A DNA stretch of 64,000 nucleotides from Paracoccus tegillarcae (GTDB taxonomy: Bacteria; Pseudomonadota; Alphaproteobacteria; Rhodobacterales; Rhodobacteraceae), in NCBI RefSeq assembly GCF_002847305.1, contig NZ_CP025408.1, positions 3,555,001-3,619,000 on the forward strand, given 5' to 3'. Below are positions 1-64,000 of the stretch, piece by piece (the stretch's first letter is position 1; the number at the start of each line of letters is the position of its first letter). Both the position numbers and the translations under genes were made by a program. Below the pieces are notes generated by a model. It was not told the origin of the DNA. It ran no database searches and saw only the letters and a program-made list of their open reading frames with translations.

Positions 1-214
1 GGGTTTACCCAAATGTTTGTGTCGGCGGCCAGCTGCGGGTCTTGCCATGATTGTCCTTGGGGTCTTTGGGGGGGCCAAGTACGACCCCGAGGGTACCAGG
101 TGCTTCGGCACCAATGGTAAGGCCCGCGCTGGTCGAGCACTCAACCGGTGCTCTGCATTCCAGCGCTGAGCCAGCGTTTTTATCCGCAGAATCCCGATCC
201 GCAGCATCCGCCCC
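1..214. other. Unassigned left edge upstream of ssrA
   Basis: No convincing gene is visible. A 75-codon open frame on the minus strand (5-232) has no recognisable domain and runs into the ssrA promoter, so it was not called. The stretch may hold the 3' flank of a gene lying outside the window. Confidence 0.4.
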
Positions 215-243
215 TTGCCCCTTATCAACCATATGCCTATATT
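215..243 (+). promoter_or_regulatory. Sigma-70 type promoter of ssrA
   Basis: TTGCCC at 215-220 and TATATT at 238-243 are separated by exactly 17 bp, which would start transcription near 250, just ahead of the tmRNA acceptor piece. The spacing and the -10 match are good; the assignment is inferred from sequence only. Confidence 0.6.
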
Positions 244-249
244 TGTCTT

Positions 250-577
250 GTTCGGGCTTGCCCGGACTATGGACATAAACGCGCTCGTAATAAGCGGATC
301 GGACCCGGGGGCGGTACCCGGCGGCTCCACCAGATCACCCTCGTTGGGGGACCATGGGGCCGAAATAGGATCGACGAACGTCTAAAGGGGTTATGCTTTG
401 TCTCGGTGAGCTACCACCGATATCGGTGCAAATTGTACAGTTGCCAACGACAACCGTGCTCCGGTCGCTCTGGCTGCGTAAGCAGTTCGAGAGATCGAAA
501 ATTAAGTCCTTGCGCCTAGCCGCGTAAGGCGGGGTTCGCAGGTACCTGGCAACAGAAACCTGCACTTAATCCCCGCA
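250..577 (+). ncRNA. ssrA: Transfer-messenger RNA, two-piece (circularly permuted)
   Basis: This is the trans-translation RNA that rescues stalled ribosomes and tags the nascent peptide for proteolysis. The order is permuted, as in alphaproteobacteria. The acceptor piece comes first and ends at 332 with a CCA tail. It has a T-stem (305-309 pairs with 317-321) and the 3' acceptor strand CGGCTCC at 322-328. After a 23-nt intervening segment the coding piece begins at 356 with GGGGCCG. These two strands pair over all seven positions, including the G3-U wobble that alanyl-tRNA synthetase recognises. The conserved GGATCGACG block lies at 368-376. The tag frame at 443-481 encodes ANDNRAPVALAA followed by TAA, ending in the Ala-Ala degron. 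The 5' end (about 250) and 3' end (about 577, after a hairpin closed by GCGGGG/CCCCGC) are estimates. SspB, encoded at 1938, delivers such tagged proteins to ClpXP. Confidence 0.93.
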
Positions 578-629
578 TTTACCTTGATGATACAATCGGT
601 GACTATCCCTTTGCAAAACGGGGGGATGC

Positions 630-1856
630 GTGTTCGGCTATCGCGAGATCTTCATCACATTCTGGCGCATCGGCTGGCTGTCCTTTGGCGGTCCGGCGGC
701 GCAGATCGCGCTGATGCATCGCGAATTGGTCGATCGCCTGGGCTGGCTGACCGAGGCGCAATTCCTGCGCGCCCTGTCGCTGTGCATGTTGCTGCCGGGC
801 CCCGAGGCCACACAGCTTGCCGCTTATGCCGGCTGGCGCTTGCGCGGCATTCCCGGCGGGTTGCTGGCCGGCGGATTGTTCATCCTGCCCGGCGCGCTGG
901 TGATCGCGGCCCTGGCTGCGGCCTATGTCGCATGGGGACAGTTGCCCCTGATCCAGGCCGCCTTCTTCGGGATCAAGGCCTGTGTCTTCGTGATCGTGAT
1001 CGAGGCGCTGCTGCGCGTGGCGGGTCGCGCGCTCAAGGGAAACGCCCATCGACTGATCGCGCTGGCGGCCTTTGTGGCGATCGCAGCTTTTGGCCTGCCC
1101 TTCCCGCTTGTCATTCTGGCCGCGGCACTGGCCGGTGCGCTGACCGCCCGCAGCACCGCAACGGCCAGTTCATCGCGACCAACCTCTGGACTGTGGCTGT
1201 TTCTGCCCGGCATCCCGATCTGGCTGGCCCCCATCGCGCTGGCATGGCTGGCAGGCTCGGCTTTTCTGACGCAATTGGGCCTGTTCTTTGCCAAACTGGC
1301 CATCGTCACATTTGGCGGCGCCTATGCGGTGCTGACCTATATGACCCAGACCGTGGTGCAGGACCTGGGCTGGCTGACCACCGGACAGATGATGGATGCG
1401 CTCGGGCTGGCGGAAACCACGCCGGGGCCGCTGATTCTGGTGACCGAATTCGTGGCCTGGCTGGCGGGCGATGTGCAGGGCGGCCCGGCCCTGGCTGCCA
1501 CGGCAGCCGCGCTCAGCCTGTGGGTGACCTTCGTGCCCTCGTTTCTGTTCATCTTTGCGCTTGCCCCTTCGATCGACTGGCTCGCCAGCCAGCCACGCCT
1601 TGCCGCCGCACTGGAGGGAGTGACAGCCGCCGTGGTCGGCGTGATCGGTACGCTGGCACTGTGGTTTGGCGTTCAGGTTCTGTTTTCGGGCCAGACCATC
1701 CAGGCAGGTCCGCTGCAACTGCCCGACCCGACCGGATTTGACTGGCGCGCGGGTCTGATCGCAGCTCTCGCGGCCATCGCATTGCTGCGCCTGCACCTTG
1801 GTCTGCTCTGGGTGCTGGCGGGTTCCGCCGTGGCGGGCCTGCTGCTGGCGCTATAG
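630..1856 (+). CDS. chrA: Chromate transporter, two-domain ChrA type
   Basis: This inner-membrane transporter of the CHR superfamily is expected to export chromate. The 408-residue length fits the fused two-domain form. The family motif FGGPAAQ occurs at residues 19-25 and again as FGGAY at 228-232, marking two homologous halves of several hydrophobic helices each, joined by a linker near 170-190. LPGPEATQLAAYAGW (about 54-68) is also typical of the family. The start is the GTG at 630 behind a run of G (621-625); an ATG-started reading overlapping it is in another frame. The gene stands alone between ssrA and sspB. True substrate specificity cannot be read from sequence, and many ChrA homologues are uncharacterised. 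Confidence 0.9.
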   Translation: MFGYREIFITFWRIGWLSFGGPAAQIALMHRELVDRLGWLTEAQFLRALSLCMLLPGPEATQLAAYAGWRLRGIPGGLLAGGLFILPGALVIAALAAAYVAWGQLPLIQAAFFGIKACVFVIVIEALLRVAGRALKGNAHRLIALAAFVAIAAFGLPFPLVILAAALAGALTARSTATASSSRPTSGLWLFLPGIPIWLAPIALAWLAGSAFLTQLGLFFAKLAIVTFGGAYAVLTYMTQTVVQDLGWLTTGQMMDALGLAETTPGPLILVTEFVAWLAGDVQGGPALAATAAALSLWVTFVPSFLFIFALAPSIDWLASQPRLAAALEGVTAAVVGVIGTLALWFGVQVLFSGQTIQAGPLQLPDPTGFDWRAGLIAALAAIALLRLHLGLLWVLAGSAVAGLLLAL

Positions 1857-1937
1857 CGCGCAGGGCCCGGATTGTACCCCTTTTCTTCGCCGGTCATATC
1901 CTTATGCTGGCCGCAACGAGGGAAAGGATACCGCGAT

Positions 1938-2414
1938 ATGACGCGCAGCCGGATCGACTATGGCAACATGATGCACCGGGCGATGCAGGGCCTGATCGCG
2001 GATGTCTTGTGCCAGGTGCGCGACAACGGACTGCCGGGCGAACATCATTTCTTCATCACCTTCGACACCCGCGACGAAGGCGTCGAAATGGCCGATTGGC
2101 TGCGCGACCGCTACCCCGAGGAAATGACCATCGTCATTCAGCATTGGTTCGACAATCTGACCATCGACGACGAAGGCTTCACCATCACCCTGAACTTCGG
2201 CAACTCGCCCGAGCCGATGCGCATCCCCTTTGATTCGCTGCGAACCTTTGTCGATCCGACCGTCGAATTCGGTCTGCGTTTTGAAACGCAGGATGACGAC
2301 GAGGATGATGAGGAAGACGGCGAGGATATCGACGACACCGAAGACGACATCGCGGACGAGGACGCGCCCAAGGGCAGCGGCGAGGTTGTCAGCCTGGACA
2401 AGTGGCGAAAGTAG
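1938..2414 (+). CDS. sspB: ClpXP adaptor protein SspB (alpha type)
   Basis: SspB binds ssrA-tagged substrates and tethers them to ClpX. The 158-residue protein has the SspB fold region (about 5-110), then a very acidic, disordered-looking linker (about 116-142, runs of D and E), and ends with VVSLDKWRK. That ending matches the C-terminal ClpX-binding peptide of alphaproteobacterial SspB. The ATG at 1938 is chosen because GGAAAGG lies just upstream (1921-1927) and the longer in-frame extension has no similarity. It sits 1.3 kb from ssrA, so tag RNA and adaptor are near neighbours but separated by chrA. Confidence 0.92.
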   Translation: MTRSRIDYGNMMHRAMQGLIADVLCQVRDNGLPGEHHFFITFDTRDEGVEMADWLRDRYPEEMTIVIQHWFDNLTIDDEGFTITLNFGNSPEPMRIPFDSLRTFVDPTVEFGLRFETQDDDEDDEEDGEDIDDTEDDIADEDAPKGSGEVVSLDKWRK

Positions 2415-2630
2415 GACGCATTCAGGCCATCACCCGGCCTTCATCGCGCGCTAGCACGATTACGAAACATCAATCCTGTAGCTGATTGCCTTGCGGCGGT
2501 CTTTGACCTGACCGTCAGTTGGAGCGGCCCGCGTTTTCGGCCCACGCCACTGATCCCAGCCTACCGAGCCATGATGCCCGCCGACACGCGTCATTCCGCC
2601 CATGATTTGGCGACAGTGCATGCAGATCCA

Positions 2631-2810
2631 GCCGCTGTGCGACTGCTATCGGTAGCGACCGCCCGCGATCTGGCGGCGGCGCGGCCGGGCACGCATGTGC
2701 TGATGGTCGCAGTGGAAACCTGCGCCCTGCTTTTCCGTATGGACCGCTTGGCCAAGGCCGATATCATCGCCACCGCATTGTTCGGCGACGGCGCTGCCGC
2801 TATATGTGGG
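2631..2810 (+). pseudogene. Internal fragment of a type III polyketide synthase (chalcone synthase family)
   Basis: In the frame that runs into the next gene, about 60 codons read like the middle of a bacterial type III polyketide synthase: SVATARDLAAARPG, then VLMVAVETCALLFR, then KADIIATALFGDGAAA, which in intact enzymes follows the catalytic cysteine. The catalytic cysteine region, the N-terminal half and the C-terminal half with the His/Asn catalytic residues are missing. A whole enzyme needs about 350 residues. Intact type III PKS genes are often followed directly by the methyltransferase type found at 2817, so this looks like an operon whose first gene was largely deleted. The frame is open from 2415, so a fusion protein starting at 2571 is possible. 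Confidence 0.75.
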
Positions 2811-2816
2811 ATCGGC

Positions 2817-3314
2817 GTGAACACGGCTGCGATTGCCTTTGTGCTGTTCCTTGCGGTCCAGCGGCTGGCCGAACTGTTCATTGCCCGCCGCAACACCCGC
2901 CGCCTGTTGGCGCAGGGGGCGCGAGAATATGGTGCAGGGCATTATCCGCTGATCGTCGCGCTGCATGCAACCTGGCTGATCGCCACTCTCCTGTTCGGTA
3001 TCAATCAGCCAGTGCAGCCATCTTGGCTGATGCTGTTCGTCGTGCTGCAACTCGGTCGGGTCTGGGTTTTGCTGACCCTGGGCGAACGCTGGACGACACG
3101 CATCATCGTGCTGGACAAGCCGCTGGTCACCAAAGGGCCTTTCCGACTGATCCGGCACCCGAATTATTTCGTGGTCGTGTGCGAAATCTTCGTGGCCCCG
3201 ATGGTCCTTGGGCTGTTCTGGATTGCCGTGATCTTTACGCTCTTTAATGCCCTCATGCTGTCCGTACGCTTGCGCGCCGAGGAAACAGCCCTGCGTAGCC
3301 TGCGGCATCCCTGA
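2817..3314 (+). CDS. Isoprenylcysteine carboxyl methyltransferase (ICMT) family membrane protein
   Basis: The protein has 165 residues in four or so hydrophobic segments and the ICMT/phospholipid-methyltransferase signature GPFRLIRHPNYFVVVCE in its C-terminal half, where S-adenosylmethionine binds. Relatives paired with type III polyketide synthases methylate alkylresorcinol or alkylpyrone quinone-like lipids in the membrane. The GTG at 2817, preceded by GGGA (2808-2811), is preferred because residues upstream in the same frame belong to the polyketide synthase remnant. With its partner gene broken, the substrate is unknown: the enzyme may act on a product made elsewhere, or be decaying. A longer fusion product from ATG 2571 cannot be excluded. 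Confidence 0.75.
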   Translation: MNTAAIAFVLFLAVQRLAELFIARRNTRRLLAQGAREYGAGHYPLIVALHATWLIATLLFGINQPVQPSWLMLFVVLQLGRVWVLLTLGERWTTRIIVLDKPLVTKGPFRLIRHPNYFVVVCEIFVAPMVLGLFWIAVIFTLFNALMLSVRLRAEETALRSLRHP

Positions 3315-3387
3315 TCTGCTGTCCCGCATTGCGAATCCGGTCACCCGGCCCTAAGAAACCTCAACAAAATCGCGAGGGAGCCGCATC

Positions 3388-4782
3388 ATGACCCAGACCC
3401 GCACCGAAACCGACAGCTTTGGCCCGCTAGAGGTGGATGCCAGCAAATACTGGGGCGCGCAGACGCAGCGGTCCATCATCAACTTCCCCATCGGGTGGGA
3501 ACGCCAGCCCGTCGCCATCATTCGCGCACTTGGCGCGATCAAGCTGGCCGCCGCGCGCATCAACCATAACGATGGCAAGCTGGACGACAAACTCGCCGGC
3601 GCCATGGAACAGGCCGCGACAGAGGTGTTCGAGGGCAAGTTCGACGACAACTTCCCGCTGGTCGTGTGGCAGACCGGCTCGGGCACGCAATCCAACATGA
3701 ACGCCAACGAGGTGGTCAGCAATCGCGCCATCGAAATCCTTGGCGGCGAAATGGGCAGCAAGAACCCCGTTCACCCCAATGACCACGTCAATATGGGCCA
3801 GTCGTCGAATGACACCTTCCCCACCGCCATGCATGTCGCCATCGGCATGATGGCGCGCGATGTGCTGCTGCCGGGGCTGGAAAAGCTGGCCGGCGCGCTA
3901 GAGGCGAAATCGACCGAGTTCAAGGACATCATCAAGATCGGGCGCACCCATACGCAGGATGCAACGCCGCTGACACTGGGTCAGGAATTCGGCGGCTATG
4001 CCCATCAGGTCCGCATGGGGATCGAACGGGTCAGGCTGTGCCTGCCGCAGATCTATGAGCTGGCACAGGGCGGCACCGCCGTGGGCACCGGGCTGAACAC
4101 GCGAAAAGGCTGGGATACGGACATCGCGGCAGAGATCGCCAAGATCACCGACCTGCCCTTTGTTACCGCGCCCAACAAGTTCGAGGCACTGGCCGCCCAT
4201 GACGCCATGGTGTTTTTCTCGGGCGCCTTGAAAACCGTTGCCGCAAGCCTCTTCAAGATCGCCAATGACCTGCGTTTGCTGGGCTCTGGCCCCCGCTCGG
4301 GTCTGGGCGAACTGATCCTGCCGGAAAACGAGCCCGGCTCGTCGATCATGCCCGGCAAGGTGAACCCGACCCAGGCCGAGGCGCTGACCATGGTGTGTGC
4401 GCATGTGATGGGCAATGACGCCGCCGTCACCATCGCCGGATCGCAGGGCCATTTCGAACTGAACGTCTATAACCCGATGATGTCCTATAACGTGCTGCAA
4501 TCCATGCAGCTGCTGGGCGATGCGGCGGGGTCGTTTACCGATAATATGGTCGCCGGCACTCAGGCCAACACCGCCCGCATCGACAAGCTGATGAATGAAT
4601 CGCTGATGCTGGTCACGGCGCTTGCGCCCACCATCGGCTATGACAACGCCACCAAGGTTGCCAAGACCGCGCATAAGAACGGCACCACCCTGCGCGAAGA
4701 GGCGGTCAGCCTTGGCTTTGTGACCGAGGAAGAATTCGACCGGATCGTTCGGCCCGAGGACATGATCGGCCCCAAGGGCTAA
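3388..4782 (+). CDS. fumC: Class II fumarate hydratase
   Basis: Cytosolic, iron-independent homotetrameric fumarase interconverting fumarate and L-malate in the TCA cycle. The 464-residue length is standard. The superfamily signature [11 protein letters not shown] lies at about residues 316-326 and supplies the mobile active-site loop; [14 protein letters not shown] (about 96-109) and the region around [16 protein letters not shown] (about 186-201) form the rest of the active site. The ATG follows a good GAGGGAG site. It is a single-gene unit ended by a strong terminator at 4803. The other TCA genes of the window lie 44 kb and more to the right. Confidence 0.97.
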
Positions 4783-4802
4783 GATCGCTGGCCACGATGG
4801 CG

Positions 4803-4839
4803 AAAGGCGCGCGACCTTGCCGGTGGCGCGCCTTTTCTT
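4803..4839 (+). terminator. Rho-independent terminator after fumC
   Basis: A perfect 10-bp stem (AAAGGCGCGC at 4803-4812 with GCGCGCCTTT at 4826-4835) is followed by TCTT. It also offers a weaker terminator for the opposite-strand gene ending at 4845. Confidence 0.85.
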
Positions 4840-4844
4840 ATGGC

Positions 4845-5099
4845 TTACTTGCGCAGCAGTTCGGCCAGCAGCCGGTTGGTTTCCTGCGTGTTGCGATAGA
4901 TGCCAAAGGCCACATACATGAACCCGGCCGCAACCATCAGATAGATCGATCCGCCGACCAGAATGCCCAGACCGCGCCAGAAACCGCCCGGCATTCCCGA
5001 AAACATCGCGCCAAGTCCCGCGATCAGGACAAAGAGCCCGCCCATCACGACAAAAGCCGTGATCAACCGCTCGGACCAATTGATAAAAAATTCACGCAT
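4845..5099 (-). CDS. Small two-helix membrane protein of unknown function
   Basis: An 84-residue protein with two hydrophobic segments (about 10-32 and 38-62) separated by a Gly/Met-rich turn, and a polar C-terminal tail (NTQETNRLLAELLRK) that could form a short amphipathic or coiled helix. The start is ATG 5099, preceded by AGAAGGGA; the in-frame extension upstream has no ribosome site of its own. It converges on fumC. I do not recognise a named family; similar small proteins are common next to fumC in Rhodobacteraceae. Function unknown. Confidence 0.75.
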   Translation of the reverse strand: MREFFINWSERLITAFVVMGGLFVLIAGLGAMFSGMPGGFWRGLGILVGGSIYLMVAAGFMYVAFGIYRNTQETNRLLAELLRK

Positions 5100-5199
5100 C
5101 GTATCTGTCCCTTCTCTATCGGCAGTGTCGAACGACCAGGCTGCCACTCTTTGATGAATTTATCTTTCTTGACCCGCCGAAAGCCGCTATTTTTGCAAG

Positions 5200-5376
5200 A
5201 TGACCAAGATCATCAATTTGCGACAGGCCCGAAAAGATCGTGCCCGAGCCGAGCGGCGGGCGCAAGGCGATGCAAAGGCTGCGAAATTCGGCGAGGCGAA
5301 AAGCCGGCGGACCGTCCGTCAGGCCGAGCAGACGCGGGCCGACGGCCTGCATGATCAGCACAAGCGCGATGATTGA
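5200..5376 (+). CDS. DUF4169 family small protein
   Basis: A 58-residue, highly charged protein beginning MTKIINLRQARKDRARAE, the usual start of the DUF4169 family, and almost entirely Arg/Lys/Glu/Gln-rich helix. It overlaps the next gene by 8 nt, suggesting translational coupling. In related genomes it commonly accompanies fumC and a ribbon-helix-helix gene, as here. Function unknown; nucleic-acid or ribosome binding would fit the charge but is speculation. Confidence 0.8.
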   Translation: MTKIINLRQARKDRARAERRAQGDAKAAKFGEAKSRRTVRQAEQTRADGLHDQHKRDD

Positions 5377-5608
5377 CCTGCCGCCCATGACCCCGCCTGT
5401 CAAACGCTCGGTCACCATCGACGGGCACCGCACCAGCGTGTCGCTGGAGGATCCGTTCTGGCGCGGGCTGGGCGAGATCGCGCGCCGGCAGGGCCAGTCC
5501 CGCGCCGTGCTGATCGCCTCGATCGATCACCAGCGCCCGCCCGAGGTCGGGCTTGCCACGGCGCTGCGTCTGTTCGTTCTGGATCAGACAAGCCGGCAAC
5601 AGCCCTAG
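5369..5608 (+). CDS. Ribbon-helix-helix domain protein
   Basis: A protein of about 79 residues containing VKRSVTIDGHRTSVSLEDPFW, a beta-strand, and two helices typical of the RHH_4 type of small DNA-binding proteins. The ATG at 5369 overlaps the DUF4169 stop by 8 nt; an alternative start at 5387 (MTPPVKRS) would trim six residues, and neither has a strong ribosome site. It is presumably co-transcribed with the upstream DUF4169 gene. No toxin partner is adjacent, so an antitoxin role is not supported; a dimeric transcription regulator is possible but its target is unknown. Confidence 0.75.
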   Translation: MIDLPPMTPPVKRSVTIDGHRTSVSLEDPFWRGLGEIARRQGQSRAVLIASIDHQRPPEVGLATALRLFVLDQTSRQQP

Positions 5609-5646
5609 TCGCGGGTCGCGATCACACCCAATCCGAAAGGCCAGAC

Positions 5647-6087
5647 ATGCCCCGTGCCACCCCGCGCAACCGTGCTGACTATCCCGCCTTCGAGGCGATC
5701 CAGACCCGCTGGAACGACAATGATCAATACGGCCATATCTACAACGCGACCTATTTCGAACTCTTCGACAGCGCCATGAACATCTGGATGATGGCGCGTG
5801 GCATGCTGGGCCCTCACGGCGATGGCCCGCTGGCCGTCGTGGTCGAGAACAACTGCGTCTTCTTTCGCCAGGTCGCCTTTCCCGATCCGGTTCGGATCGG
5901 GCTGCGCCTTGGCCATCTGGGCCGCAGCTCCGCCGTGCTGGAAATGGGGCTGTTCAGCGCCGATGATGACGAGGAAAGCGCCCAGGCCCGTTTTGTGCTG
6001 GTCTGCGTGGACAAGGCTGATCGCCGGCCCGTCCCCTTCCCCGAGGAACAAAGACAGGCGCTGTCGCTGCTTAGCGCGCAGCCTTGA
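5647..6087 (+). CDS. Hotdog-fold acyl-CoA thioesterase
   Basis: A 146-residue single hotdog domain of the 4-hydroxybenzoyl-CoA thioesterase / YbgC type. The motif TRWNDNDQYGHIYNATYFELFD (about 20-41) contains the Asp/Asn catalytic position and the HxYN element that grips the acyl-CoA thioester. The ATG follows GAAAGGCCAGAC. It is transcribed toward, and overlaps by 17 nt, the 3' end of the convergent deoxysugar operon. The acyl substrate cannot be determined; the enzyme is likely cytosolic and tetrameric like its relatives. Confidence 0.88.
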   Translation: MPRATPRNRADYPAFEAIQTRWNDNDQYGHIYNATYFELFDSAMNIWMMARGMLGPHGDGPLAVVVENNCVFFRQVAFPDPVRIGLRLGHLGRSSAVLEMGLFSADDDEESAQARFVLVCVDKADRRPVPFPEEQRQALSLLSAQP

Positions 6088-7003
6088 TCGCCTCATAGGC
6101 GGCAATGGCACGCGCCAGATCAGGGGTGATCTCGGCGGGTGGGCGATAGCCGATCGCCTCGGCCTTGGCCGATGACATCAGCTTGGCCATCATCCCCTCG
6201 GGCTTGCTGCGATCATGGCGAAAGCGGCCCTGCCAGCCGGCCAGATCGGCCACCATGCGATAATATTCGTCAATCGAATGGTCCCGCCCTGCCCCCAGAT
6301 TCAGCATCTTCGGCAGGTCCTCCAGATCCGCCAGCCGTGTCAGGACAAAGCGCACCAGATGATCGACATCCAGAAATTCGCGCCGCGCCTGACCGCTGCC
6401 CCAGATCTCGACCTGGTCCAGACCGCTGTCGCGCGCGTCGATCACCTTGGTGATCACGGCCGCGATCAGATGCGAGGCGGCGCTGCCGAAATGATCGCCC
6501 GTTCCGAACAGATTGCACGGGATCAGCGTGCGATAGGCCCGCCCCCCGGACTGCCGGCTGATATAGTCGCACAGCCGCGCGCCGGTGATCTTCGACAGGG
6601 CATAGCCCTCATTCGTGGGCTCCAGCGGGGCCGCCAGCACGTCTTCCTCGACCAGCGGTTGCCGGTAATCGCGCGGATACATGCACGAACTGCCCAGAAA
6701 GACCAGACGCCCCACCCCGGCCTCATGGGCACCCATGATCACCGCGTCATTCATCGCCAGATTGTCCGACAGAAAGCCCACAGGATCGGCGATATTGGCC
6801 TGAATGCCGCCCACCCGCGCGGCAGCGTGGATCACCGCGTCAACCTGATGTTCAGACAGCCAGCGCCGCAGCGCCGCGCGCTCGGTCAGCGGCAATTCAG
6901 CCCGCCCCGGCGCCAGCAGGGTCAGCCCCGGTGCCACCTCGGGCGCCAGCCGTTGCAGCGATTGACCCAGCATTCCGGTTCCGCCCGTCAGCAGAACCCG
7001 CAT
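6071..7003 (-). CDS. GDP-deoxysugar epimerase/reductase (ColC / GDP-L-fucose synthase family)
   Basis: An extended short-chain dehydrogenase of 310 residues with the NADP-binding GGTGMLG at about 7-13, the SSCMYP segment, and the catalytic Tyr134-x3-Lys138 pair. GDP-L-fucose synthase and GDP-L-colitose synthase (ColC) are close relatives; both epimerise C5 (and C3 for fucose) and reduce the 4-keto group. Because a ColD-type 3-dehydratase gene heads this operon, the ColC reaction (GDP-4-keto-3,6-dideoxy-mannose to GDP-L-colitose) is the better guess. The start ATG overlaps the manC stop as TGATG, so translation is coupled. A fucose-only role is the alternative. Confidence 0.82.
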   Translation of the reverse strand: MRVLLTGGTGMLGQSLQRLAPEVAPGLTLLAPGRAELPLTERAALRRWLSEHQVDAVIHAAARVGGIQANIADPVGFLSDNLAMNDAVIMGAHEAGVGRLVFLGSSCMYPRDYRQPLVEEDVLAAPLEPTNEGYALSKITGARLCDYISRQSGGRAYRTLIPCNLFGTGDHFGSAASHLIAAVITKVIDARDSGLDQVEIWGSGQARREFLDVDHLVRFVLTRLADLEDLPKMLNLGAGRDHSIDEYYRMVADLAGWQGRFRHDRSKPEGMMAKLMSSAKAEAIGYRPPAEITPDLARAIAAYEAIKAAR

Positions 7004-8436
7004 CAATCGCCCGTCTGACGCGCGTAATCGTCTTCATAGCGGATGATGTCATCCTCGCCCAGATAGGCGCCGGTCTGCACCTCGATCAGCACCATCGGCA
7101 CCTTGCCCGGATTTTCCATCCGGTGCTTTGCGCCAAGAGGGATATAGATCGACTGGTTTTCGGTCACCAGATCGACATGATCATTGACCGTCACCTTGGC
7201 CGTGCCGCTGACCACGATCCAGTGCTCCGAGCGGTGCATATGGCTTTGCAGCGACAGCGCCGCGCCGGGTTTGACCACGATCCGCTTGACCTGAAAACGA
7301 CCCGCCAGCGCCAGCGTCTCGAACCAGCCCCAGGGACGGTGATCGCGCGGGAACAGCTCGGCCTGTTTGCGACCCTTGGCCTTCAGCGCGGCCACCGCCT
7401 GTTTGACATCTTGCGCGCGGTCCATCGGCGCGACCAGCACTGCATCCGAGGTGGCAATGACCATCGTGTCCGACAGGCCGATCCCCACCACCTGCATGTC
7501 ACTGTCGTCCGAGCGCAGCAGCACATTGTCGCAATCGATTGCGGTCGACTGCGGGTCCGTAACCGCACCGCGTTCCGCCGGCGTGTCGGCCTGTATTTCA
7601 CGCCAGACCGCATCCCATCCGCCCAGATCGGACCAATGCCCGTCAAAACCCACGACCGACAGATTGTCGGCCTTTTCCAGAACCGCGTAATCGATCGACT
7701 CGTCGGCCAGTCCTTCCCACGGCCCGCGCGCTAGTCGCAGAAAGCCCAGATCGGTGACGGCACCATCGACGGCGGCCTGCACGGGCTGCACAAAATCGGC
7801 GGCATGGGCGTGAAAGGCGTCGATCATGGTGCGCGCCGAGAACAGAAAGATGCCCGCATTCCACAGGAACCCGCCCTGCGCCAGCATCGCGCGCGCCGTC
7901 TCGGCATCGGGCTTTTCGACGAAGCGCTTCAACGGCAGCACCGTATCGCCCGCCGGCTCGACCTCCATATAGCCATAGCCGGTTTCGGGGCGCGTGGGCG
8001 TGATGCCAAAGGTCACGATGCGGCCCGCCCGCGCGGCAACGGCCCCCTGATCGACGGCGCGGCCAAAGGCCTCGGCATCGGGGATGACATGATCCGATGG
8101 CGCGACCAGCAGCACCGCATCGGGATCGTCCTCGACCGCACGCAAAGCCGCCGCCAGAATCGCCGGCGCCGTGTTGCGCCCCATCGGCTCGATCACGATG
8201 GCAGACGCCTCGATGCCGATCTGTTCCAGCTGTTCGGCCACGATAAAGCGGAAATCGGCATTGGTCATCACCACCGGCGCGCCAAAACGCGCGCCTGACA
8301 GCCGCCGCGCACTTGCCTGAAACAGGGATTGCTCGCCGATCAGCGCCGCGAACTGCTTGGGAAATGCCTTGCGAGAGGCCGGCCACAACCGGGTGCCGCT
8401 GCCGCCAGCCATCAAAACGGGGGTGATCTGTGTCAT
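7003..8436 (-). CDS. manC: Mannose-1-phosphate guanylyltransferase / mannose-6-phosphate isomerase
   Basis: A 477-residue bifunctional enzyme. The N-terminal nucleotidyltransferase domain carries [14 protein letters not shown] (about 9-22), the GTP-binding signature that makes GDP-mannose from mannose-1-phosphate and GTP. The C-terminal cupin domain (about 340-470, with [20 protein letters not shown]) is the type II phosphomannose isomerase that makes mannose-6-phosphate from fructose-6-phosphate. It provides the sugar nucleotide for the two genes upstream and one downstream. The start overlaps the gmd stop (ATGA). A phosphomannomutase (manB) needed between its two reactions is not in this window. 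Confidence 0.95.
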
Positions 8437-9506
8437 TCAACGATCCCATAGGCGCGCCGCGCCAGACGTTCGGTTTCCAGCAGCCGCGTATCTGCGGCCA
8501 CCATTTCACTGACCAGCGTCGCAAAGGGCGTCACCGCCGTCCAGCCCAGCTTTTCGAGCGCCTTGGTCGGGTTGCCCAGCAATTGCTCGACCTCGGTGGG
8601 GCGGAAATAGACCGGATCAACCTCGATCAGGCAACGGTTGCTGCCCGCCGCGAACCCCTTTTCATCCACGCCCTCGCCGCGCCATTCCAGCGTGATCCCG
8701 GTTTCGGCAAAGGCCAGTTCGCAGAATTCGCGCACGCTGTGCATTTCCCCCGTGGCCAGCACGAAATCCTCTGGCTGATCATGTTGCAGGATGCGCCACA
8801 TGCCCTCGACATAATCGCGCGCATGGCCCCAATCGCGTTGCGCGTCCAGATTGCCCAGATACAGCCGTTCCTGCAAGCCCAGCTTGATCGCGGCCACCGC
8901 GCGGGTGATCTTGCGGGTCACGAATGTCTCGCCGCGGATCGGGCTTTCATGGTTGAAAAGGATGCCGTTGCAGGCAAATAGCCCATAGGCCTCGCGGTAA
9001 TTCACCGTCATCCAATAGGCATAAAGCTTGGCCACCGCATAGGGCGATCGCGGATAGAATGGCGTGGTTTCGCTTTGCGGCACCTCTTGCACCTTGCCAT
9101 ATAGCTCGGATGTCGAGGCCTGATAAAACCGCGACCTGTCACCCAGACCCAGCAGGCGGATGCCCTCAAGGATGCGCAGCGCACCCACGGCATCGGCATT
9201 GGCGGTGTATTCCGGCATCTCGAAACTGACCTGCACATGGCTTTGCGCGGCCAGATTGTAGATCTCGTCCGGCTGGACCTCTTGCAGGGTGCTGATGATC
9301 GCGGTCGAGTCGGTCATGTCGCCGTGATGCAGGTGGAACTGGCTGTTCGAATGCTCGTCGATTTGCAGATGGTCGATGCGCCCGGTGTTAAAGCTGGACG
9401 AGCGCCGCTTGATGCCATGAACCTCATAGCCCTTGGACAGCAGCAATTCGGCCAGATAGGCCCCGTCCTGCCCGGTGACGCCGGTGATCAATGCGCGTTT
9501 GGTCAT
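8433..9506 (-). CDS. gmd: GDP-mannose 4,6-dehydratase
   Basis: Converts GDP-D-mannose to GDP-4-keto-6-deoxy-D-mannose, the branch point for fucose, colitose, rhamnose and perosamine nucleotides. The protein has 357 residues with [12 protein letters not shown] at 9-20 (NADP binding), the [14 protein letters not shown] active-site segment (131-144) and the catalytic Tyr156-x3-Lys160. It lies 12 nt after colD and overlaps manC by 4 nt in the same minus-strand operon. The length and motifs are fully standard. Confidence 0.97.
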
Positions 9507-9518
9507 GGAACGGTCCTT

Positions 9519-10691
9519 TCAGTGACGGTCGGCGACGGCCTGCACGACCTCGCGCAGCCGCTCGAGTTGCGGCTGGATCGGATAGTGGTGATTGCCGGTA
9601 AACAGCCCGTCGCCGTCCACACGCTCGGCTGCGACGATGGGCGAACCGATGCTGTGATCCAGCTTGTCGATCACCGGGTTGTTCAGGAAATTGCCGGTGA
9701 CGATGGGCCGGCATTCGATTTCCGCCTCGGCCAGCGCGGCCACCAGATCACGGCGCTTGCCGGCCAGCCGGCCCTTCAGCGTCATCGCAAAGCCGAACCA
9801 CGAGGACTGGCCCGTTTCCTGCTGAATATCCAGATAATCCAGCCCGCTGAACAGGTCCTGAAAGATCGCCCCATTGGCGCGCCGCGCGGCGACGAAACCG
9901 GGCAGCTTTTCCAGTTGCGGGCGACCAAGCGCGCCCTCCATCTCGATCGGGCGCAGGTTATAGCCCGGCAACACAAAGCGGAACTGGGCGACGAAAGGGT
10001 CGGGATCGACTGGCAAATGCGTGTCGGCAGGCAGGCCACGGGTCCAGCCATGCGCGCGCATCGACAGCATGGTGTCGTAAAGTTTGCGGTCATCGGTGAT
10101 GACCATGCCGCCTTCCATGGTGCAGATATGATGCGAGAAAAAGCTGCTGAACGTGCCCAGAAACCCGAACGCTCCGGCCATCTGCCCATTCAGGCTGGCG
10201 CCCATGGATTCGCAGTTATCCTCCAGCAGCAGAATGCCGGCCTCGTCACAAATCTGGCGCAGCCGCGCGGCCTCGACCGGATTGCCCAACAGGTTCACGG
10301 CAAAGACGGCCCGCGTGCGCGGCGTGATGGCAGCGGCCACCAGATCGGGGTCGATGTTCAGCGTGGCCGGGTCGATATCGACAAAGCGCAGTTTCAGCCC
10401 GGTTTGCGTGATCGGGAAATAGGTCGTGGACCAGCTGACGGCGGGCACGATGATCTCGTCGCCCGGCTTCCAGCCAAGATCGGGATGCCAAAAGGCCGAG
10501 GCGATGGCCAGCAGGTTCGCGGTCGAGCCAGATGAGGTCATCACCGCATGACGTTTGCCGAAATGGGCTGCAAAGGCCTCTTCATAGGCGCGGACCTCGT
10601 CGCCCATGGTGAAGTGGCCCGATTTGATGACCCGGTCAAGGACCGCGTATTCCGTATCGTCCCAGGTCGTACTGGCTAATGGATAGAACAA
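9519..10691 (-). CDS. colD: GDP-4-keto-6-deoxy-D-mannose 3-dehydratase (ColD type), PLP dependent
   Basis: The DegT/DnrJ/EryC1/StrS aminotransferase fold, 390 residues, but the position that normally holds the PLP-binding lysine reads SFFSHHICTMEGG, with His187-His188. In E. coli ColD the same change (His188) turns the aminotransferase fold into a 3-deoxygenating dehydratase, so this enzyme should remove the C3 hydroxyl of GDP-4-keto-6-deoxymannose. PLP contacts such as SSGSTANL (about 53-60) and LLEDNCESMGA (155-165) are kept. The start is TTG at 10691: an in-frame TGA sits 3 nt upstream and the N-terminus FYPLASTTWDD is the family's usual beginning. It heads the colD-gmd-manC-colC operon. 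Confidence 0.88.
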   Translation of the reverse strand: MFYPLASTTWDDTEYAVLDRVIKSGHFTMGDEVRAYEEAFAAHFGKRHAVMTSSGSTANLLAIASAFWHPDLGWKPGDEIIVPAVSWSTTYFPITQTGLKLRFVDIDPATLNIDPDLVAAAITPRTRAVFAVNLLGNPVEAARLRQICDEAGILLLEDNCESMGASLNGQMAGAFGFLGTFSSFFSHHICTMEGGMVITDDRKLYDTMLSMRAHGWTRGLPADTHLPVDPDPFVAQFRFVLPGYNLRPIEMEGALGRPQLEKLPGFVAARRANGAIFQDLFSGLDYLDIQQETGQSSWFGFAMTLKGRLAGKRRDLVAALAEAEIECRPIVTGNFLNNPVIDKLDHSIGSPIVAAERVDGDGLFTGNHHYPIQPQLERLREVVQAVADRH

Positions 10692-10694
10692 GGG

Positions 10695-10799
10695 TCACCC
10701 GATCAGAAACTCAATGTGCCGGGCATAGCCCAATCCGCCTGTCGCGCCAAGCAGCAGCATGGTTGCGTCTAGGACAAAATCACTAAGAATCCGTTTCGT
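10695..10799 (-). other. Short open frame directly upstream of colD, possible gene remnant
   Basis: In the same frame as colD, 34 codons lie open between two TGA stops and end 3 nt before the colD TTG. They contain a hydrophobic 21-residue stretch from an ATG at 10760 (MLLLGATGGLGYARHIEFLI). No ribosome site precedes that ATG. It may be the 3' tail of a lost upstream gene whose translation once coupled to colD, or chance. Confidence 0.3.
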
Positions 10800-10808
10800 T
10801 CAGGCCGC

Positions 10809-12095
10809 TTATGCGCCATCGCCCTTCATCGGCCGACCGGCGACATAGGTCTGCGCCACGGCGCGATCGTCGCCCATGATCTGCAGAATGAACAATTCCT
10901 CGGCCAGCGTCTGCGCGCGCTCCATCCGCAGCGCCATCGCCGGCGTGGCGCTTGCATTCAGCACCACCAGATCGGCGTCGCTGCCCTTGGCCAGGGTGCC
11001 GATCTGATCGTCCATTCCAAGCGCGATCGCGTTGCCGCGCGTGGCCCAGTGAAACGCCGCCAGCGAGGTCAGTTTCTGACCCCGCAGCTGCATCACCTTG
11101 TACCCCTCGTTCAGGGTTTGCAGCATGGAATAGCTGGTGCCACCGCCCACATCGGTCGCAATGCCGCTGGTAATGCCAGCCGCCCGCAGCCCCTCCGCGT
11201 CGAACAGGCCAGAGCCCAGGAACAGGTTCGAGGTCGGGCAAAACACCGCACGGCTGCCGGTTTCGGCCATCCGTTTGATCTCGCGTGGTTGCAGATGGAC
11301 GCAGTGCCCCAGCAACAGGTTTTCACTGAGAAGCCCGTATTTCTCATAGACGTCCAGATAGTCCCGCGCGGTCGGGTATAGCTGTTTGGTCAGGGCGATT
11401 TCGTCCAGATTTTCCGACATATGCGTCTGCACATGACAATCGGGATGTTCCGCCGCCAATGTGCCTGCCGCGTGCATCTGTTCGGGGCTCGAGGTGATCG
11501 CAAAGCGCGGCGTGATCGCATAGCGCTGCCGCCCGCGCCCGTGCCATTTCTCCAGCAGGCGCTTGCTGTCATCGTAACCCTGCTGCGCTGTGTCCTGCAC
11601 CGCGGCAATGGCGTTGCGATCCATCATCACCTTGCCCGCGATCATCGCCATATTGCGCGCATCCGAGGCCGCAAACAGCGCCTCGGCGCTTTCGGGATGG
11701 ACGGAACAGAAGGCCACGGCGCTGGTCGTGCCATGCGCGGTCAGCAGATCAAGGAACCGGCCCGCCATCGCCTGCGCATGGGCCGGATCGGCAAAACGCG
11801 CCTCTTCGGGGAAGGTATAGGTGTTCAGCCAATCCAGCAGCTGCGCACCCCAACTGGCGATCACCTGCACCTGCGGAAAATGGATATGCGGATCAATGAA
11901 GCCCGGCAGGATCAGATACGGGCGATGGTCGATTTCGGTCAGACCATCTTCGCGCAGATCGGCATAATCGCCGGTTGCGCGGATCACGCCATCCTCGATC
12001 AGGATCGCGCCGTCTTCCAGGTAACGGTGGTTGTCTTCGGTGTCTGCCGGATCGGCATGAAAGTCGAGGACACGGCCCCGGATCAGCTGTCGCAT
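10809..12095 (-). CDS. guaD: Guanine deaminase
   Basis: A zinc amidohydrolase converting guanine to xanthine. The 428-residue protein has the metal-binding His70-x-His72 in LPGFIDPHIHFPQ, GHCVHL and the ATDVGGGTSYSML segment typical of GuaD, with a C-terminal beta-sandwich segment (GSDADLVVLN). It overlaps the xdhC stop by 13 nt, so it is the last gene of the xdhA-xdhB-xdhC-guaD unit and feeds xanthine to the dehydrogenase encoded by it. Confidence 0.95.
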   Translation of the reverse strand: MRQLIRGRVLDFHADPADTEDNHRYLEDGAILIEDGVIRATGDYADLREDGLTEIDHRPYLILPGFIDPHIHFPQVQVIASWGAQLLDWLNTYTFPEEARFADPAHAQAMAGRFLDLLTAHGTTSAVAFCSVHPESAEALFAASDARNMAMIAGKVMMDRNAIAAVQDTAQQGYDDSKRLLEKWHGRGRQRYAITPRFAITSSPEQMHAAGTLAAEHPDCHVQTHMSENLDEIALTKQLYPTARDYLDVYEKYGLLSENLLLGHCVHLQPREIKRMAETGSRAVFCPTSNLFLGSGLFDAEGLRAAGITSGIATDVGGGTSYSMLQTLNEGYKVMQLRGQKLTSLAAFHWATRGNAIALGMDDQIGTLAKGSDADLVVLNASATPAMALRMERAQTLAEELFILQIMGDDRAVAQTYVAGRPMKGDGA

Positions 12096-12820
12096 GGATA
12101 TTTCTTTGAAGAAGAAAGGGCGAGTTGGCTCACCAGTTCAGTTGCGGTGAAGGCGGCAATGACGGCGGGGCGTTTGTCGCGGGTGGTGTTGGCGCCAATG
12201 GGGCAGACCAGCCTGGCGGGGTCGATGTCGCGCGCGCGAGCAAAGCGGGTGAACTGCGCGCGTTTCGTGGCGCTGCCGATCATGCCGATATAGGGCAGAT
12301 CGGAGCGCGCCAGCGCCTCGGCGGCCAGCAGGAAATCCAGCGCGTGATCGTGGGTCAGGATCAGGATGGCGCTGCCGGATCCGGCGGCCCGGATCTCGGC
12401 CTCGGGCAGCGCGGTCATTTTGGTGGCGATGCCGGGGTCGGCCAGGGCCAGTTCCTCCGCGCGCTGGTCGATCAGCGTGGCCGTGACGGGCAGCGGTTGC
12501 AGCGCCAGCGCCAGCGCGCGGCCCACATGGCCCGCGCCAAAGATCAGCACATCGGGCAGCGGCTCGGGCGTGGCGGGCGCGCGATCCAGCGCCAGTTTCA
12601 CCCGGCCACCGCAGCATTGGCCGATCTCGGGACCAAGCGGGATGTCCATTTCTGCCGTGGCCTCATTGCGCTTCAGCATCTGACGGGCGCGGTCGATGGC
12701 CATGTATTCCAACTGCCCGCCGCCGATGGTGCCCGACACCTGATCCGGGCCAACCAGCATCTGCGCGCCCGCATCGCGCGGGGTCGAGCCTTTGGCCGAT
12801 ATGACCCGGACCCGGATCAT
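12083..12820 (-). CDS. xdhC: Xanthine dehydrogenase accessory protein XdhC
   Basis: XdhC binds molybdenum cofactor, supports its sulfuration and inserts it into XdhB. The 245-residue protein carries the N-terminal XdhC/CoxI domain (SAKGSTPRDAGAQMLV, then GTIGGGQLE) and a C-terminal Rossmann-like domain with FGAGHVGRALALAL and YIGMIGSATKRAQFTRF. The ATG at 12820 overlaps the xdhB stop as ATGA; the much longer upstream extension in this frame lies antisense-free but inside xdhB and is rejected. It overlaps guaD downstream. Confidence 0.94.
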   Translation of the reverse strand: MIRVRVISAKGSTPRDAGAQMLVGPDQVSGTIGGGQLEYMAIDRARQMLKRNEATAEMDIPLGPEIGQCCGGRVKLALDRAPATPEPLPDVLIFGAGHVGRALALALQPLPVTATLIDQRAEELALADPGIATKMTALPEAEIRAAGSGSAILILTHDHALDFLLAAEALARSDLPYIGMIGSATKRAQFTRFARARDIDPARLVCPIGANTTRDKRPAVIAAFTATELVSQLALSSSKKYPCDS

Positions 12821-15123
12821 TGGCGCAGCCGGTTCACGGCCATCAGCACGCGTTCGGGCGTGGCCGGCGCGTCCAGACGGGCCGGCTCGCGGTAATCGGT
12901 GACCGAGGCCACCGCCATATTGATCGCCTCGAACACAGAAATCCCCAGCATGAAGGGCGGCTCGCCCACGGCTTTGGACCGTTTGATCGTGCGTTCGCTG
13001 TTTTCCGACCAATCGGCCAGTTTGACGTTGAAGATACGCGGGCGGTCGCTGGCCAGCGGGATCTTGTAGGTGGATGGCGCGTGGGTTTTCAACTCGCCCT
13101 TTTCGTTCCACCACAGTTCTTCGCAGGTCAGCCAACCGGTGCCCTGCACAAACGCACCCTCGATCTGGCCGGTGTCGATGGCGGGGTTCAGGGACCGGCC
13201 CACATCGTGCAAGATATCGGCGCGCTCGATCACATATTCGCCGGTCAGCGTATCGACCGAAACTTCCGAGACCGCCGCGCCATAGGCGAAGTAATAGAAC
13301 GGACGGCCCTTGCCGGTGGCGCGGTCCCAGTGAATTTCGGGCGTCTTGTAAAACCCCGCCGCCGACAGATGGATGCGCGCCATATAGGCGGCACCGATCA
13401 CCTCATCGAACGGGATCGCCGTCTCGCCTGCCATGATATGACCCGGCACGAACCGCACCTGATCGCGCGGCGCCTGCCAGCGTTCGGCCACGAATTCGAC
13501 CAGCCGCGCCTTGATCTGATCGGCGGCGTCCAGGGCTGCCATGCCGTTCAGATCGGTCCCCGATGAGGCGGCGGTGGCCGAGGTATTGGGCACCTTTTCC
13601 GTGGTCGTGCGAGTGATCTTGATGCGGCTGATATCGCATTGAAACGCCTCGGCCACGACCTGAGCCACCTTGGTGTTCAGCCCCTGCCCCATCTCGGTGC
13701 CGCCATGGTTCAGCGCGATCGAGCCGTCGTTGTAGATATGGATCAGCGCGCCCGCCTGATTGTACCAGGTCGCGGTGAAACTGATGCCGAATTTCACCGG
13801 CGTCAGCGCGATGCCCTTGCGGATCACGCCGCCCTTGGCGTTCCAGTCCAGCACCGCCTGACGGCGCGCGGCATAATCGCTGCTGGCTTCCAGCTCGGCG
13901 AAAAGCTGCGGCAGGATCTGGTCGGTGACCTCTTGGTGATAAGGGGTCAACTGGCCGTTTTCGTAAAGGTTCGCCTTGCGGATCTCCAACGGATCGCGGC
14001 CAAGTGCATAGGCGATTTCCTCGATCATCCGTTCCGCCACGATCACGCCCTGCGGGCCGCCAAAGCCGCGAAACGCGGTATTGCTGACCGTATTGGTGCG
14101 CATCGGATGGCTGCTGACGCGCACATCGGGGTAGTAATAGGCGTTGTCGGCGTGAAACAGCGCGCGGTCGGTCACAGGCCCGCTGAGATCAGCCGAGAAC
14201 CCGCAGCGCGCAAACCAATCGCCCTGCACCGCCAGAATGCGGCCCTCATCGTCAAAGCCCACCTCGTAATCGGCGACAAAATCATGCCGCTTGCCGGTGG
14301 CCGACATATCGTCGTCGCGGTCGGGGCGGATCTTCACCGCGCGGTTCCATTTCTTCGCGGCCAGGGCAGCCACGCAGGCGAACAGGTTCATCTGCGTTTC
14401 CTTGCCGCCGAACCCGCCGCCCATCCGGCGCACATTCACCACAACGGAATGACTGGGCACGCCCAACACATGGGCGACCATATGCTGAACCTCGGACGGA
14501 TGCTGGGTCGAGACGTTGATGACCACATCCTCATCCTCGCCCGGTACGGCCATGGCGATCTGGCCCTCCAGATAAAAATGATCCTGCCCGCCAATGCCCA
14601 TCCGGCCCTTGATCCGATGCGGCGCGGCGGCAAGGCCGCGATCGGCATCGCCGCGACGCAAAGTCAGCGGATCGGTGACATAGCCCATCTCGGCTTCGCG
14701 CGCGGCAATCGGGTCCAGCGCATGAGGCAGCGCGTCATAGTCGATCTGCGCCCTGGCCGCCGCACGGCGCGCCTGATCGCGGGTTTCGGCAATGACGGCA
14801 AAGACCGGCTGGCCCCAGAATTTCACCTCGCCATCGGCAAAGATCGGATCATCCTTGTGACCGGCGGGCGAGACATCGTTGACGCCCGGAATATCATCCG
14901 CCGTCAGCACGTCGATCACCCCCGGCGCGGCGCGCACCGCATCCAGATCCATCCGGTTGATCCGGCCATGGGCGCATTTCGACAGACCCAGATAGGCATG
15001 GATCAGGCCATGCGGTTCGGTCAGGTCGTCGGTATATTCCGCGCGGCCCGTGACATGCTTGACGGCGCTGTCATGCTGGGTGTCGCTATGGGCCAGGCCC
15101 TTGATCTCGATGTCATCCTTCAT
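12817..15123 (-). CDS. xdhB: Xanthine dehydrogenase, molybdopterin-binding subunit
   Basis: Large catalytic subunit (768 residues) that hydroxylates hypoxanthine and xanthine to urate at the Mo centre. Visible hallmarks are RRMGGGFGGKETQ (Moco contact), NTAFRGFGGPQG, GTEMGQGLNTK and, near the C-terminus, AVGEPPFMLG containing the catalytic glutamate. ATG 15123 is preferred over GTG 15129 because GGGGG lies seven bases upstream of the ATG but almost touches the GTG. It works with XdhA as an (alpha-beta)2 cytosolic complex. Confidence 0.96.
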   Translation of the reverse strand: MKDDIEIKGLAHSDTQHDSAVKHVTGRAEYTDDLTEPHGLIHAYLGLSKCAHGRINRMDLDAVRAAPGVIDVLTADDIPGVNDVSPAGHKDDPIFADGEVKFWGQPVFAVIAETRDQARRAAARAQIDYDALPHALDPIAAREAEMGYVTDPLTLRRGDADRGLAAAPHRIKGRMGIGGQDHFYLEGQIAMAVPGEDEDVVINVSTQHPSEVQHMVAHVLGVPSHSVVVNVRRMGGGFGGKETQMNLFACVAALAAKKWNRAVKIRPDRDDDMSATGKRHDFVADYEVGFDDEGRILAVQGDWFARCGFSADLSGPVTDRALFHADNAYYYPDVRVSSHPMRTNTVSNTAFRGFGGPQGVIVAERMIEEIAYALGRDPLEIRKANLYENGQLTPYHQEVTDQILPQLFAELEASSDYAARRQAVLDWNAKGGVIRKGIALTPVKFGISFTATWYNQAGALIHIYNDGSIALNHGGTEMGQGLNTKVAQVVAEAFQCDISRIKITRTTTEKVPNTSATAASSGTDLNGMAALDAADQIKARLVEFVAERWQAPRDQVRFVPGHIMAGETAIPFDEVIGAAYMARIHLSAAGFYKTPEIHWDRATGKGRPFYYFAYGAAVSEVSVDTLTGEYVIERADILHDVGRSLNPAIDTGQIEGAFVQGTGWLTCEELWWNEKGELKTHAPSTYKIPLASDRPRIFNVKLADWSENSERTIKRSKAVGEPPFMLGISVFEAINMAVASVTDYREPARLDAPATPERVLMAVNRLRQ

Positions 15124-15125
15124 CG

Positions 15126-16580
15126 TCACGCCCCCACCGCATAATCCAGCCGCACCGGCCCCGCACCCTCGCCCGCCTGTTCCAGCCAGAACCGCCGGAT
15201 CAGGTTGGCGGCCACCGCGCTGCGGTAATCGGCGCTGGCGCGCATATCCGACAGCGGGGTGAAATCATCGGCAATCGCGCGGGCGGCAGCCTCGAACGCA
15301 GCCTCGCCCCACGGCTGGCCCTTCAGCGCAGCCTCGGCCCCGGCGGCACGTTTCGGCGTGGCCGCCATACCGCCAAAAGCAATCCGCGCGTCCGCGATCC
15401 GGTCGCCATCCAGCGTCACGCTGATCCCCACCGCGACCGAGGAAATATCGCTGTCGCGCCGTTTGCTGATCTTGTAGGCCGCGATGCGCGCATCCCCGGG
15501 CAGCGGGATGATCACGCTTTCCACGAACTCGCCCGGCCCGCGATCCTGCTTGCCATATTCGATGAAATAATCCTGCAGATCGACCTCGCGCCGGGCATCG
15601 CCCTTGCGCAGAACGATGCGGGCGCCAAGCGCGATCAGCAAGGGCGGCGTGTCACCGATGGGCGAGCCATTGGCGATATTGCCGCCGACCGTGCCCATGT
15701 TCCGGACCTGCCAGCCGCCAATGCGCTGCCAGTAATCCAACGCCTCGGGGATATGCCGGGCGATCAGCGGCTCGGCCTCGGTATAGGTTACGCCCGCGCC
15801 GATTTTCACTTCACCGTCAGTGACTTCCACGCCCTTCATCAGATGGCCGATAAAGATGGCGGGGCTGATGTCGCGCAGGAATTTCGTCACCCACAGGCCC
15901 ACATCCGTGGCCCCGGCGATCAGCGTGGGCTTGTCATGTTCCAACAGCAGCGCGGCCAGATCATCCACATCCGCCGGAATGATCGCACGGTCCGCGCCGC
16001 GCGTCAGATCGACGCGTTCCTGCCGGATCGCGCGCAGCCTGGCCGTCACCGCATCGCGTTCGACCGCCAGCGCATCCATCGCCTGCCCGCCTGCCGATTG
16101 CGCGGCAAGTGCTGCCTTGATGATCGGCTCATACCCGGTGCAGCGGCACAGATTGCCCTGCAGCGCCACCTCGACCTGGGCGGCATCGGCCTGCGGATTG
16201 CCCATCCACAGCCCGTAAAGCGACATGACGAAACCGGGCGTGCAAAAGCCGCATTGGCTGCCGTGATGTTCCACCATCGCCGTCTGGATCGGATGCAAAC
16301 CGCCATCCGGGCCGCGCAGATGTTCGACCGTCACGACATGGCAGCCATGACAGGAAACCAGAAACCGGATGCAGGCATTCACCGGCTCATAGATCAGCCC
16401 GGCATCGGTCAGCCTGCCGACCAGCACCGTGCAGGCCCCGCAATCGCCCTCGGCGCAGCCCTCCTTGGTGCCGGTCATGCGCCGGTCGATCCGCAGGAAA
16501 TCCAGCAGCGTGTCGGACGCGCCGGCCTGATCCAGCGCGACCTCGCGATCATTCAGAAGAAAGCGCAGTTTGCCCGTCAT
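15126..16580 (-). CDS. xdhA: Xanthine dehydrogenase, iron-sulfur/FAD subunit
   Basis: Electron-transfer subunit (484 residues) passing electrons from the Mo centre through two 2Fe-2S clusters to FAD and NAD+. The plant-ferredoxin-type cluster uses Cys42, Cys47, Cys50 and Cys70; the second cluster uses Cys110, Cys113, Cys145 and Cys147 (QCGFCTPG and CRCTGYEP). The FAD domain follows with GGNIANGSPIGDTPPLL. The start ATG 16580 has AGAGGACGGAAC upstream; the seven-residue longer version lacks this. It is the first gene of the operon and diverges from the LysR gene at 16703. Confidence 0.96.
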   Translation of the reverse strand: MTGKLRFLLNDREVALDQAGASDTLLDFLRIDRRMTGTKEGCAEGDCGACTVLVGRLTDAGLIYEPVNACIRFLVSCHGCHVVTVEHLRGPDGGLHPIQTAMVEHHGSQCGFCTPGFVMSLYGLWMGNPQADAAQVEVALQGNLCRCTGYEPIIKAALAAQSAGGQAMDALAVERDAVTARLRAIRQERVDLTRGADRAIIPADVDDLAALLLEHDKPTLIAGATDVGLWVTKFLRDISPAIFIGHLMKGVEVTDGEVKIGAGVTYTEAEPLIARHIPEALDYWQRIGGWQVRNMGTVGGNIANGSPIGDTPPLLIALGARIVLRKGDARREVDLQDYFIEYGKQDRGPGEFVESVIIPLPGDARIAAYKISKRRDSDISSVAVGISVTLDGDRIADARIAFGGMAATPKRAAGAEAALKGQPWGEAAFEAAARAIADDFTPLSDMRASADYRSAVAANLIRRFWLEQAGEGAGPVRLDYAVGA

Positions 16581-16702
16581 GTTCCGTCCTCTTGCATTCA
16601 ATTCTCAGCCTAGGCCGGAATTAACCGTTGCGAAATCGCTGGAGACATTGAAGACTTTACACCAATCGTTGAAAATGGCCCATCCCAACAGTGGTGCTCT
16701 GA

Positions 16703-17596
16703 ATGTCCTATCTCGAAAGCCTGCGCGTCTTTGTGCGCGTCATCGAACTTGGCTCCATCACGGCGGGCGGGCGCGATCTGCGGCTGTCGCCCGCGGTGGC
16801 CTCGAACCGTATCAAGGATCTCGAAAACAGGTTCGGGGTCAGACTATTGAATCGAACTACTCGAAAACTTACCCCGACCGAGATCGGTCGCGCCTTCTAT
16901 GACCATGCGCAACGCGTGATCGAGACACTGGACGAGGCAGAGGCCGTCGTCAGCAGTTTTTCGGGTAAACCGCAGGGGGTGGTGCGCCTGACCGCGCCGC
17001 TTGGGGTGGGTCGTCGCCTGATCGCGCCGCTGATCCCCTCTTTCTGCGCCGAGAATCCGGGCATCGATATCCGCCTGCGCCTGTCGGATCGCAGCGTGAA
17101 CATTGTCGAAGACGGCATTGATCTGGCGTTCTTTTTGGGTGAACCAGCCGATTCATCGCTCAAATGGCGCAAGATCGCGGATTGCCCGCGCCTGCTGGTG
17201 GCCGCGCCCGATTATCTGGCCGCGCATGGCACGCCGCAGAAGCCCGACGATCTGCAACAGCACAATTGCCTGCTGCTGCGATACCCGCGCAGCCCGGAAT
17301 ATTTCTGGGTGCTGCAAACCGAGGATGGACCGCTGAAAATGATGGTCTCGGGCCGGTTCGACACCGATGATGGCGATGTGCTGACCGAATGGGCGCTGTC
17401 AGGCCAGGGCATCGCCAACCGGCCCGCTTATGAGGTGGCCGAACACCTGAAAGCCGGGCGGCTGATTGAAATCCTGCCCGAAAATCGCCCCCCTCCGGCA
17501 CAATTCGGCTGCCTGACCCCGCATCGCCGCCTGCAGGACCCAAAGGTCAGGATGTTCGCCGATGTCGCCGTGCGAGAGCTGAAAAAGCTGTTCTAA
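16703..17596 (+). CDS. LysR-family transcriptional regulator, probable purine-catabolism regulator
   Basis: A 297-residue LysR-type protein with the N-terminal winged HTH (about 1-60, SLRVFVRVIELGSITAGGRDL and SPAVASNRIKDLENRFGVRLL) and a C-terminal periplasmic-binding-like effector domain. It is divergent from xdhA with a 122-bp shared intergenic region, the classic LysR arrangement, so control of the xdh-guaD unit by a purine is likely but inferred. The effector is unknown. Confidence 0.88.
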   Translation: MSYLESLRVFVRVIELGSITAGGRDLRLSPAVASNRIKDLENRFGVRLLNRTTRKLTPTEIGRAFYDHAQRVIETLDEAEAVVSSFSGKPQGVVRLTAPLGVGRRLIAPLIPSFCAENPGIDIRLRLSDRSVNIVEDGIDLAFFLGEPADSSLKWRKIADCPRLLVAAPDYLAAHGTPQKPDDLQQHNCLLLRYPRSPEYFWVLQTEDGPLKMMVSGRFDTDDGDVLTEWALSGQGIANRPAYEVAEHLKAGRLIEILPENRPPPAQFGCLTPHRRLQDPKVRMFADVAVRELKKLF

Positions 17597-17636
17597 GCCG
17601 CGGCCGCTGCCTGACCCGATGGACTGCACCAGCAAT

Positions 17637-18884
17637 TCACCTGCCCCGCGGCACCTCGCGGCGCAGCAACCGCAGCGCCAGCCCAAGCCCCACACCGACC
17701 CCGATGGCGACCGTCAGATCGGCGGCGACCGTCAGCACCAGCGTCAGCAGCAGCAGGAACAGATCCGCGCGCCGCATCCGCAGATAGCCGGGCCATTTAT
17801 GCGGCTCTGACATGGTCCAGGCCGTCACCATCAGCAGCCCGGCCAGCGCCGGCATCGCCAGCCCACAGGCCATTGGAGCGGCAACCAGCATGATCAGCAG
17901 GATCGTCGCGGCATGGACCAGCCCCGCCACCGGCGTCTTGGCACCCGCGCGCACATTCGTAGCCGACCGCGCAATCGCACCGGTCGCCGGCAGCCCGCCA
18001 AACAGCGACGATCCCAGATTGGCTGCACCCTGCGCGATCAACTCCGCGTTCGATCTGTGCCTGCTGCCGATCATCCGGTCCGCAACCATCGCCGATAACA
18101 GCGACTCAATCCCCGCCAGAAAGGCGATCACGATGGCCGAGGGCAGCAATTCCTGCATCCGCGACAGGCTGAACTCGGGCAGGCGCGGCATCGGCAAGGT
18201 GCTGGGCAATGCGCCAAAGCGCGACTGGATCGTATCGACCGGCAGACCCAGCACGAAAACGGCAAGCGAGGTCACCGCAACCGCCACGATCAACCCCGGA
18301 AAGCGCGGCGCCAGCCGCCGCAGCGCCACAATCAGCACGATTGTGGCGATGCCGATCAGAAAGGCCTGCGGGGCAAAGCTGCTCCGCGCCTGCCACAGCG
18401 CCGCGATCTTGTGAAAGAACTCGGCCGGCAGATGCTCGACGCCAAGGCCCATCAGATCCTTTAGCTGGCTGGTGGCGATGATCAGCGCAATGCCGATGGT
18501 AAAGCCGTCGATGACCGGCTCGGGCACCAGCGCGATCAGCCGTCCGGCACGCAGATATCCCGCCAGCAGCAGGATCAGCCCGGCCATGAAGGTGGCCAGA
18601 ACCAGCCCGTCGAAGCCATGGTCAGCGATCACCCCGTAGACCACGACGATAAACGCGCCGGTCGGCCCGCCGATCTGCACCCGGCTGCCCCCGAAAAGCG
18701 AGATCAGAAAGCCGCCCACGATCGCCGTCACCAAGCCGGTCGCAGGCTCGGCACCCGAGGCAATGGCGATGGCCAGGCTCAGCGGCAGGGCGACCATCGC
18801 CACAGTGACCCCAGCCACCAGATCCGCGCGAAACTGCGCGCGGTCATAGCTCTGCATGGTGGTCAGGATCTTGGGCGTCATCAT
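17637..18884 (-). CDS. SulP family anion transporter lacking a STAS domain
   Basis: A membrane protein of about 415 residues with the SulP/SLC26 core (VAMVALPLSLAIAIASG, GPTGAFIVVVYG and GGLPATGAIARSATNVRAGA) filling the whole chain. Typical SulP proteins carry a cytosolic STAS domain of about 100 residues after the last helix; here the protein stops at LRLLRREVPRGR, so STAS is absent and no separate STAS gene follows. The start MMTPKIL at 18884 is chosen because the longer upstream reading is not family-like. Substrate (sulfate, bicarbonate or an organic anion) is unknown; it lies inside the purine cluster. Confidence 0.85.
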   Translation of the reverse strand: MMTPKILTTMQSYDRAQFRADLVAGVTVAMVALPLSLAIAIASGAEPATGLVTAIVGGFLISLFGGSRVQIGGPTGAFIVVVYGVIADHGFDGLVLATFMAGLILLLAGYLRAGRLIALVPEPVIDGFTIGIALIIATSQLKDLMGLGVEHLPAEFFHKIAALWQARSSFAPQAFLIGIATIVLIVALRRLAPRFPGLIVAVAVTSLAVFVLGLPVDTIQSRFGALPSTLPMPRLPEFSLSRMQELLPSAIVIAFLAGIESLLSAMVADRMIGSRHRSNAELIAQGAANLGSSLFGGLPATGAIARSATNVRAGAKTPVAGLVHAATILLIMLVAAPMACGLAMPALAGLLMVTAWTMSEPHKWPGYLRMRRADLFLLLLTLVLTVAADLTVAIGVGVGLGLALRLLRREVPRGR

Positions 18885-19009
18885 CGCATCGGCTGTTGGC
18901 AGCCGCGACGCTAAGCCGCCAACGCCGCTGGCACAATCCACCCCGCGCAAATCAATCCGGGCCTGGCTGCGCAAGGATCAACAGAAAATCCGGGCCGCAA
19001 TGCGCAACG

Positions 19010-19060
19010 CTGTGTACGGCCTGTGCACAGCCTGTGTACGCCCTGTGTACAGGCTGTGCC
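19010..19060. repeat. Tandem 11-bp repeats upstream of the SulP gene
   Basis: Four complete 11-bp units start at 19010, 19021, 19032 and 19043 (CTGTGTACGGC, CTGTGCACAGC, CTGTGTACGCC, CTGTGTACAGG) and a fifth begins at 19054 (CTGTGCC). Each full unit holds a GTGTAC or GTGCAC core. The period is about one helical turn, which would put all cores on one face of the DNA, 125-175 bp upstream of the SulP start. A regulator-binding array is plausible; nothing identifies the protein. Confidence 0.75.
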
Positions 19061-19112
19061 GCCGATTTCGCAGCATTTGCTGGGTTTTCCAGCCCTCCCG
19101 CCAGTTCCGCCC

Positions 19113-19144
19113 AACCGCGCAACGCGCGCCCCCGTTGCGCGGTT
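19113..19144 (-). terminator. Hairpin after puuD
   Basis: A perfect 12-bp stem (AACCGCGCAACG at 19113-19124 with its complement at 19133-19144) and an 8-nt loop lie 8 bp beyond the puuD stop. There is no long T run on either strand, so it is a probable but not canonical terminator. Confidence 0.55.
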
Positions 19145-19151
19145 TTCGGGG

Positions 19152-20405
19152 TCAGTTTCCGGCGACCCGCGCCTCGCCCGCGGCGCGATACCAGCGAATG
19201 ATCGCATCGCGTTCCTCTGGCTCCATGAAACTGACATTGGCGGGCGGCATCGCGTCCGTCACGCCCGCCTGAATATAGATCTCGCGCGCCGCCCGCGTGA
19301 TATCCGCCGTGGTCTCCAGAAACAGCCCCTTGGGCGCGTGGTAGATGCCCTCGTAAAACGGCTCGCGCGCATGACACATCGAGCAGCGACCCGTGACATA
19401 TCCCGCCACCTCCTCATATCCCGGCGCCTCGGCAAGCCGCGTCTGCGAGGGCGTCAGGGCACGCGCCTCGGCGGTCTCCAGCGGCTCTTGCCGCAACCCT
19501 GCCGAAGACAGCGCCATGATCATGATGAACAGGATCACCGTGACCGCCCAGGTCCACCAGAGATCGCCCTTGCGCGCATGCATGGTGTTGAAGAAATGCC
19601 GGATGGTGACACCCATCAAAAAGACCAGCGCCGCGATCAACCAGTTGTATTGGCTGGCAAATGCCAGCGGATAATGGTTCGACAGCATCAGGAAGATGAC
19701 CGGCAGCGTCAGGTAGTTGTTATGGGTAGAACGCAGCTTGGCGATCTTGCCGTATTTCGGATCCGGTGCGCGCCCAGCCTTCAGGTCGCCCACGACAATG
19801 CGCTGGTTCGGCATGATGATCAGGAACACATTCGCGGTCATGATCGTCGCGGTGAACGCCCCCAGATGCAGCAGCGCGGCGCGGCCGGTGAACACCTGAT
19901 CATAGCCCCAGCCCATGATCACCAGCGCCACGAACAGCAGCAGCATCAGCACCGTCGGCTTTTCACCAAGACGCGATTTGCACAGGAAATCATAGATCAC
20001 CCAGCCCAGTGCCAGCGAGCCGGCCGAGATCAGGATCGCCTGCCATTGCGCCAGCTCCATCTTGGCAGGGTCGATCAGGAACAGCTCCGAGCCGACCCAA
20101 TAGGTCACCGCCAGCAGTGCCACGCCCGACAGCCAGGTCGCATAGCTTTCCCATTTGAACCAGGTCAGATGCTCTGGCATGCGCTCGGGCGCGACCAGGT
20201 ATTTCTGGATATGATAAAACCCGCCGCCATGGACCTGCCATTCCTCGCCATGGGCACCCTTGGGCATCCCTTCGGCCTTTTGAAGGCCCAGATCCAGAGC
20301 GATAAAATAGAACGAACTGCCGATCCAGGCGATGGCGGTGACGACATGGGTCCAGCGGATCGCAAGACCGATCCATTCCCAGATGATGGTGGCGTCAGGG
20401 ATCAT
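19152..20405 (-). CDS. puuD: Membrane urate oxidase PuuD with C-terminal cytochrome c domain
   Basis: Converts urate to 5-hydroxyisourate in the inner membrane. The 417-residue protein has about eight hydrophobic segments belonging to the 'urate oxidase N-terminal' membrane domain (HVVTAIAWIGSSFYFIALD, STHNNYLTLPVIFLMLSNHYP), followed by a periplasmic cytochrome c segment with the haem site CSMCH at residues 341-345 and a candidate methionine ligand in AMPPANVSFM. Electrons probably go to the respiratory chain rather than to O2. It starts 3 nt after uraH, which removes its product. Confidence 0.93.
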   Translation of the reverse strand: MIPDATIIWEWIGLAIRWTHVVTAIAWIGSSFYFIALDLGLQKAEGMPKGAHGEEWQVHGGGFYHIQKYLVAPERMPEHLTWFKWESYATWLSGVALLAVTYWVGSELFLIDPAKMELAQWQAILISAGSLALGWVIYDFLCKSRLGEKPTVLMLLLFVALVIMGWGYDQVFTGRAALLHLGAFTATIMTANVFLIIMPNQRIVVGDLKAGRAPDPKYGKIAKLRSTHNNYLTLPVIFLMLSNHYPLAFASQYNWLIAALVFLMGVTIRHFFNTMHARKGDLWWTWAVTVILFIMIMALSSAGLRQEPLETAEARALTPSQTRLAEAPGYEEVAGYVTGRCSMCHAREPFYEGIYHAPKGLFLETTADITRAAREIYIQAGVTDAMPPANVSFMEPEERDAIIRWYRAAGEARVAGN

Positions 20406-20408
20406 GGC

Positions 20409-20762
20409 TCAGCTTCCCCGATAGGTCGAATAGCCAAAGGGCGATATCAACAGTGGCACATGGTAATGATCGTCCTGCGACATGCCAAAGCGCAGCGGGA
20501 TCACGTCCAGAAAACGCGGGCTTTCCGCGTCGATGCCGGTCGCATCCATCCAGTCGCCCGCGTGGAATTCCAGCTCATACCGGCCTGTCGCAAAGTCGGT
20601 TTCGGGCAGGATCTGCCGGTCGGTGCGGCCATCTGCATTGGTGATCAGCCGTGCCAGTTCAGTGCGGTTGCCACCCTCAAGGCGAAACAGCACGATCTGC
20701 ATCCCCTCTGCCGGGCGGCCCCTTGCCGTGTCCAGAACATGCGTTGTCAGATATCCGGCCAT
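20409..20762 (-). CDS. uraH: 5-Hydroxyisourate hydrolase (transthyretin-like)
   Basis: Hydrolyses 5-hydroxyisourate to OHCU, the step after urate oxidation. The 117-residue chain is the usual length and ends in the diagnostic YRGS. The N-terminal LTTHVLDTARGRPA supplies the active-site histidine, and HYHVPLLISPFGYSTYRGS completes the site. It is directly upstream of puuD (3-nt gap). The OHCU decarboxylase (uraD) expected next is not found in the window. Confidence 0.96.
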   Translation of the reverse strand: MAGYLTTHVLDTARGRPAEGMQIVLFRLEGGNRTELARLITNADGRTDRQILPETDFATGRYELEFHAGDWMDATGIDAESPRFLDVIPLRFGMSQDDHYHVPLLISPFGYSTYRGS

Positions 20763-20876
20763 GCCGATCCTCCCGATTTATGCGCCACTATTGTCAGCCA
20801 AATCCTGCCTGTGTGCGAGCCGGCACGTCGGCAAGGCAGTCTTTAGAATTCCTTGGGAATGGCCGATGGCCCGACA

Positions 20877-20904
20877 GGGCGGCGGCCGCTGAAAACCGCC
20901 GCCC
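20877..20904 (-). terminator. GC-rich hairpin between the NCS2 permease and uraH
   Basis: GGGCGGCGG (20877-20885) can pair with CCGCCGCCC (20896-20904) over nine bases. It sits just after the permease stop on the minus strand, without a T run, so it could be a terminator or an attenuating stem in the permease-uraH-puuD transcript. Confidence 0.45.
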
Positions 20905-20919
20905 CGCAATCCCTCTGCA

Positions 20920-22386
20920 TCACTTGCGCGTCTCGTCCCTGCGCAGGCCCGAGCCATGCCCCTGCATCCCGCCCGATACCTCTTCGGTCGACTCGTCGGC
21001 CAGTTCATCAGGCAGCAGCAGGTTCAGCACAATCGCAATCAGTGCTGCCGGCAGGATGCCCGAGGCACCCAGGATGCGCAGTGTTTCCGGCAGATGCTGC
21101 AGCGCGTCCACGCCACCCGGCGCGGTTGTCATCGCCTCCAGCTGCAAGCCCAACCCAACCGACAAGGCCACGGCAAAGATCACCATATTACGCCGGTTCC
21201 AGTTCACATCCGACAGCATCGAAATACCCGCCGCGACGACCATGCCGAACATGACAATCACGCCCCCGCCCAGAACCTCGATGGGAACGGTGCGGATCAG
21301 GCCGCCGATCTTGGGCACCAGCCCGCAGATGATCAGGAAAACGGCACCGATGGTGACGACATGACGGCTCATGATGCCTGTCATCGCGATCAGCCCGACA
21401 TTCTGGCTGAACGAGGTATTGGGAAAGCCGCCAAAAACGCCGGCCATCGCCGTACCCAGACCATCGGCAAAGGTCGCGCCTTCGATCTCGCGGTCGGTGG
21501 CCTCGCGGCCCGCCCCGCCCTTGGTGATACCCGACACGTCGCCCACGGTTTCCACGGCCGAGACAAACGCCATCAGGCAAAAGCCGATGACCGCCGCGCC
21601 AGAGAGTTCCCAGCCGTATTTGAAGGGCTGAGGCAGCGCAAAGACGGCGGCGTTGTTCCAAGAGCCCGCAATGGCTTCAAACGGCAGCTTGCCGATCAGC
21701 AGGCAGTAGACATAACCGACCATGATGCCGATCAGCACCGCCGAGATCGACAACATCCCACGGGCAAAGAACTTGAAGCCAAGGGTGACAAAGACGACCA
21801 GCAATGCCGCCGACCAGTTCACCAGCGATCCGTAATCAGCCGATCCGGCGGCCTTCAGCGGCACGCCCCCGGCGGAGTATTCGATCCCCACCTTGACCAG
21901 CGCCAGACCGATCAGTGTCACGACCAAGCCGGTCACCAGCGGCGGCAGGGCAAAGCGGATCTTGCCGATGACAAAGCCAAGGGCTGCGTGAAACAGCCCA
22001 CCGATCAACACGCCTGTGAACAGTGCGGCCAGCCCGTCGACACCCTTGCCGGCCACCAGCGGGATCATGATCGGGATAAAGGCGAAAGAGGTCCCCTGCA
22101 CGATCGGCAGTGCCGCCCCGACGCGCCCGATAGTGACGGTCTGCAGCAAGGTGGCAAGACCGGCAAACAGCATCGACATCTGGATCAGATAGAGCAGTTC
22201 GGGGAAATCGGGGCTGTTCGACCCAAAGCCAAAGCCCGCCGCCCCGGCCACGATGATCGCTGGCGTCACATTGGACACGAACATTGCCAGCACGTGCTGG
22301 ATGCCCAGAGGGATGGCACGCTGCAATGCCGGGGTATAGTTCGGGTCGCGCAGCTGTTCAGGCGTACTTATTGTTGCATGGCTCAT
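20920..22386 (-). CDS. NCS2/NAT family nucleobase (urate/xanthine) permease
   Basis: A 488-residue, roughly 12-14-helix secondary transporter of the nucleobase-ascorbate family. The NAT signature appears as QNVGLIAMTG after GGFPNTSFS, and GVEYSAGG-type glycine segments line the core. Genome position upstream of uraH-puuD suggests urate or xanthine import rather than uracil. The ATG at 22386 is chosen for GGAGGG a few bases upstream; eight extra residues of the longer frame are dropped. It diverges from an IclR regulator with a 289-bp gap. Confidence 0.9.
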   Translation of the reverse strand: MSHATISTPEQLRDPNYTPALQRAIPLGIQHVLAMFVSNVTPAIIVAGAAGFGFGSNSPDFPELLYLIQMSMLFAGLATLLQTVTIGRVGAALPIVQGTSFAFIPIMIPLVAGKGVDGLAALFTGVLIGGLFHAALGFVIGKIRFALPPLVTGLVVTLIGLALVKVGIEYSAGGVPLKAAGSADYGSLVNWSAALLVVFVTLGFKFFARGMLSISAVLIGIMVGYVYCLLIGKLPFEAIAGSWNNAAVFALPQPFKYGWELSGAAVIGFCLMAFVSAVETVGDVSGITKGGAGREATDREIEGATFADGLGTAMAGVFGGFPNTSFSQNVGLIAMTGIMSRHVVTIGAVFLIICGLVPKIGGLIRTVPIEVLGGGVIVMFGMVVAAGISMLSDVNWNRRNMVIFAVALSVGLGLQLEAMTTAPGGVDALQHLPETLRILGASGILPAALIAIVLNLLLPDELADESTEEVSGGMQGHGSGLRRDETRK

Positions 22387-22675
22387 TCCATGATCCCTCC
22401 ATGTTTTCAATGTGGCCCGCTTGTGGCAGGCACGAGACGAAGTTTAGTTGCCAAACCGGCACCGACCCAACAAAATCGGGCATAGCCGGGTGATCGGGGT
22501 GCGAACACCGTTGCGGGTGCCTGGGCCGGGCCAGTTCTGTTACTGCCAAGCCTTTGGGCAGCCCTGCCCGCCGAGCGTCCAGCGGTTTTCGGCGCAAGTT
22601 CAAGTGCTTGGCGTTTTGCCCTTGCCGCGCCGTGTTTTCGCCATAGGTTGGCGCTGTTTCACGGACAGGATGACA
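22387..22675. other. Divergent intergenic region between NCS2 permease and IclR regulator
   Basis: This stretch should contain both promoters and an IclR operator. I see no long palindrome, riboswitch-like fold or small gene in it that I can support. Confidence 0.4.
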
Positions 22676-23476
22676 ATGCCCCAAGCCATTCGCAAACGCG
22701 GTCGCCCTAAGGCCGGCGATCAGAAGCCGGCCACCGTTCAGGTGCTGGACCGCGCGCTGGACGTGCTGGAACTGCTGGCACGTGGCAACGGGCTGACCCT
22801 GTCCCAGATCGCCGAAACGACCGGACAGCCGCCCTCGACCGTGCACCGCATTCTGACGACGCTGAATCAGCGCGGCATGGCCGAAAGCGACGCTGCGACA
22901 CAGGCCTGGCATGTGGGTCCGGCCTGCTTTGGGCTGGGTGCTGCCTTTACCCGGCGCGCCGATATTGTCGATCGCGCGCGCCCGATCCTGCACAAACTGA
23001 TGGAAGACACCGGCGAGACCGCCAATCTGGGCGTGCTTTACGGCGACACCGTCCTGTTTGTCAGCCAGATAGAGACGCAACAGCCCGTGCGCGCCTGTCT
23101 GGCGCCGGGCACGCGGGTGCCGCTTTATGCATCCGGGATCGGCAAGGCGCTGTTGGCCTTTGGCAGCGATGATGCCCTGCAAGCCATTCTGGATGGCCCG
23201 TCGCTGGCCGGCTTTACTCCGCAGACGCTGGTATCGCCCGATGCGCTGCGCGAGGATCTCAGCCGCACCCGTCATCGCGGCTTTGCCGTGGATGACGAAG
23301 AGCGCGCCGTCGGCATGCGCTGTGTGGCAGCGCCGGTGCTTGACGTGGCCGGGCAACCAATCGCCGGCATCAGCATCAGCGGTCCGACCCATCGTGTCGG
23401 GCCCGCGCATCTGAAAACGCTTGGCGCAGTGGTGGTTGCCGCAGCAGAAGAGCTGACACAAGCCATCGGCGGTTAG
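22676..23476 (+). CDS. IclR-family transcriptional regulator
   Basis: A 266-residue IclR protein: a basic N-terminal tail (KRGRPKAG), a winged HTH (about 20-80, LTLSQIAETTGQPPSTVHRILTTL) and the IclR effector domain with the SGIGKALLAF segment and VAAPVLDVAGQPIAGISISGP. ATG 22676 has AGGA five bases upstream; ATG 22670 is the alternative. It lies between two NCS2-type purine permeases, divergent from one and convergent with the other (4-nt overlap of stops), so a purine-linked repressor is likely but inferred. Confidence 0.9.
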   Translation: MPQAIRKRGRPKAGDQKPATVQVLDRALDVLELLARGNGLTLSQIAETTGQPPSTVHRILTTLNQRGMAESDAATQAWHVGPACFGLGAAFTRRADIVDRARPILHKLMEDTGETANLGVLYGDTVLFVSQIETQQPVRACLAPGTRVPLYASGIGKALLAFGSDDALQAILDGPSLAGFTPQTLVSPDALREDLSRTRHRGFAVDDEERAVGMRCVAAPVLDVAGQPIAGISISGPTHRVGPAHLKTLGAVVVAAAEELTQAIGG

Positions 23477-24774
23477 CCCTCCGGGAAGAATGCGAATTTC
23501 AGGACGAACAGCCCGGCAACCAGCCAGGTCGCCGCATGGACATCGCGCGCACGCCCCGTCAGCAGTTTCAGCACCGCATAGCTGACAAAGCCAAAGGCCA
23601 GACCATTGGCGATGGAATAGGTGAACGGCATCGCGATGGCCGTCAGCACCGCCGGCGCGGATTCGGTCACATCGGCAAATTCGATCTCGGCCATTTCGCG
23701 CATCATCAGCCCGGCAACGTAAAGCAGCGCCGGCGCGGTGGCATAGACCGGCACCGAACCGGCCAGCGGCGCAAAGAACATGGCCAGCAGGAACAGCAAC
23801 GCCACGACCAGAGCGGTCAAGCCAGTGCGACCGCCTGCTGCGACGCCAGAGGCGCTTTCGGCATAGGCGGTGGTGGATGATGTTCCCAGCATCGAGCCCG
23901 CCACGATCGCTGTCGAATCCGCCATCAGCGCCCGGCTGAGGCCCTTGTTCTGATGCGCTGGCCCTTCGGCCAGCAGCCCGGCCCGCTTGGCCACGCCGAT
24001 CAGGGTGCCCGTCGCGTCAAAGATCTCGACCAGCACCATGACCAGAATGACATGCACGATGCCAAAGCTCAGCGCGCCCATGATATCCAACTGCATGAAT
24101 GTCGGCGTGATTGCGGGCGGTGCGGACATGATGCCGCCAAATTCGCTGACGCCCAGCAGGATAGAGGCGACGGTGACGACCAGAATACCGATAAGGATGG
24201 CGCCCTTGACGCCCATGGCATCCAGCGCGGCGATGATAAAGAAGCCCGCGATGGTCAGCAAAGCGCCGGTTTCGGTCAGATCGCCCAATGTGACCAGCGT
24301 GGCCGGGCTGTCGACGATCAACCCCGAGGATTGCATCGCGATGATGGCCAGAAACAGCCCGATACCGGCCGCGATGGCGCTGCGCATCGAACTGGGGATG
24401 CCAGCGATCAGCCAGCGCCGGATGCCGGTGATCGACAAGATCAGGAAGATGACACCGCTGATGAACACGGCGCCAAGCGCCTGCTGCCAGCTAAAGCCCA
24501 TCGCGCCCACGACGGTAAAGGCGAAAAAGGCGTTCAACCCCATCCCCGGCGCCATGCCGATGGGCCAGTTCGCCCACAGCCCCATGATCGCTGATCCGAT
24601 CGCGGCCGCCAGACAGGTCGCCACAAAGACCGCATCACGGTCCATTCCGGTCGTCGACAGGATGTCGGGATTGACGAAGATGATATAGGCCATGGTCAGA
24701 AAGGTCGTCACCCCGGCGATCACCTCGGTTCTGACACTTGTCCCATGCTGGGCCAGCTTGAAGAATTTATCCAT
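23473..24774 (-). CDS. NCS2 family purine permease, AzgA/GhxP-like
   Basis: A 433-residue transporter of the AzgA branch (hypoxanthine/guanine/adenine:H+ symporters). The N-terminus MDKFFKLAQHGTSVRTEVIAG, then TTFLTMAYIIFVNP, GMGLNAFFAFTVV and EIFDATGTLIG, are family hallmarks. The ATG at 24774 is set by the excellent AAGGGGGA site. It supplies purine bases for the GuaD/Xdh pathway next door. Substrate choice among hypoxanthine, guanine and adenine cannot be settled. Confidence 0.92.
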   Translation of the reverse strand: MDKFFKLAQHGTSVRTEVIAGVTTFLTMAYIIFVNPDILSTTGMDRDAVFVATCLAAAIGSAIMGLWANWPIGMAPGMGLNAFFAFTVVGAMGFSWQQALGAVFISGVIFLILSITGIRRWLIAGIPSSMRSAIAAGIGLFLAIIAMQSSGLIVDSPATLVTLGDLTETGALLTIAGFFIIAALDAMGVKGAILIGILVVTVASILLGVSEFGGIMSAPPAITPTFMQLDIMGALSFGIVHVILVMVLVEIFDATGTLIGVAKRAGLLAEGPAHQNKGLSRALMADSTAIVAGSMLGTSSTTAYAESASGVAAGGRTGLTALVVALLFLLAMFFAPLAGSVPVYATAPALLYVAGLMMREMAEIEFADVTESAPAVLTAIAMPFTYSIANGLAFGFVSYAVLKLLTGRARDVHAATWLVAGLFVLKFAFFPEG

Positions 24775-24891
24775 GATATCCCCCCTTGCGACCGCTGGGG
24801 CCACAGTTCCTCGGGCAGGATAGGTGACACTAGAGCGCCACGGCAACGCGGCCAGCACGATTAGCTCTTTCAACGATTGCTTGAAAAAGCC

Positions 24892-25482
24892 CTAGCGCGC
24901 GTTGATAGCTGTTTGGACAAGGGCGGTGGCGGTTTCCACGGCCTGTTCGACGGACATTTCGCTGGTATCCAGCAAAACGGCGTCGTCGGCGGGGCGCATC
25001 GGGGCGTCTGCGCGCTGGCTGTCGCGGGCGTCGCGTCCGCGCAACTGCTCCAGCACGATCTGCGCGTCTGTATTCAACTCGGCGGCGCGGCGGCGGGCGC
25101 GCACCAGGTCGCTGGCGGTGATGAACAGCTTGACCTCTGCATCGGGGCAAATGACGGTGCCGATATCGCGACCGTCCAGCACCGCACCCGGTTCCTTGCG
25201 GGCGAAATCGCGTTGAAACTGCACCAGTGCGGTGCGCACCTCGGGGATCGCGGCGATGCGGCTTGCGGCCTCACCGGCCTCGGCACTGCGCAGATCGTCG
25301 CGGGCCAGATCTTCGGGTGTCAGACTGCGCGCGGCCGCAGCCGGATCGCCACCCTTGGCCCCGGTCGCACGGTATAGCAGCCCGGTATCGAGATGATGAA
25401 ATCCAAACTGCGCGGCAAGGGCGCGGGCGACGGTTCCCTTGCCCGAAGCGGCCGGTCCGTCGATGGCGATGGTAAAGGGCAT
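24892..25482 (-). CDS. cmk: Cytidylate kinase
   Basis: Phosphorylates CMP and dCMP to the diphosphates. The 196-residue chain has the P-loop GPAASGKGT at about 9-17, the DTGLLYRA base-binding segment, [21 protein letters not shown] and a RRRAAEL lid. It is slightly shorter than typical (about 210-225). ATG 25482 starts the family's [17 protein letters not shown]; the 52-residue upstream extension is spurious. It is divergent from opgG and not part of the purine operon. Confidence 0.95.
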
Positions 25483-25680
25483 GGCAGTCCTGAGCGATCT
25501 TGTTCCTGAGCCGGTTTTCCAACCGTGTTTGCATGTTGCGCCGCGAAGGTCCAGCCGCGCCCGGAGGCAGGCATCATATGCGGCATCGGCGCAAAGCCGC
25601 CCAGAAATCTGACAGTTGCACTTGCAAGCAATATGCACCGGTGATTAAGCGACGCGGTATGCCTATTTTCAGGGCCGATC

Positions 25681-27228
25681 ATGAACCGTCGAAATTTTCT
25701 GACCACCGCCACCGCCCTTTCGGGATTTGCTGCAATCGCTCGCCCTGCATCTGCCCAAGATGCTGAAATCGCGGTCGAACCTGCCGCAGAGTCGCAGCCA
25801 TTCGGCTTTGAGGACGTCGCCCGCATCGCGCAGGCGGCGGCGGGCGAAGCCTATGATCCGCCGCGATCGACGCTGACAGGCAGCTTTGCCGAGCTGAATT
25901 ACGACCAGTATCGCGGCATCCGCTTTCGCCGCGATAGCGATCCCTGGGCCGGACACCCGGAATTTGCGCTGGACCTGTTGGCGCCGGGGCTGATCTTTCA
26001 CGAGCCGGTGGCACTGAACCTGGTAGAGAACGGCGTGGCCCGCGCCCTGCCCTTTGACGCCCGCATGTTCGAGTTTCAGGAAAACCTGTTCCCCGATGGC
26101 GTTGATTTCGACACGATCGGCGATATGGGCTGGTCGGGCTTTCGCCTGCGCACACCGCTGAACCGTCCCGATGTGATGGACGAAGTGGCGGTGTTTCAGG
26201 GTGCCAGCTATTTCCGCGCTGTCTCGCGCGGCACCCAATACGGGCTGTCTGCGCGCGGTTTGGCCATCGGCACTGGCAGCCAGCAGGGCGAAGAGTTCCC
26301 GATCTTTCGCAGCTTCTGGATCACTCAGCCGGGCGAGACCGACCGCAGTGTCACCGTCTATGCCCATCTCGACAGCCGCTCGGTTTCGGGCGCCTATGAA
26401 TTCGTCATCGAACCGGGCGCAGAGACGGTTTTCCGCACCCGCTCGGCCCTGTTTCCGCGCGTGGAACTGGCCGATATCGGCATTGCGCCCCTGACCTCGA
26501 TGTATTGGTTCGGCCCGGCAGATCGCGCCCAGATCGACGATTATCGCCCCGCCGTGCATGACAGCGACGGGCTGCAGATGCTGACGGGCGAGGATCAGCG
26601 GATCTGGCGCGTCCTGTCGGCGCACGAGCGGTTGCAGATCTCGGCGTTTCAGGACAACGATCCGCGTGGTTTTGGTCTGGTTCAGCGGTCGCGCGATTTC
26701 GAGGAATATCAGGACGCCGAGGCGCGCTATGACCTGCGGCCCTCGGCCTGGATCGAACCGAATGGCAGTTGGGGCCGCGGCGCCGTCAGTCTGGTCGAGA
26801 TCCCGGTTGAGAATGAGTTCAACGATAATATCGTCAGCTTCTGGCGTCCGTCAGAGCCGATGCAGCCCGGCGAGCGTCACGATTTCGCCTATGATCTGAT
26901 CTTTTCGGACCTGCCGCCGGATAATGCGCCGCTGGCGCGGGTGCTGGCCACGCGCTCGGGCACCTCGATCAACGACCCCGAAGCACGCAGCTATGTCATC
27001 GACTTTTCGCTGGACCTGTTCACCACCGGCGATCCCGAACCCGATGTGCGCGCCACAACAGGCGAGGTGCGCAACGTTCACTGGCTGCGCCTGCCCTATC
27101 AAAGCCGGCTGCGGCTGGCCTTTGAGTTTGTGCCTGATGGCGACAAGCTGGCCGATATCTCGGCACGCCTGAATGGCCCGGAAGGTCAGTTGTCGGAAAG
27201 CTGGTTCATGCGCTGGACCCAGGATTGA
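25681..27228 (+). CDS. opgG: Periplasmic glucan biosynthesis protein, OpgG/OpgD type
   Basis: A 515-residue periplasmic protein of the MdoG family that modifies the osmoregulated periplasmic glucan backbone. The N-terminus MNRRNFLTTATALSGFAAIARPASAQ is a twin-arginine signal with an ASA-type cleavage site, so it is exported folded; this resembles OpgD more than the Sec-exported E. coli OpgG. The body holds the family's beta-sandwich and Ig-like domains (YDQYRGIRFR, FWITQPGETDRSVTVYAHLDS). The opgH gene follows immediately. Confidence 0.93.
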   Translation: MNRRNFLTTATALSGFAAIARPASAQDAEIAVEPAAESQPFGFEDVARIAQAAAGEAYDPPRSTLTGSFAELNYDQYRGIRFRRDSDPWAGHPEFALDLLAPGLIFHEPVALNLVENGVARALPFDARMFEFQENLFPDGVDFDTIGDMGWSGFRLRTPLNRPDVMDEVAVFQGASYFRAVSRGTQYGLSARGLAIGTGSQQGEEFPIFRSFWITQPGETDRSVTVYAHLDSRSVSGAYEFVIEPGAETVFRTRSALFPRVELADIGIAPLTSMYWFGPADRAQIDDYRPAVHDSDGLQMLTGEDQRIWRVLSAHERLQISAFQDNDPRGFGLVQRSRDFEEYQDAEARYDLRPSAWIEPNGSWGRGAVSLVEIPVENEFNDNIVSFWRPSEPMQPGERHDFAYDLIFSDLPPDNAPLARVLATRSGTSINDPEARSYVIDFSLDLFTTGDPEPDVRATTGEVRNVHWLRLPYQSRLRLAFEFVPDGDKLADISARLNGPEGQLSESWFMRWTQD

Positions 27229-27233
27229 CCCAG

Positions 27234-29312
27234 ATGCGCCAAACAGCGTTCGAGGCCGCGGTTCCGCCATTGGCGCCGGTCGAGATGCCGGTTCAGGATC
27301 TGCGCCGACCGCCGGTGAACATCACCCGCGAACGCAGTGCCGGCGGGCAGCGGGTGATTGCGGCGCGCATTCTGGCCTTTGGCGGCGGCGCGCTGATCGG
27401 GATCATCGGCGGATTGCAGATGCGGCTGGTCTTTGGCGACAATGTGACGGTGCTTCAGGCCTGCCTGCTGACCTTGTTCACGATCACCTTCACCTGGGTC
27501 GGCTTTTCCTTTTCCTCGATGCTGGCGGGCTTGTTCGCACGGCCGTTGTCGACGCCCACCGGGCCCAATGACGCGCGCATCGTCGTCGTCATGCCGGTCT
27601 ATCACGAAGACCCGGCCGAGACCGCCGGACGGCTGGTGGCGCTGGCGCGCGATCTTTACCGCGTGGGACTGGGCAATCGCAGCGAGATATTCGTGCTGTC
27701 TGACAGCCGACGTCCACAAAGCGCGCTGGCGGAAACGCTCGCCATCAGCCGTTTGCGCGATCTGTCGCCGGTGCCGGTCTGGTATCGCCGGCGGCGCGAC
27801 AACGAGGGCCGCAAGGCCGGCAACATCGCCGAGTTCCTGCGCGACTGGGGCGGGCGCTATGATCAGATGGTGGTTCTGGATGCCGACAGCGTCGTTGGTG
27901 CGGATACCATCGCCGCGATGTCTGCGCGCATGTCGGCCGACCCCGATCTGGGGCTGATCCAGACCATGCCGATGCTGTTGGGCGGACAGACCATCTTTGC
28001 GCGGCTGATGCAGTTCGCGGGCCGTATCTATGGCCCGGCGATTGCGCGCGGCGTCGCGGCCTGGTCGGGCGATGACGGCAATTTCTGGGGCCATAACGCG
28101 ATGATCCGCGTCCCCGCCTTTGTCGAAAGCTGCGGCCTGCCTGAATTGCCGGGCCGTCCGCCCTTCGGCGGCCATATTCTCAGCCATGATTTCGTCGAGG
28201 CAGCCCTGATGCGGCGGTCCGGCTGGAAGGTGCGACTGGATTATGACCTGCGCCAAAGCTTTGAGGGATCGCCCCCGTCGCTGCTGGACAACGCGGTCCG
28301 TGAGCGGCGTTGGGCACAGGGCAATCTGCAGCACTTCAAGGTCATCGGCGCCAGCGGCCTGTCCTGGGTCAGCCGCGCGCATTTCGTCATCGGCATCATG
28401 GGCTTTCTCATGTCGCCGATCTGGCTGGGGATGATCCTGGTCGGGTTGGCGCTGACCGCCTATGTGCTGCTGTCGCGGCCTGAATATTTTCCAAATGCCT
28501 ATCAGCTTTTCCCCGACTGGCCGGTCTTTGATCCGGTCCGCATGCTGTGGCTGTTTGCATTCGCAATGACCCTGCTGCTGTTGCCGAAGGTGATCGCGGT
28601 CGGCCGCGCCTGCATGCGACCGCTGGCCAAAAATTCCGGTGGCCGGGGCAGGCTGATCGGCTCGGCCCTGTTCGAGATCCTGCTATCTGCCCTGATTGCG
28701 CCGGTGCAAATGCTGATCCAGACGCGGCAGATCTTTGACATCCTGCGCGGTCGCGACAGCGGCTGGGAGGCGCAGGTCCGTGCCGGCGCCATGCCGCCCT
28801 GGCGCGTCGTGCTGGGGCATCATTGGCTGCATATGGCACTGGGGCTGGTGACGCTGGTGATCCTTGCCTTCATGTCGCCCGGGCAGTTGATCTGGCTGTC
28901 GCCGATCCTTGCCGGGCTGATCCTGTCACCCGCGATCAGCCGCTGGTCGGCCAGCCCGGTCTTTGGTCGCATCGCCCGCCGGCGCGGGTTGCTGGCCACG
29001 CCGGAAGAATTGTCGACCCCTGCCCTTATCTCGGCGGCGAACTACCAGACCGCACGGATCAAGCCCGAAGAGGCTGAAACGATGTTACTCTTGGGTTCCG
29101 AGCCTGCCTTGATGGCGCGCCATCTGGCCTTGCTGCCGCCCGATACAGCGGACGTTCCAGCTGCGGAACGGCTAAGTGAAATCTCGGCGGCGGCCAAGAT
29201 CGCGGCAGCGGAAGATCGCGCGCAGGCGCTGTCCTTTCTGTCAGAAACGGAACTGGATGCCCTGATCAGTTCTTCTACCCTCTTAAAGCAATGGGCGGCG
29301 CTGACAGGATGA
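27234..29312 (+). CDS. opgH: Periplasmic glucan glucosyltransferase OpgH
   Basis: Inner-membrane GT2-fold enzyme polymerising UDP-glucose into the glucan backbone. About 692 residues, shorter at the N-terminus than E. coli OpgH. The glycosyltransferase domain sits between membrane helices and has DADS at about 216-219 (metal and UDP binding) and RERRWAQGN near 358 (acceptor/product site). ATG 27234 follows AGGA at a reasonable distance; an overlapping TTG at 27225 is the alternative. The stop overlaps opgC (ATGA). Confidence 0.93.
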   Translation: MRQTAFEAAVPPLAPVEMPVQDLRRPPVNITRERSAGGQRVIAARILAFGGGALIGIIGGLQMRLVFGDNVTVLQACLLTLFTITFTWVGFSFSSMLAGLFARPLSTPTGPNDARIVVVMPVYHEDPAETAGRLVALARDLYRVGLGNRSEIFVLSDSRRPQSALAETLAISRLRDLSPVPVWYRRRRDNEGRKAGNIAEFLRDWGGRYDQMVVLDADSVVGADTIAAMSARMSADPDLGLIQTMPMLLGGQTIFARLMQFAGRIYGPAIARGVAAWSGDDGNFWGHNAMIRVPAFVESCGLPELPGRPPFGGHILSHDFVEAALMRRSGWKVRLDYDLRQSFEGSPPSLLDNAVRERRWAQGNLQHFKVIGASGLSWVSRAHFVIGIMGFLMSPIWLGMILVGLALTAYVLLSRPEYFPNAYQLFPDWPVFDPVRMLWLFAFAMTLLLLPKVIAVGRACMRPLAKNSGGRGRLIGSALFEILLSALIAPVQMLIQTRQIFDILRGRDSGWEAQVRAGAMPPWRVVLGHHWLHMALGLVTLVILAFMSPGQLIWLSPILAGLILSPAISRWSASPVFGRIARRRGLLATPEELSTPALISAANYQTARIKPEEAETMLLLGSEPALMARHLALLPPDTADVPAAERLSEISAAAKIAAAEDRAQALSFLSETELDALISSSTLLKQWAALTG

Positions 29313-30436
29313 ACCGGATCTACTGGCTGGATATGTTGCGAGGCTACGCGCTGGTCTGCATCATGCTGGACCATATGCCAGCCTCTGTCATGCGAGGCGC
29401 AACCCTGGCCAATTTCGCGCTCTTCGATGCAGCCGAGCTCTTCGTGCTGCTGTCAGGCTTTCTGGTGGGACTGGTCTGGACCCAGGTCGCGACCCGCGAC
29501 GGCACCCGCGTCGCGCAAAAGCGATTCCTGCGACGCTCGTTTCAGGTCTGGAGGGCGATGGTCGTGGGGGCACTGATCATGGCGCTGCTGTCAGCGGTGC
29601 TGCTGCAGGCCGGGTGGCGTCACACCGCAATCTGGAACGAATATGCCACGATGGTGGTCGAGGCACCTGGGACCTTTCTGGCCGCGGTCGGACTGATGTG
29701 GATGCAGCCCAATCTGCTGGATGTGCTGGCCCTCTATGTTGTGCTGATCCTGACAGTGCCACTGACGCTGCCTGCCCTGACGCGATGGCCGGTTGTGTTC
29801 GCGCTGGCATCAGCGCTGATCTGGCTTTTTGCCGAACCGCTGAACAGCATGCTGCCCAATCATCGCCGCGATGGCGGGTTCCTGTTCAACCCGTTTGGCT
29901 GGCAGGTCCTGTTCTTTGCCGGGGCGGCCATCGGGGTCTATCGGCACAAACTGATGCAGGTCTTGCGCCCCTATGCTGGATGGGTGACGGCCCTGTGTGT
30001 CGTCATCGTGCTTTATGGCCTTGTCTACGACCTGCTGCCGCGCTTTGGGGCGCAGGCCAAGCCGCTGCGCGACGCCATGGGGACGCTGATCGGCCCGATC
30101 GACAAATGGTCGCTGGACGAGGCCCGCTTCATCTCGATCCTGGCTGCAAGCTGGCTGGCGGCGACGGTGCTGTCCGCGCCGCTGGCATGGCTGGCCGATA
30201 CTGGCCCCGGCCGTGCACTGGCGCTGATCGGGCGTGGTGGGCTGTGGTCCTTTGTTGTCTGCGTCTGGCTGTCGGTTCTGGGCGATGCCATGCAGCTGCA
30301 AATCCCGGATGAGCAGGCGGCCTTTCGCCTCGGGATCGATTTTCTGGTGATCCTGATGCTGTGGGCGATGGCCGCATTGTGGATGGCACGGGCCAGCTGG
30401 CAGGTCTATCTGCCACGCAGCCTACGGATCGGCTGA
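29309..30436 (+). CDS. opgC: OpgC-like acyltransferase for periplasmic glucan
   Basis: A 375-residue polytopic membrane protein of the OpgC family, which adds succinyl groups to periplasmic glucans and gives them negative charge. It begins MNRIYWLDMLRGYALVCIMLDHMP, with the Asp-x2-Arg-Gly and His of acyltransferase-3-like proteins, then about ten hydrophobic segments. Its ATG overlaps the opgH stop, so opgG-opgH-opgC are translated as one unit. The donor (succinyl-CoA) is inferred from the family. Confidence 0.9.
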   Translation: MNRIYWLDMLRGYALVCIMLDHMPASVMRGATLANFALFDAAELFVLLSGFLVGLVWTQVATRDGTRVAQKRFLRRSFQVWRAMVVGALIMALLSAVLLQAGWRHTAIWNEYATMVVEAPGTFLAAVGLMWMQPNLLDVLALYVVLILTVPLTLPALTRWPVVFALASALIWLFAEPLNSMLPNHRRDGGFLFNPFGWQVLFFAGAAIGVYRHKLMQVLRPYAGWVTALCVVIVLYGLVYDLLPRFGAQAKPLRDAMGTLIGPIDKWSLDEARFISILAASWLAATVLSAPLAWLADTGPGRALALIGRGGLWSFVVCVWLSVLGDAMQLQIPDEQAAFRLGIDFLVILMLWAMAALWMARASWQVYLPRSLRIG

Positions 30437-30521
30437 CCCATCCGATCATTTGGCCGATACAGGAACGAATTCCGGTCCGCGCCGTTCGTTAAGCATGCCA
30501 GTCGTGCATCTCTTGCGGCTG

Positions 30522-30531
30522 TTGCATGCAA
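30522..30531. promoter_or_regulatory. Palindrome upstream of the LuxR-type gene
   Basis: TTGCATGCAA is a perfect 10-bp palindrome 41 bp before the LuxR-type start, next to an AT-rich TTATACA that could be a -10 element. It may be an autoregulatory operator; this is inference. Confidence 0.35.
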
Positions 30532-30571
30532 ATTATACAAAATGACTGGTCTGTTGTGACCCGCCTGCCGG

Positions 30572-31351
30572 ATGGCCAATAAAATGTACCGTGATATTGA
30601 GTTGTTGTTGGCAGCACGTTCAGCCGATGATGTTTGGGACCAGTTTGTGACCGTCATGGCACAGCGCGGGTATCCGCATGTGTTCTATTCGCTTCGTCGT
30701 TTTGCCGACATGTCGCGGCTTTGGCTGGCATCTGATCTGGAATTGCGCGGCAATTTTCCCGACGGCTTTACCGCGGATATCGTCGGAGAAGGGATCCTGC
30801 CGAATACGCCCTGGGGATTGTGGTCGCAGCACCATCGCGGTGTCCGCAGTTTTGACTGGGCCGAATCCGACGAAGCAAATGCCTATCGGCACCCCACGGG
30901 AATGAAGCTTCTCAAGGTGTTGCGAGAACACGATCTGGCCGCCGGTCATGTCGTCAGCCTGTTCGGCGTCTCTGCACGCGTCTCGGGCACCGTTGCGCTG
31001 GCAACCGGGGTTGGCACGGGGCAAGCACATGCCGATCAACTGTGGGAAGAATCGGGACGCAGCGTCAGAGCGCTGTGCGAAGTGATGCATCTGCGCGTCT
31101 GCGCACTGCCTCAGACCATCGGCCCCGGCGTTCTGACACCCCGTCAGCGGCAAGTTGTCGAATGGGCAGCCTACGGCAAAACAGTGGCCGAGATCGCCGA
31201 AATCCTGGGCGTAGAGGCCACAACGATTGAAAAACACCTGCGCTTGGCACGCGAAGCGTTGGGCGCAGGCACCACGGCGCAGGCAATCCTGCAGGCCCAC
31301 CAGCGCAACCTGATTTTCGTGCACGACCAGGTTGAGAACGAGGAACGGTAA
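30572..31351 (+). CDS. LuxR-family transcriptional regulator (solo)
   Basis: A protein of 259 residues with an N-terminal region similar in length to the autoinducer-binding domain (about 15-170) and a C-terminal GerE-type HTH (about 188-245: LTPRQRQVVEWAAYGKTVAEIAEILGV then TIEKHLRLAREALG). Conserved signal-binding Trp/Tyr/Asp positions are hard to match, so ligand binding is uncertain. No luxI-type synthase gene is in the window. ATG 30572 or 30584 could be the start; neither has a strong ribosome site. It follows opgC on the same strand after 135 bp. Confidence 0.85.
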   Translation: MANKMYRDIELLLAARSADDVWDQFVTVMAQRGYPHVFYSLRRFADMSRLWLASDLELRGNFPDGFTADIVGEGILPNTPWGLWSQHHRGVRSFDWAESDEANAYRHPTGMKLLKVLREHDLAAGHVVSLFGVSARVSGTVALATGVGTGQAHADQLWEESGRSVRALCEVMHLRVCALPQTIGPGVLTPRQRQVVEWAAYGKTVAEIAEILGVEATTIEKHLRLAREALGAGTTAQAILQAHQRNLIFVHDQVENEER

Positions 31352-31613
31352 GGTTTGCCACAGTTTGCACTGGCGCAAGCATATTGCACTATTGCGCAGT
31401 TCCGTGAGTGGTGGTGCGCTTCGGCGCGCCAGGAACGCGCCCGTTAGGCCGATTACTAAATGCCGGGGCGGTCCGGTCTGACCGGAAAGGGCCCGTCATG
31501 GTCGCAATTTCGGCTGTGGCGGGTCCATCCGTTTCAAGGCAGCTTGCCAGATAGCGCGCTTCGGCCCCATCCTCGCACCTTTGTGAAACCGGCGGGCCAT
31601 CAAGCCGGCAACG
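31352..31613. other. Intergenic stretch between the LuxR-type gene and the tsf terminator
   Basis: No gene is supported. The open frames here run antisense into tsf and lack ribosome sites. Several GC-rich inverted repeats are present but none ends in a clear T run on the plus strand. Confidence 0.4.
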
Positions 31614-31641
31614 AAAAACGCCGGCCCGAATGGACCGGCGT
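31614..31641 (-). terminator. Rho-independent terminator of the rpsB-tsf operon
   Basis: On the minus strand ACGCCGG (31641-31635) pairs with CCGGCGT (31624-31618) and is followed by TTTT, 30 bp after the tsf stop. Confidence 0.9.
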
Positions 31642-31671
31642 CAATCGAGTTTCAGATCAACGCAAAGAGGA

Positions 31672-32550
31672 TCAGTTGCCGCCCAGGGTCTTGGCGACCT
31701 CGGCTGCGAAATCCTCTTCTTTCTTCTCGATGCCTTCGCCAACGGCAACCCGGGCAAAACCAACGATCTTGGCACCTGCATCCTTGGCAGCCTGCTCAAC
31801 CGTGATATCGGGGTTGATGACGAATTTCTGGCCCAGCAGTGTGACCTCTTCAAAGAACTTGGCCATGCGACCCACGATCATCTTTTCGATCACCGCATCG
31901 GGCTTGCCGGATTCGCGCGCCTGTTCGGTCAGAACCTGCTTTTCACGGTCGACCAGCGCCGGGTCCAGATCATCCTGACCCAAAGAAGCGGGCGAGGTTG
32001 CTGCCACATGCATGGCGATCTGACGGCCGATTTCCTCGTTGCCGCCTTCCAGACCGACCAGAACGCCGATCTTGCCCATGCCGGGTGCCGCCGCGTTGTG
32101 GACATAGGACACGACGATCGGCGCCTCGACCACAGTCATGCGGCGCAGGGTCATGTTTTCGCCGATCTTGGCGATGGCGGTGGTCAGGACTTCGGAGACG
32201 GGCTTGCCGTTCACCTGAGCATCAGCCAGTTCCTCGACAGTGTTCACGCCCAGGCCTGCTTCGGCGATGGTGCGAACCATGTTCTGGAATTCTTCGTTCT
32301 TGCCGACGAAATCGGTTTCGCTGTTCACCTCGACGGCGACGCCCTTGCCGTCCTTGACGGCGACGCCAACCAGACCTTCGGCAGCCACGCGACCGGATTT
32401 CTTGGCCGCCTTGGCCAGACCCTTGGTGCGCAGCCAGTCAACGGCGGCTTCCATGTCGCCGTCGTTTTCGGTCAGTGCCTTTTTCGCATCCATCATGCCT
32501 GCGCCGGTCGATTCGCGCAGTTCCTTCACCATCGCAGCGGTGATCGCCAT
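31672..32550 (-). CDS. tsf: Translation elongation factor Ts
   Basis: Guanine nucleotide exchange factor for EF-Tu, 292 residues. The N-terminal UBA-like domain ([24 protein letters not shown]) and the core motif [11 protein letters not shown], which contacts EF-Tu, are standard. AAGGAGATATAAC in front of ATG 32550 is an excellent ribosome site and fixes the start. It follows rpsB after 83 bp containing a strong hairpin. Confidence 0.98.
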
Positions 32551-32573
32551 GTTATATCTCCTTCGGATCAATG

Positions 32574-32602
32574 CATCAGGCGGGGCATATCCCCGCCTGA
32601 TG
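32574..32602 (-). promoter_or_regulatory. Hairpin between rpsB and tsf, probable attenuator
   Basis: A perfect 12-bp stem (CATCAGGCGGGG and complement, 32574-32585 with 32591-32602) with a 5-nt loop and no T run. Position between the two cotranscribed genes suggests partial termination or RNA processing that adjusts the S2:EF-Ts ratio. Confidence 0.6.
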
Positions 32603-32633
32603 ACATTCAGGTAAATGGTCCGGAAAAGCCGGA

Positions 32634-33431
32634 TCAGGCGTCGGCTTCGGCCTGTGCCTCGGCGGCAACTTCAGCTTCGCCTTCGGCCAGCTCTTCAGCC
32701 GGAACCTCGGTCAGTGCGCCGACATCCACACCGGCAGCGCCCATCTGGGCCGACATGCCGTCCAGAGCCGCGCGGCTGGCCAGATCGCAATAAAGCGCAA
32801 TGGCACGGGCCGCGTCGTCATTGCCCGGGATGATATAGTCAACGCCGTCCGGCGAGCAGTTGGTATCGACAACAGCCACGACCGGGATGCCCAGTTTGCG
32901 GGCTTCGGCGATGGCCAGATCTTCCTTGTTGACATCGATCACGAACAGCAGGTCCGGCAGACCGCCCATTTCGCGAATTCCGCCCAAGGATGCCTGCAAT
33001 TTCGCCTGCTCGCGCTCAAGACCCAGACGTTCTTTCTTGGTCAGGCCGTCGGCGCCGCCTTCCATCGTCTCGTCGATGGCTTTCAGACGGTTGATCGACT
33101 GCGACACGGTTTTCCAGTTGGTCAGCGTGCCACCGAGCCAGCGGTGGTTCATGTAGAACTGGGCCGATTTCTCGGCAGCTTCTGCGACCGAACGCTGCGC
33201 CTGGCGCTTGGTGCCGACGAACAGGATGCGGCCGCCCTTGGCGACGGTGTCGCGGATGACCTGCAGAGCCTGGTCCAGCATCGGAACGGTCTGGGTCAGG
33301 TCAAGAATGTGAATGCCGTTGCGGTCGCCGTAGATATACGGACCCATGCGCGGATTCCAGCGTTGGGTTTGGTGACCGTAGTGAACGCCAGCTTCGAGCA
33401 GCTGACGCATGGAAAAATCGGGAAGCGCCAT
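32634..33431 (-). CDS. rpsB: 30S ribosomal protein S2
   Basis: Small-subunit protein of 265 residues, with signature [22 protein letters not shown] near the N-terminus and [26 protein letters not shown]. The C-terminal 25-30 residues are an Ala/Glu-rich tail common in alphaproteobacterial S2. GGAAAGGAAACC ahead of ATG 33431 sets the start; 52 upstream codons in frame are leader. It is the first gene of rpsB-tsf. Confidence 0.98.
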
Positions 33432-33547
33432 ATGGTTTCCTTTCCGGTTTGCGCCTGAGCAGAGGAATTCAGGGCAAATGCCCCAACCGGTGGACCGTTC
33501 ACGGATGTCTCCCGCGAGGGCCCGCCTCTGCCTGTGAAGTGCGCTGC

Positions 33548-33575
33548 ACATAGGCCGCGCGGGGGCTGGATGCAA
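33548..33575 (-). promoter_or_regulatory. Candidate rpsB promoter
   Basis: On the minus strand TTGCAT (33575-33570) and CTATGT (33553-33548) are 16 bp apart, giving an untranslated leader of about 110 nt before rpsB. Confidence 0.45.
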
Positions 33576-33595
33576 GCCCCAAAGCATGGCCTGTC

Positions 33596-34258
33596 CTAAG
33601 GTTTCGCAGCAGGTTTGTCCGCAGGTTTGGCCGCAACGATAAACGGCCGGATATCCTTGGCCTTCGATCCGTGGCGTTCAAGGCGGACAATCTCAAAGCC
33701 GGCGTCGCGCAAGTCCTGTTGCAGCTGTGCCGCCGAAAGGAACGAAACATAAGGCGCTTTGCCAATCCATTGCATCACCGGAATGACGGGCCGCAGCAGA
33801 ACGGTCATTTCCGTCAGGCACGGCGTTTTCGAAATGAACAACCCGCCCGGTTTCAACGCCTTGTAGACAGAGCGCAGCAGCAGCCCGCGGGCTTTCACGA
33901 GATGCAGCACATTCATGCCGTAGATCAGATCAAAGCCCTCAGCTTGCCACCCTGCCCCATCTGGGCCTGCCGTCTGAAAGGTGATGTTCGTGCAGCCCTG
34001 CGCCTGGGCCTTTTCATGCGCGATGGCGATCATTTCGGGCGAAATGTCGGTGGCCAGGATGTGATCGGCGCTAGGTGCCAGCCGCAGCGCAGTCGTGCCC
34101 GTGCCACAGCCGATTTCCAACAGGCGCTGATCGGTGTGGACATACTGGCTTATCTGCTTCAGCGTGCGCTCGTACCCTGCCACATCGCCGATTTTGCTTT
34201 TCGCATATTTCCGCGCTGCGCGGTCCCAGAACCGGGTGCTGTCAATCGTCTGCGCCAT
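33596..34258 (-). CDS. Class I SAM-dependent methyltransferase
   Basis: A 220-residue methyltransferase with motif [18 protein letters not shown] (about 53-69), the acidic ribose-binding post [10 protein letters not shown] and [12 protein letters not shown] as post II, followed by [14 protein letters not shown]. The C-terminus is a Lys/Pro/Ala tail. ATG 34258 has GAGGGGCGGAA upstream. Resemblance is to ubiquinone/arsenite/phospholipid methyltransferase-like proteins; the substrate is unknown. It is divergent from the LysR gene at 34334 and lies upstream of rpsB on the same strand. Confidence 0.88.
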
Positions 34259-34333
34259 TTCCGCCCCTCTCATCATTGCGCCCTGTTAGCATATGCGCGA
34301 ATTTTGCGAATTACCTGAAACCGCACAAGTGAT

Positions 34334-35251
34334 ATGCACATGCGTATGGATCACATCGACTGGAACCATGCCCGCGCCTTTCTGGCGACCGCCGATACCG
34401 GATCGTTGTCGGGCGCAGCGCGGCGGCTTGGCCTGACGCAGCCGACCCTGTCACGGCAGGTTGCCGGTTTCGAGGCGGATTTGGGCGTCACCTTGTTCGA
34501 ACGGATCGGCAAGCGCCTTGTGCTGACCGAAACCGGCCGCAGCCTTCTGGACCATGTCCGCGCCATGGGCGATGCCGCACAGGCCATGCGGACCGAGGCG
34601 ATCGATCAGGCCAGCCAGATCGACGGGCGGGTCTGCATCTCGACCATCGACGCCTATGCGGTGCATATCCTGCCCGACATCATCGCGCGCATCCGTCGCG
34701 AGGCACCGCAGATCACGCTGATGATCCTGTCCGCCGACACGCTCAGCGATCTGCGCCGCCGCGAGGCCGATATCGCGATCCGCCATGTGCGCCCCGAACA
34801 GGATGGGCTGATCGGCCAGTTGCTGGGCGAAAGCACGGCCCATTTCTATGCCTCAGCGGGGTGGAAGGCGCGCAACCCGCATGTTCAGAAGATTGGTGAC
34901 CTGGGTCCGGGCGATCTGATCGGTTTTGATGATCTGGATCGATTTGCGGCAATGATGGACAGCATCGGCGCACCCATTGCACCCGACACGGTCCGCCTGC
35001 TGTCATCCGACGCGATCACGGTTGCCGAGATGGCGCGGCGTGAACTGGGGGTCTGCCTGATGATCGACGAGGTCGCGGCGCGGATGCCCGAACTTCTTCC
35101 GCTTTTCCCGGGTTTCTCTGCGCCGCGCTTTCCGGTCTGGCTGGTCACCCATCGGGAATTGCGGACCAGCCGGCGCATCCGGCTGGTCTATGACATCTTG
35201 GCGGATGAATTGTCGCGGGTGATTGGTCGCCCCGCCAAAGGCTTCAGCTGA
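34334..35251 (+). CDS. LysR-family transcriptional regulator
   Basis: A 305-residue LysR protein: HTH at about 5-65 (NHARAFLATADTGSLSGAARRLGLTQPTLSRQVAGFEADLG) and an effector-binding domain with ADIAIRHVRPEQDGLIGQLLG. ATG 34334 is followed by two more in-frame methionines (34346 is an alternative). It is divergent from a methyltransferase and its stop overlaps by 8 nt the convergent MttB-like gene. The target is unknown. Confidence 0.88.
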   Translation: MHMRMDHIDWNHARAFLATADTGSLSGAARRLGLTQPTLSRQVAGFEADLGVTLFERIGKRLVLTETGRSLLDHVRAMGDAAQAMRTEAIDQASQIDGRVCISTIDAYAVHILPDIIARIRREAPQITLMILSADTLSDLRRREADIAIRHVRPEQDGLIGQLLGESTAHFYASAGWKARNPHVQKIGDLGPGDLIGFDDLDRFAAMMDSIGAPIAPDTVRLLSSDAITVAEMARRELGVCLMIDEVAARMPELLPLFPGFSAPRFPVWLVTHRELRTSRRIRLVYDILADELSRVIGRPAKGFS

Positions 35252-36803
35252 GGAAGCTGTCGGGTTCGGCTGCCTTCTTGCGGGCGACGTAATCGTTCAG
35301 TTCCTCGGCCTTGGCGACGTCCAGATCGGGGGCCTGATATTCGCCCAGCATCTTGGCGACCCTGGCCGCAGCCAGCGTCGCCGTGTCGCGCGCGCCCTCG
35401 TCTTCCCAGGTCTCGAACGGCTTGTAGTCCAGCACGCTACTGCGCCAGAACGCCTCTTTGAAATTGGCCTGCGTATGGGCGCTGCCCAGAAAATGACCCC
35501 CCGGCCCCACTTCGCGCAGCGCGTCCATGGCCTGACCGTTTTCCGAGATATCGATACCCTTCGCCAGACGGTGCAGGATACCCAGTTGATCGGCATCCAT
35601 CACGTATTTCTCGAACGAGGAAACCAGCCCGCCTTCCAGCCAGCCGCAGGCATGCAACATGAAGTTCACGCCCGACAGCAGGCCGGTATTCAGCGTGTTT
35701 GCCGTCTCGTAGGCCGCCTGTGCATCCGGCAACTTAGAGCCACAGAACGAACCGGCGCTGCGGAACGGGACGCCCAGACGCCGCATCAGCTGGCCTGCGC
35801 CAAGTGTGATCTGCGCGGCCTCGGGCGTGCCAAAGGTCGGTGCACCGCTGTTCATGTCGATCGACGTGACGAAAGCACCGCCGATCACCGGCGCGCCGGC
35901 GCGAACCAGCTGGCTATAGGCGACGCCGGCCATGACCTCGGCCAGCACCTGGGTCAGCGTGCCCGCAACGCTGACCGGCGCCATTGCCCCGCCAACGATG
36001 AAGGGGCTGATAATGCAGGCCTGACCCGCGCGGGCATAGACCTCCAGCGCGCCCATCATCACCCCGTCAAAGGTCAGCGGGCTGTTGATGTTGATCAGGC
36101 TGGTCATCACCGTGTTCTGATCGACGAAATCGGCGCCGAACAGGATCTTGGACATCTCGACCGAATCCGCTGCGCGCTCTGGCAGGGTGACAGAGCCCAT
36201 ATAGGGTTTGTCCGACAGCGTCATATGCGCATGCAGCATATCCAGATGGCGCTTGTTCACCGCCACATCGGTCGGCTCGCAGACCGTGCCGCCGCTGTGA
36301 TGGATCCACTTGGACATCTGGCCCAGTTTCACGAATTTCTGGAAATCGCCGATGGTGGCATAGCGACGACCGCCGTCCTGATCGCGCACGAAGGGCGGGC
36401 CATAGACCGGGGCCAGAACCAGATTGCGCCCGCCGATCTCCACGTTGCGTTCGGGATTGCGCGCATGTTGGGTGAATTGCGACGGCGCGGTCTTGCACAA
36501 TTGACGCGCCAATCCGCGCGGGATGCGCACGCGTTCGCCATCGACATCGGCGCCTGCGTCTTTCCACAGGCGCAATGCCTCGGGGTTTTCGACGAAATTG
36601 ACGCCGATCTCTTCCAGAACGATTTCCGCATTGGCCTCGATGATCTCGATTGCCTCGGCGTTCAGGATCTCGAGATCGGGGATATTGCGGGTGATGAAGC
36701 GCGCAAACTCGATCCGGGTTGCGGTTCGTTCGGCGCGGCGCGCGGCCCCACCGCCACCACGACGGCTGAGCCTTGCCCCGCTGCGCTCGGTTGCGTCGTC
36801 CAT
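35244..36803 (-). CDS. MttB-superfamily (trimethylamine/glycine-betaine type) methyltransferase without pyrrolysine
   Basis: A 519-residue corrinoid-protein methyltransferase homologue of the trimethylamine methyltransferase family. Its frame has no amber codon, so it belongs to the non-pyrrolysine group that includes glycine betaine methyltransferase MtgB. The basic, Gly/Arg-rich N-terminus (about 5-30) precedes the TIM-barrel (VLEEIGVNFVENPEALRLWKDAGADVDG; GGAMAPVSVAGTLTQVLAE; HACGWLEGGLVSSFEKYVMDADQLG). No corrinoid protein or methylcorrinoid:THF methyltransferase gene lies beside it, so its partner must be elsewhere. Quaternary-amine demethylation is inferred. Confidence 0.85.
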   Translation of the reverse strand: MDDATERSGARLSRRGGGGAARRAERTATRIEFARFITRNIPDLEILNAEAIEIIEANAEIVLEEIGVNFVENPEALRLWKDAGADVDGERVRIPRGLARQLCKTAPSQFTQHARNPERNVEIGGRNLVLAPVYGPPFVRDQDGGRRYATIGDFQKFVKLGQMSKWIHHSGGTVCEPTDVAVNKRHLDMLHAHMTLSDKPYMGSVTLPERAADSVEMSKILFGADFVDQNTVMTSLININSPLTFDGVMMGALEVYARAGQACIISPFIVGGAMAPVSVAGTLTQVLAEVMAGVAYSQLVRAGAPVIGGAFVTSIDMNSGAPTFGTPEAAQITLGAGQLMRRLGVPFRSAGSFCGSKLPDAQAAYETANTLNTGLLSGVNFMLHACGWLEGGLVSSFEKYVMDADQLGILHRLAKGIDISENGQAMDALREVGPGGHFLGSAHTQANFKEAFWRSSVLDYKPFETWEDEGARDTATLAAARVAKMLGEYQAPDLDVAKAEELNDYVARKKAAEPDSFLS

Positions 36804-36927
36804 TCCAGAGCCTCCTGATCTTTTCGTTCAGTCTATTAAATCGCACCCGATCCCGTCAGTCGTACATTTGCGCCGGAACAATGCCCCAAAGCGACATCGG
36901 CAAAGATGCCTGCGTCGCATTGCCGCC

Positions 36928-36941
36928 AGTTAGCGGTCACA
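36928..36941. promoter_or_regulatory. LacI-type operator-like element upstream of eda
   Basis: AGTTAGCGGTCACA resembles a LacI-family operator of the TGTTAGCGNTAACA type; similar sequences precede bglA (46927) and mdh (56146). It lies 76-89 bp before the eda ATG. The match is imperfect. Confidence 0.35.
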
Positions 36942-37016
36942 TTATCGATCTTAGACCCTTGCATCACCCGGCCAGCACGGGCAATTTGCGCCCTAATCCC
37001 ATCCAAGAGGTGCGCC

Positions 37017-37661
37017 ATGACCCCGCAAGAGCAATCGCAAAAATCGCGTGCATTGTGCGACTTGTCCCCGGTTATCCCGGTAATCGTGATAAATGACGCG
37101 ACCAAGGCCGCCGATCTGGCGAGCGCGCTGGTGACGGGCGGAACCCCGGTTCTGGAGGTCACGCTGCGCACCGAGGGCGCGCTGGACGCCATTCAGGCAA
37201 TGAGCAAGGTCGAGGGTGGCCATGTCGGCGCCGGCACCGTCCTGACGCCAGACGACGCGCGCCGCGCCAAGGATGCGGGCGCGACCTTTGCGGTATCGCC
37301 GGGCCTGACCGATCAACTAATCCAGGCCTGTTGCGATCTTGACCTGCCGCTGCTGCCCGGATGTGTGACCGCATCCGAAATCATGCGGGCCATGGATGCG
37401 GGTTACGATATGCTGAAATTCTTCCCCGCCGAGGCGGTGGGCGGCGCACCCGCGCTGAAATCGCTGGCCGGCCCGTTGCCGCGTGCGCATTTCTGTCCGA
37501 CGGGCGGGGTCACGCCCGACAATGCGATTGACTATCTGCGCCTGCCCAATGTGGTCTGCGTCGGCGGCAGCTGGATCGTGACGGATGCCGATGTCAGCGC
37601 CGGCAACTGGCACGCGATCGAAGGCCGCGCTCGCACCGCATCCAGTCTTCGCCGCGGGTAG
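37017..37661 (+). CDS. eda: 2-Keto-3-deoxy-6-phosphogluconate aldolase
   Basis: Entner-Doudoroff aldolase splitting KDPG into pyruvate and glyceraldehyde-3-phosphate. It has 214 residues with the catalytic glutamate in TPVLEVTLRT, the Schiff-base lysine in YDMLKFFPAE and the phosphate-binding FCPTGGV. ATG 37017 follows AAGAGG. The edd gene is not adjacent; an MFS transporter starts 2 nt after the stop, suggesting cotranscription. Confidence 0.95.
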   Translation: MTPQEQSQKSRALCDLSPVIPVIVINDATKAADLASALVTGGTPVLEVTLRTEGALDAIQAMSKVEGGHVGAGTVLTPDDARRAKDAGATFAVSPGLTDQLIQACCDLDLPLLPGCVTASEIMRAMDAGYDMLKFFPAEAVGGAPALKSLAGPLPRAHFCPTGGVTPDNAIDYLRLPNVVCVGGSWIVTDADVSAGNWHAIEGRARTASSLRRG

Positions 37662-37663
37662 AT

Positions 37664-38854
37664 ATGGACCGGGCCAGACGCAATGTCGCGGTGCTGGTCG
37701 CCGCGCAGGCGATCCTTGGTGCGCAACTGCCCATCAACTTCATCATCGGCGGTTTGGCCGGGCAGATCCTTGCACCCAATCCCTGCATCGCAACGCTGCC
37801 GATCTCACTGATCATCCTCGGCTCGGCCCTGTCGGCGCGTCCGCTGGCAGGTTTCATGCAACGTCACGGCCGCCGCCCCGGCTTTATTCTGGCGGTGATG
37901 GTCGGCGCTCTGGGCGCGCTGGTTCAGGCCACCGGGCTTTGGCAGGGCTCGTTCGTCCTGTTCTGCGCGGGCTCTCTGCTGACCGGCGTCTATATGGCGG
38001 CGCATGGGTTTTACCGCTTTGCGGCCACCGATACCGCGCCGCCCGAATTCGAGGCGCGCGCGATCAGTTGGGTCATGGCAGGCGGATTGGCCGCAGCGGT
38101 CATAGGACCGGCACTGGTGCGCTGGACCACCGGCGTCACGGCTGTGCCATTTCTGGCCAGCTATGCGGTTATCGTGCTCTTGAACCTGCTGGGGCCGATC
38201 CTCTTCGCCTTTCTCGATATCCCGCGCCCAGAGGTCGAAAAGACCGAAGGCGCGCAGGGTCGCCCGCTATCCGAAATCCTGCGCATCCCGCATGTCGCCG
38301 TCGCCATGATCTGCGGTATGGTCGCCTATTCGCTGATGAACCTTGTCATGACCTCGACGCCGCTGGCCGTGGTTGGCTGCGGCTTTGCGCCTGAAAATGC
38401 CGCCGATATCGTCAGCGCGCATGTGCTGGCCATGTACGCGCCATCCTTTTTCACCGGCGCGCTGATCAACCGTTTTGGCCCGGTGCGCATCGTGGCCATC
38501 GGCATGGCGATCCTGATGTCAGCCGGTCTGGTCGGATTGTCGGGCGTCGAGTTGCCGAATTTCTTCGGCGCACTCATCCTGTTGGGGATCGGCTGGAATT
38601 TCGGCTATATCGGCGCCACGGCCATGCTGACACGCGCCCATCGCCCCGAAGAGCGCGGCCGGGTTCAGGGCATCAATGATCTGTTCGTCTTTGGCTGCGT
38701 TTTCATCGCATCGCTGTCGTCTGGCGGGCTGATGAACTGCTCGGGCGGCACACCGCAAGCCGGTTGGAACGCGGTTAACCTGGCGATGGTGCCGTTCCTG
38801 GTGCTGGCAGGCGCGGCCCTGATCTGGCTTATGCGGCAGCGCCGTCTGGCCTGA
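37664..38854 (+). CDS. MFS transporter
   Basis: A 396-residue major facilitator with about 12 hydrophobic segments. The conserved loop 2-3 reads GFMQRHGRRPGFILA, the usual GxLxDRxGRR variant. Translation starts 2 nt after the eda stop, so the two are probably one transcript. Export or import of a sugar acid would suit the context, but nothing in the sequence identifies a substrate. Confidence 0.87.
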   Translation: MDRARRNVAVLVAAQAILGAQLPINFIIGGLAGQILAPNPCIATLPISLIILGSALSARPLAGFMQRHGRRPGFILAVMVGALGALVQATGLWQGSFVLFCAGSLLTGVYMAAHGFYRFAATDTAPPEFEARAISWVMAGGLAAAVIGPALVRWTTGVTAVPFLASYAVIVLLNLLGPILFAFLDIPRPEVEKTEGAQGRPLSEILRIPHVAVAMICGMVAYSLMNLVMTSTPLAVVGCGFAPENAADIVSAHVLAMYAPSFFTGALINRFGPVRIVAIGMAILMSAGLVGLSGVELPNFFGALILLGIGWNFGYIGATAMLTRAHRPEERGRVQGINDLFVFGCVFIASLSSGGLMNCSGGTPQAGWNAVNLAMVPFLVLAGAALIWLMRQRRLA

Positions 38855-38864
38855 AAAACCTGAC

Positions 38865-38910
38865 AGCGCCGCGTGCGGGCTGCGCCTGAAAGGCGCGAAT
38901 GCGCGGCGCT
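38865..38910 (-). terminator. Inverted repeat between MFS and peptidoglycan-binding genes
   Basis: AGCGCCGCG (38865-38873) pairs with CGCGGCGCT (38902-38910), enclosing a second small stem. On the minus strand a TTTTT run follows 7-8 nt downstream; it overlaps the stop of the minus-strand gene. Possible shared terminator for the convergent genes. Confidence 0.45.
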
Positions 38911-40366
38911 AGTTGCCCTGCGCCGCCTCATCCTCGCTGACGATTTGCGGCGCGGCAACCTCTGGCTCCGCGGCCTCTGACTGTGGATCATTGGCGGCAG
39001 GTCCGGTGCGGGCAAAGCTGTCCGACAGCTCGGCGGCAAGCCGGCTCTGGCTGGCCTCGTCATTTGTGGGCCAGATCAGAACAAAGCCCTCGGCGCGGCC
39101 ATCGACGACGCGTCCCTCGGCGTGGGAAATGTGGGAATCGTTGCGACCGTCCAATGTGATGGCACCCGGCCTGACATCGCGGCGCGGCTTTGGCACCCAG
39201 CCAAGCGCAATTACCAGCCCCGACAGGTCCACCAGTTCCTGCTGACCGCCCGGCTGACTGAACAGGATCAGCGCCGCGCCAGACCCGTCACTGGGGCCAT
39301 AGATCGACAGGGCGCGTTCATTGAAATCAAACGCCAGCTTGTCCAGCGGCGCGGTCACAGACAGGCCGGTATGCGGATCATCAAGCTGTGCCAGACCCAT
39401 TTCGTCACGCCAGTCCGCCCGCCGCTCGATCAGCCGCAGCATCGCCGTCGCGGGATCGGGCGACAGCCGCTGCCCGACAATCTCGGCGTTGATCGCAGCG
39501 CGCGTCTTGGGGCCGGTGCGACCATCGATGGAGCCTTCGTAGTGGCCTGCCCACCGCAACGCGCGCTGAACCTCGTCCAGCGGCGGCATCTCGGCGGATT
39601 GTTCGGGCCCGTCGGGCAAATCAGGTGCGGCACCGGGCACAACAGCTGTGCCCATTTCGGCGGTTGTCGCCGTAAACGCATCGCCCGGCGCGGCATCGGC
39701 CGCCTTGAACATACTCAGCCATTGGGTTGCGGTCTCTTCCTTCAACGGCCCCAACCCGATGGCAAACCAGTCATTGGGCAACTGCCAAAGCCCCACATCA
39801 GGAAAGGTTTCGCGCCAGGTGACCAATGCCGCATCGGCCTCGGCCCGGTCCTGAAACGCCTCAAGGCGCATATAGTGGTCAGGTGCCATCGCCGCAGGCG
39901 GCGGTGCGCCAAGCGGGTTCAGGTCCATGTCCATGCTGGGCACGGTGACCGTCGCGGGCTGATCGTTGGCCGGCGCCTCCGCAGGCGTCGGGTCGGCGTC
40001 AGTTCCGTCAGCGTCAGCCTGGTCCGGTTCGGCCAGATCCGGCTCAACCGCCGGCGCCACCGTCAGCGCGACATCGCGGCCCGGCTCGGCCAGAAAGCTG
40101 TCGCCGGGTATCTTGCCCTCGGATTTCAACTGTTCGATCCGCAAGGCGGCCTCAGCGGGCGACATCGGCCCAAGCGCAATGCCGGTCCAGCCGCGCGGCA
40201 AAGGAAAGGTCACCACATCATCGAATTGCGCCTTCCAGCCTTCGACCGCCTCTGCTGTCGCAGCGGGTCCCCGTTTCGCCTCGATGCGGATAACGGCCTG
40301 ACCGTCCTGCGCCAGTGCCGCGACCGGCAGAAAGCCCGCCAGAAGAAATCCGTGAATGCGCCGCAT
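38909..40366 (-). CDS. Secreted protein with two SPOR-like repeats and a peptidoglycan-binding domain
   Basis: A 485-residue exported protein. MRRIHGFLLAGFLPVAALAQ is a Sec signal peptide. Two internal repeats follow (about 22-92 and 163-235), sharing the pattern W...F.DV..W/F.LP..W..I.LGP....A, reminiscent of SPOR domains. A Pro/Asp/Ala-rich linker separates them. At about 262-305 VQRALRWAGHYEGSIDGRTGPKTRAAI is a PG_binding_1 module. The rest is a beta-rich domain of unknown type and an acidic tail. ATG 40366 with GAGGTCGG upstream fixes the start; a longer frame reaching into glyQ is spurious. It is divergent from glyQ. The role is probably cell-wall sensing or remodelling. Confidence 0.8.
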   Translation of the reverse strand: MRRIHGFLLAGFLPVAALAQDGQAVIRIEAKRGPAATAEAVEGWKAQFDDVVTFPLPRGWTGIALGPMSPAEAALRIEQLKSEGKIPGDSFLAEPGRDVALTVAPAVEPDLAEPDQADADGTDADPTPAEAPANDQPATVTVPSMDMDLNPLGAPPPAAMAPDHYMRLEAFQDRAEADAALVTWRETFPDVGLWQLPNDWFAIGLGPLKEETATQWLSMFKAADAAPGDAFTATTAEMGTAVVPGAAPDLPDGPEQSAEMPPLDEVQRALRWAGHYEGSIDGRTGPKTRAAINAEIVGQRLSPDPATAMLRLIERRADWRDEMGLAQLDDPHTGLSVTAPLDKLAFDFNERALSIYGPSDGSGAALILFSQPGGQQELVDLSGLVIALGWVPKPRRDVRPGAITLDGRNDSHISHAEGRVVDGRAEGFVLIWPTNDEASQSRLAAELSDSFARTGPAANDPQSEAAEPEVAAPQIVSEDEAAQGN

Positions 40367-40450
40367 AAGCCGACCTCGCAATTGACCCTGTCCCTGCCCG
40401 CGCCTAGAAGGCGCAGGGCGTTTGCCTGATCTATCCAAAAGGTGTGTCAT

Positions 40451-41380
40451 ATGACCAGCCCCAACCGACCCCGCAGCTTTCAGGAAATCATCCTTCGACT
40501 GCAAAACTACTGGGCCGCGACGGGCTGCGCCATCCTTCAACCCTATGATATGGAGGTCGGCGCGGGCACATTTCACCCGGCGACCACCCTGCGCAGCCTT
40601 GGCGCGCGGCCCTGGGCTGCGGCCTATGTGCAGCCCTCGCGCCGCCCTACGGATGGGCGCTACGGTGAAAACCCCAACCGTCTGCAGCATTATTATCAAT
40701 ATCAGGTGATCATCAAACCGTCGCCCCCCGATCTGCAGGACCTCTATCTGGGCAGCCTGCGCGCCATCGGTCTGGACCCGATGATCCACGATGTCCGCTT
40801 TGTCGAGGATGACTGGGAAAGCCCGACCCTTGGTGCCTGGGGCCTTGGGTGGGAGGTCTGGTGCGACGGCATGGAGGTCAGCCAGTTCACCTATTTCCAG
40901 CAGGTCGGCGGGCATGACTGCCGCCCCGTCTCGGGAGAGCTGACCTATGGGCTGGAACGTCTGGCCATGTATATTCTGGCGGTCGAACATGTCATGGACA
41001 TGCCGTTCAATGATCCCGACAGCCCGATCCCGCTGAGCTACGGCGATATCTTCCTGCAGACCGAGCAGGAATATTCGCGCTGGAATTTCGATCAGGTCGA
41101 TACGGACATGCTGTTCCAGCACTTCAAGGATGCCGAGGATGAATGCGCCCGTATCCTTGCCGCAGCCGAAAAAGACAGCGCCGGTCGCCGCATTCCGATG
41201 GCACATCCCGCCTATGATCAGGCGATCAAGGCCAGCCATATCTTCAACTTGCTGGACGCGCGCGGCGTTATCAGCGTCACCGAACGTCAGGCCTATATCG
41301 GCCGCGTCCGCACGCTGGCCAAGGCCTGCGCCGATCTGTTCCTGACCACCAATGCTGCGCGCGCAGACGAGGCCGCATGA
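40451..41380 (+). CDS. glyQ: Glycyl-tRNA synthetase alpha subunit
   Basis: Catalytic subunit of the bacterial (alpha-beta)2 glycyl-tRNA synthetase, 309 residues. [18 protein letters not shown] at the N-terminus and [20 protein letters not shown] (motif 2 region) are highly conserved in GlyQ. ATG 40451 has AAAAGGTG upstream; a GTG nine bases earlier is less likely. The stop overlaps the next gene's ATG by 4 nt. Confidence 0.97.
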
Positions 41381-41865
41381 ACTGGGGTAAAGTTGCCATT
41401 GTATCCATTTTTGTTGCCGCCATCGCGACAGGCGCGGGGGTCTGGTACGCGCAGGAATACGGCTATTACGAAAACATCGACCCCGCCGGGCCGGATGCAA
41501 TCGTAACGGCGACATCGGCGGCTGATGGCGAACAGACCGATCTGCCGGTTGCGGATTTTCAGGGAATCAACGGCACTTCATCGCCGATCCGCTGGCGCGC
41601 CTGCTTCCAGCTGACAGAACAGCCGCTGCCCGACAGTCTGACGCCCTATGCGGGCGCGACGCCGCTGAACGCGCCGGGCTGGTTCGACTGCTTCGATGCC
41701 GAACAGATCGGCGATGACCTTGCCAGCGGCGCGGCCACCGCCGTGCTTGGCCAGGCCGATATCCGCCCCGATGTGGACCGCGTCCTGGCGATCTATCCCG
41801 ATGGCCGCGCCTTTGGCTGGCACCAATATCTCGACAAGACCCCGGAACGCGGAGTGATGGACTGA
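41377..41865 (+). CDS. Membrane-anchored DUF6446-like protein between glyQ and glyS
   Basis: A 162-residue protein with one N-terminal transmembrane segment (about 7-25) and a periplasmic-looking domain with two cysteines (RWRACFQL and [10 protein letters not shown]) that could pair. It matches a family regularly found between glyQ and glyS in Rhodobacteraceae (I recall DUF6446). It overlaps glyQ (ATGA) and glyS (TGATG), so all three are translationally coupled. Why a membrane protein is locked between two synthetase subunits is not known. Confidence 0.8.
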
Positions 41866-44105
41866 TGCCCGACCTGCTGATCGAACTTTTCTCCGAGGAA
41901 ATCCCGGCCCGGATGCAGGCCCGCGCCCGTGCCGACCTGAAGAAACTGGTCACCGATGGGCTGGTCGAGGCCGGTCTGACCTATGCCAGCGCCGGTGCCT
42001 TTTCCACGCCGCGCCGCCTGACCCTGACCGTCGAAGGGCTGAACGATCACAGCCCGACCACGCGCGAGGAACGCAAAGGCCCCCGCACCGACGCCCCCGA
42101 AAAGGCGCTGGAGGGGTTCTTGCGGTCCACCGGCCTGACCAAAGATCAGTTGCAGGCGCGCGACGACAAGAAAGGCCAGGTCTGGTTCGCCACCATCGAG
42201 AAACCGGGCCGCGCGGCAGCCGAAATCGTGGCCGAGGTGCTGGAAGCCACCATCCGCAATTTTCCTTGGCCCAAATCCATGCGTTGGGGAACGGGCTCCC
42301 TGCGTTGGGTCCGCCCGCTGCATTCGATCCTCTGCATCCTGAGTGACGAGGCCGGCGCAACCGTCGTGCCGCTGACCGTGGACGGCATCACCGCGGGCGA
42401 CAGCACGCGCGGCCACCGTTTCATGGCACCCGACGCGCTGACCGTCACCGGCTTTGACGACTACGCAGCCAAATTGCGCCGCGCCCATGTCATGCTGGAC
42501 AGCGACGAACGCGCCCAGGCCATCGCGCAAGAGGCCCAGAACCTCGCCTTTGCGCGCGGATGGGAAATCGTCACCGATGACGCGCTGCTGGCAGAGGTCG
42601 CGGGCCTTGTCGAATGGCCCGTGCCGCTGATGGGCGTGATCGAGGACCGCTTTCTGGACCTGCCCCCCGAAGTGCTGCAAACCAGCATGAAGGAACACCA
42701 GAAATTCTTCTCGGCCCGCAACCCGAAAACCGGCCGGATCGAGGGCTTTGTCACCGTCGCCAATATCGAAACGCCCGATGACGGCGAAACCATCCTTGCG
42801 GGCAACCAGAAGGTGCTGGCCGCGCGCCTGTCGGACGCCGTGTTCTTCTGGGAAAACGACCTGCGCGAGGCGCAATCGGGCATGGAAAACTGGGCCGAGG
42901 GCCTGAAATCCGTGACCTTCCACAACCTGCTGGGCTCGCAGGCCGACCGTGTGGAGCGCATCGCGGCACTGGCCCGCGAAATCGCGCCGCTGGTCGGCGC
43001 AGACCCCGACCAAGCCGAGGAAGCCGCGCGGCTGGCCAAGCTGGACCTGCGCAGCGCCATGGTCGGTGAGTTTCCCGAACTGCAAGGCACGATGGGGCGG
43101 TATTATGCGCTGGCGGCAGGCTATCCCGACGCCGTCGCCGATGCTGCGCGGGATCACTATTCTCCGCTTGGCCCGTCCGATGATGTGCCAACCGAGCCAG
43201 TCTCTGTCGCCGTCGCACTGGCCGACAAAATCGACACGCTGACAGGGTTCTGGGCGATTGATGAAAAGCCGACGGGGTCAAAGGATCCGTTTGCGCTCCG
43301 GCGGGCGGCTTTGGGCGTAACTCGGTTGATCCTTGAAAATCAACTGCGTGTTGGCTTGAAGCGGGCATTTGATCGTTCGTTTTATAGACACGATTGCCAA
43401 GTATTCGATAAGGCTGCAGATGAACGCGCCGACTCCTATACAGAGTTGCGTGACCTTTTGATCCAAACGGACCTGCAACAAACATTCAAGTCCGTTGCTT
43501 CAGAGGCGCTTTGGGAGCAAATATGCGAACAGCATCCCTTGAAAGCGCCATTAGGTTTCTTCGAAGAGCATCCGCTCTCATCCGACCTCATCTCCTTCCT
43601 ACACGACCGCCTCAAGGTCTATCTCCGCGACCAGGGCATCCGCCACGACATCATCGACGCGGTGCTGGCGCAGCCCGGCAATGACGACCTCGTGCAGGTC
43701 GTGAACCGCGCCACCGCGCTGAACGACATGATGAAGACCGATGATGGCCAAAACCTGACCCAGGGCCTGAAACGCGCCAGCAACATCCTCGCGCAGGCCG
43801 AGGAAAAGGACGGCGTGGAATACAGCTTTGGCGCGGATGAGAAATTCGCGGAAACCGATTCCGAACGCGCGCTGTTTGCCGCGCTGGATCAGGCCGAACC
43901 GGCGATCAAAAAGGCCGTCGCCGGCGAAGACTTCCCCGCCGCCATGACCGCCATCGCCCATCTGCGCGGCCCGATTGATCGGTTCTTTGACGATGTGCAG
44001 GTCAATTCCGACAATCAGATCCTGCGCCGGAACCGTCTGAACCTGCTGTCACGCATCCGCAGCATCGGCCGCGAGATCGCGGATTTTCCGGCAATCGAAG
44101 GCTGA
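41865..44105 (+). CDS. glyS: Glycyl-tRNA synthetase beta subunit
   Basis: tRNA-binding subunit of glycyl-tRNA synthetase, 746 residues. [18 protein letters not shown] is the standard start, followed by the B3/4-like and HD-type regions (EHQKFFSARNP, LTGFWAIDEKPTGSKDPFALRRAALGV) and the C-terminal anticodon-binding DALR-type region (VNRATALNDMMK, NRLNLLSRIR). Between the HD-type region and RLKVYLRDQGIRHD there is a segment of about 85 residues with unusual composition (see separate entry). The ATG overlaps the upstream stop as TGATG. Confidence 0.96.
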   Translation: MPDLLIELFSEEIPARMQARARADLKKLVTDGLVEAGLTYASAGAFSTPRRLTLTVEGLNDHSPTTREERKGPRTDAPEKALEGFLRSTGLTKDQLQARDDKKGQVWFATIEKPGRAAAEIVAEVLEATIRNFPWPKSMRWGTGSLRWVRPLHSILCILSDEAGATVVPLTVDGITAGDSTRGHRFMAPDALTVTGFDDYAAKLRRAHVMLDSDERAQAIAQEAQNLAFARGWEIVTDDALLAEVAGLVEWPVPLMGVIEDRFLDLPPEVLQTSMKEHQKFFSARNPKTGRIEGFVTVANIETPDDGETILAGNQKVLAARLSDAVFFWENDLREAQSGMENWAEGLKSVTFHNLLGSQADRVERIAALAREIAPLVGADPDQAEEAARLAKLDLRSAMVGEFPELQGTMGRYYALAAGYPDAVADAARDHYSPLGPSDDVPTEPVSVAVALADKIDTLTGFWAIDEKPTGSKDPFALRRAALGVTRLILENQLRVGLKRAFDRSFYRHDCQVFDKAADERADSYTELRDLLIQTDLQQTFKSVASEALWEQICEQHPLKAPLGFFEEHPLSSDLISFLHDRLKVYLRDQGIRHDIIDAVLAQPGNDDLVQVVNRATALNDMMKTDDGQNLTQGLKRASNILAQAEEKDGVEYSFGADEKFAETDSERALFAALDQAEPAIKKAVAGEDFPAAMTAIAHLRGPIDRFFDDVQVNSDNQILRRNRLNLLSRIRSIGREIADFPAIEG
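43321..43560 (+). other. Low-GC, atypical-codon segment inside glyS
   Basis: By direct count 114 of 240 bases are G or C (47.5%), against 36 of 60 at 43201-43260 and 42 of 60 at 43621-43680. Codons such as TTA, ATA, AGA and many T-ending codons appear here that are rare in the flanks. The frame stays open. It encodes a stretch of GlyS that lies between conserved blocks and is rich in Phe, Asp, Glu and Gln, suggesting an acquired or rapidly evolving insertion. Confidence 0.75.
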
Positions 44106-44316
44106 GGCAGCACCCGAACCGAACTGAATCATAGCCCAAGGTCGATGTCCCGAGGCGAACAAATTGTCTTTTCGGTCAATTGCATTGGTCCGAACGCCAA
44201 ATACCTTTGCTCGGTTAGCACTTTTGAAATAACCTTTGCTTCACAGTGCCATAGGCCAGAAACCTAACGAATCATCGACTGCACAATCTGCAGCTTGGTG
44301 GAAACAGCGAGTGCCA
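44106..44316. other. Intergenic region before the Hint-domain gene
   Basis: A 211-bp stretch, noticeably more AT-rich than the neighbours, that probably carries the promoter of the Hint gene. No clear terminator for glyS or small gene is visible. Confidence 0.4.
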
Positions 44317-45543
44317 ATGCCGACCTACACGCCCACCTATATCCATCTTGGCAACACTCCGACCCTGTTCAACGCCGATTACAGCACCGGCAGCGCAACC
44401 AGCCTGGCCGAGGCCAACGCATTCGCCAGCACCAATCTGACTTATGACGCCTCTGAGATGCAGGGGGTGCAGATCAGCGCCGACAGTACCAACGCCTTCA
44501 ATATCGAGCGCGGCTCTTCGCTGATCGACTATACGATCCAGCAATATGACGCGAATGGCGACCCGATCTCATCAACCGACGTCGAAAACGTGGTGTATGC
44601 TGGTCATATCGTCATGGATATCACGGTCGCGACGCAGCGCCTGTCAGCCGACGGAACGATGATCGAGGACGGCCCCGACGTCGATCTGCGCGCCGTCGTC
44701 ATCCAGATGTCCAACGGCGACATGTTTGTCCGCCCCTATTATCTGGACGTCCAGATCTGGGAGGACACGCTGAACGAATACGGCATTGCCGAGATCGCGC
44801 TGAACAACGTGCACACGTTTACCGATGGCACGGACCCGGACACGAATACGGATCGCGGCGTTGGCGGATTGAACGGCGAGGCGTCCTTTCCTCCGCGGTT
44901 TGTCGGCAAGCTGGACGAACCTGTGCCCTGCTTTGCCGCGGGAACACTGATCGACACGCCCACCGGCCCGGTACCCGTCGAAACGCTGGAAATCGGCTCG
45001 CTGGTGATGACACGCGATCATGGCGCACAGCCGGTGCACTGGATCGCGCGCAAACTGCTGGACGCCGCCGAACTGACCCGGCGCTCGCATTTGCACCCGA
45101 TCCGCATCAGCCCCGGCGCATTGGGCGATGGCACCCCGACCACCGATCTGGTCGTCTCGCCGCAGCACCGGGTGCTGGTTCGGTCGCCGATCGCACAGAG
45201 GATGTTTGGCACCGCAGAGGTTCTTGTCGCTGCCAAGGCGCTGGTTGGTGTCGATGGCGTTGCCGTCGCGGATGACATCAAGCAGGTCGAGTATGTGCAC
45301 TTCCTGCTGCAGCAGCACGAGGTGGTCATCGCCAACGGCGCGCTGACGGAATCGCTGTATCTGGGCCCCGAGGCGATCAAGGCCATCGGCCAGAAGGCAA
45401 TCGACGAATTGTTGTCCATCTTTCCTGAACTGAGCGATCAGCACGATGCGCCGACCCCGGCGCGGCCTCTGATCTCGGTCCATCGGGCGAAGGGGCTGGC
45501 GCGGCGCCATCAGAAGAACAGCAAGGGTCTGATCGGCCAGTAG
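44317..45543 (+). CDS. Hint (hedgehog/intein) domain-containing protein
   Basis: A 408-residue protein. The N-terminal about 200 residues are acidic, Thr/Asn-rich and calcium-binding-protein-like, without a signal peptide (MPTYTPTYIHLGNTPTLFNAD). From Cys205 the Hint domain begins: CFAAGTLIDTPTGPVPVETL, then MTRDHGAQPVHWI, VVSPQHRVLV and VEYVHFLLQQHEVVIANG. Alphaproteobacterial proteins of this form are thought to be type I secretion substrates with autoproteolytic potential. A C-terminal basic tail follows. The conserved first Cys is present; the downstream His/Asn needed for full splicing is not obvious. No secretion genes are nearby. Confidence 0.85.
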   Translation: MPTYTPTYIHLGNTPTLFNADYSTGSATSLAEANAFASTNLTYDASEMQGVQISADSTNAFNIERGSSLIDYTIQQYDANGDPISSTDVENVVYAGHIVMDITVATQRLSADGTMIEDGPDVDLRAVVIQMSNGDMFVRPYYLDVQIWEDTLNEYGIAEIALNNVHTFTDGTDPDTNTDRGVGGLNGEASFPPRFVGKLDEPVPCFAAGTLIDTPTGPVPVETLEIGSLVMTRDHGAQPVHWIARKLLDAAELTRRSHLHPIRISPGALGDGTPTTDLVVSPQHRVLVRSPIAQRMFGTAEVLVAAKALVGVDGVAVADDIKQVEYVHFLLQQHEVVIANGALTESLYLGPEAIKAIGQKAIDELLSIFPELSDQHDAPTPARPLISVHRAKGLARRHQKNSKGLIGQ

Positions 45544-45587
45544 ATCGCCCCCTGTGTCGCGCAGCACCTATTTGCCATGCTGTTCGT

Positions 45588-46895
45588 CTAGCCGCTCAAC
45601 GCCTCGCGCAGCGCGTGATAGCTGGCCTTGGGCGTCCGCTGCATCGTGTCGTAATCCACATGGATCAGGCCAAAGCGGGGCACATAGCCAAGCGACCATT
45701 CGTAATTGTCCAGCAGCGACCAATAGAAAAAGCTGCGCAGATCCACGCCTTGTTCAATCGCCGCCTGCGCCGCCCGCAGATGCGCGGCGATATAGTCGAT
45801 GCGCTTGGGATCATCGAACTCATCGGCAAAGGCGACCCCGCTTTCGGTGACATAAAGCGGCAGATCGCCGGTGTGATCGCGCTTTAGCCGCAGCAGAAAC
45901 TCGGTCAGACCCTCGGGCCGGATTTCCCAGTCGATCTGTGTCTTTGGCAGCGGCCCCGCCACCTCGGCTGAATGCGGCCATGGACCATCATCATGGGCGT
46001 AGTTCTTGCGCGTATAGTGATTAACGCCCAGCCAATCCATCGGCGTCGCAATGGTCGCCAGATCGTCCTGCCAGCCCTTTGGCAGATGCGGCTCCAGCCC
46101 TTCCAGCGCTTCGGCGGGATAGCCCTGCCCCATGGCCGCCTGAACGAACCAACGGTTATAGATCGCGTCCTGCCGCACAGCCGCCGCCGTGGCCTCGGGG
46201 CTGTCATCGGCGGGATGAGCGGTCTCGAAATTCAGCACCAGCCCCAGATGATCGCGCGCGCCATCGGCCCGCAGCGCCTGAATGGCCGTGCCGTGGGCCA
46301 GCATCACATGATGCATGGCATGGCCCGTCGCGCGAATATCGCGCAGGCCCGGCGCATGGGCCCCCATGAAATGCGACAACCACGAAATGCACCACGGTTC
46401 GTTCAACGTCGCCGCCGTCTCGACCCGATCCCCCACACGCGCATAGACGCTGCGACAGAACTCGGCAAAGCGATCGACGATTTCACGGTTCTGCCAGCCA
46501 CCGCGCGTCGCCAGCGCCGATGGCATGTCCCAATGATGGAATGTCAGAAACGGCTTCAGCCCGCGGGCCACCATGCCATCGACCAGCCGGTCATAGAAAT
46601 CCAGACCCTCGGCATTCACCGTTTTGCCGTCCGGCATTACACGCGCCCATGACGTCGAGAAACGATAGGCATCAAAGCCCGCCTGCTGCATCAGATCCAG
46701 ATCGCTTTCCCAGTGCAGATAATGCTCGCAGGCGCGCGCGCCGTCCTGTGCCAGATGCGTATTGCCCGGCGTGGCGGCAAAGCTGTCCCAATGCGAGGTG
46801 CCCGCCCCACCAAACCGCGCGCCCTCGATCTGATAGGCCGAGGTCGCCGCGCCAAAGATGAAGCCGGGCGGAAAACTTGAACGCTTGGGGATCAT
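45588..46895 (-). CDS. GH1 beta-glucosidase
   Basis: Family 1 glycoside hydrolase, 435 residues, full length. The N-terminal FIFGAATSAYQIEG is the GH1 signature. The acid/base glutamate is Glu166 in TLNEPWC and the nucleophile Glu351 in YVTESG; FYWSLLDNYEWSLGY closes the aglycone site. No signal peptide, so cytosolic, hydrolysing imported beta-glucosides or -galactosides. A LacI-type operator-like sequence lies 32-45 bp upstream. It is convergent with the Hint gene and not in an obvious operon. Confidence 0.95.
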   Translation of the reverse strand: MIPKRSSFPPGFIFGAATSAYQIEGARFGGAGTSHWDSFAATPGNTHLAQDGARACEHYLHWESDLDLMQQAGFDAYRFSTSWARVMPDGKTVNAEGLDFYDRLVDGMVARGLKPFLTFHHWDMPSALATRGGWQNREIVDRFAEFCRSVYARVGDRVETAATLNEPWCISWLSHFMGAHAPGLRDIRATGHAMHHVMLAHGTAIQALRADGARDHLGLVLNFETAHPADDSPEATAAAVRQDAIYNRWFVQAAMGQGYPAEALEGLEPHLPKGWQDDLATIATPMDWLGVNHYTRKNYAHDDGPWPHSAEVAGPLPKTQIDWEIRPEGLTEFLLRLKRDHTGDLPLYVTESGVAFADEFDDPKRIDYIAAHLRAAQAAIEQGVDLRSFFYWSLLDNYEWSLGYVPRFGLIHVDYDTMQRTPKASYHALREALSG

Positions 46896-46926
46896 GGGCA
46901 GGCCTCCGGCAGGGTGCGAATATGGG

Positions 46927-46940
46927 TGTTAGCGGAAACA
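46927..46940. promoter_or_regulatory. LacI-type operator-like palindrome upstream of bglA-type gene
   Basis: TGTTAGCGGAAACA is a near-perfect palindrome (TGTT-N6-AACA) typical of LacI-family operators, 32 bp ahead of the glycosidase start on the minus strand. Related sequences are at 36928 and 56146. Confidence 0.5.
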
Positions 46941-46986
46941 CTGAAGCCACCCTGCCCGCGAGTCAATCCGCCCCGCCCTGCCAAAC

Positions 46987-47014
46987 GAAAAAGGGGCAGC
47001 CCGCAGGCCGCCCC
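46987..47014 (-). terminator. Rho-independent terminator of the sdh operon
   Basis: On the minus strand GGGGCGGCC pairs with GGGCTGCCCC (one G-T) and is followed by TTTTT, 39 bp past the sdhB stop. Confidence 0.85.
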
Positions 47015-47052
47015 GATATCCGCTTATGACCCCCGCATCGCGCGAGGCTGGA

Positions 47053-47832
47053 TCAGACGATCCGGTCAACCATCATGTGCTTGATCTCTGCAATCGCCTT
47101 GGCCGGGTTCAGACCCTTGGGGCAGGTATTGGTGCAGTTCATGATCGTGTGGCAGCGATACAGCTTGAACGGGTCTTCCAACTCGTCCAGCCGTGCGCCG
47201 GTCGCCTCGTCGCGGGAATCGATGATCCAGCGATAGGCCGCCAACAGCGCGGCCGGCCCCAGATATTTGTCGCCATTCCACCAATAGGACGGGCAAGATG
47301 TCGAACAGGACGCGCACAAGATGCACTCATAAAGCCCGTCCAGCTTCTTGCGGTCCTCGATGGATTGCTTCCACTCGGTGCCCGGCTGCGGCGATTTGGT
47401 GATCAGGTAGGGATTGATGCTGGCATGCTGGGCGTAGAAATGCGTCAGGTCGGGGATCAGATCCTTGACCACTGGCATATGCGGCATGGGATAGATGGCG
47501 ATGTCGCCCTTGATCTCGTCGATGCCGTAGATGCAGGCCAGATGATTGCCGCCGCCAATGGTCATCGCGCAGGATCCGCAGATCCCCTCGCGGCAGGACC
47601 GGCGGAAGGTCAGCGTCGGGTCGATCTCGCTCTTGATCTTGATCAGCGCGTCCAGAACCATCGGCCCGCATTTATCCAGGTCGATCGTATAGGTGTCCAG
47701 ACGCGGGTTCTCGCCCGAATCCGGGTCCCAACGATAGATCTTGAAGACCTTGGTGTTGGTGGCCCCCTGCGGTGCCGGCCAGGTCTTGCCGACGGTGATC
47801 TTGCTGTTCTTTGGAAGGGTGAATTGGACCAT
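47053..47832 (-). CDS. sdhB: Succinate dehydrogenase iron-sulfur subunit
   Basis: Electron-transfer subunit of complex II, 259 residues. The 2Fe-2S cluster uses CREGICGSC (plus a further Cys), and the 4Fe-4S/3Fe-4S pair uses [16 protein letters not shown] and [17 protein letters not shown]. It is the last gene of the minus-strand operon and is separated from sdhA by three unrelated genes. The terminator at 46987 ends the unit. Confidence 0.98.
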
Positions 47833-47845
47833 GGGGTGCCTTCTC

Positions 47846-48688
47846 TTACAGGGTGCCTTCGGGCCGGTGATCGGCGTTGAAAAGGGGTTGGGCGCGCGTG
47901 ACCAGATCGGCCACCTTGCTGCGCGCCTGCGGGTTCAGCGCCAGATTGTTCAGACGCCGCAGAAATTCGGTCGCGCCCGTGTTCAGGCGCTGCATCGAGG
48001 GCTGAGCCAGCGGCCGCAGCCCCGCGATGACGCTATCGTCCAACCCGGCCAGCCGCAACAATTGCTGCCCCGGCCGCGATGCATCCGGTTCGTCCGCCAG
48101 ATCAAATACCTGCCAACGCCCGGGCACTGCCTGCTGCAACCTGTCAGTCAGATCGTCCCAACCCGGCAGATCGCGGGTCTCGTCCAGAAATTCCTGATAG
48201 GTGCGGCCGTAGCCATCCGTGCGCACGGCCTGCGCCCAGACACTTGCCTTCCACGCGGCCATCGGCCTGCGATAGATCGCATAAACCGGCCGCATCGGCG
48301 CGGCCACCCGATCAAGCACGCCCAGAATGCGCGGCAGCAGCGGAAACAGCCGCGTCTCACCGCCATTTCCGGGCATCGCACCGGCCAGATTTTCATGGCT
48401 GATCAGGACGGTGCGGCCATCCTGCGGCAACCCGTCCAGCACGGTGGCCAAGGCCTCTGCCAGCCGCGCCTCGTTGTCGCTGCCCGGATCAAGGCTAAAG
48501 GCAATCGCCGCGCGCCCAAGGGGGCGCATGGGCGTGCCTGCCTCGGGCGTGCGGATGATCAGCCGGTCGGCCAGTTGCTCGGCATTGCGCGCAAGGCTGT
48601 GGTGCAGCGAGGTCGTGCCGGTTTTCTGAACGCCCAGATGGACGATCAGACGGCGCGGCCCGCTGTCACCTGTTTGCGCATCGGCCAT
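47846..48688 (-). CDS. Sulfotransferase-like protein embedded in the sdh operon
   Basis: A 280-residue protein with the P-loop-like [15 protein letters not shown] (about 18-32), the 5'-phosphosulfate-binding loop of PAPS-dependent sulfotransferases, and [12 protein letters not shown] and [13 protein letters not shown] further on, comparable to the 3'-phosphate-binding region. No signal peptide. Start ATG 48688 (a GTG three bases upstream is possible). It lies 13 bp before sdhB and 3 bp after a lipoprotein gene, so it must share their transcript. Its acceptor, and any link to complex II, are unknown. Confidence 0.78.
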
Positions 48689-48691
48689 CAC

Positions 48692-49024
48692 TCAGCCCCG
48701 CCATCCCGGCTGGTCGTTAAGCGGCACCGAGGGCGGTTGCCCGGCCCGGCGCTGAACGCAATTGGCGAAGACATTCGCCGGATCGCGCCCCATCAGATAA
48801 TCGCCGCTGACCTCGAATGACACCGCCCCGTAGCTGCGCGGCTTGCCGTTGCCAACGCCAACACCCAAGGCGACCTCGGTACGCGGTTTCTGCGCCATCT
48901 CGGCGTCACGCAGACAGCTGCGTTCGGCCTGATCGATAGGCACCGGACCGCAGGCGGCCAGGAACCCCAGCAGCGCAAGCGCCGACAGGCTGGACAGATA
49001 CGATCCGATGCGTTGCCGTGACAT
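48692..49024 (-). CDS. Small lipoprotein in the sdh operon (a)
   Basis: A 110-residue protein with a lipoprotein signal (SALALLGFLAACG, lipobox LAAC about residue 25), then RSCLRDAEMAQKPRTEVALGVGVGNG and a C-terminal ANCVQRR. The two further cysteines could form a disulfide. ATG 49024 follows GAGGGACG. It lies between another lipoprotein gene and a sulfotransferase-like gene. Proteins of this kind sit between sdhA and sdhB in related Paracoccus genomes as I recall; no function is assigned. Confidence 0.8.
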   Translation of the reverse strand: MSRQRIGSYLSSLSALALLGFLAACGPVPIDQAERSCLRDAEMAQKPRTEVALGVGVGNGKPRSYGAVSFEVSGDYLMGRDPANVFANCVQRRAGQPPSVPLNDQPGWRG

Positions 49025-49034
49025 CGCGCGTCCC

Positions 49035-49433
49035 TCAGGCCGTGTTCTGGGCAGCGGCAGCCGCACCGGCGATGCACTGCGTCGTTGCCGGCCGCGATAC
49101 GATGGCAGCCACGCTGTCAGCCGCACCCGAGACGCCCGCATTGGTCATCTGCGCGATGTCGACCAGTTCGGCCGTGGTCGCGTTGTTCATGATGCAGTCG
49201 GTCAGCGGTGCCACGTTCAGGCTGGGATAGCGCCGTTTGAGTTCTGCATTGACCGTCGTGCGTGCAATCGCGCGCGAGGCCGCATCCAGACCCGTCGGCG
49301 CAGGAGGCGCAGGTACGGCTGGTACGGCCGTGACGGGCGGCGGCGCCTGTCCCGGCATGGGGGTAATCGGCACACAGGCCGTTACCGCCAATGCGGCAAC
49401 GGCGGTGATGATCGGAAGACGAAACTGACGCAT
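49035..49433 (-). CDS. Small lipoprotein in the sdh operon (b)
   Basis: A 132-residue protein whose signal (PIITAVAALAVTACVP) ends in lipobox VTAC, followed by a Pro/Ala/Val linker (about 22-47) and a helical domain (ASRAIARTTVNAELKRRYPSL; TDCIMNNATTAELVDIAQM; SRPATTQCIAG) with two conserved-looking cysteines. Its ATG overlaps the sdhA stop as TGATG, so it is translated right behind SdhA. Likely outer-membrane or inner-membrane anchored in the periplasm. Function unknown. Confidence 0.82.
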   Translation of the reverse strand: MRQFRLPIITAVAALAVTACVPITPMPGQAPPPVTAVPAVPAPPAPTGLDAASRAIARTTVNAELKRRYPSLNVAPLTDCIMNNATTAELVDIAQMTNAGVSGAADSVAAIVSRPATTQCIAGAAAAAQNTA

Positions 49434-51235
49434 CAATAAACCCTTTTCTTAGGCGCAATCTTCTTTAAGTCTATCCCGCCATCCTCGGACGTCGTCAGAG
49501 GATCAATGTGGACGGGGCGATAAGTCAATTTAACCTTGTTTCCATCCACCCACGCAAGCGAATGCTTGCGCCAGTTGGCGTCATCCCGCTCAGGCCAATC
49601 CTCATGCGCATGGGCGCCGCGGCTTTCCTTGCGGGCCTCGGCGGCGATGATGGTGGCCATGGCATTGGCCATCAGGTTTTCCAGTTCCAGCGTCTCCATC
49701 AGGTCGCTGTTCCAGATCAGGCTGCGATCGGTCACCTTCAGATCACCCAGCTTGGCGGCGATGGCTTCCATCTTTTCGGCGCCCTCGGCCAGCGTCTTGT
49801 CGGTGCGGAACACAGCCGCGTCGGCCTGCATGGTGCGCTGCATCTCGTCGCGCAACTGGGCGGTCGGCACAGAGCCATCGGCATTCCGGATCCGGTCGAA
49901 CCGGGCCAGAATGGCATCGACCGCCTCCTGGTTGGTCCGGGGGATCTCGCTCTCGCGGTCAACCACTTCGCCGGCGCGGATCGCCGCGGCGCGGCCAAAC
50001 ACCACCAGGTCGATCAGACTGTTCGACCCCAGCCTGTTGGCGCCGTGGACCGAGGCGCAACCCGCCTCGCCGACAGCCATCAGGCCCGGAAAGACCTGAT
50101 CCGGCGTTTCTTCTGTGGGATCAAGAACTTCGCCCCAATAGTTCGTGGGAATGCCGCCCATGTTGTAATGCACGGTCGGCAGGATCGGGATCGGTTCCTT
50201 GGTCACATCGACGCCGGCAAAGATCTTGGCCGACTCGCTGATGCCGGGCAGCCGCTCATGCAGCGCCTCTGGCGGCAAATGCTGCAGGTTCAGGAACATG
50301 TGATCCTTGTCCTCACCCACACCGCGCCCTTCACGGATCTCGATGGTGATGCAGCGCGAGACCACATCGCGCGACGCCAGATCCTTATAGGTCGGCGCGT
50401 AACGCTCCATAAAGCGCTCGCCCTCGCTGTTGGTCAGATAGCCGCCCTCACCGCGCGCGCCCTCGGTGATCAGACATCCGCTGCCATAGATGCCGGTCGG
50501 GTGGAACTGCACGAACTCCATGTCCTGCAGGGGCAGGCCTGCGCGCGCCACCATGCCGCCGCCATCGCCGGTGCAGGTATGGGCGCTGGTGGCGCTGAAA
50601 TAGGCGCGGCCATAGCCGCCCGTGGCCAGCACGACCATCTTGGCATTGAACACATGCATGGTGCCGTCATCCAGCTTCCACGCCACCACGCCGGTGCATT
50701 TGCCATCGGTCATGATCAGGTCCAGCGCGAAATACTCGATAAAGAATTCCGCTTTTTCCTTGAGCGACTGACCATAAAGCGTGTGCAGGATCGCGTGGCC
50801 GGTACGGTCAGCCGCCGCGCAGGTGCGCTGCACCGGGGGGCCCTCGCCGAACTCGGTCGTGTGGCCGCCGAACGGGCGCTGATAGATCTTGCCCTCTTCG
50901 GTGCGCGAAAACGGCACGCCGTAATGTTCCAGTTCATAGACCGCCTTGGGGGCCTCGCGCGCCAGATATTCCATCGCATCGGTGTCGCCCAGCCAGTCGC
51001 TGCCCTTCACCGTGTCATACATATGCCACTGCCAGTGGTCCGGGCCCATATTCGACAGGCTGGCGGCAATCCCGCCCTGCGCTGCGACCGTATGGCTCCG
51101 CGTCGGGAACACCTTGGTGACACATGCCGTGCGCAGGCCCTGTTCGGCCATGCCCAGGGTTGCTCTCAGCCCGGCACCGCCGGCACCCACGACAACGACG
51201 TCATAGTCATGAGTTTGGATCTCGTATTCGCTCAT
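49433..51235 (-). CDS. sdhA: Succinate dehydrogenase flavoprotein subunit
   Basis: Catalytic subunit of complex II, 600 residues, oxidising succinate to fumarate. [17 protein letters not shown] (10-26) binds FAD; His48 in [11 protein letters not shown] is the covalent FAD attachment site. QFHPTG and [19 protein letters not shown] are further hallmarks. ATG 51235 gives the standard MSEYEI start; the 42-residue extension is spurious. It is the third gene of sdhCDA and overlaps the following lipoprotein gene. Confidence 0.98.
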
Positions 51236-51242
51236 GCTGTCC

Positions 51243-51620
51243 TCAGCTCGTGAATGCCATTTTGGCCAGCGCGAAAACCGCGGCGGCGATAACGCCGTAA
51301 CCAAAGATGACGGAAAAGATGATCGCGACCTTGCGCTCGGTATGTTGCAGGTAATCGTCAATGATTATCTGCATTCCCTTGATGAAATGCAGCATCCCCA
51401 CCACGATGAACAACGCGGTCACGATGGCAGGGTAAGGTCGCCCGAAATAGGCCAGAACGGCTTCGCGCGACAGCCCGATGGCCCCGCCGATCACCATCAG
51501 AAAGGCCGGCGTCAGAACCGCCAGCGCAACGGCGCTGATGGTCATGCGCCAATGATCGACGGTGCCGGTATGGCTGGCACCCAGCCCCTCGGCCTGCTTC
51601 AACGGCGAGATATAACGCAT
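51243..51620 (-). CDS. sdhD: Succinate dehydrogenase membrane anchor subunit
   Basis: A 125-residue cytochrome b-type anchor of complex II with three hydrophobic helices (about 27-50, 58-80, 98-120) and YxxHI-type haem region replaced by [16 protein letters not shown], containing the expected His and Tyr/Asp quinone-site residues. The N-terminal [19 protein letters not shown] is characteristic of alphaproteobacterial SdhD. It lies between sdhC and sdhA with short gaps. Confidence 0.94.
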
Positions 51621-51632
51621 CCTCAGCCCCCC

Positions 51633-52022
51633 TCAGACGAAAAACAGGATCAGCGACAGCAGGGTCAGAACGACCGAGCCCACGATGATCACCCAGCTGG
51701 ATTTCTGCGCGGCTTCGATCTCGATTCCGATGCCGGCATCATAGAACAGGTGCCGGATACCGGCCAACGCGTGATAGATCAGCGCCCAGGTCGCCCCCAA
51801 CATCACCAGAAAGCCGAACCAGCTGCGCAACAGGCCATCGGCGAAATCAAACGCATCCGGCCCGCTGACGGCGGCGACCAGCCACCAGGTGATCATCAGC
51901 AGCCCCACCACCAAGGCCACGCTGGTGACACGTGACAGGATAGAGGTCACCGCCGCGATGGGCAGCTTGTAGACCTGCAAATGGGGGGAAAGCGGGCGAT
52001 TGCCCCGGTTCACATCAGCCAT
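51633..52022 (-). CDS. sdhC: Succinate dehydrogenase cytochrome b556 subunit
   Basis: A 129-residue membrane subunit with RPLSPHLQVYKLPIAAVTSILSRVTSVAL (quinone-site Ser and Arg) and YHALAGIRHLFYDAG (haem-ligand His region), three helices in all. ATG 52022 follows GGAGGG. It is the first gene of the sdh operon; the double palindrome at 52177 lies about 170 bp upstream. Confidence 0.96.
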   Translation of the reverse strand: MADVNRGNRPLSPHLQVYKLPIAAVTSILSRVTSVALVVGLLMITWWLVAAVSGPDAFDFADGLLRSWFGFLVMLGATWALIYHALAGIRHLFYDAGIGIEIEAAQKSSWVIIVGSVVLTLLSLILFFV

Positions 52023-52176
52023 GCAAGTGGCCCTCCTGTCGTTCGCGTCCGGCGCGGTATGGCGGGCTTCAGGCTCGCCGCGCGGGCTGGCAATTGGCGT
52101 TGCTTCTGTCGCCCCTTTTGCCAACTGTCACGCGCATATACCAGTGCGCTGACGAAATTTTTGCAAATCCGATCCG

Positions 52177-52209
52177 TTGTGATCACTGAAAGCGGTCCCG
52201 TGATCACAA
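52177..52209. promoter_or_regulatory. Double palindrome operator upstream of sdhC
   Basis: TTGTGATCAC (52177-52186), 13 bp, then GTGATCACAA (52200-52209). The two GTGATCAC cores start 21 bp apart, two helical turns, and the whole element is itself an inverted repeat. The identical arrangement is upstream of sucC at 58537. It is probably bound by a dimeric or tetrameric regulator of TCA genes. The 52023-52325 region otherwise holds no gene. Confidence 0.8.
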
Positions 52210-52325
52210 AATCAGGCGGCACTCTGAAGGCAAATATCGGCGCTATGGCCCGGCCACCATTCCGCGCGCCGCAAATCGACCGTATCCGCGTATGGTCCGC
52301 GAAAAACGCGCTTTCGTGATCCACG

Positions 52326-52475
52326 CTAACCGTCTCGCCCCGGCTCAACGGGCAGCGTGTAACTCAGACCCTCGGGCCCCTCCTGCAGATCGTAGCCCAA
52401 GGCGGGCAGGAACGCCGCGTAGAACCGCTTGGCACCCGCAATATCGTCAGCGCCAACGGTGACATAGGCAATCAT
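52326..52475 (-). pseudogene. Truncated VOC (glyoxalase-fold) family gene
   Basis: An ATG-started 49-codon frame begins MIAYVTVGADDIAGAKRFYAAF, the standard N-terminus of a VOC/glyoxalase-like protein of about 120 residues. It ends shortly after, with GRDG and a stop. The central and second beta-alpha-beta-beta-beta modules with the metal ligands are missing, as if an internal deletion joined the N-terminus to the C-terminal tail. A ribosome site (GGAAAGGA) remains. Non-functional as an enzyme. Confidence 0.7.
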
Positions 52476-52577
52476 GCTGCGGGCTTCCTTTCCAGACATC
52501 CGGTCATGGCAACAAACACGCCGGACCGACCGCTCGGGCGGTCAGCTTTTGCGCCCATGACACCTGCGCGCAGCACC

Positions 52578-53612
52578 TTAAACCGGCATCAGCGCCCAGT
52601 AATCCAGATCCAGCAGCACCTCGGGCAGATATTTCCCGTCCTCGCCCTTCAGCGGGAATGCGGCGCTGTCGCCCTTGGTCGCGACCAGCCGCAGACGGAT
52701 CGCACCGACGCCCGGCGCATCGGTTTCGGCCTTGTCCAGCACCTCGGACCACGCCCGCACGGTATCGCCCGCAAAGCAGGGATTGGCATGGGCGCCCGCG
52801 TTCAGCGCCACGATCATCTGCGCATTGGCCAGTCCGTTGAATGACAGCGCGCGCGCCATGCTGATCACATGACCGCCGTAGATCAGACGCTTGCCATCCT
52901 CGCGATTGGTCGCATCGAAATGCACCTTCGCGGTGTTCTGCCACAGCCGCGTGGCCAGCATATGTTCGGCTTCTTCGATCGTCACGCCATCCACATGGTC
53001 GATCTTTTCGCCGATCTCATAATCTCCGATACGGTGTTTTTCACCCGCCAGTTCAAAGTCATAATCGGTAAAGTTGAGGCCATCTGGAATGATCAGCGCC
53101 TCGGCCGGCACCACCTTGGCCAGATCCGGCACCACCGTTTCGGGCGCGGGCGCATCGGCACCGCGTTTGCGCACCATCACCCAACGCACATATTCCAGAA
53201 CCGTCTCGTCCATCTGGTTCAACCCGCGCGTGCGGACATAGACGACGCCGGATTTGCCGTTGCTGTTCTGCTTCAGCCCGATCACCTCGGATTCCGATCG
53301 CAGCGTATCGCCCGGCATCACCGGCAACAGCCAGCGCCCTTCGCCGTAACCCAGATTGGCAATCGCGTTCAGGCTGACATCCGGAACCGTCTTGCCAAAA
53401 ACCACATGGAACGCGATCAGATCGTCCAGAGGGCTGCTTTCCAGCCCGCTATTCGCGGCGAATTCATCGCTGGAATAAACGGCGTGCCGGGCCGGATACA
53501 GCGCATGATACAGCGCCCGTTCGCCCTCGGCCACGGTGCGCGGCACCGCGTGGCGGATGACCTGCCCGATCTTGTAATCCTCGAAGAAACGGCCCGGATT
53601 GGTCTTGCTCAT
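52578..53612 (-). CDS. mch: Mesaconyl-CoA hydratase (beta-methylmalyl-CoA dehydratase)
   Basis: Ethylmalonyl-CoA pathway enzyme hydrating mesaconyl-CoA to (2R,3S)-beta-methylmalyl-CoA. 344 residues, two tandem MaoC-like hotdog domains (about 1-160 and 185-344), beginning SKTNPGRFFEDYKIGQVIRHAVPRT. The second half contains HVDGVTIEEAEHMLATRLWQNTAKVHFD and the substrate-binding GGHVISMARAL. The start overlaps the DUF1737 stop (ATGA). The nearby malyl-CoA thioesterase gene supports the assignment. Confidence 0.93.
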   Translation of the reverse strand: MSKTNPGRFFEDYKIGQVIRHAVPRTVAEGERALYHALYPARHAVYSSDEFAANSGLESSPLDDLIAFHVVFGKTVPDVSLNAIANLGYGEGRWLLPVMPGDTLRSESEVIGLKQNSNGKSGVVYVRTRGLNQMDETVLEYVRWVMVRKRGADAPAPETVVPDLAKVVPAEALIIPDGLNFTDYDFELAGEKHRIGDYEIGEKIDHVDGVTIEEAEHMLATRLWQNTAKVHFDATNREDGKRLIYGGHVISMARALSFNGLANAQMIVALNAGAHANPCFAGDTVRAWSEVLDKAETDAPGVGAIRLRLVATKGDSAAFPLKGEDGKYLPEVLLDLDYWALMPV

Positions 53613-53815
53613 TGCTGTCCCAGCTTCAGTTCAGGATGATAATCGACCGCCACTTCCTTGGTCACGGGCTGCGCCATGCGCATCACCCCCTTGACCGGAT
53701 CAAAGGCCATCGCTGCATTGCCATGCAGCGACCAGCCCTTTGACAGCGCCTCGCTGACGCGGTGGCAGAATTGCAAGGTGTCGTCCTCGGTGATGCAGCG
53801 GTAGAGGGTGGTCAT
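53609..53815 (-). CDS. DUF1737 domain protein
   Basis: A 68-residue protein with the DUF1737 pattern LYRCITEDDTLQFCHRVSEALSKGWSLHG and a short C-terminal arm. Such small proteins are common next to metabolic genes; function unknown. It sits between nnrU-like and mch genes with 1-4-nt spacing, clearly one operon. Confidence 0.88.
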   Translation of the reverse strand: MTTLYRCITEDDTLQFCHRVSEALSKGWSLHGNAAMAFDPVKGVMRMAQPVTKEVAVDYHPELKLGQQ

Positions 53816-53816
53816 G

Positions 53817-54365
53817 TCATGCTCCGAACGGGTTATAGCCCAGCCAGGTATGGATCAGCGCAACCACACCAAAGACCAGCAGCGTGCCGACAATCGCCAT
53901 GCCCTCTTTTCTGAACGGCGCCGGATGGGCCGGGGTCCAGTCCGGCTCGGCGCGGTTCAAGACAGCCATCTCCAGCAGCGCCCAGGCCAACAGCCCGCCA
54001 AACAGCGCCAGACTGGGCAGATCGCCATTCACCAGCAGATGCGCAAAGGCCCATAGCGCAAAGCCGGTCAATTGCGGATGCCGGATGTGGCGGGTGATCC
54101 GGGTTTTCATGCCAGCGGCGGCAAACAGATAAAAGCCCAGCAGAACCAGCAGGTTATTGATCCCCGTCAAGGCCGGGCTCGGACCCCACCAGACCGGGCC
54201 GTCTGCGACGCGGTAGCCCCAGACCATCAGGATGATCGACACGATCAGCGTGCCGGTCACGATCATCTTGCCCTGATCGCCAAATGCCGCGCGGTTCCCC
54301 GGCGCCGCCCGTTTCCAAAGATGCGCCGCCCACCACAGGATGACACCGAGAATCAGCAGGAACAT
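53817..54365 (-). CDS. NnrU family membrane protein
   Basis: A 182-residue protein with about five or six hydrophobic segments and the NnrU hallmark ITRHIRHPQLTGFALWAFAHLLVNGD, a His-rich loop also seen in related isoprenoid/sterol and thiol-methyltransferase membrane proteins. NnrU was first named next to nitric-oxide-reduction genes, but many copies lie elsewhere, as here within an ethylmalonyl-CoA gene group. Function unresolved. Confidence 0.88.
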   Translation of the reverse strand: MFLLILGVILWWAAHLWKRAAPGNRAAFGDQGKMIVTGTLIVSIILMVWGYRVADGPVWWGPSPALTGINNLLVLLGFYLFAAAGMKTRITRHIRHPQLTGFALWAFAHLLVNGDLPSLALFGGLLAWALLEMAVLNRAEPDWTPAHPAPFRKEGMAIVGTLLVFGVVALIHTWLGYNPFGA

Positions 54366-54407
54366 CTGGCTTCCTTTCGCTTGATGTTGATTGCGCGCAG
54401 GTTGTCA

Positions 54408-55247
54408 CTATCCCGACAGATCGGCAATCGCCCTTGCTTGATCCAGCAGCTTCTTGGCGGTTTCGACATGCAGGTTCTCGACGATCTTGCCGTCCAGCAC
54501 GGCCACGCCCTTGCCCTGGGCGGTTGCCGCCTCAAAGGCGTCGATCTGGCGGCGGGCAAGGTCGATCTCGGCCTCGGTCGGGCCAAAGCATTCGTTGGCG
54601 ATGGCCAATTGCGCCGGGTGGATCAGCGTCTTGCCGTCAAAACCCATATCCCGGCCCTGCTCGCATTCACCGCGCAGCCCGTCCTCGTCCCTGAAGGCGT
54701 TGAACACGCCGTCGACGATCACCTTGCCATGCGCCTTGGCAGCCAGCAGGCACAGCCCCAACCCGGTCTGCATCGGCAAACGGTCGGCGCGGGTGCGGCT
54801 GTTGATCTCTTTGGCCAGATCGTTGGTGCCCATCACCATGCCCTGCAAACGGGGATGAGCCGCGATTGCTGCGGCGTTCAGCATCCCGGCCGCGGTCTCC
54901 ATCATCGCCCAAAGCGGCGTGTCAGGCACCAGTGCTGCGGCGCGGTCCAGATCCTCGGGGCTGTTTACCTTGGGCACCAGCACCGCATCGGCACCGGTGG
55001 CAAAAGCCCGCGCATCATCGCTGCCCCATTCGGTATCCAGCCCGTTGATCCGCACGATCCGGGCGCGTCCGCCATAATCATTCTGCAGCGCGGCACCAAG
55101 CTGATCGCGGGCGGCGGCCTTTTCACTGGGCGCGACGGCGTCCTCCAGATCAAAGATGATGGCGTCGGCGGGCAGTCCCTGCGCCTTTTCCATCGCACGG
55201 GCATTGGCAGCCGGTATATAAAGAACAGAGCGATAGGGTCGTGCCAT
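54408..55247 (-). CDS. mcl2: (3S)-Malyl-CoA thioesterase (Mcl2-like), CitE/HpcH family
   Basis: A 279-residue TIM-barrel of the HpcH/CitE family. It begins MARPYRSVLYIPAANARAMEKA with FDLEDAVAP (metal-binding Glu/Asp), VRINGLDTEWG, MMETAAGM and MGTNDLAKE. In Rhodobacter sphaeroides the paralogue Mcl2 hydrolyses (3S)-malyl-CoA to malate while Mcl1 does the lyase reaction; co-localisation with mch fits Mcl2. ATG 55247 follows GAGGAAG. A lyase activity cannot be excluded from sequence alone. Confidence 0.85.
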   Translation of the reverse strand: MARPYRSVLYIPAANARAMEKAQGLPADAIIFDLEDAVAPSEKAAARDQLGAALQNDYGGRARIVRINGLDTEWGSDDARAFATGADAVLVPKVNSPEDLDRAAALVPDTPLWAMMETAAGMLNAAAIAAHPRLQGMVMGTNDLAKEINSRTRADRLPMQTGLGLCLLAAKAHGKVIVDGVFNAFRDEDGLRGECEQGRDMGFDGKTLIHPAQLAIANECFGPTEAEIDLARRQIDAFEAATAQGKGVAVLDGKIVENLHVETAKKLLDQARAIADLSG

Positions 55248-55328
55248 AACTTCCTCGCAGCAATAATATTGCGCGAAACTGCCTCTGCGCGACCGGAATG
55301 GCAAGTGCTTTTTCGCCGCAGCGCAGCG

Positions 55329-56090
55329 TCAGCCCGCCAGCAGCCCGGCGCCGCCCTGCCAGATCAGCCGGATCGAGACCAGCAGCAAGGCCCAGGTGAT
55401 GAACAGATAAAAGGCGCGCTGCGGCATCATCTTGACCAGCCGCACGCCCAGCCAGACGGCAAACAGCGCCACCGGCGTCAGGATCGCGGCAACACCCAGA
55501 TTGGCTGGCGACAACTGCCCCAATGCGGCATAGGGGATCAGTTTGACCGCGTTGACGACGGCAAAGAACACCGTGGTCGTGCCGGCATATATCAACGGCT
55601 CAAGCCGCAGCGGCTGGACATAGACCTGATAGGGGGCCGCGCCCGAATGGCTGACAAAGCTGGTATACCCGGCGATACCGCCCCAAAAGCTGCCTGCCCC
55701 CCAACGCGCAGGCCGCGGCGGTCCGTCCGGCGGGCGCCGCAGCAATGCGGTCAGCGCAAAGGTCAGCCCGATCAGCCCGACGATCAACTCGACCCCGGCC
55801 ACCGGCACGATGCTGGCGGTCAGCCAGCCAAAGACAATGCCGGCAATCGCGCCCGGCCACATCCGCGCCAGCACCCGCCAATTCGCGTGGCGCCAATAGG
55901 CGATCAGCCCGCCAATGTCGGAAACGATATAGACCGGCAGCAGCACCCCGGCGGCCTGCACCGGCGACATGACCAGCGACAGCAGCGGCACCGACAGCAC
56001 CGCAACCATGGACAATCCGCCCTTGGCCAGGCCCACGGCAATCGCGGCAATCACCGCCAGCGCCCAACCCGTTGCCGTCAGTTCAATCAT
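55329..56090 (-). CDS. TauE/SafE family sulfite exporter-like permease
   Basis: A 253-residue membrane protein with about eight hydrophobic segments; GLAKGGLSMVAVLSVPLLSLVMSPVQAAGVLLPVYIVSDI and SHSGAAPYQVYVQPLRL are family patterns. ATG 56090 is preferred to the longer reading. TauE/SafE proteins export sulfite or small organic acids; here the substrate is unknown, although neighbours in C4/C5-acid metabolism could hint at an organic acid. Confidence 0.86.
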   Translation of the reverse strand: MIELTATGWALAVIAAIAVGLAKGGLSMVAVLSVPLLSLVMSPVQAAGVLLPVYIVSDIGGLIAYWRHANWRVLARMWPGAIAGIVFGWLTASIVPVAGVELIVGLIGLTFALTALLRRPPDGPPRPARWGAGSFWGGIAGYTSFVSHSGAAPYQVYVQPLRLEPLIYAGTTTVFFAVVNAVKLIPYAALGQLSPANLGVAAILTPVALFAVWLGVRLVKMMPQRAFYLFITWALLLVSIRLIWQGGAGLLAG

Positions 56091-56145
56091 TCCAGCTTTG
56101 CACACTCTCAAGACGTCGATCCGCGCCAGTTGTGCCAAATGCGGC

Positions 56146-56159
56146 TGTTAGCGCAAGCC
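56146..56159. promoter_or_regulatory. LacI-type operator-like half palindrome upstream of mdh
   Basis: TGTTAGCGCAAGCC shares TGTTAGCG with the sequence upstream of the GH1 gene and TTAGCG with that upstream of eda. It is 79 bp before the mdh ATG. The right half is degenerate, so this is tentative. Confidence 0.3.
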
Positions 56160-56198
56160 CCCGTCGGCACTCTTGCGGTTTACGTTTCAAAGGACTAG

Positions 56199-57200
<1,002 letters not shown>

Positions 57201-57224
57201 GGCTGACCCAACTTGCCAATGCTG

Positions 57225-57256
57225 AAACGGCACGCCATCATCGGCGTGCCGTTTTT
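57225..57256 (+). terminator. Rho-independent terminator after mdh
   Basis: A perfect 12-bp stem (AAACGGCACGCC at 57225-57236 with GGCGTGCCGTTT at 57243-57254) and six-base loop, ending in TTTTT. Confidence 0.95.
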
Positions 57257-57272
57257 CGTTCAAGAGGTTGCC

Positions 57273-58472
57273 ATGTTTCCCCTTCGCCCGCTGATCGCCG
57301 CAGCGCTGCTGGCGGCGACACCCGCGCTGGCAGATGACACCAAAACCTCAGCGCTGATCGCGTCCGACGGGCTGACCGGCGCACGCAAGGCGTTACAGGC
57401 GCAACCGCCCGGCCCCGACCGCGACCTGGGCCTGGCGGCGGTCACCTTTCTCGCGGGGATCGAGGCCGGCTATCAGGCCCGCTGGCGCGTCGGGGCCACC
57501 AATCCCATGCTGCCCGTCCCGGTGATCGGCACGCCTTTGCCAGAGAACGGTTCACCCGAACCGATGACCGGCGACATGCTGTCGCAATTGCTGAGCGACC
57601 TCGCAGCCGCCATGGCCGCCACCCGCGAGGCCCTGCCAACCGATCCCGACCCCGATGCCGCGCTGGTCCTGCGCCTCGACGATGTGTGGCTCGATGTGAA
57701 CGGCGATGGGCAGCGCCTGCAAGGCGCCGAGGGGCTGTTGCGCCTGGCGGGCCTGCCCATGCCCGAACCCGGCAGGGACGTGATCCGCTTTGACGCCGCC
57801 GACGCGCATTGGCTGCGTGCCTATACGCATCTGATCGAAGGCACGGCGCGGGCCGCCCTGGCCTTTGACCCCGAAACGGCGCTGTCGCGGATGATCGCCT
57901 TGCGCACAGAGGTCGCGCGCCAGCAGGCCGAGGGCGCGCATCAACTGGCCCGCGAACCGATGATGCGCCAGCAGGCCGCGTTTATCGGCCCGTTCCTGGA
58001 TATCGCGGCTGTCACCCTGCAAACCCTGCGCAACCAGCCCGACCCCGAGGGGATTCAGGCCGCCGCCGATCACCTGACCCTGACCGTCGATGCCAATCGC
58101 GATTTCTGGGCTGCGGTCGCGACCGAAACCGACAATGACCGCGAATGGATTCCGAATGACAGCCAGCAGGCCGCCCTTGGATTTCAGCTGCCGCCCGGCA
58201 CCGGCGACGCCTGGCTGGATGTGCTGGACGAGGGCCGGATGGTCCTTTCCGGCGAACGGTTGATCCCGCATTGGCGGATGGAGCCGGGCTACGGCATCGA
58301 CCTGTCGAAATGGATCGCCGAGCCGACGCCGGTGGATTTTCTGGGCTGGGCGCAAGGCGCCGATGCCCTTGCCTTCACCGGTCCCGGCCTGACGATCGGC
58401 CGTGACGCATGGCGGCGCTTTGGCGATATGTTCGGCGGCCGCGCGGGGCTTTACATGGTGTTGTTCAACTGA
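57273..58472 (+). CDS. Exported protein of unknown function
   Basis: A 399-residue protein with a Sec signal peptide (FPLRPLIAAALLAATPALA, cleavage near residue 20). The mature part is Asp/Ala/Gly-rich and predicted mostly helical; features include GMDxGQRLQGAEGLLRLAGL-like segment VNGDGQRLQGAEGLL, two NDNDREW-type acidic patches and the tail GRDAWRRFGDMFGGRAGLYMVLFN. I do not recognise a family. ATG 57273 is preferred because the signal peptide starts there. It sits between the mdh terminator and the sucC regulatory region. Confidence 0.78.
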   Translation: MFPLRPLIAAALLAATPALADDTKTSALIASDGLTGARKALQAQPPGPDRDLGLAAVTFLAGIEAGYQARWRVGATNPMLPVPVIGTPLPENGSPEPMTGDMLSQLLSDLAAAMAATREALPTDPDPDAALVLRLDDVWLDVNGDGQRLQGAEGLLRLAGLPMPEPGRDVIRFDAADAHWLRAYTHLIEGTARAALAFDPETALSRMIALRTEVARQQAEGAHQLAREPMMRQQAAFIGPFLDIAAVTLQTLRNQPDPEGIQAAADHLTLTVDANRDFWAAVATETDNDREWIPNDSQQAALGFQLPPGTGDAWLDVLDEGRMVLSGERLIPHWRMEPGYGIDLSKWIAEPTPVDFLGWAQGADALAFTGPGLTIGRDAWRRFGDMFGGRAGLYMVLFN

Positions 58473-58536
58473 ACCCCGACCGGATTGCCGAGACGAATCG
58501 TCTTGTTATCGCCAACATCGGGCATGATCGGATGAT

Positions 58537-58569
58537 TTGTGATCACAGCCGAAAAGCTCGTGATCACAA
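58537..58569. promoter_or_regulatory. Double palindrome operator upstream of sucC
   Basis: TTGTGATCAC (58537-58546), 13 bp, then GTGATCACAA (58560-58569), about 125 bp before the sucC ATG. Core sequence, core spacing (21 bp) and outer TT/AA are the same as at 52177 upstream of sdhC; the 13-bp spacers differ, so the repeat is specific to the recognition half-sites. Confidence 0.8.
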
Positions 58570-58678
58570 CCGCCTCAATCCGGTGGAATTGCGCCGCGGG
58601 CATTGAAAAACGGTTCATACGGCTGTCACACTGTGCCAGAACCAACCGAAATCTGCTGAACCGATCAAGGGGGTCGCG

Positions 58679-59872
58679 ATGAACATTCACGAATATCAGG
58701 CCAAGGCGCTGTTGCGCCAATACGGCGCACCTGTCAGCGACGGGCGCATCGTGACACAGGCCGATCAGGCGAAATCTGCTGCGGGTGAGCTGGACGGCCC
58801 ACTCTGGGTGATCAAGGCTCAGATCCATGCCGGCGGACGCGGCAAGGGCAGCTTCAAGGAAAAAGAGGCTGGCGAAAAAGGCGGCGTGCGTCTGGCCAAA
58901 TCAGTCAGCGAAGCCGAGGAACTGACCCGTCAGATGCTGGGCCGCACCCTGGTCACGCATCAGACCGGCCCCGCCGGCAAGCAGGTCAACCGCATCTATA
59001 TCGAAGACGGCAGCGACATCGAACGCGAGCTGTATCTGGCCCTTCTGGTCGATCGCGGCACCTCGCGCGTCAGCTTTGTCGCCTCGACCGAGGGCGGCAT
59101 GGATATCGAAGAAGTCGCCGCGAACACGCCTGAAAAGATCGTCAGCTTCAGCGTCGATCCGGCCTCGGGCCTGTCGGATTTCCACGGCCGCCGCGTGGCC
59201 TTTGCGCTTGGCCTCGAGGGCCAGCAGGTCAAGCAATGCGTGGCGCTGATCCGCAATCTCTATCGCATGTTCATCGAAAAAGACATGGAGATGCTGGAAA
59301 TCAACCCGCTGATCGTGACCGACAAGGGCGATCTGAAATGCCTCGATGCCAAGATGGGCTTTGACAACAATGCCCTCTATCGCCAGTCCGACATCATGGC
59401 GCTGCGCGACGAGACCGAAGAAGATTCCAAGGAACTGGCGGCATCCAAGTTCGACCTGAACTACATCGCGCTGGACGGCGAAATCGGCTGCATGGTGAAC
59501 GGCGCCGGTCTGGCGATGGCCACCATGGACATCATCAAGCTTTATGGTGCCGAACCCGCCAACTTCCTCGACGTGGGCGGCGGCGCGACCAAGGACAAGG
59601 TCACCGAGGCGTTCAAGATCATCACCTCTGACCCGAACGTCAAAGGCATCCTGGTCAACATCTTCGGCGGCATCATGCGCTGCGACATCATCGCCGAGGG
59701 CATCGTTGCCGCGGTGAAAGAGGTCGGCCTGAAAGTGCCGCTGGTCGTGCGCCTCGAAGGCACCAATGTCGAAGAAGGCAAGCGCATCATCAACGAAAGC
59801 GACGTTGACGTGATCGCAGCCGACGACCTGAAGGACGGCGCCGAAAAGATCGTCAAAGCGGTCAAGGGGTGA
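58679..59872 (+). CDS. sucC: Succinyl-CoA synthetase beta subunit
   Basis: ADP-forming succinate-CoA ligase beta chain, 397 residues. [19 protein letters not shown] is the standard start; the ATP-grasp fold shows [17 protein letters not shown] and [10 protein letters not shown], and the C-terminal domain [21 protein letters not shown] with LDVGGGAT and [15 protein letters not shown]. It is the first gene after the regulatory element at 58537. Confidence 0.98.
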
Positions 59873-59930
59873 CGCACGTGCGAGCCATCAACCGCAATCC
59901 GGCACCAACATTTTCGACAGGAGCCACCAC

Positions 59931-60815
59931 ATGGCCATTCTCGTAGACAAGAACACCAAAGTCATCACCCAGGGGATCACCGGGTCTCAGGGGACGTTCC
60001 ACACCGAACAGGCGATCGCCTACGGCACCAATATGGTCGGCGGCGTGACGCCCGGCAAAGGCGGCCAGACGCATCTGGACCTGCCCGTCTTCAACTCGGT
60101 CCACGAGGCCATGGAAAAGACCGGCGCGAACGCGACCGCCATCTATGTGCCGCCGCCCTTCGCAGCGGATTCGATCCTCGAGGCGATTGACGCGCAGATC
60201 CCGCTGATCGTCGCCATCACCGAGGGCATCCCGGTGCTGGACATGATGCGGGTGAAACGCGCGCTTGAGGGATCGACCTCCAAGCTGATCGGCCCCAACT
60301 GCCCCGGCGTCATGACCCCCGATGAATGCAAGATCGGCATCATGCCGGGCAGCATCTTCCGGCGCGGCAGCGTCGGCGTCGTCTCGCGCTCGGGCACTCT
60401 GACCTATGAGGCGGTCAAGCAGACCACCGATGTGGGTCTGGGCCAGTCCAGCGCCATCGGCATCGGCGGCGACCCGATCAAGGGGATGGAGCATATCGAC
60501 GTGCTGCAGATGTTCCTCGATGATGATGAAACGGAATCCATCATCATGATCGGCGAAATCGGTGGCAGCGCCGAGGAAGAGGCCGCCGAATTCCTGGCCG
60601 AGCAAAAGAAAAAGGGCAAATGGAAGCCCACCGCCGGCTTCATTGCAGGCCGCACCGCACCTCCGGGCCGCCGCATGGGCCACGCCGGCGCCATCGTCTC
60701 GGGCGGCAAGGGCGATGCCGAATCCAAGATCGAGGCGATGAAATCCGCCGGGATCGTGGTTGCCGAAAGCCCCGCCGGGCTGGGCGAGGCGGTGCTGAAA
60801 GCGATCGACAACTAG
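59931..60815 (+). CDS. sucD: Succinyl-CoA synthetase alpha subunit
   Basis: Alpha chain of the same ligase, 294 residues. [18 protein letters not shown] is the CoA-binding start; the phosphorylated histidine is His251 in [24 protein letters not shown] and [16 protein letters not shown] are further signatures. It follows sucC after 58 bp, with AGGAG before the ATG. Confidence 0.98.
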
Positions 60816-60877
60816 ACAGCGCTTGCCCACCGAAACCGTTCCGGTGAGCGCGCCAAACAAAAAGCGGAGCGACCAGA

Positions 60878-62044
60878 TTGACAATCGCAACCTCGCCTGA
60901 TCCTTCCCCGGATGGTCCGGGTGATGCAGCGTCGCTCAGTTGGTCGCTTTGCATTCCCACGCTGAACCGCATCGACGTCCTTGAACTGGCGCTTCGCTGT
61001 GCGCTGGCCCAGACACGAAAACCGGCCCAGGTGATCGTGATCGATGCAGGCGACCAGCCCAGGGCCAACCGCGATCGTCTCGCGCCGCTGTTTCACGGTC
61101 AGGGCATCAGTTTCATCCACGAACCGGCCAACAAACGCTCATCCGCGGTACAACGCAATCAGGCGCTGTCGCATGTCACGTCAGAGATCACCTTCTTCAC
61201 CGATGACGACACGCTGATGTTTCCCGATTGCGCACAAACGCTGATGGCGCGCTACGAGGCCGATCCCGACCAACGCATTGCCGCCATCGCTCTGGTCGAT
61301 GTCCCGCAGATCCCGCCGGCGGCACAAAAAGCCCTGACCGCGCCGGACGCGGCCCGGACGCCAGTGCTCGGCGTAAAAAAGGGCGGCACGGCAGAACAGC
61401 GCGACCGGCTGAACCGGATGAACCGCACATCCGGCCTGTGGCGCTGGTTCAGCCGCGAGGTGTTGATGTTTTCGGTGGAAAACATGTTTGTTCCCTATGA
61501 CCGCCACCGCAAACGGCCTGACGTCAGCGGCCTGCCCGCCGGCGCGCGCCCTGTCGAACAGATACGTCATCTGCCCGGCTATGGTATGTCGGTGCGCAGC
61601 GACATCGCCCGGCGCGAGTCTTTCAACCCGTATCTTCTGGCCTATTGCCCCTGCGAGGATCTGGATGCCAGCTATCGGTGGGGCCGGCACGGGCTGTGCG
61701 TCGTCGCCCCCGATGCGCGGGTCCGCCATCATGAAGTCCAAGCAAGCCGCATCGGCCGCCGCGAGGCAACCTCGCTTGGCATTTCGAACAATGCGCTCTT
61801 TATCCACACCAACAGCGACTCGCCGATCCGGCACCGGCTTGCCTTTGCCATCTATGTCGCAAGGCGGCTTTTGGGCGAGACGCTGAAGGACGCGGCCACG
61901 CGGCGCTTCACGTTTCCGCAAGCGCGCGGTGTGCTGGACGCGATCCCCAGTGCCATCGGCATCTTCCGCCGCCCCCTGTCCGAGGCGCAGGATTGGTACG
62001 ATGATCGGCAAAAGCGGCTTCTTTCCCGCCCGAGGCCGTCATGA
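60878..62044 (+). CDS. Family 2 glycosyltransferase embedded in the suc operon
   Basis: A 388-residue GT-A fold transferase. SWSLCIPTLNRIDVLELAL (about 21-39) and QRNQALSHVTSEITFFTDDDTLMFPD, whose DDD is the metal/nucleotide-sugar site, mark the GT2 domain; YCPCEDLDASYRWGRHG resembles the acceptor-side ED motif. The start is TTG 60878 behind GGAG; no ATG is nearby. No membrane anchor is obvious. It separates sucD from lipoprotein genes and sucA and has no glycan gene neighbours; its product is unknown. Confidence 0.85.
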   Translation: MTIATSPDPSPDGPGDAASLSWSLCIPTLNRIDVLELALRCALAQTRKPAQVIVIDAGDQPRANRDRLAPLFHGQGISFIHEPANKRSSAVQRNQALSHVTSEITFFTDDDTLMFPDCAQTLMARYEADPDQRIAAIALVDVPQIPPAAQKALTAPDAARTPVLGVKKGGTAEQRDRLNRMNRTSGLWRWFSREVLMFSVENMFVPYDRHRKRPDVSGLPAGARPVEQIRHLPGYGMSVRSDIARRESFNPYLLAYCPCEDLDASYRWGRHGLCVVAPDARVRHHEVQASRIGRREATSLGISNNALFIHTNSDSPIRHRLAFAIYVARRLLGETLKDAATRRFTFPQARGVLDAIPSAIGIFRRPLSEAQDWYDDRQKRLLSRPRPS

Positions 62045-62160
62045 CCCGGCGGCACCGCCCACCCTCCATGACCGGTTTCGGACAGGGCAGCCAATGTTTG
62101 ACATCCCGTCTGGCTAGTCGGACATTGGCCGGATGCAATGATGAGCTTGCCGGGGATGAG

Positions 62161-62553
62161 ATGAGCCTTCACAACATGCCGGCGCAATCGCAACCTCCAG
62201 CCTTTGCGCCGGGGTCACGCTCGATGATGTCACTGTCTTTCGCCGCGCTGATCACGCTGACCGCCTGCGGCGGCAAGAGCACGGACCTGATCCTGCCCGG
62301 CGGCGTGCCGGCTATGACCGATTTGCATCAGGCCAGCACCCTGCCCCCTGACTCGGTGCGCACGGTTGCGCGGCGCGATTATGGCTGGCGGCTGATCTAC
62401 CACCCCGCCCGCGCACCGGCCAATGCAGAACAGGGCGCGGCACGTGCGCTCTGTGGGCTGGAAAGCCGCCGCCCTGCGCGAATAGAGAACATCCCCCGCA
62501 TCGATGCCTATGCCGATCCCGGCGCTCAGATCATCGATATTTATTGTGCATAA
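62161..62553 (+). CDS. Small lipoprotein in the suc operon (paralogue 1)
   Basis: A lipoprotein of about 130 residues (start ATG 62161 behind GGGGATGAG; ATG 62224 would give a shorter, more typical signal). The hydrophobic segment MSLSFAALITLTACGG ends in lipobox LTAC. The mature protein finishes with a domain of pattern LIYHPARAP...AARALCG (about 30 residues) PGAQIIDIYCA, with two cysteines 31 residues apart. The same layout is in the lipoprotein at 62778. Function unknown; it is between the GT2 gene and sucA. Confidence 0.8.
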   Translation: MSLHNMPAQSQPPAFAPGSRSMMSLSFAALITLTACGGKSTDLILPGGVPAMTDLHQASTLPPDSVRTVARRDYGWRLIYHPARAPANAEQGAARALCGLESRRPARIENIPRIDAYADPGAQIIDIYCA

Positions 62554-62565
62554 GGGGCCCGCGGC

Positions 62566-62781
62566 ATGAGATCGAAACGTCACATCGTCAAAGCCTCCGC
62601 GCCGCAACCAAGCGCAGGATCGCCGGCGGCTGAGCGCGGTCCAGGCCTATCTGCACGGACGGCTTTGCCGCTCGGCCTGGCACTTTTGCTGATTTGCAGC
62701 GTTGTGCTGGCAACGCTGATCGCATTTTCACATGTCATGGGCTTGCAGTTGCTGCCCAGCAAAAAAGAGGTCCACCCGTGA
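62566..62781 (+). CDS. Small single-span membrane protein in the suc operon
   Basis: A 71-residue protein with a basic, Pro/Ala-rich N-terminus, one hydrophobic helix (about 34-58, LPLGLALLLICSVVLATLIAF) and a short KKEVHP tail. It starts 12 bp after the preceding lipoprotein gene and its stop overlaps the next gene's GTG (GTGA). Coupling to two lipoproteins suggests that the three products act together, but no function is known. Confidence 0.75.
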   Translation: MRSKRHIVKASAPQPSAGSPAAERGPGLSARTALPLGLALLLICSVVLATLIAFSHVMGLQLLPSKKEVHP

Positions 62782-63248
62782 TCCAGAGAACCAGACCCAT
62801 TGCTGCGCTTGGCCTTATCGCGCTGACCCTGGCCGCCTGTGCCCAGCCTATCGCGAACCCGGCCGAGCTGGGACCGAACGCACCCGTGCGCTCGGCTGTC
62901 CCGGAATCGCCCTATCGCGCGGCTACCTCGCGCATGCGGCCCGCGCAGCCGGCACCCGTCATCGCCGCGCCGATCCCGGTCGCACCTGCCGTACCGACCG
63001 GCCCCAGCGGCCCGCTGGACGCGCGGACCGGGCTGCATCAATCGGCGCTGGTCTCGGTTTCCGGCAGTGCCGACAGCCAGTTCATCGTGCTGTTCCGCCC
63101 CGGCCAAACCGACAGCGATAGTATCGACACGGCACCGGGCAAGCTGTGTGGCGCGACCGGCGTGGCAAGCTCCCGGACAAATTCACCTGGATCGGGCAGC
63201 GCCATGCCCGGCGTGCAGACCATGATCGTCAAATGTGGGGCCGCGTGA
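62778..63248 (+). CDS. Small lipoprotein in the suc operon (paralogue 2)
   Basis: A 156-residue lipoprotein from GTG 62778. RPIAALGLIALTLAACAQ carries lipobox LAAC at about 17-20; a Pro/Ala/Val-rich linker spans about 40-85, probably crossing the cell wall. The C-terminal domain reads IVLFRPGQTD...APGKLCG (about 28 residues) PGVQTMIVKCGAA. It aligns in spacing and motif with the domain in the 62161 lipoprotein, two cysteines 29 residues apart. It lies 48 bp before sucA. Confidence 0.8.
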   Translation: MIQRTRPIAALGLIALTLAACAQPIANPAELGPNAPVRSAVPESPYRAATSRMRPAQPAPVIAAPIPVAPAVPTGPSGPLDARTGLHQSALVSVSGSADSQFIVLFRPGQTDSDSIDTAPGKLCGATGVASSRTNSPGSGSAMPGVQTMIVKCGAA

Positions 63249-63296
63249 TGCGGCGCCCCGTCTTTACTCAGCCAAAGCGCAAAGGACGCGCGTAAA

Positions 63297-64000
63297 ATGA
63301 ACGACCAACCCAACAACGCCGATTTCCACGATTCATCGTTCCTGCAGGGCCATAACGCAGCCTATATGGAACAGCTTTACGGCCAGTGGGCGCGCGACCC
63401 GCAGGCGGTCGATCAGGCCTGGGCCGATTATTTCAGCGGTCTGGGCGACTCCGAGGCCGATGTCAGCCGCGAGGCCGCGGGCGCCAGCTGGGCGCGTGCC
63501 GACTGGCCGCCCGCCCCCGTGGACGAGCGCACATCGGCGCTGACCGGCGAATGGCCGCAGGCCAGCGATGCCGAGGCCAGGGCGGCGATGAAGAAGATTG
63601 CCGGCAAGGCCGAGGAAAAGGGGGTGGGCCTCAGCGATGCGCAGATGCGTCAGGCGGTGCTGGACAGCATTCGCGCGCTGATGCTGATCCGCGCCTTCCG
63701 GATCCGGGGCCACCTGCATGCCCATCTGGACCCGCTTGGCCTGCGCACCTATCCCGACCACGGCGAATTGAAGCCGCAGACCTACGGGTTCGAGGAAAAG
63801 GATCTGGATCGCCCGATCTTTATCGACAATGTGCTGGGTCTCGAGATCGCGACGATCCGCCAGATCGTGCAGCTGATGAAACGCACCTATTGCGGCACCT
63901 TTGCGCTGCAATACATGCATATCTCGAACCCCGAAGAGGCCGCATGGCTGAAAGAACGGATCGAGGGTTACGGCAAGGAAATCGAGTTCACCCAGAACGG
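63297..64000 (+). CDS. sucA: 2-Oxoglutarate dehydrogenase E1 component (partial)
   Basis: First 234 codons of the thiamine-diphosphate-dependent E1 subunit; the gene runs off the right edge. ATG 63297 follows AAAGGA. The start HDSSFLQGHNAAYMEQLYGQWARDPQAVD is the E2-binding N-terminal helix region; RIRGHLHAHLDPLGL and YCGTFALQYMHISNPEEAAWLKERIE are the conserved E1 segments. The E2 (sucB) and lpd genes are expected just beyond the window. Confidence 0.97.
   Translation, partial: MNDQPNNADFHDSSFLQGHNAAYMEQLYGQWARDPQAVDQAWADYFSGLGDSEADVSREAAGASWARADWPPAPVDERTSALTGEWPQASDAEARAAMKKIAGKAEEKGVGLSDAQMRQAVLDSIRALMLIRAFRIRGHLHAHLDPLGLRTYPDHGELKPQTYGFEEKDLDRPIFIDNVLGLEIATIRQIVQLMKRTYCGTFALQYMHISNPEEAAWLKERIEGYGKEIEFTQN

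Follow-up and report, generated by a model that had tools for sequence, protein, structure and literature searches.

Paired palindromes upstream of the sdh and suc operons of Paracoccus tegillarcae as predicted operators of the GntR-family regulator AkgR

Results

Genes and paired palindromes of the window

The window analyzed here, a 64,000-nucleotide stretch of Paracoccus tegillarcae DNA (contig NZ_CP025408.1, positions 3,555,001 to 3,619,000), contains the sdh genes on the minus strand and the suc genes on the plus strand, each set preceded by a pair of palindromes.

47053..47832, minus strand: sdhB, iron-sulfur subunit (above the cut-off of NCBIfam PRK05950)
49433..51235, minus strand: sdhA (assigned from its translation, by resemblance; start picked by eye)
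51243..51620, minus strand: sdhD, membrane anchor (above the cut-off of NCBIfam TIGR02968)
51633..52022, minus strand: sdhC, succinate dehydrogenase cytochrome b556 subunit (above the cut-off of NCBIfam TIGR02970; start codon picked by eye)
52177..52209, minus strand: predicted paired operator of the sdh operon, with GTGATCAC palindromes at 52179-52186 and 52200-52207 (21 bp center to center; sdhC start codon 155 bp downstream)
58537..58569, plus strand: predicted paired operator of the suc operon, with GTGATCAC palindromes at 58539-58546 and 58560-58567 (21 bp center to center)
58679..59872, plus strand: sucC, succinyl-CoA synthetase beta (above the cut-off of NCBIfam PRK00696)
59931..60815, plus strand: sucD (from its translation, by eye)
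63297..63998, plus strand: sucA, 2-oxoglutarate dehydrogenase E1 (from its translation, by eye; continues past the window end)

The mdh gene also scored above its NCBIfam cut-off. The 33-bp element found at both sdhC and sucC reads TTGTGATCAC-N13-GTGATCACAA, with identical ends and differing 13-bp spacers. A first-pass annotation of this DNA had described an identical double palindrome at the two positions and had seen no further pair of this form; its coordinates, the ends, the center distance, and the difference between the spacers were all confirmed, and a scan of the 3.95-Mb genome that allowed up to three mismatches recovered only these two exact copies, both at promoters, so the element is not frequent at random positions. 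The same scan returned one extra place, at 3 mismatches; one place was also matched by the reversed control pattern. When the window was dinucleotide-shuffled 100 times, no shuffle gave two matches, either to the exact gapped pattern or with up to three mismatches allowed, and in the latter case the maximum per shuffle was 1. The 33-bp element is a predicted operator. A fifth GTGATCAC of the window, at 6450-6457, is a lone palindrome within an ORF.

Conservation of the pair in the family

The family sample comprised 149 genomes, of which 9 had no sucC match and were left out. For 139 of the resulting 140 genomes, stretches of up to ∼14 kb upstream of sucC were acquired, and the window itself was used for the last one; the sdhC counts rest on 104 loci, since sdhC was absent from the stretch, often because of a contig end, in the other 36. 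All genomes were counted alike, and kinship was ignored. Of the 140 genomes, 126 carried the exact pair in the 600 bp preceding sucC (spacer 13 in 114, spacer 12 in 12), and of the 104 sdhC loci, 92 carried it in the 600 bp preceding sdhC (spacer 13 in 82, spacer 12 in 10); thus, rather than being absent from the orthologous promoters of relatives, the element is conserved in most of the family genomes sampled. Within the 400 bp before sucC, adjacent palindromes were only 20 bp (12 cases) or 21 bp (115 cases) apart. The looser pattern GTGATCAC-N4..34-GTGATCAC occurred in 133 of the 149 genomes, compared to 0 of 149 for its reversed control, and a hand count of the table gave exactly two such places in 92 genomes. 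Inspection of 34 family pair loci placed all 31 whose spacer was 12 or 13 at sdh genes or sucC and the three with spacers of 10, 19, and 23 elsewhere.

The 14 sucC loci without an exact pair included a one-mismatch pair (G040) and a three-mismatch pair (G017), and the other 12 showed 6-7 mismatches, compared with 4-7 for 60 shuffled sequences. Near matches among the 12 such sdhC loci were found with one mismatch in L212, L232, and L235 and with two in L179, and one-mismatch pairs were read by eye from the sequences of L191 and L210. A single palindrome was present at L126 and L228, and no palindrome was found upstream of sdhC at L192, L208, L247, and L251. In P. yeei, P. indicus, and C. ovatus, sucC and sdhC each had an exact N13 pair. 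Of the two sdhC-like genes of P. denitrificans, one had an exact pair and the other none, and its sucC had a one-mismatch pair; R. capsulatus SP108 had a pair at sucC and none at sdhC. In a class-level draw, the pair was present in 4 of 4 family members and in 19 of 285 other genomes; outside the family the spacings were mostly irregular, and the reversed control matched in two genomes as well.

Spacing, helical phase, and AT tracts of the promoters

A two-box model of the 92 sdhC promoters yielded GTGACA-N16-TA-rich, with a log-likelihood of 428 versus 193 for the reversed sequence. GTGAC started 58-62 bp past the operator in 71 of these promoters and was absent within 95 bp of the operator in 12. 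For 9 of the other 21, GTGAC was located at 37, 48, 48, 49, 49, 50, 71, 72, and 81, shifts of approximately whole helical turns; G141 has a second GTGAC at 25, and the host genome is one of the nine.

52127..52131, minus strand: GTGAC, candidate -35 core of sdhC (48 bp past the operator, about one helical turn closer than is usual)

The -10 position that matches this GTGAC in the host is ACAGAA, a poor one by eye. When the 13 off-cluster GTGAC positions between 30 and 90 were tested for helical phase, p was 0.0008 (0.0004 for distinct positions), in a test that was picked after the data had been seen and with position 52 and two at 87 that do not fit. The corresponding -35/-10 model for sucC was clearly above its reversed control in 0 of 5 starts and below it in 3, and positional clustering was all that was seen there: CGTTT at +45/46 in 34 of 126 promoters and TATA[CG] at +72/73 with 21 hits.

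The AT content of the operator-promoter stretch (+5 to +58) was periodic, with peak periods of 9.75 bp for sucC (n = 126) and 10.25 bp for sdhC (n = 92). AT power at 10.25 bp was 0.73 and 0.89, respectively, compared to maxima of 0.035 and 0.055 when the sequences were independently rotated; the per-sequence values were 1.00 and 1.19, compared to 0.24-0.25 (largest 0.32) under shuffling. The upstream flank was above controls but far lower (0.046 in each set; 0.34 and 0.42 per sequence). In a scan along the region, AT periodicity was highest in the operator-promoter stretch, with lesser peaks of 0.67 and 0.79 downstream, and a control inside mdh peaked at 0.70. Phased AT tracts of this kind may bend the DNA.

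A candidate regulator gene and the palindrome at its start

The exact 12-bp form TTGTGATCACAA occurs once in the whole genome, at C1:69900-69911, and its core ends 9 bp ahead of what is presumed to be the start codon of a candidate regulator gene.

G000:C1:69230-69892, minus strand: akgR, candidate GntR-family regulator (∼0.2 Mb from the window if the chromosome is circular)

The start used for akgR is a chosen one, because a longer in-frame start exists upstream of the palindrome. Its 221-residue product carries GntR (PF00392, 47.8 bits) and FCD (PF07729, 69.4 bits) domains, both above the curated cut-offs. Of the 20 GntR-domain matches in the genome, 19 scored above the cut-off; akgR is one of the 20, and it alone among the GntR genes has the exact TTGTGATCACAA at the gene start. 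By profile, the closest solved relative of AkgR is McbR of E. coli (PDB 4p9f, E 9e-25); the predicted structure of P. denitrificans AkgR was of middling confidence (pLDDT 73, pTM 0.44). The best 80 of 582 named akgR relatives include those of many Paracoccus species, P. denitrificans DSM 413, Rhodobacter capsulatus, and Cereibacter ovatus.

The single palindrome upstream of akgR follows a TTGAC element and, by eye, lies on the expected -10 region just ahead of the start, a site that would be well placed for blocking transcription. Among orthologues outside the named set, the exact palindrome was present at akgR in 14 of the 30 closest, and GTGATCAC was found within 150 bp upstream in 55 of 80 named orthologues (the best 80 of 582 relatives). 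By hand count among these same 80, it was present at 37 of 38 loci titled Paracoccus; elsewhere it was frequently absent, and the predicted autoregulation is thus not universal.

At E 1e-40, an akgR match was present in 134 of 149 family genomes, that of G054 being only 43% identical. With this paralogue-only genome scored as lacking akgR, the 140 genomes with sucC divided into 123 with both akgR and the exact pair, 2 with akgR only, 3 with the pair only, and 12 with neither (Fisher p 5e-13, kinship ignored). With G054 scored as positive and all 149 genomes included, the corresponding numbers were 130, 4, 3, and 12 (p 5e-12). The exact pair occurred without akgR in G114, G096, and G019, and akgR occurred without the exact pair in G040, which has the one-mismatch pair, and in G136, in which the sucC match is only 59% identical. 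G017 has no akgR, yet possesses the three-mismatch pair noted above. A broad regulon is not supported: in 61 genomes, the fully symmetric TTTGTGATCACAAA turned up in five, a single time in each (judged by position or letters, upstream of akgR in G032 and G056 and upstream of sdhC in G052; also in G005 and G059), with a strict pattern that would miss weaker targets.

Discussion

AkgR, which we take to be RSP_0981, is reported to activate TCA genes directly. The available passages of PMC4344238 describe RSP_0981 as a GntR regulator of R. sphaeroides that is predicted to control sucCD, sdh, and sucAB-lpd, and those of PMC6365646 give GTGATCAC among the sites of the activator AkgR. The host DNA resembles this regulon, as far as these passages describe it, in its GntR regulator, motif, and sdh and suc targets: the GTGATCAC palindrome lies in the promoters, sdh and sucCD are the linked genes, and a GntR regulator gene that co-occurs with the sites is present in the genome. 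For sucAB-lpd, translations place sucA 2.5 kb beyond sucD with three ORFs in between. The species differs, and the passages on the R. sphaeroides regulon mention neither the paired layout nor the helical phase or AT phasing; likewise, no statement of the paired layout was seen in the passages searched in the open-licence literature. On the basis of family, motif, and targets, the host candidate is probably the RSP_0981 orthologue; the nearest named relative in the comparison is from Cereibacter ovatus. Given the conservation of the pair, its co-occurrence with akgR, the palindrome at akgR itself, and the published targets and motif, the paired site is very probably AkgR's, an assignment that we make with good confidence from sequence comparison, and no unknown regulator is therefore required. 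The first-pass annotation had proposed one regulator co-controlling sdh and suc, and conservation, co-occurrence, and the predicted RSP_0981 targets support that proposal well. It had also mentioned AkgR without claiming the site for it; that link now stands at the strength just given, and its description of AkgR as LysR-type was wrong, the candidate carrying GntR and FCD domains and the papers calling AkgR/RSP_0981 GntR-like. A LysR regulator was rejected on the same ground.

Among other regulators, CceR (RSP_1663) of R. sphaeroides is also predicted to control sdh, but the passages on it describe a LacI family protein with the motif GTT-N6-8-AAC, both unlike AkgR. PS417_07240 of the Pseudomonas simiae deoxyribonate cluster is GntR-like, 32% identical to AkgR, and a proposed GTGATCAC binder in the text available; there, a single palindrome precedes a catabolic cluster, whereas pairs precede TCA genes here. 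McbR, the solved relative closest to AkgR by profile, has different targets.

We consider it probable, from the sequence and its comparisons, that the elements are AkgR operators from which two dimers would activate sdh and suc in a class I-like manner, with akgR repressing itself. One AkgR dimer would occupy each GTGATCAC palindrome, the symmetric core of which fits one GntR dimer. Because the centers are 20 or 21 bp apart, two dimers could occupy one side of the helix at a distance of two turns, upstream of both the sdh and the suc promoter, which makes cooperative binding likely. The dimers may contact RNA polymerase from afar and so activate both operons, assisted by a DNA curve in which AT tracts recur in phase with the helix; contact through bent DNA would be the simplest account, since the sdhC -35 is ∼60 bp away and the phase is mostly kept. 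The single palindrome over the akgR start would allow AkgR to repress its own synthesis. AkgR as the binder in this species, its cooperativity, the curvature, the activation, and the autorepression are all read from sequence in this model. More tentatively, and as a possibility that falls somewhat short of probable, AkgR could be a phase-locked remote activator acting through ∼50 bp of curved DNA, with the operator-promoter distance evolving by whole turns; one palindrome would then repress akgR, two in tandem would activate TCA genes, and the number and place of operators would set the sign of control across the family.

Several other readings of the palindromes were weighed against AkgR activation. 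AkgR might bind these sites and repress sdh and suc by blocking or looping until a metabolite releases it; the akgR palindrome is located where a repressor would sit, and GntR proteins are commonly repressors. We regard this as unlikely, because PMC6365646 names AkgR a transcriptional activator in the passages available and the pair lies upstream of the sdhC -35, not on top of it, with its helical phase conserved. Less likely still is a different binder, either the paralogue ∼40% identical to AkgR or another GntR protein, with the akgR co-occurrence due to kinship alone. A second match of ∼40% identity is present in many family genomes, the genome has its 20 GntR-domain matches, and GTGATCAC is apparently used by other GntR proteins too, but akgR is the only GntR gene with the exact TTGTGATCACAA at its start, and the paralogue is not needed because the host has one match only at E 1e-40.

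The two remaining readings are barely credible. CRP/FNR sites have the consensus TGTGA-N6-TCACA, and TGTGA and TCACA half-sites are indeed visible here, but they overlap inside GTGATCAC and leave no 6-bp gap, for which reason this geometry was rejected. The cores are also short and self-complementary, as a chance match or dispersed repeat might be; against this, both exact copies lie in promoters, the pair keeps its position in most of the family genomes sampled even as its spacers vary, and the shuffles, the genome scan, and the reversed control in 149 genomes led us to reject it.

The regulator, targets, and motif are thus already published for R. sphaeroides, and the window adds a new species member to a control circuit that is conserved and largely known. 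The paired layout is the point of interest: the pair geometry, helical phase, and AT phasing are apparently new, although they may be partly described in earlier AkgR work. Control of sdh and suc in Paracoccus-like bacteria can now be tied, very probably, to a known GntR regulator. The passages available from PMC11323563 place succinate dehydrogenase and 2-oxoglutarate dehydrogenase in the CceR regulon of R. sphaeroides but not in that of P. denitrificans, and P. denitrificans DSM 413 has akgR; akgR and the pairs in that strain could represent the "different regulatory mechanisms" of TCA enzymes that those passages leave open. Since the geometry is conserved and natural promoters exist with shifts of one or two helical turns, the idea that a GntR protein activates from a distance is open to direct testing.

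Sequences accompanying the operator in the family

An additional sequence, GCGCCAAAAAACCGCGC, was present upstream of sdhC in 16 of the 104 family loci where this gene was found (for example, the fetched stretches L132, L133, and L143), and a search of the fetched stretches beyond these 16 upstream regions revealed it nowhere else. Its start lay 23 to 25 bp downstream of the sdhC operator in 14 loci and 35 or 36 bp downstream in two (genomes G141 and G106), and in these same two the -35 core of the sdhC promoter was shifted by one turn. A third exact palindrome, farther upstream than the pair and mostly 57 or about 100 to 240 bp from it, occurred in 20 of the 104 sdhC upstream regions. Arrays of three or four palindromes were also observed before sucC in L315, L327, and L331 (near 19.9-20.3 kb) and in L224, with internal spacings of 21/21, 21/21/26, or 21/26 bp. 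Both akgR and the pair were missing from the sucC-bearing genomes G004, G008, G014, G029, G048, G059, G083, G101, G102, and G109.

Other reading frames in the window

60878-63248, three ORFs separating sucD from sucA, one glycosyltransferase-like by eye
44236-45543, 435-aa ORF containing a CFAAGTLIDTPTG stretch, resembling a Hint domain on visual inspection

Because three ORFs intervene between sucD and sucA, the latter may need a separate promoter of its own.

The palindrome outside the family

Pairs of GTGATCAC were detected in two loci outside the Rhodobacteraceae, L119 (695-3032) and L100 (992-1020), with spacers of 16 and 13, respectively, and adjoined GntR-type genes together with catabolic-looking genes. 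This arrangement gives the impression that regulators of a related kind employ this palindrome outside the host's family as well.
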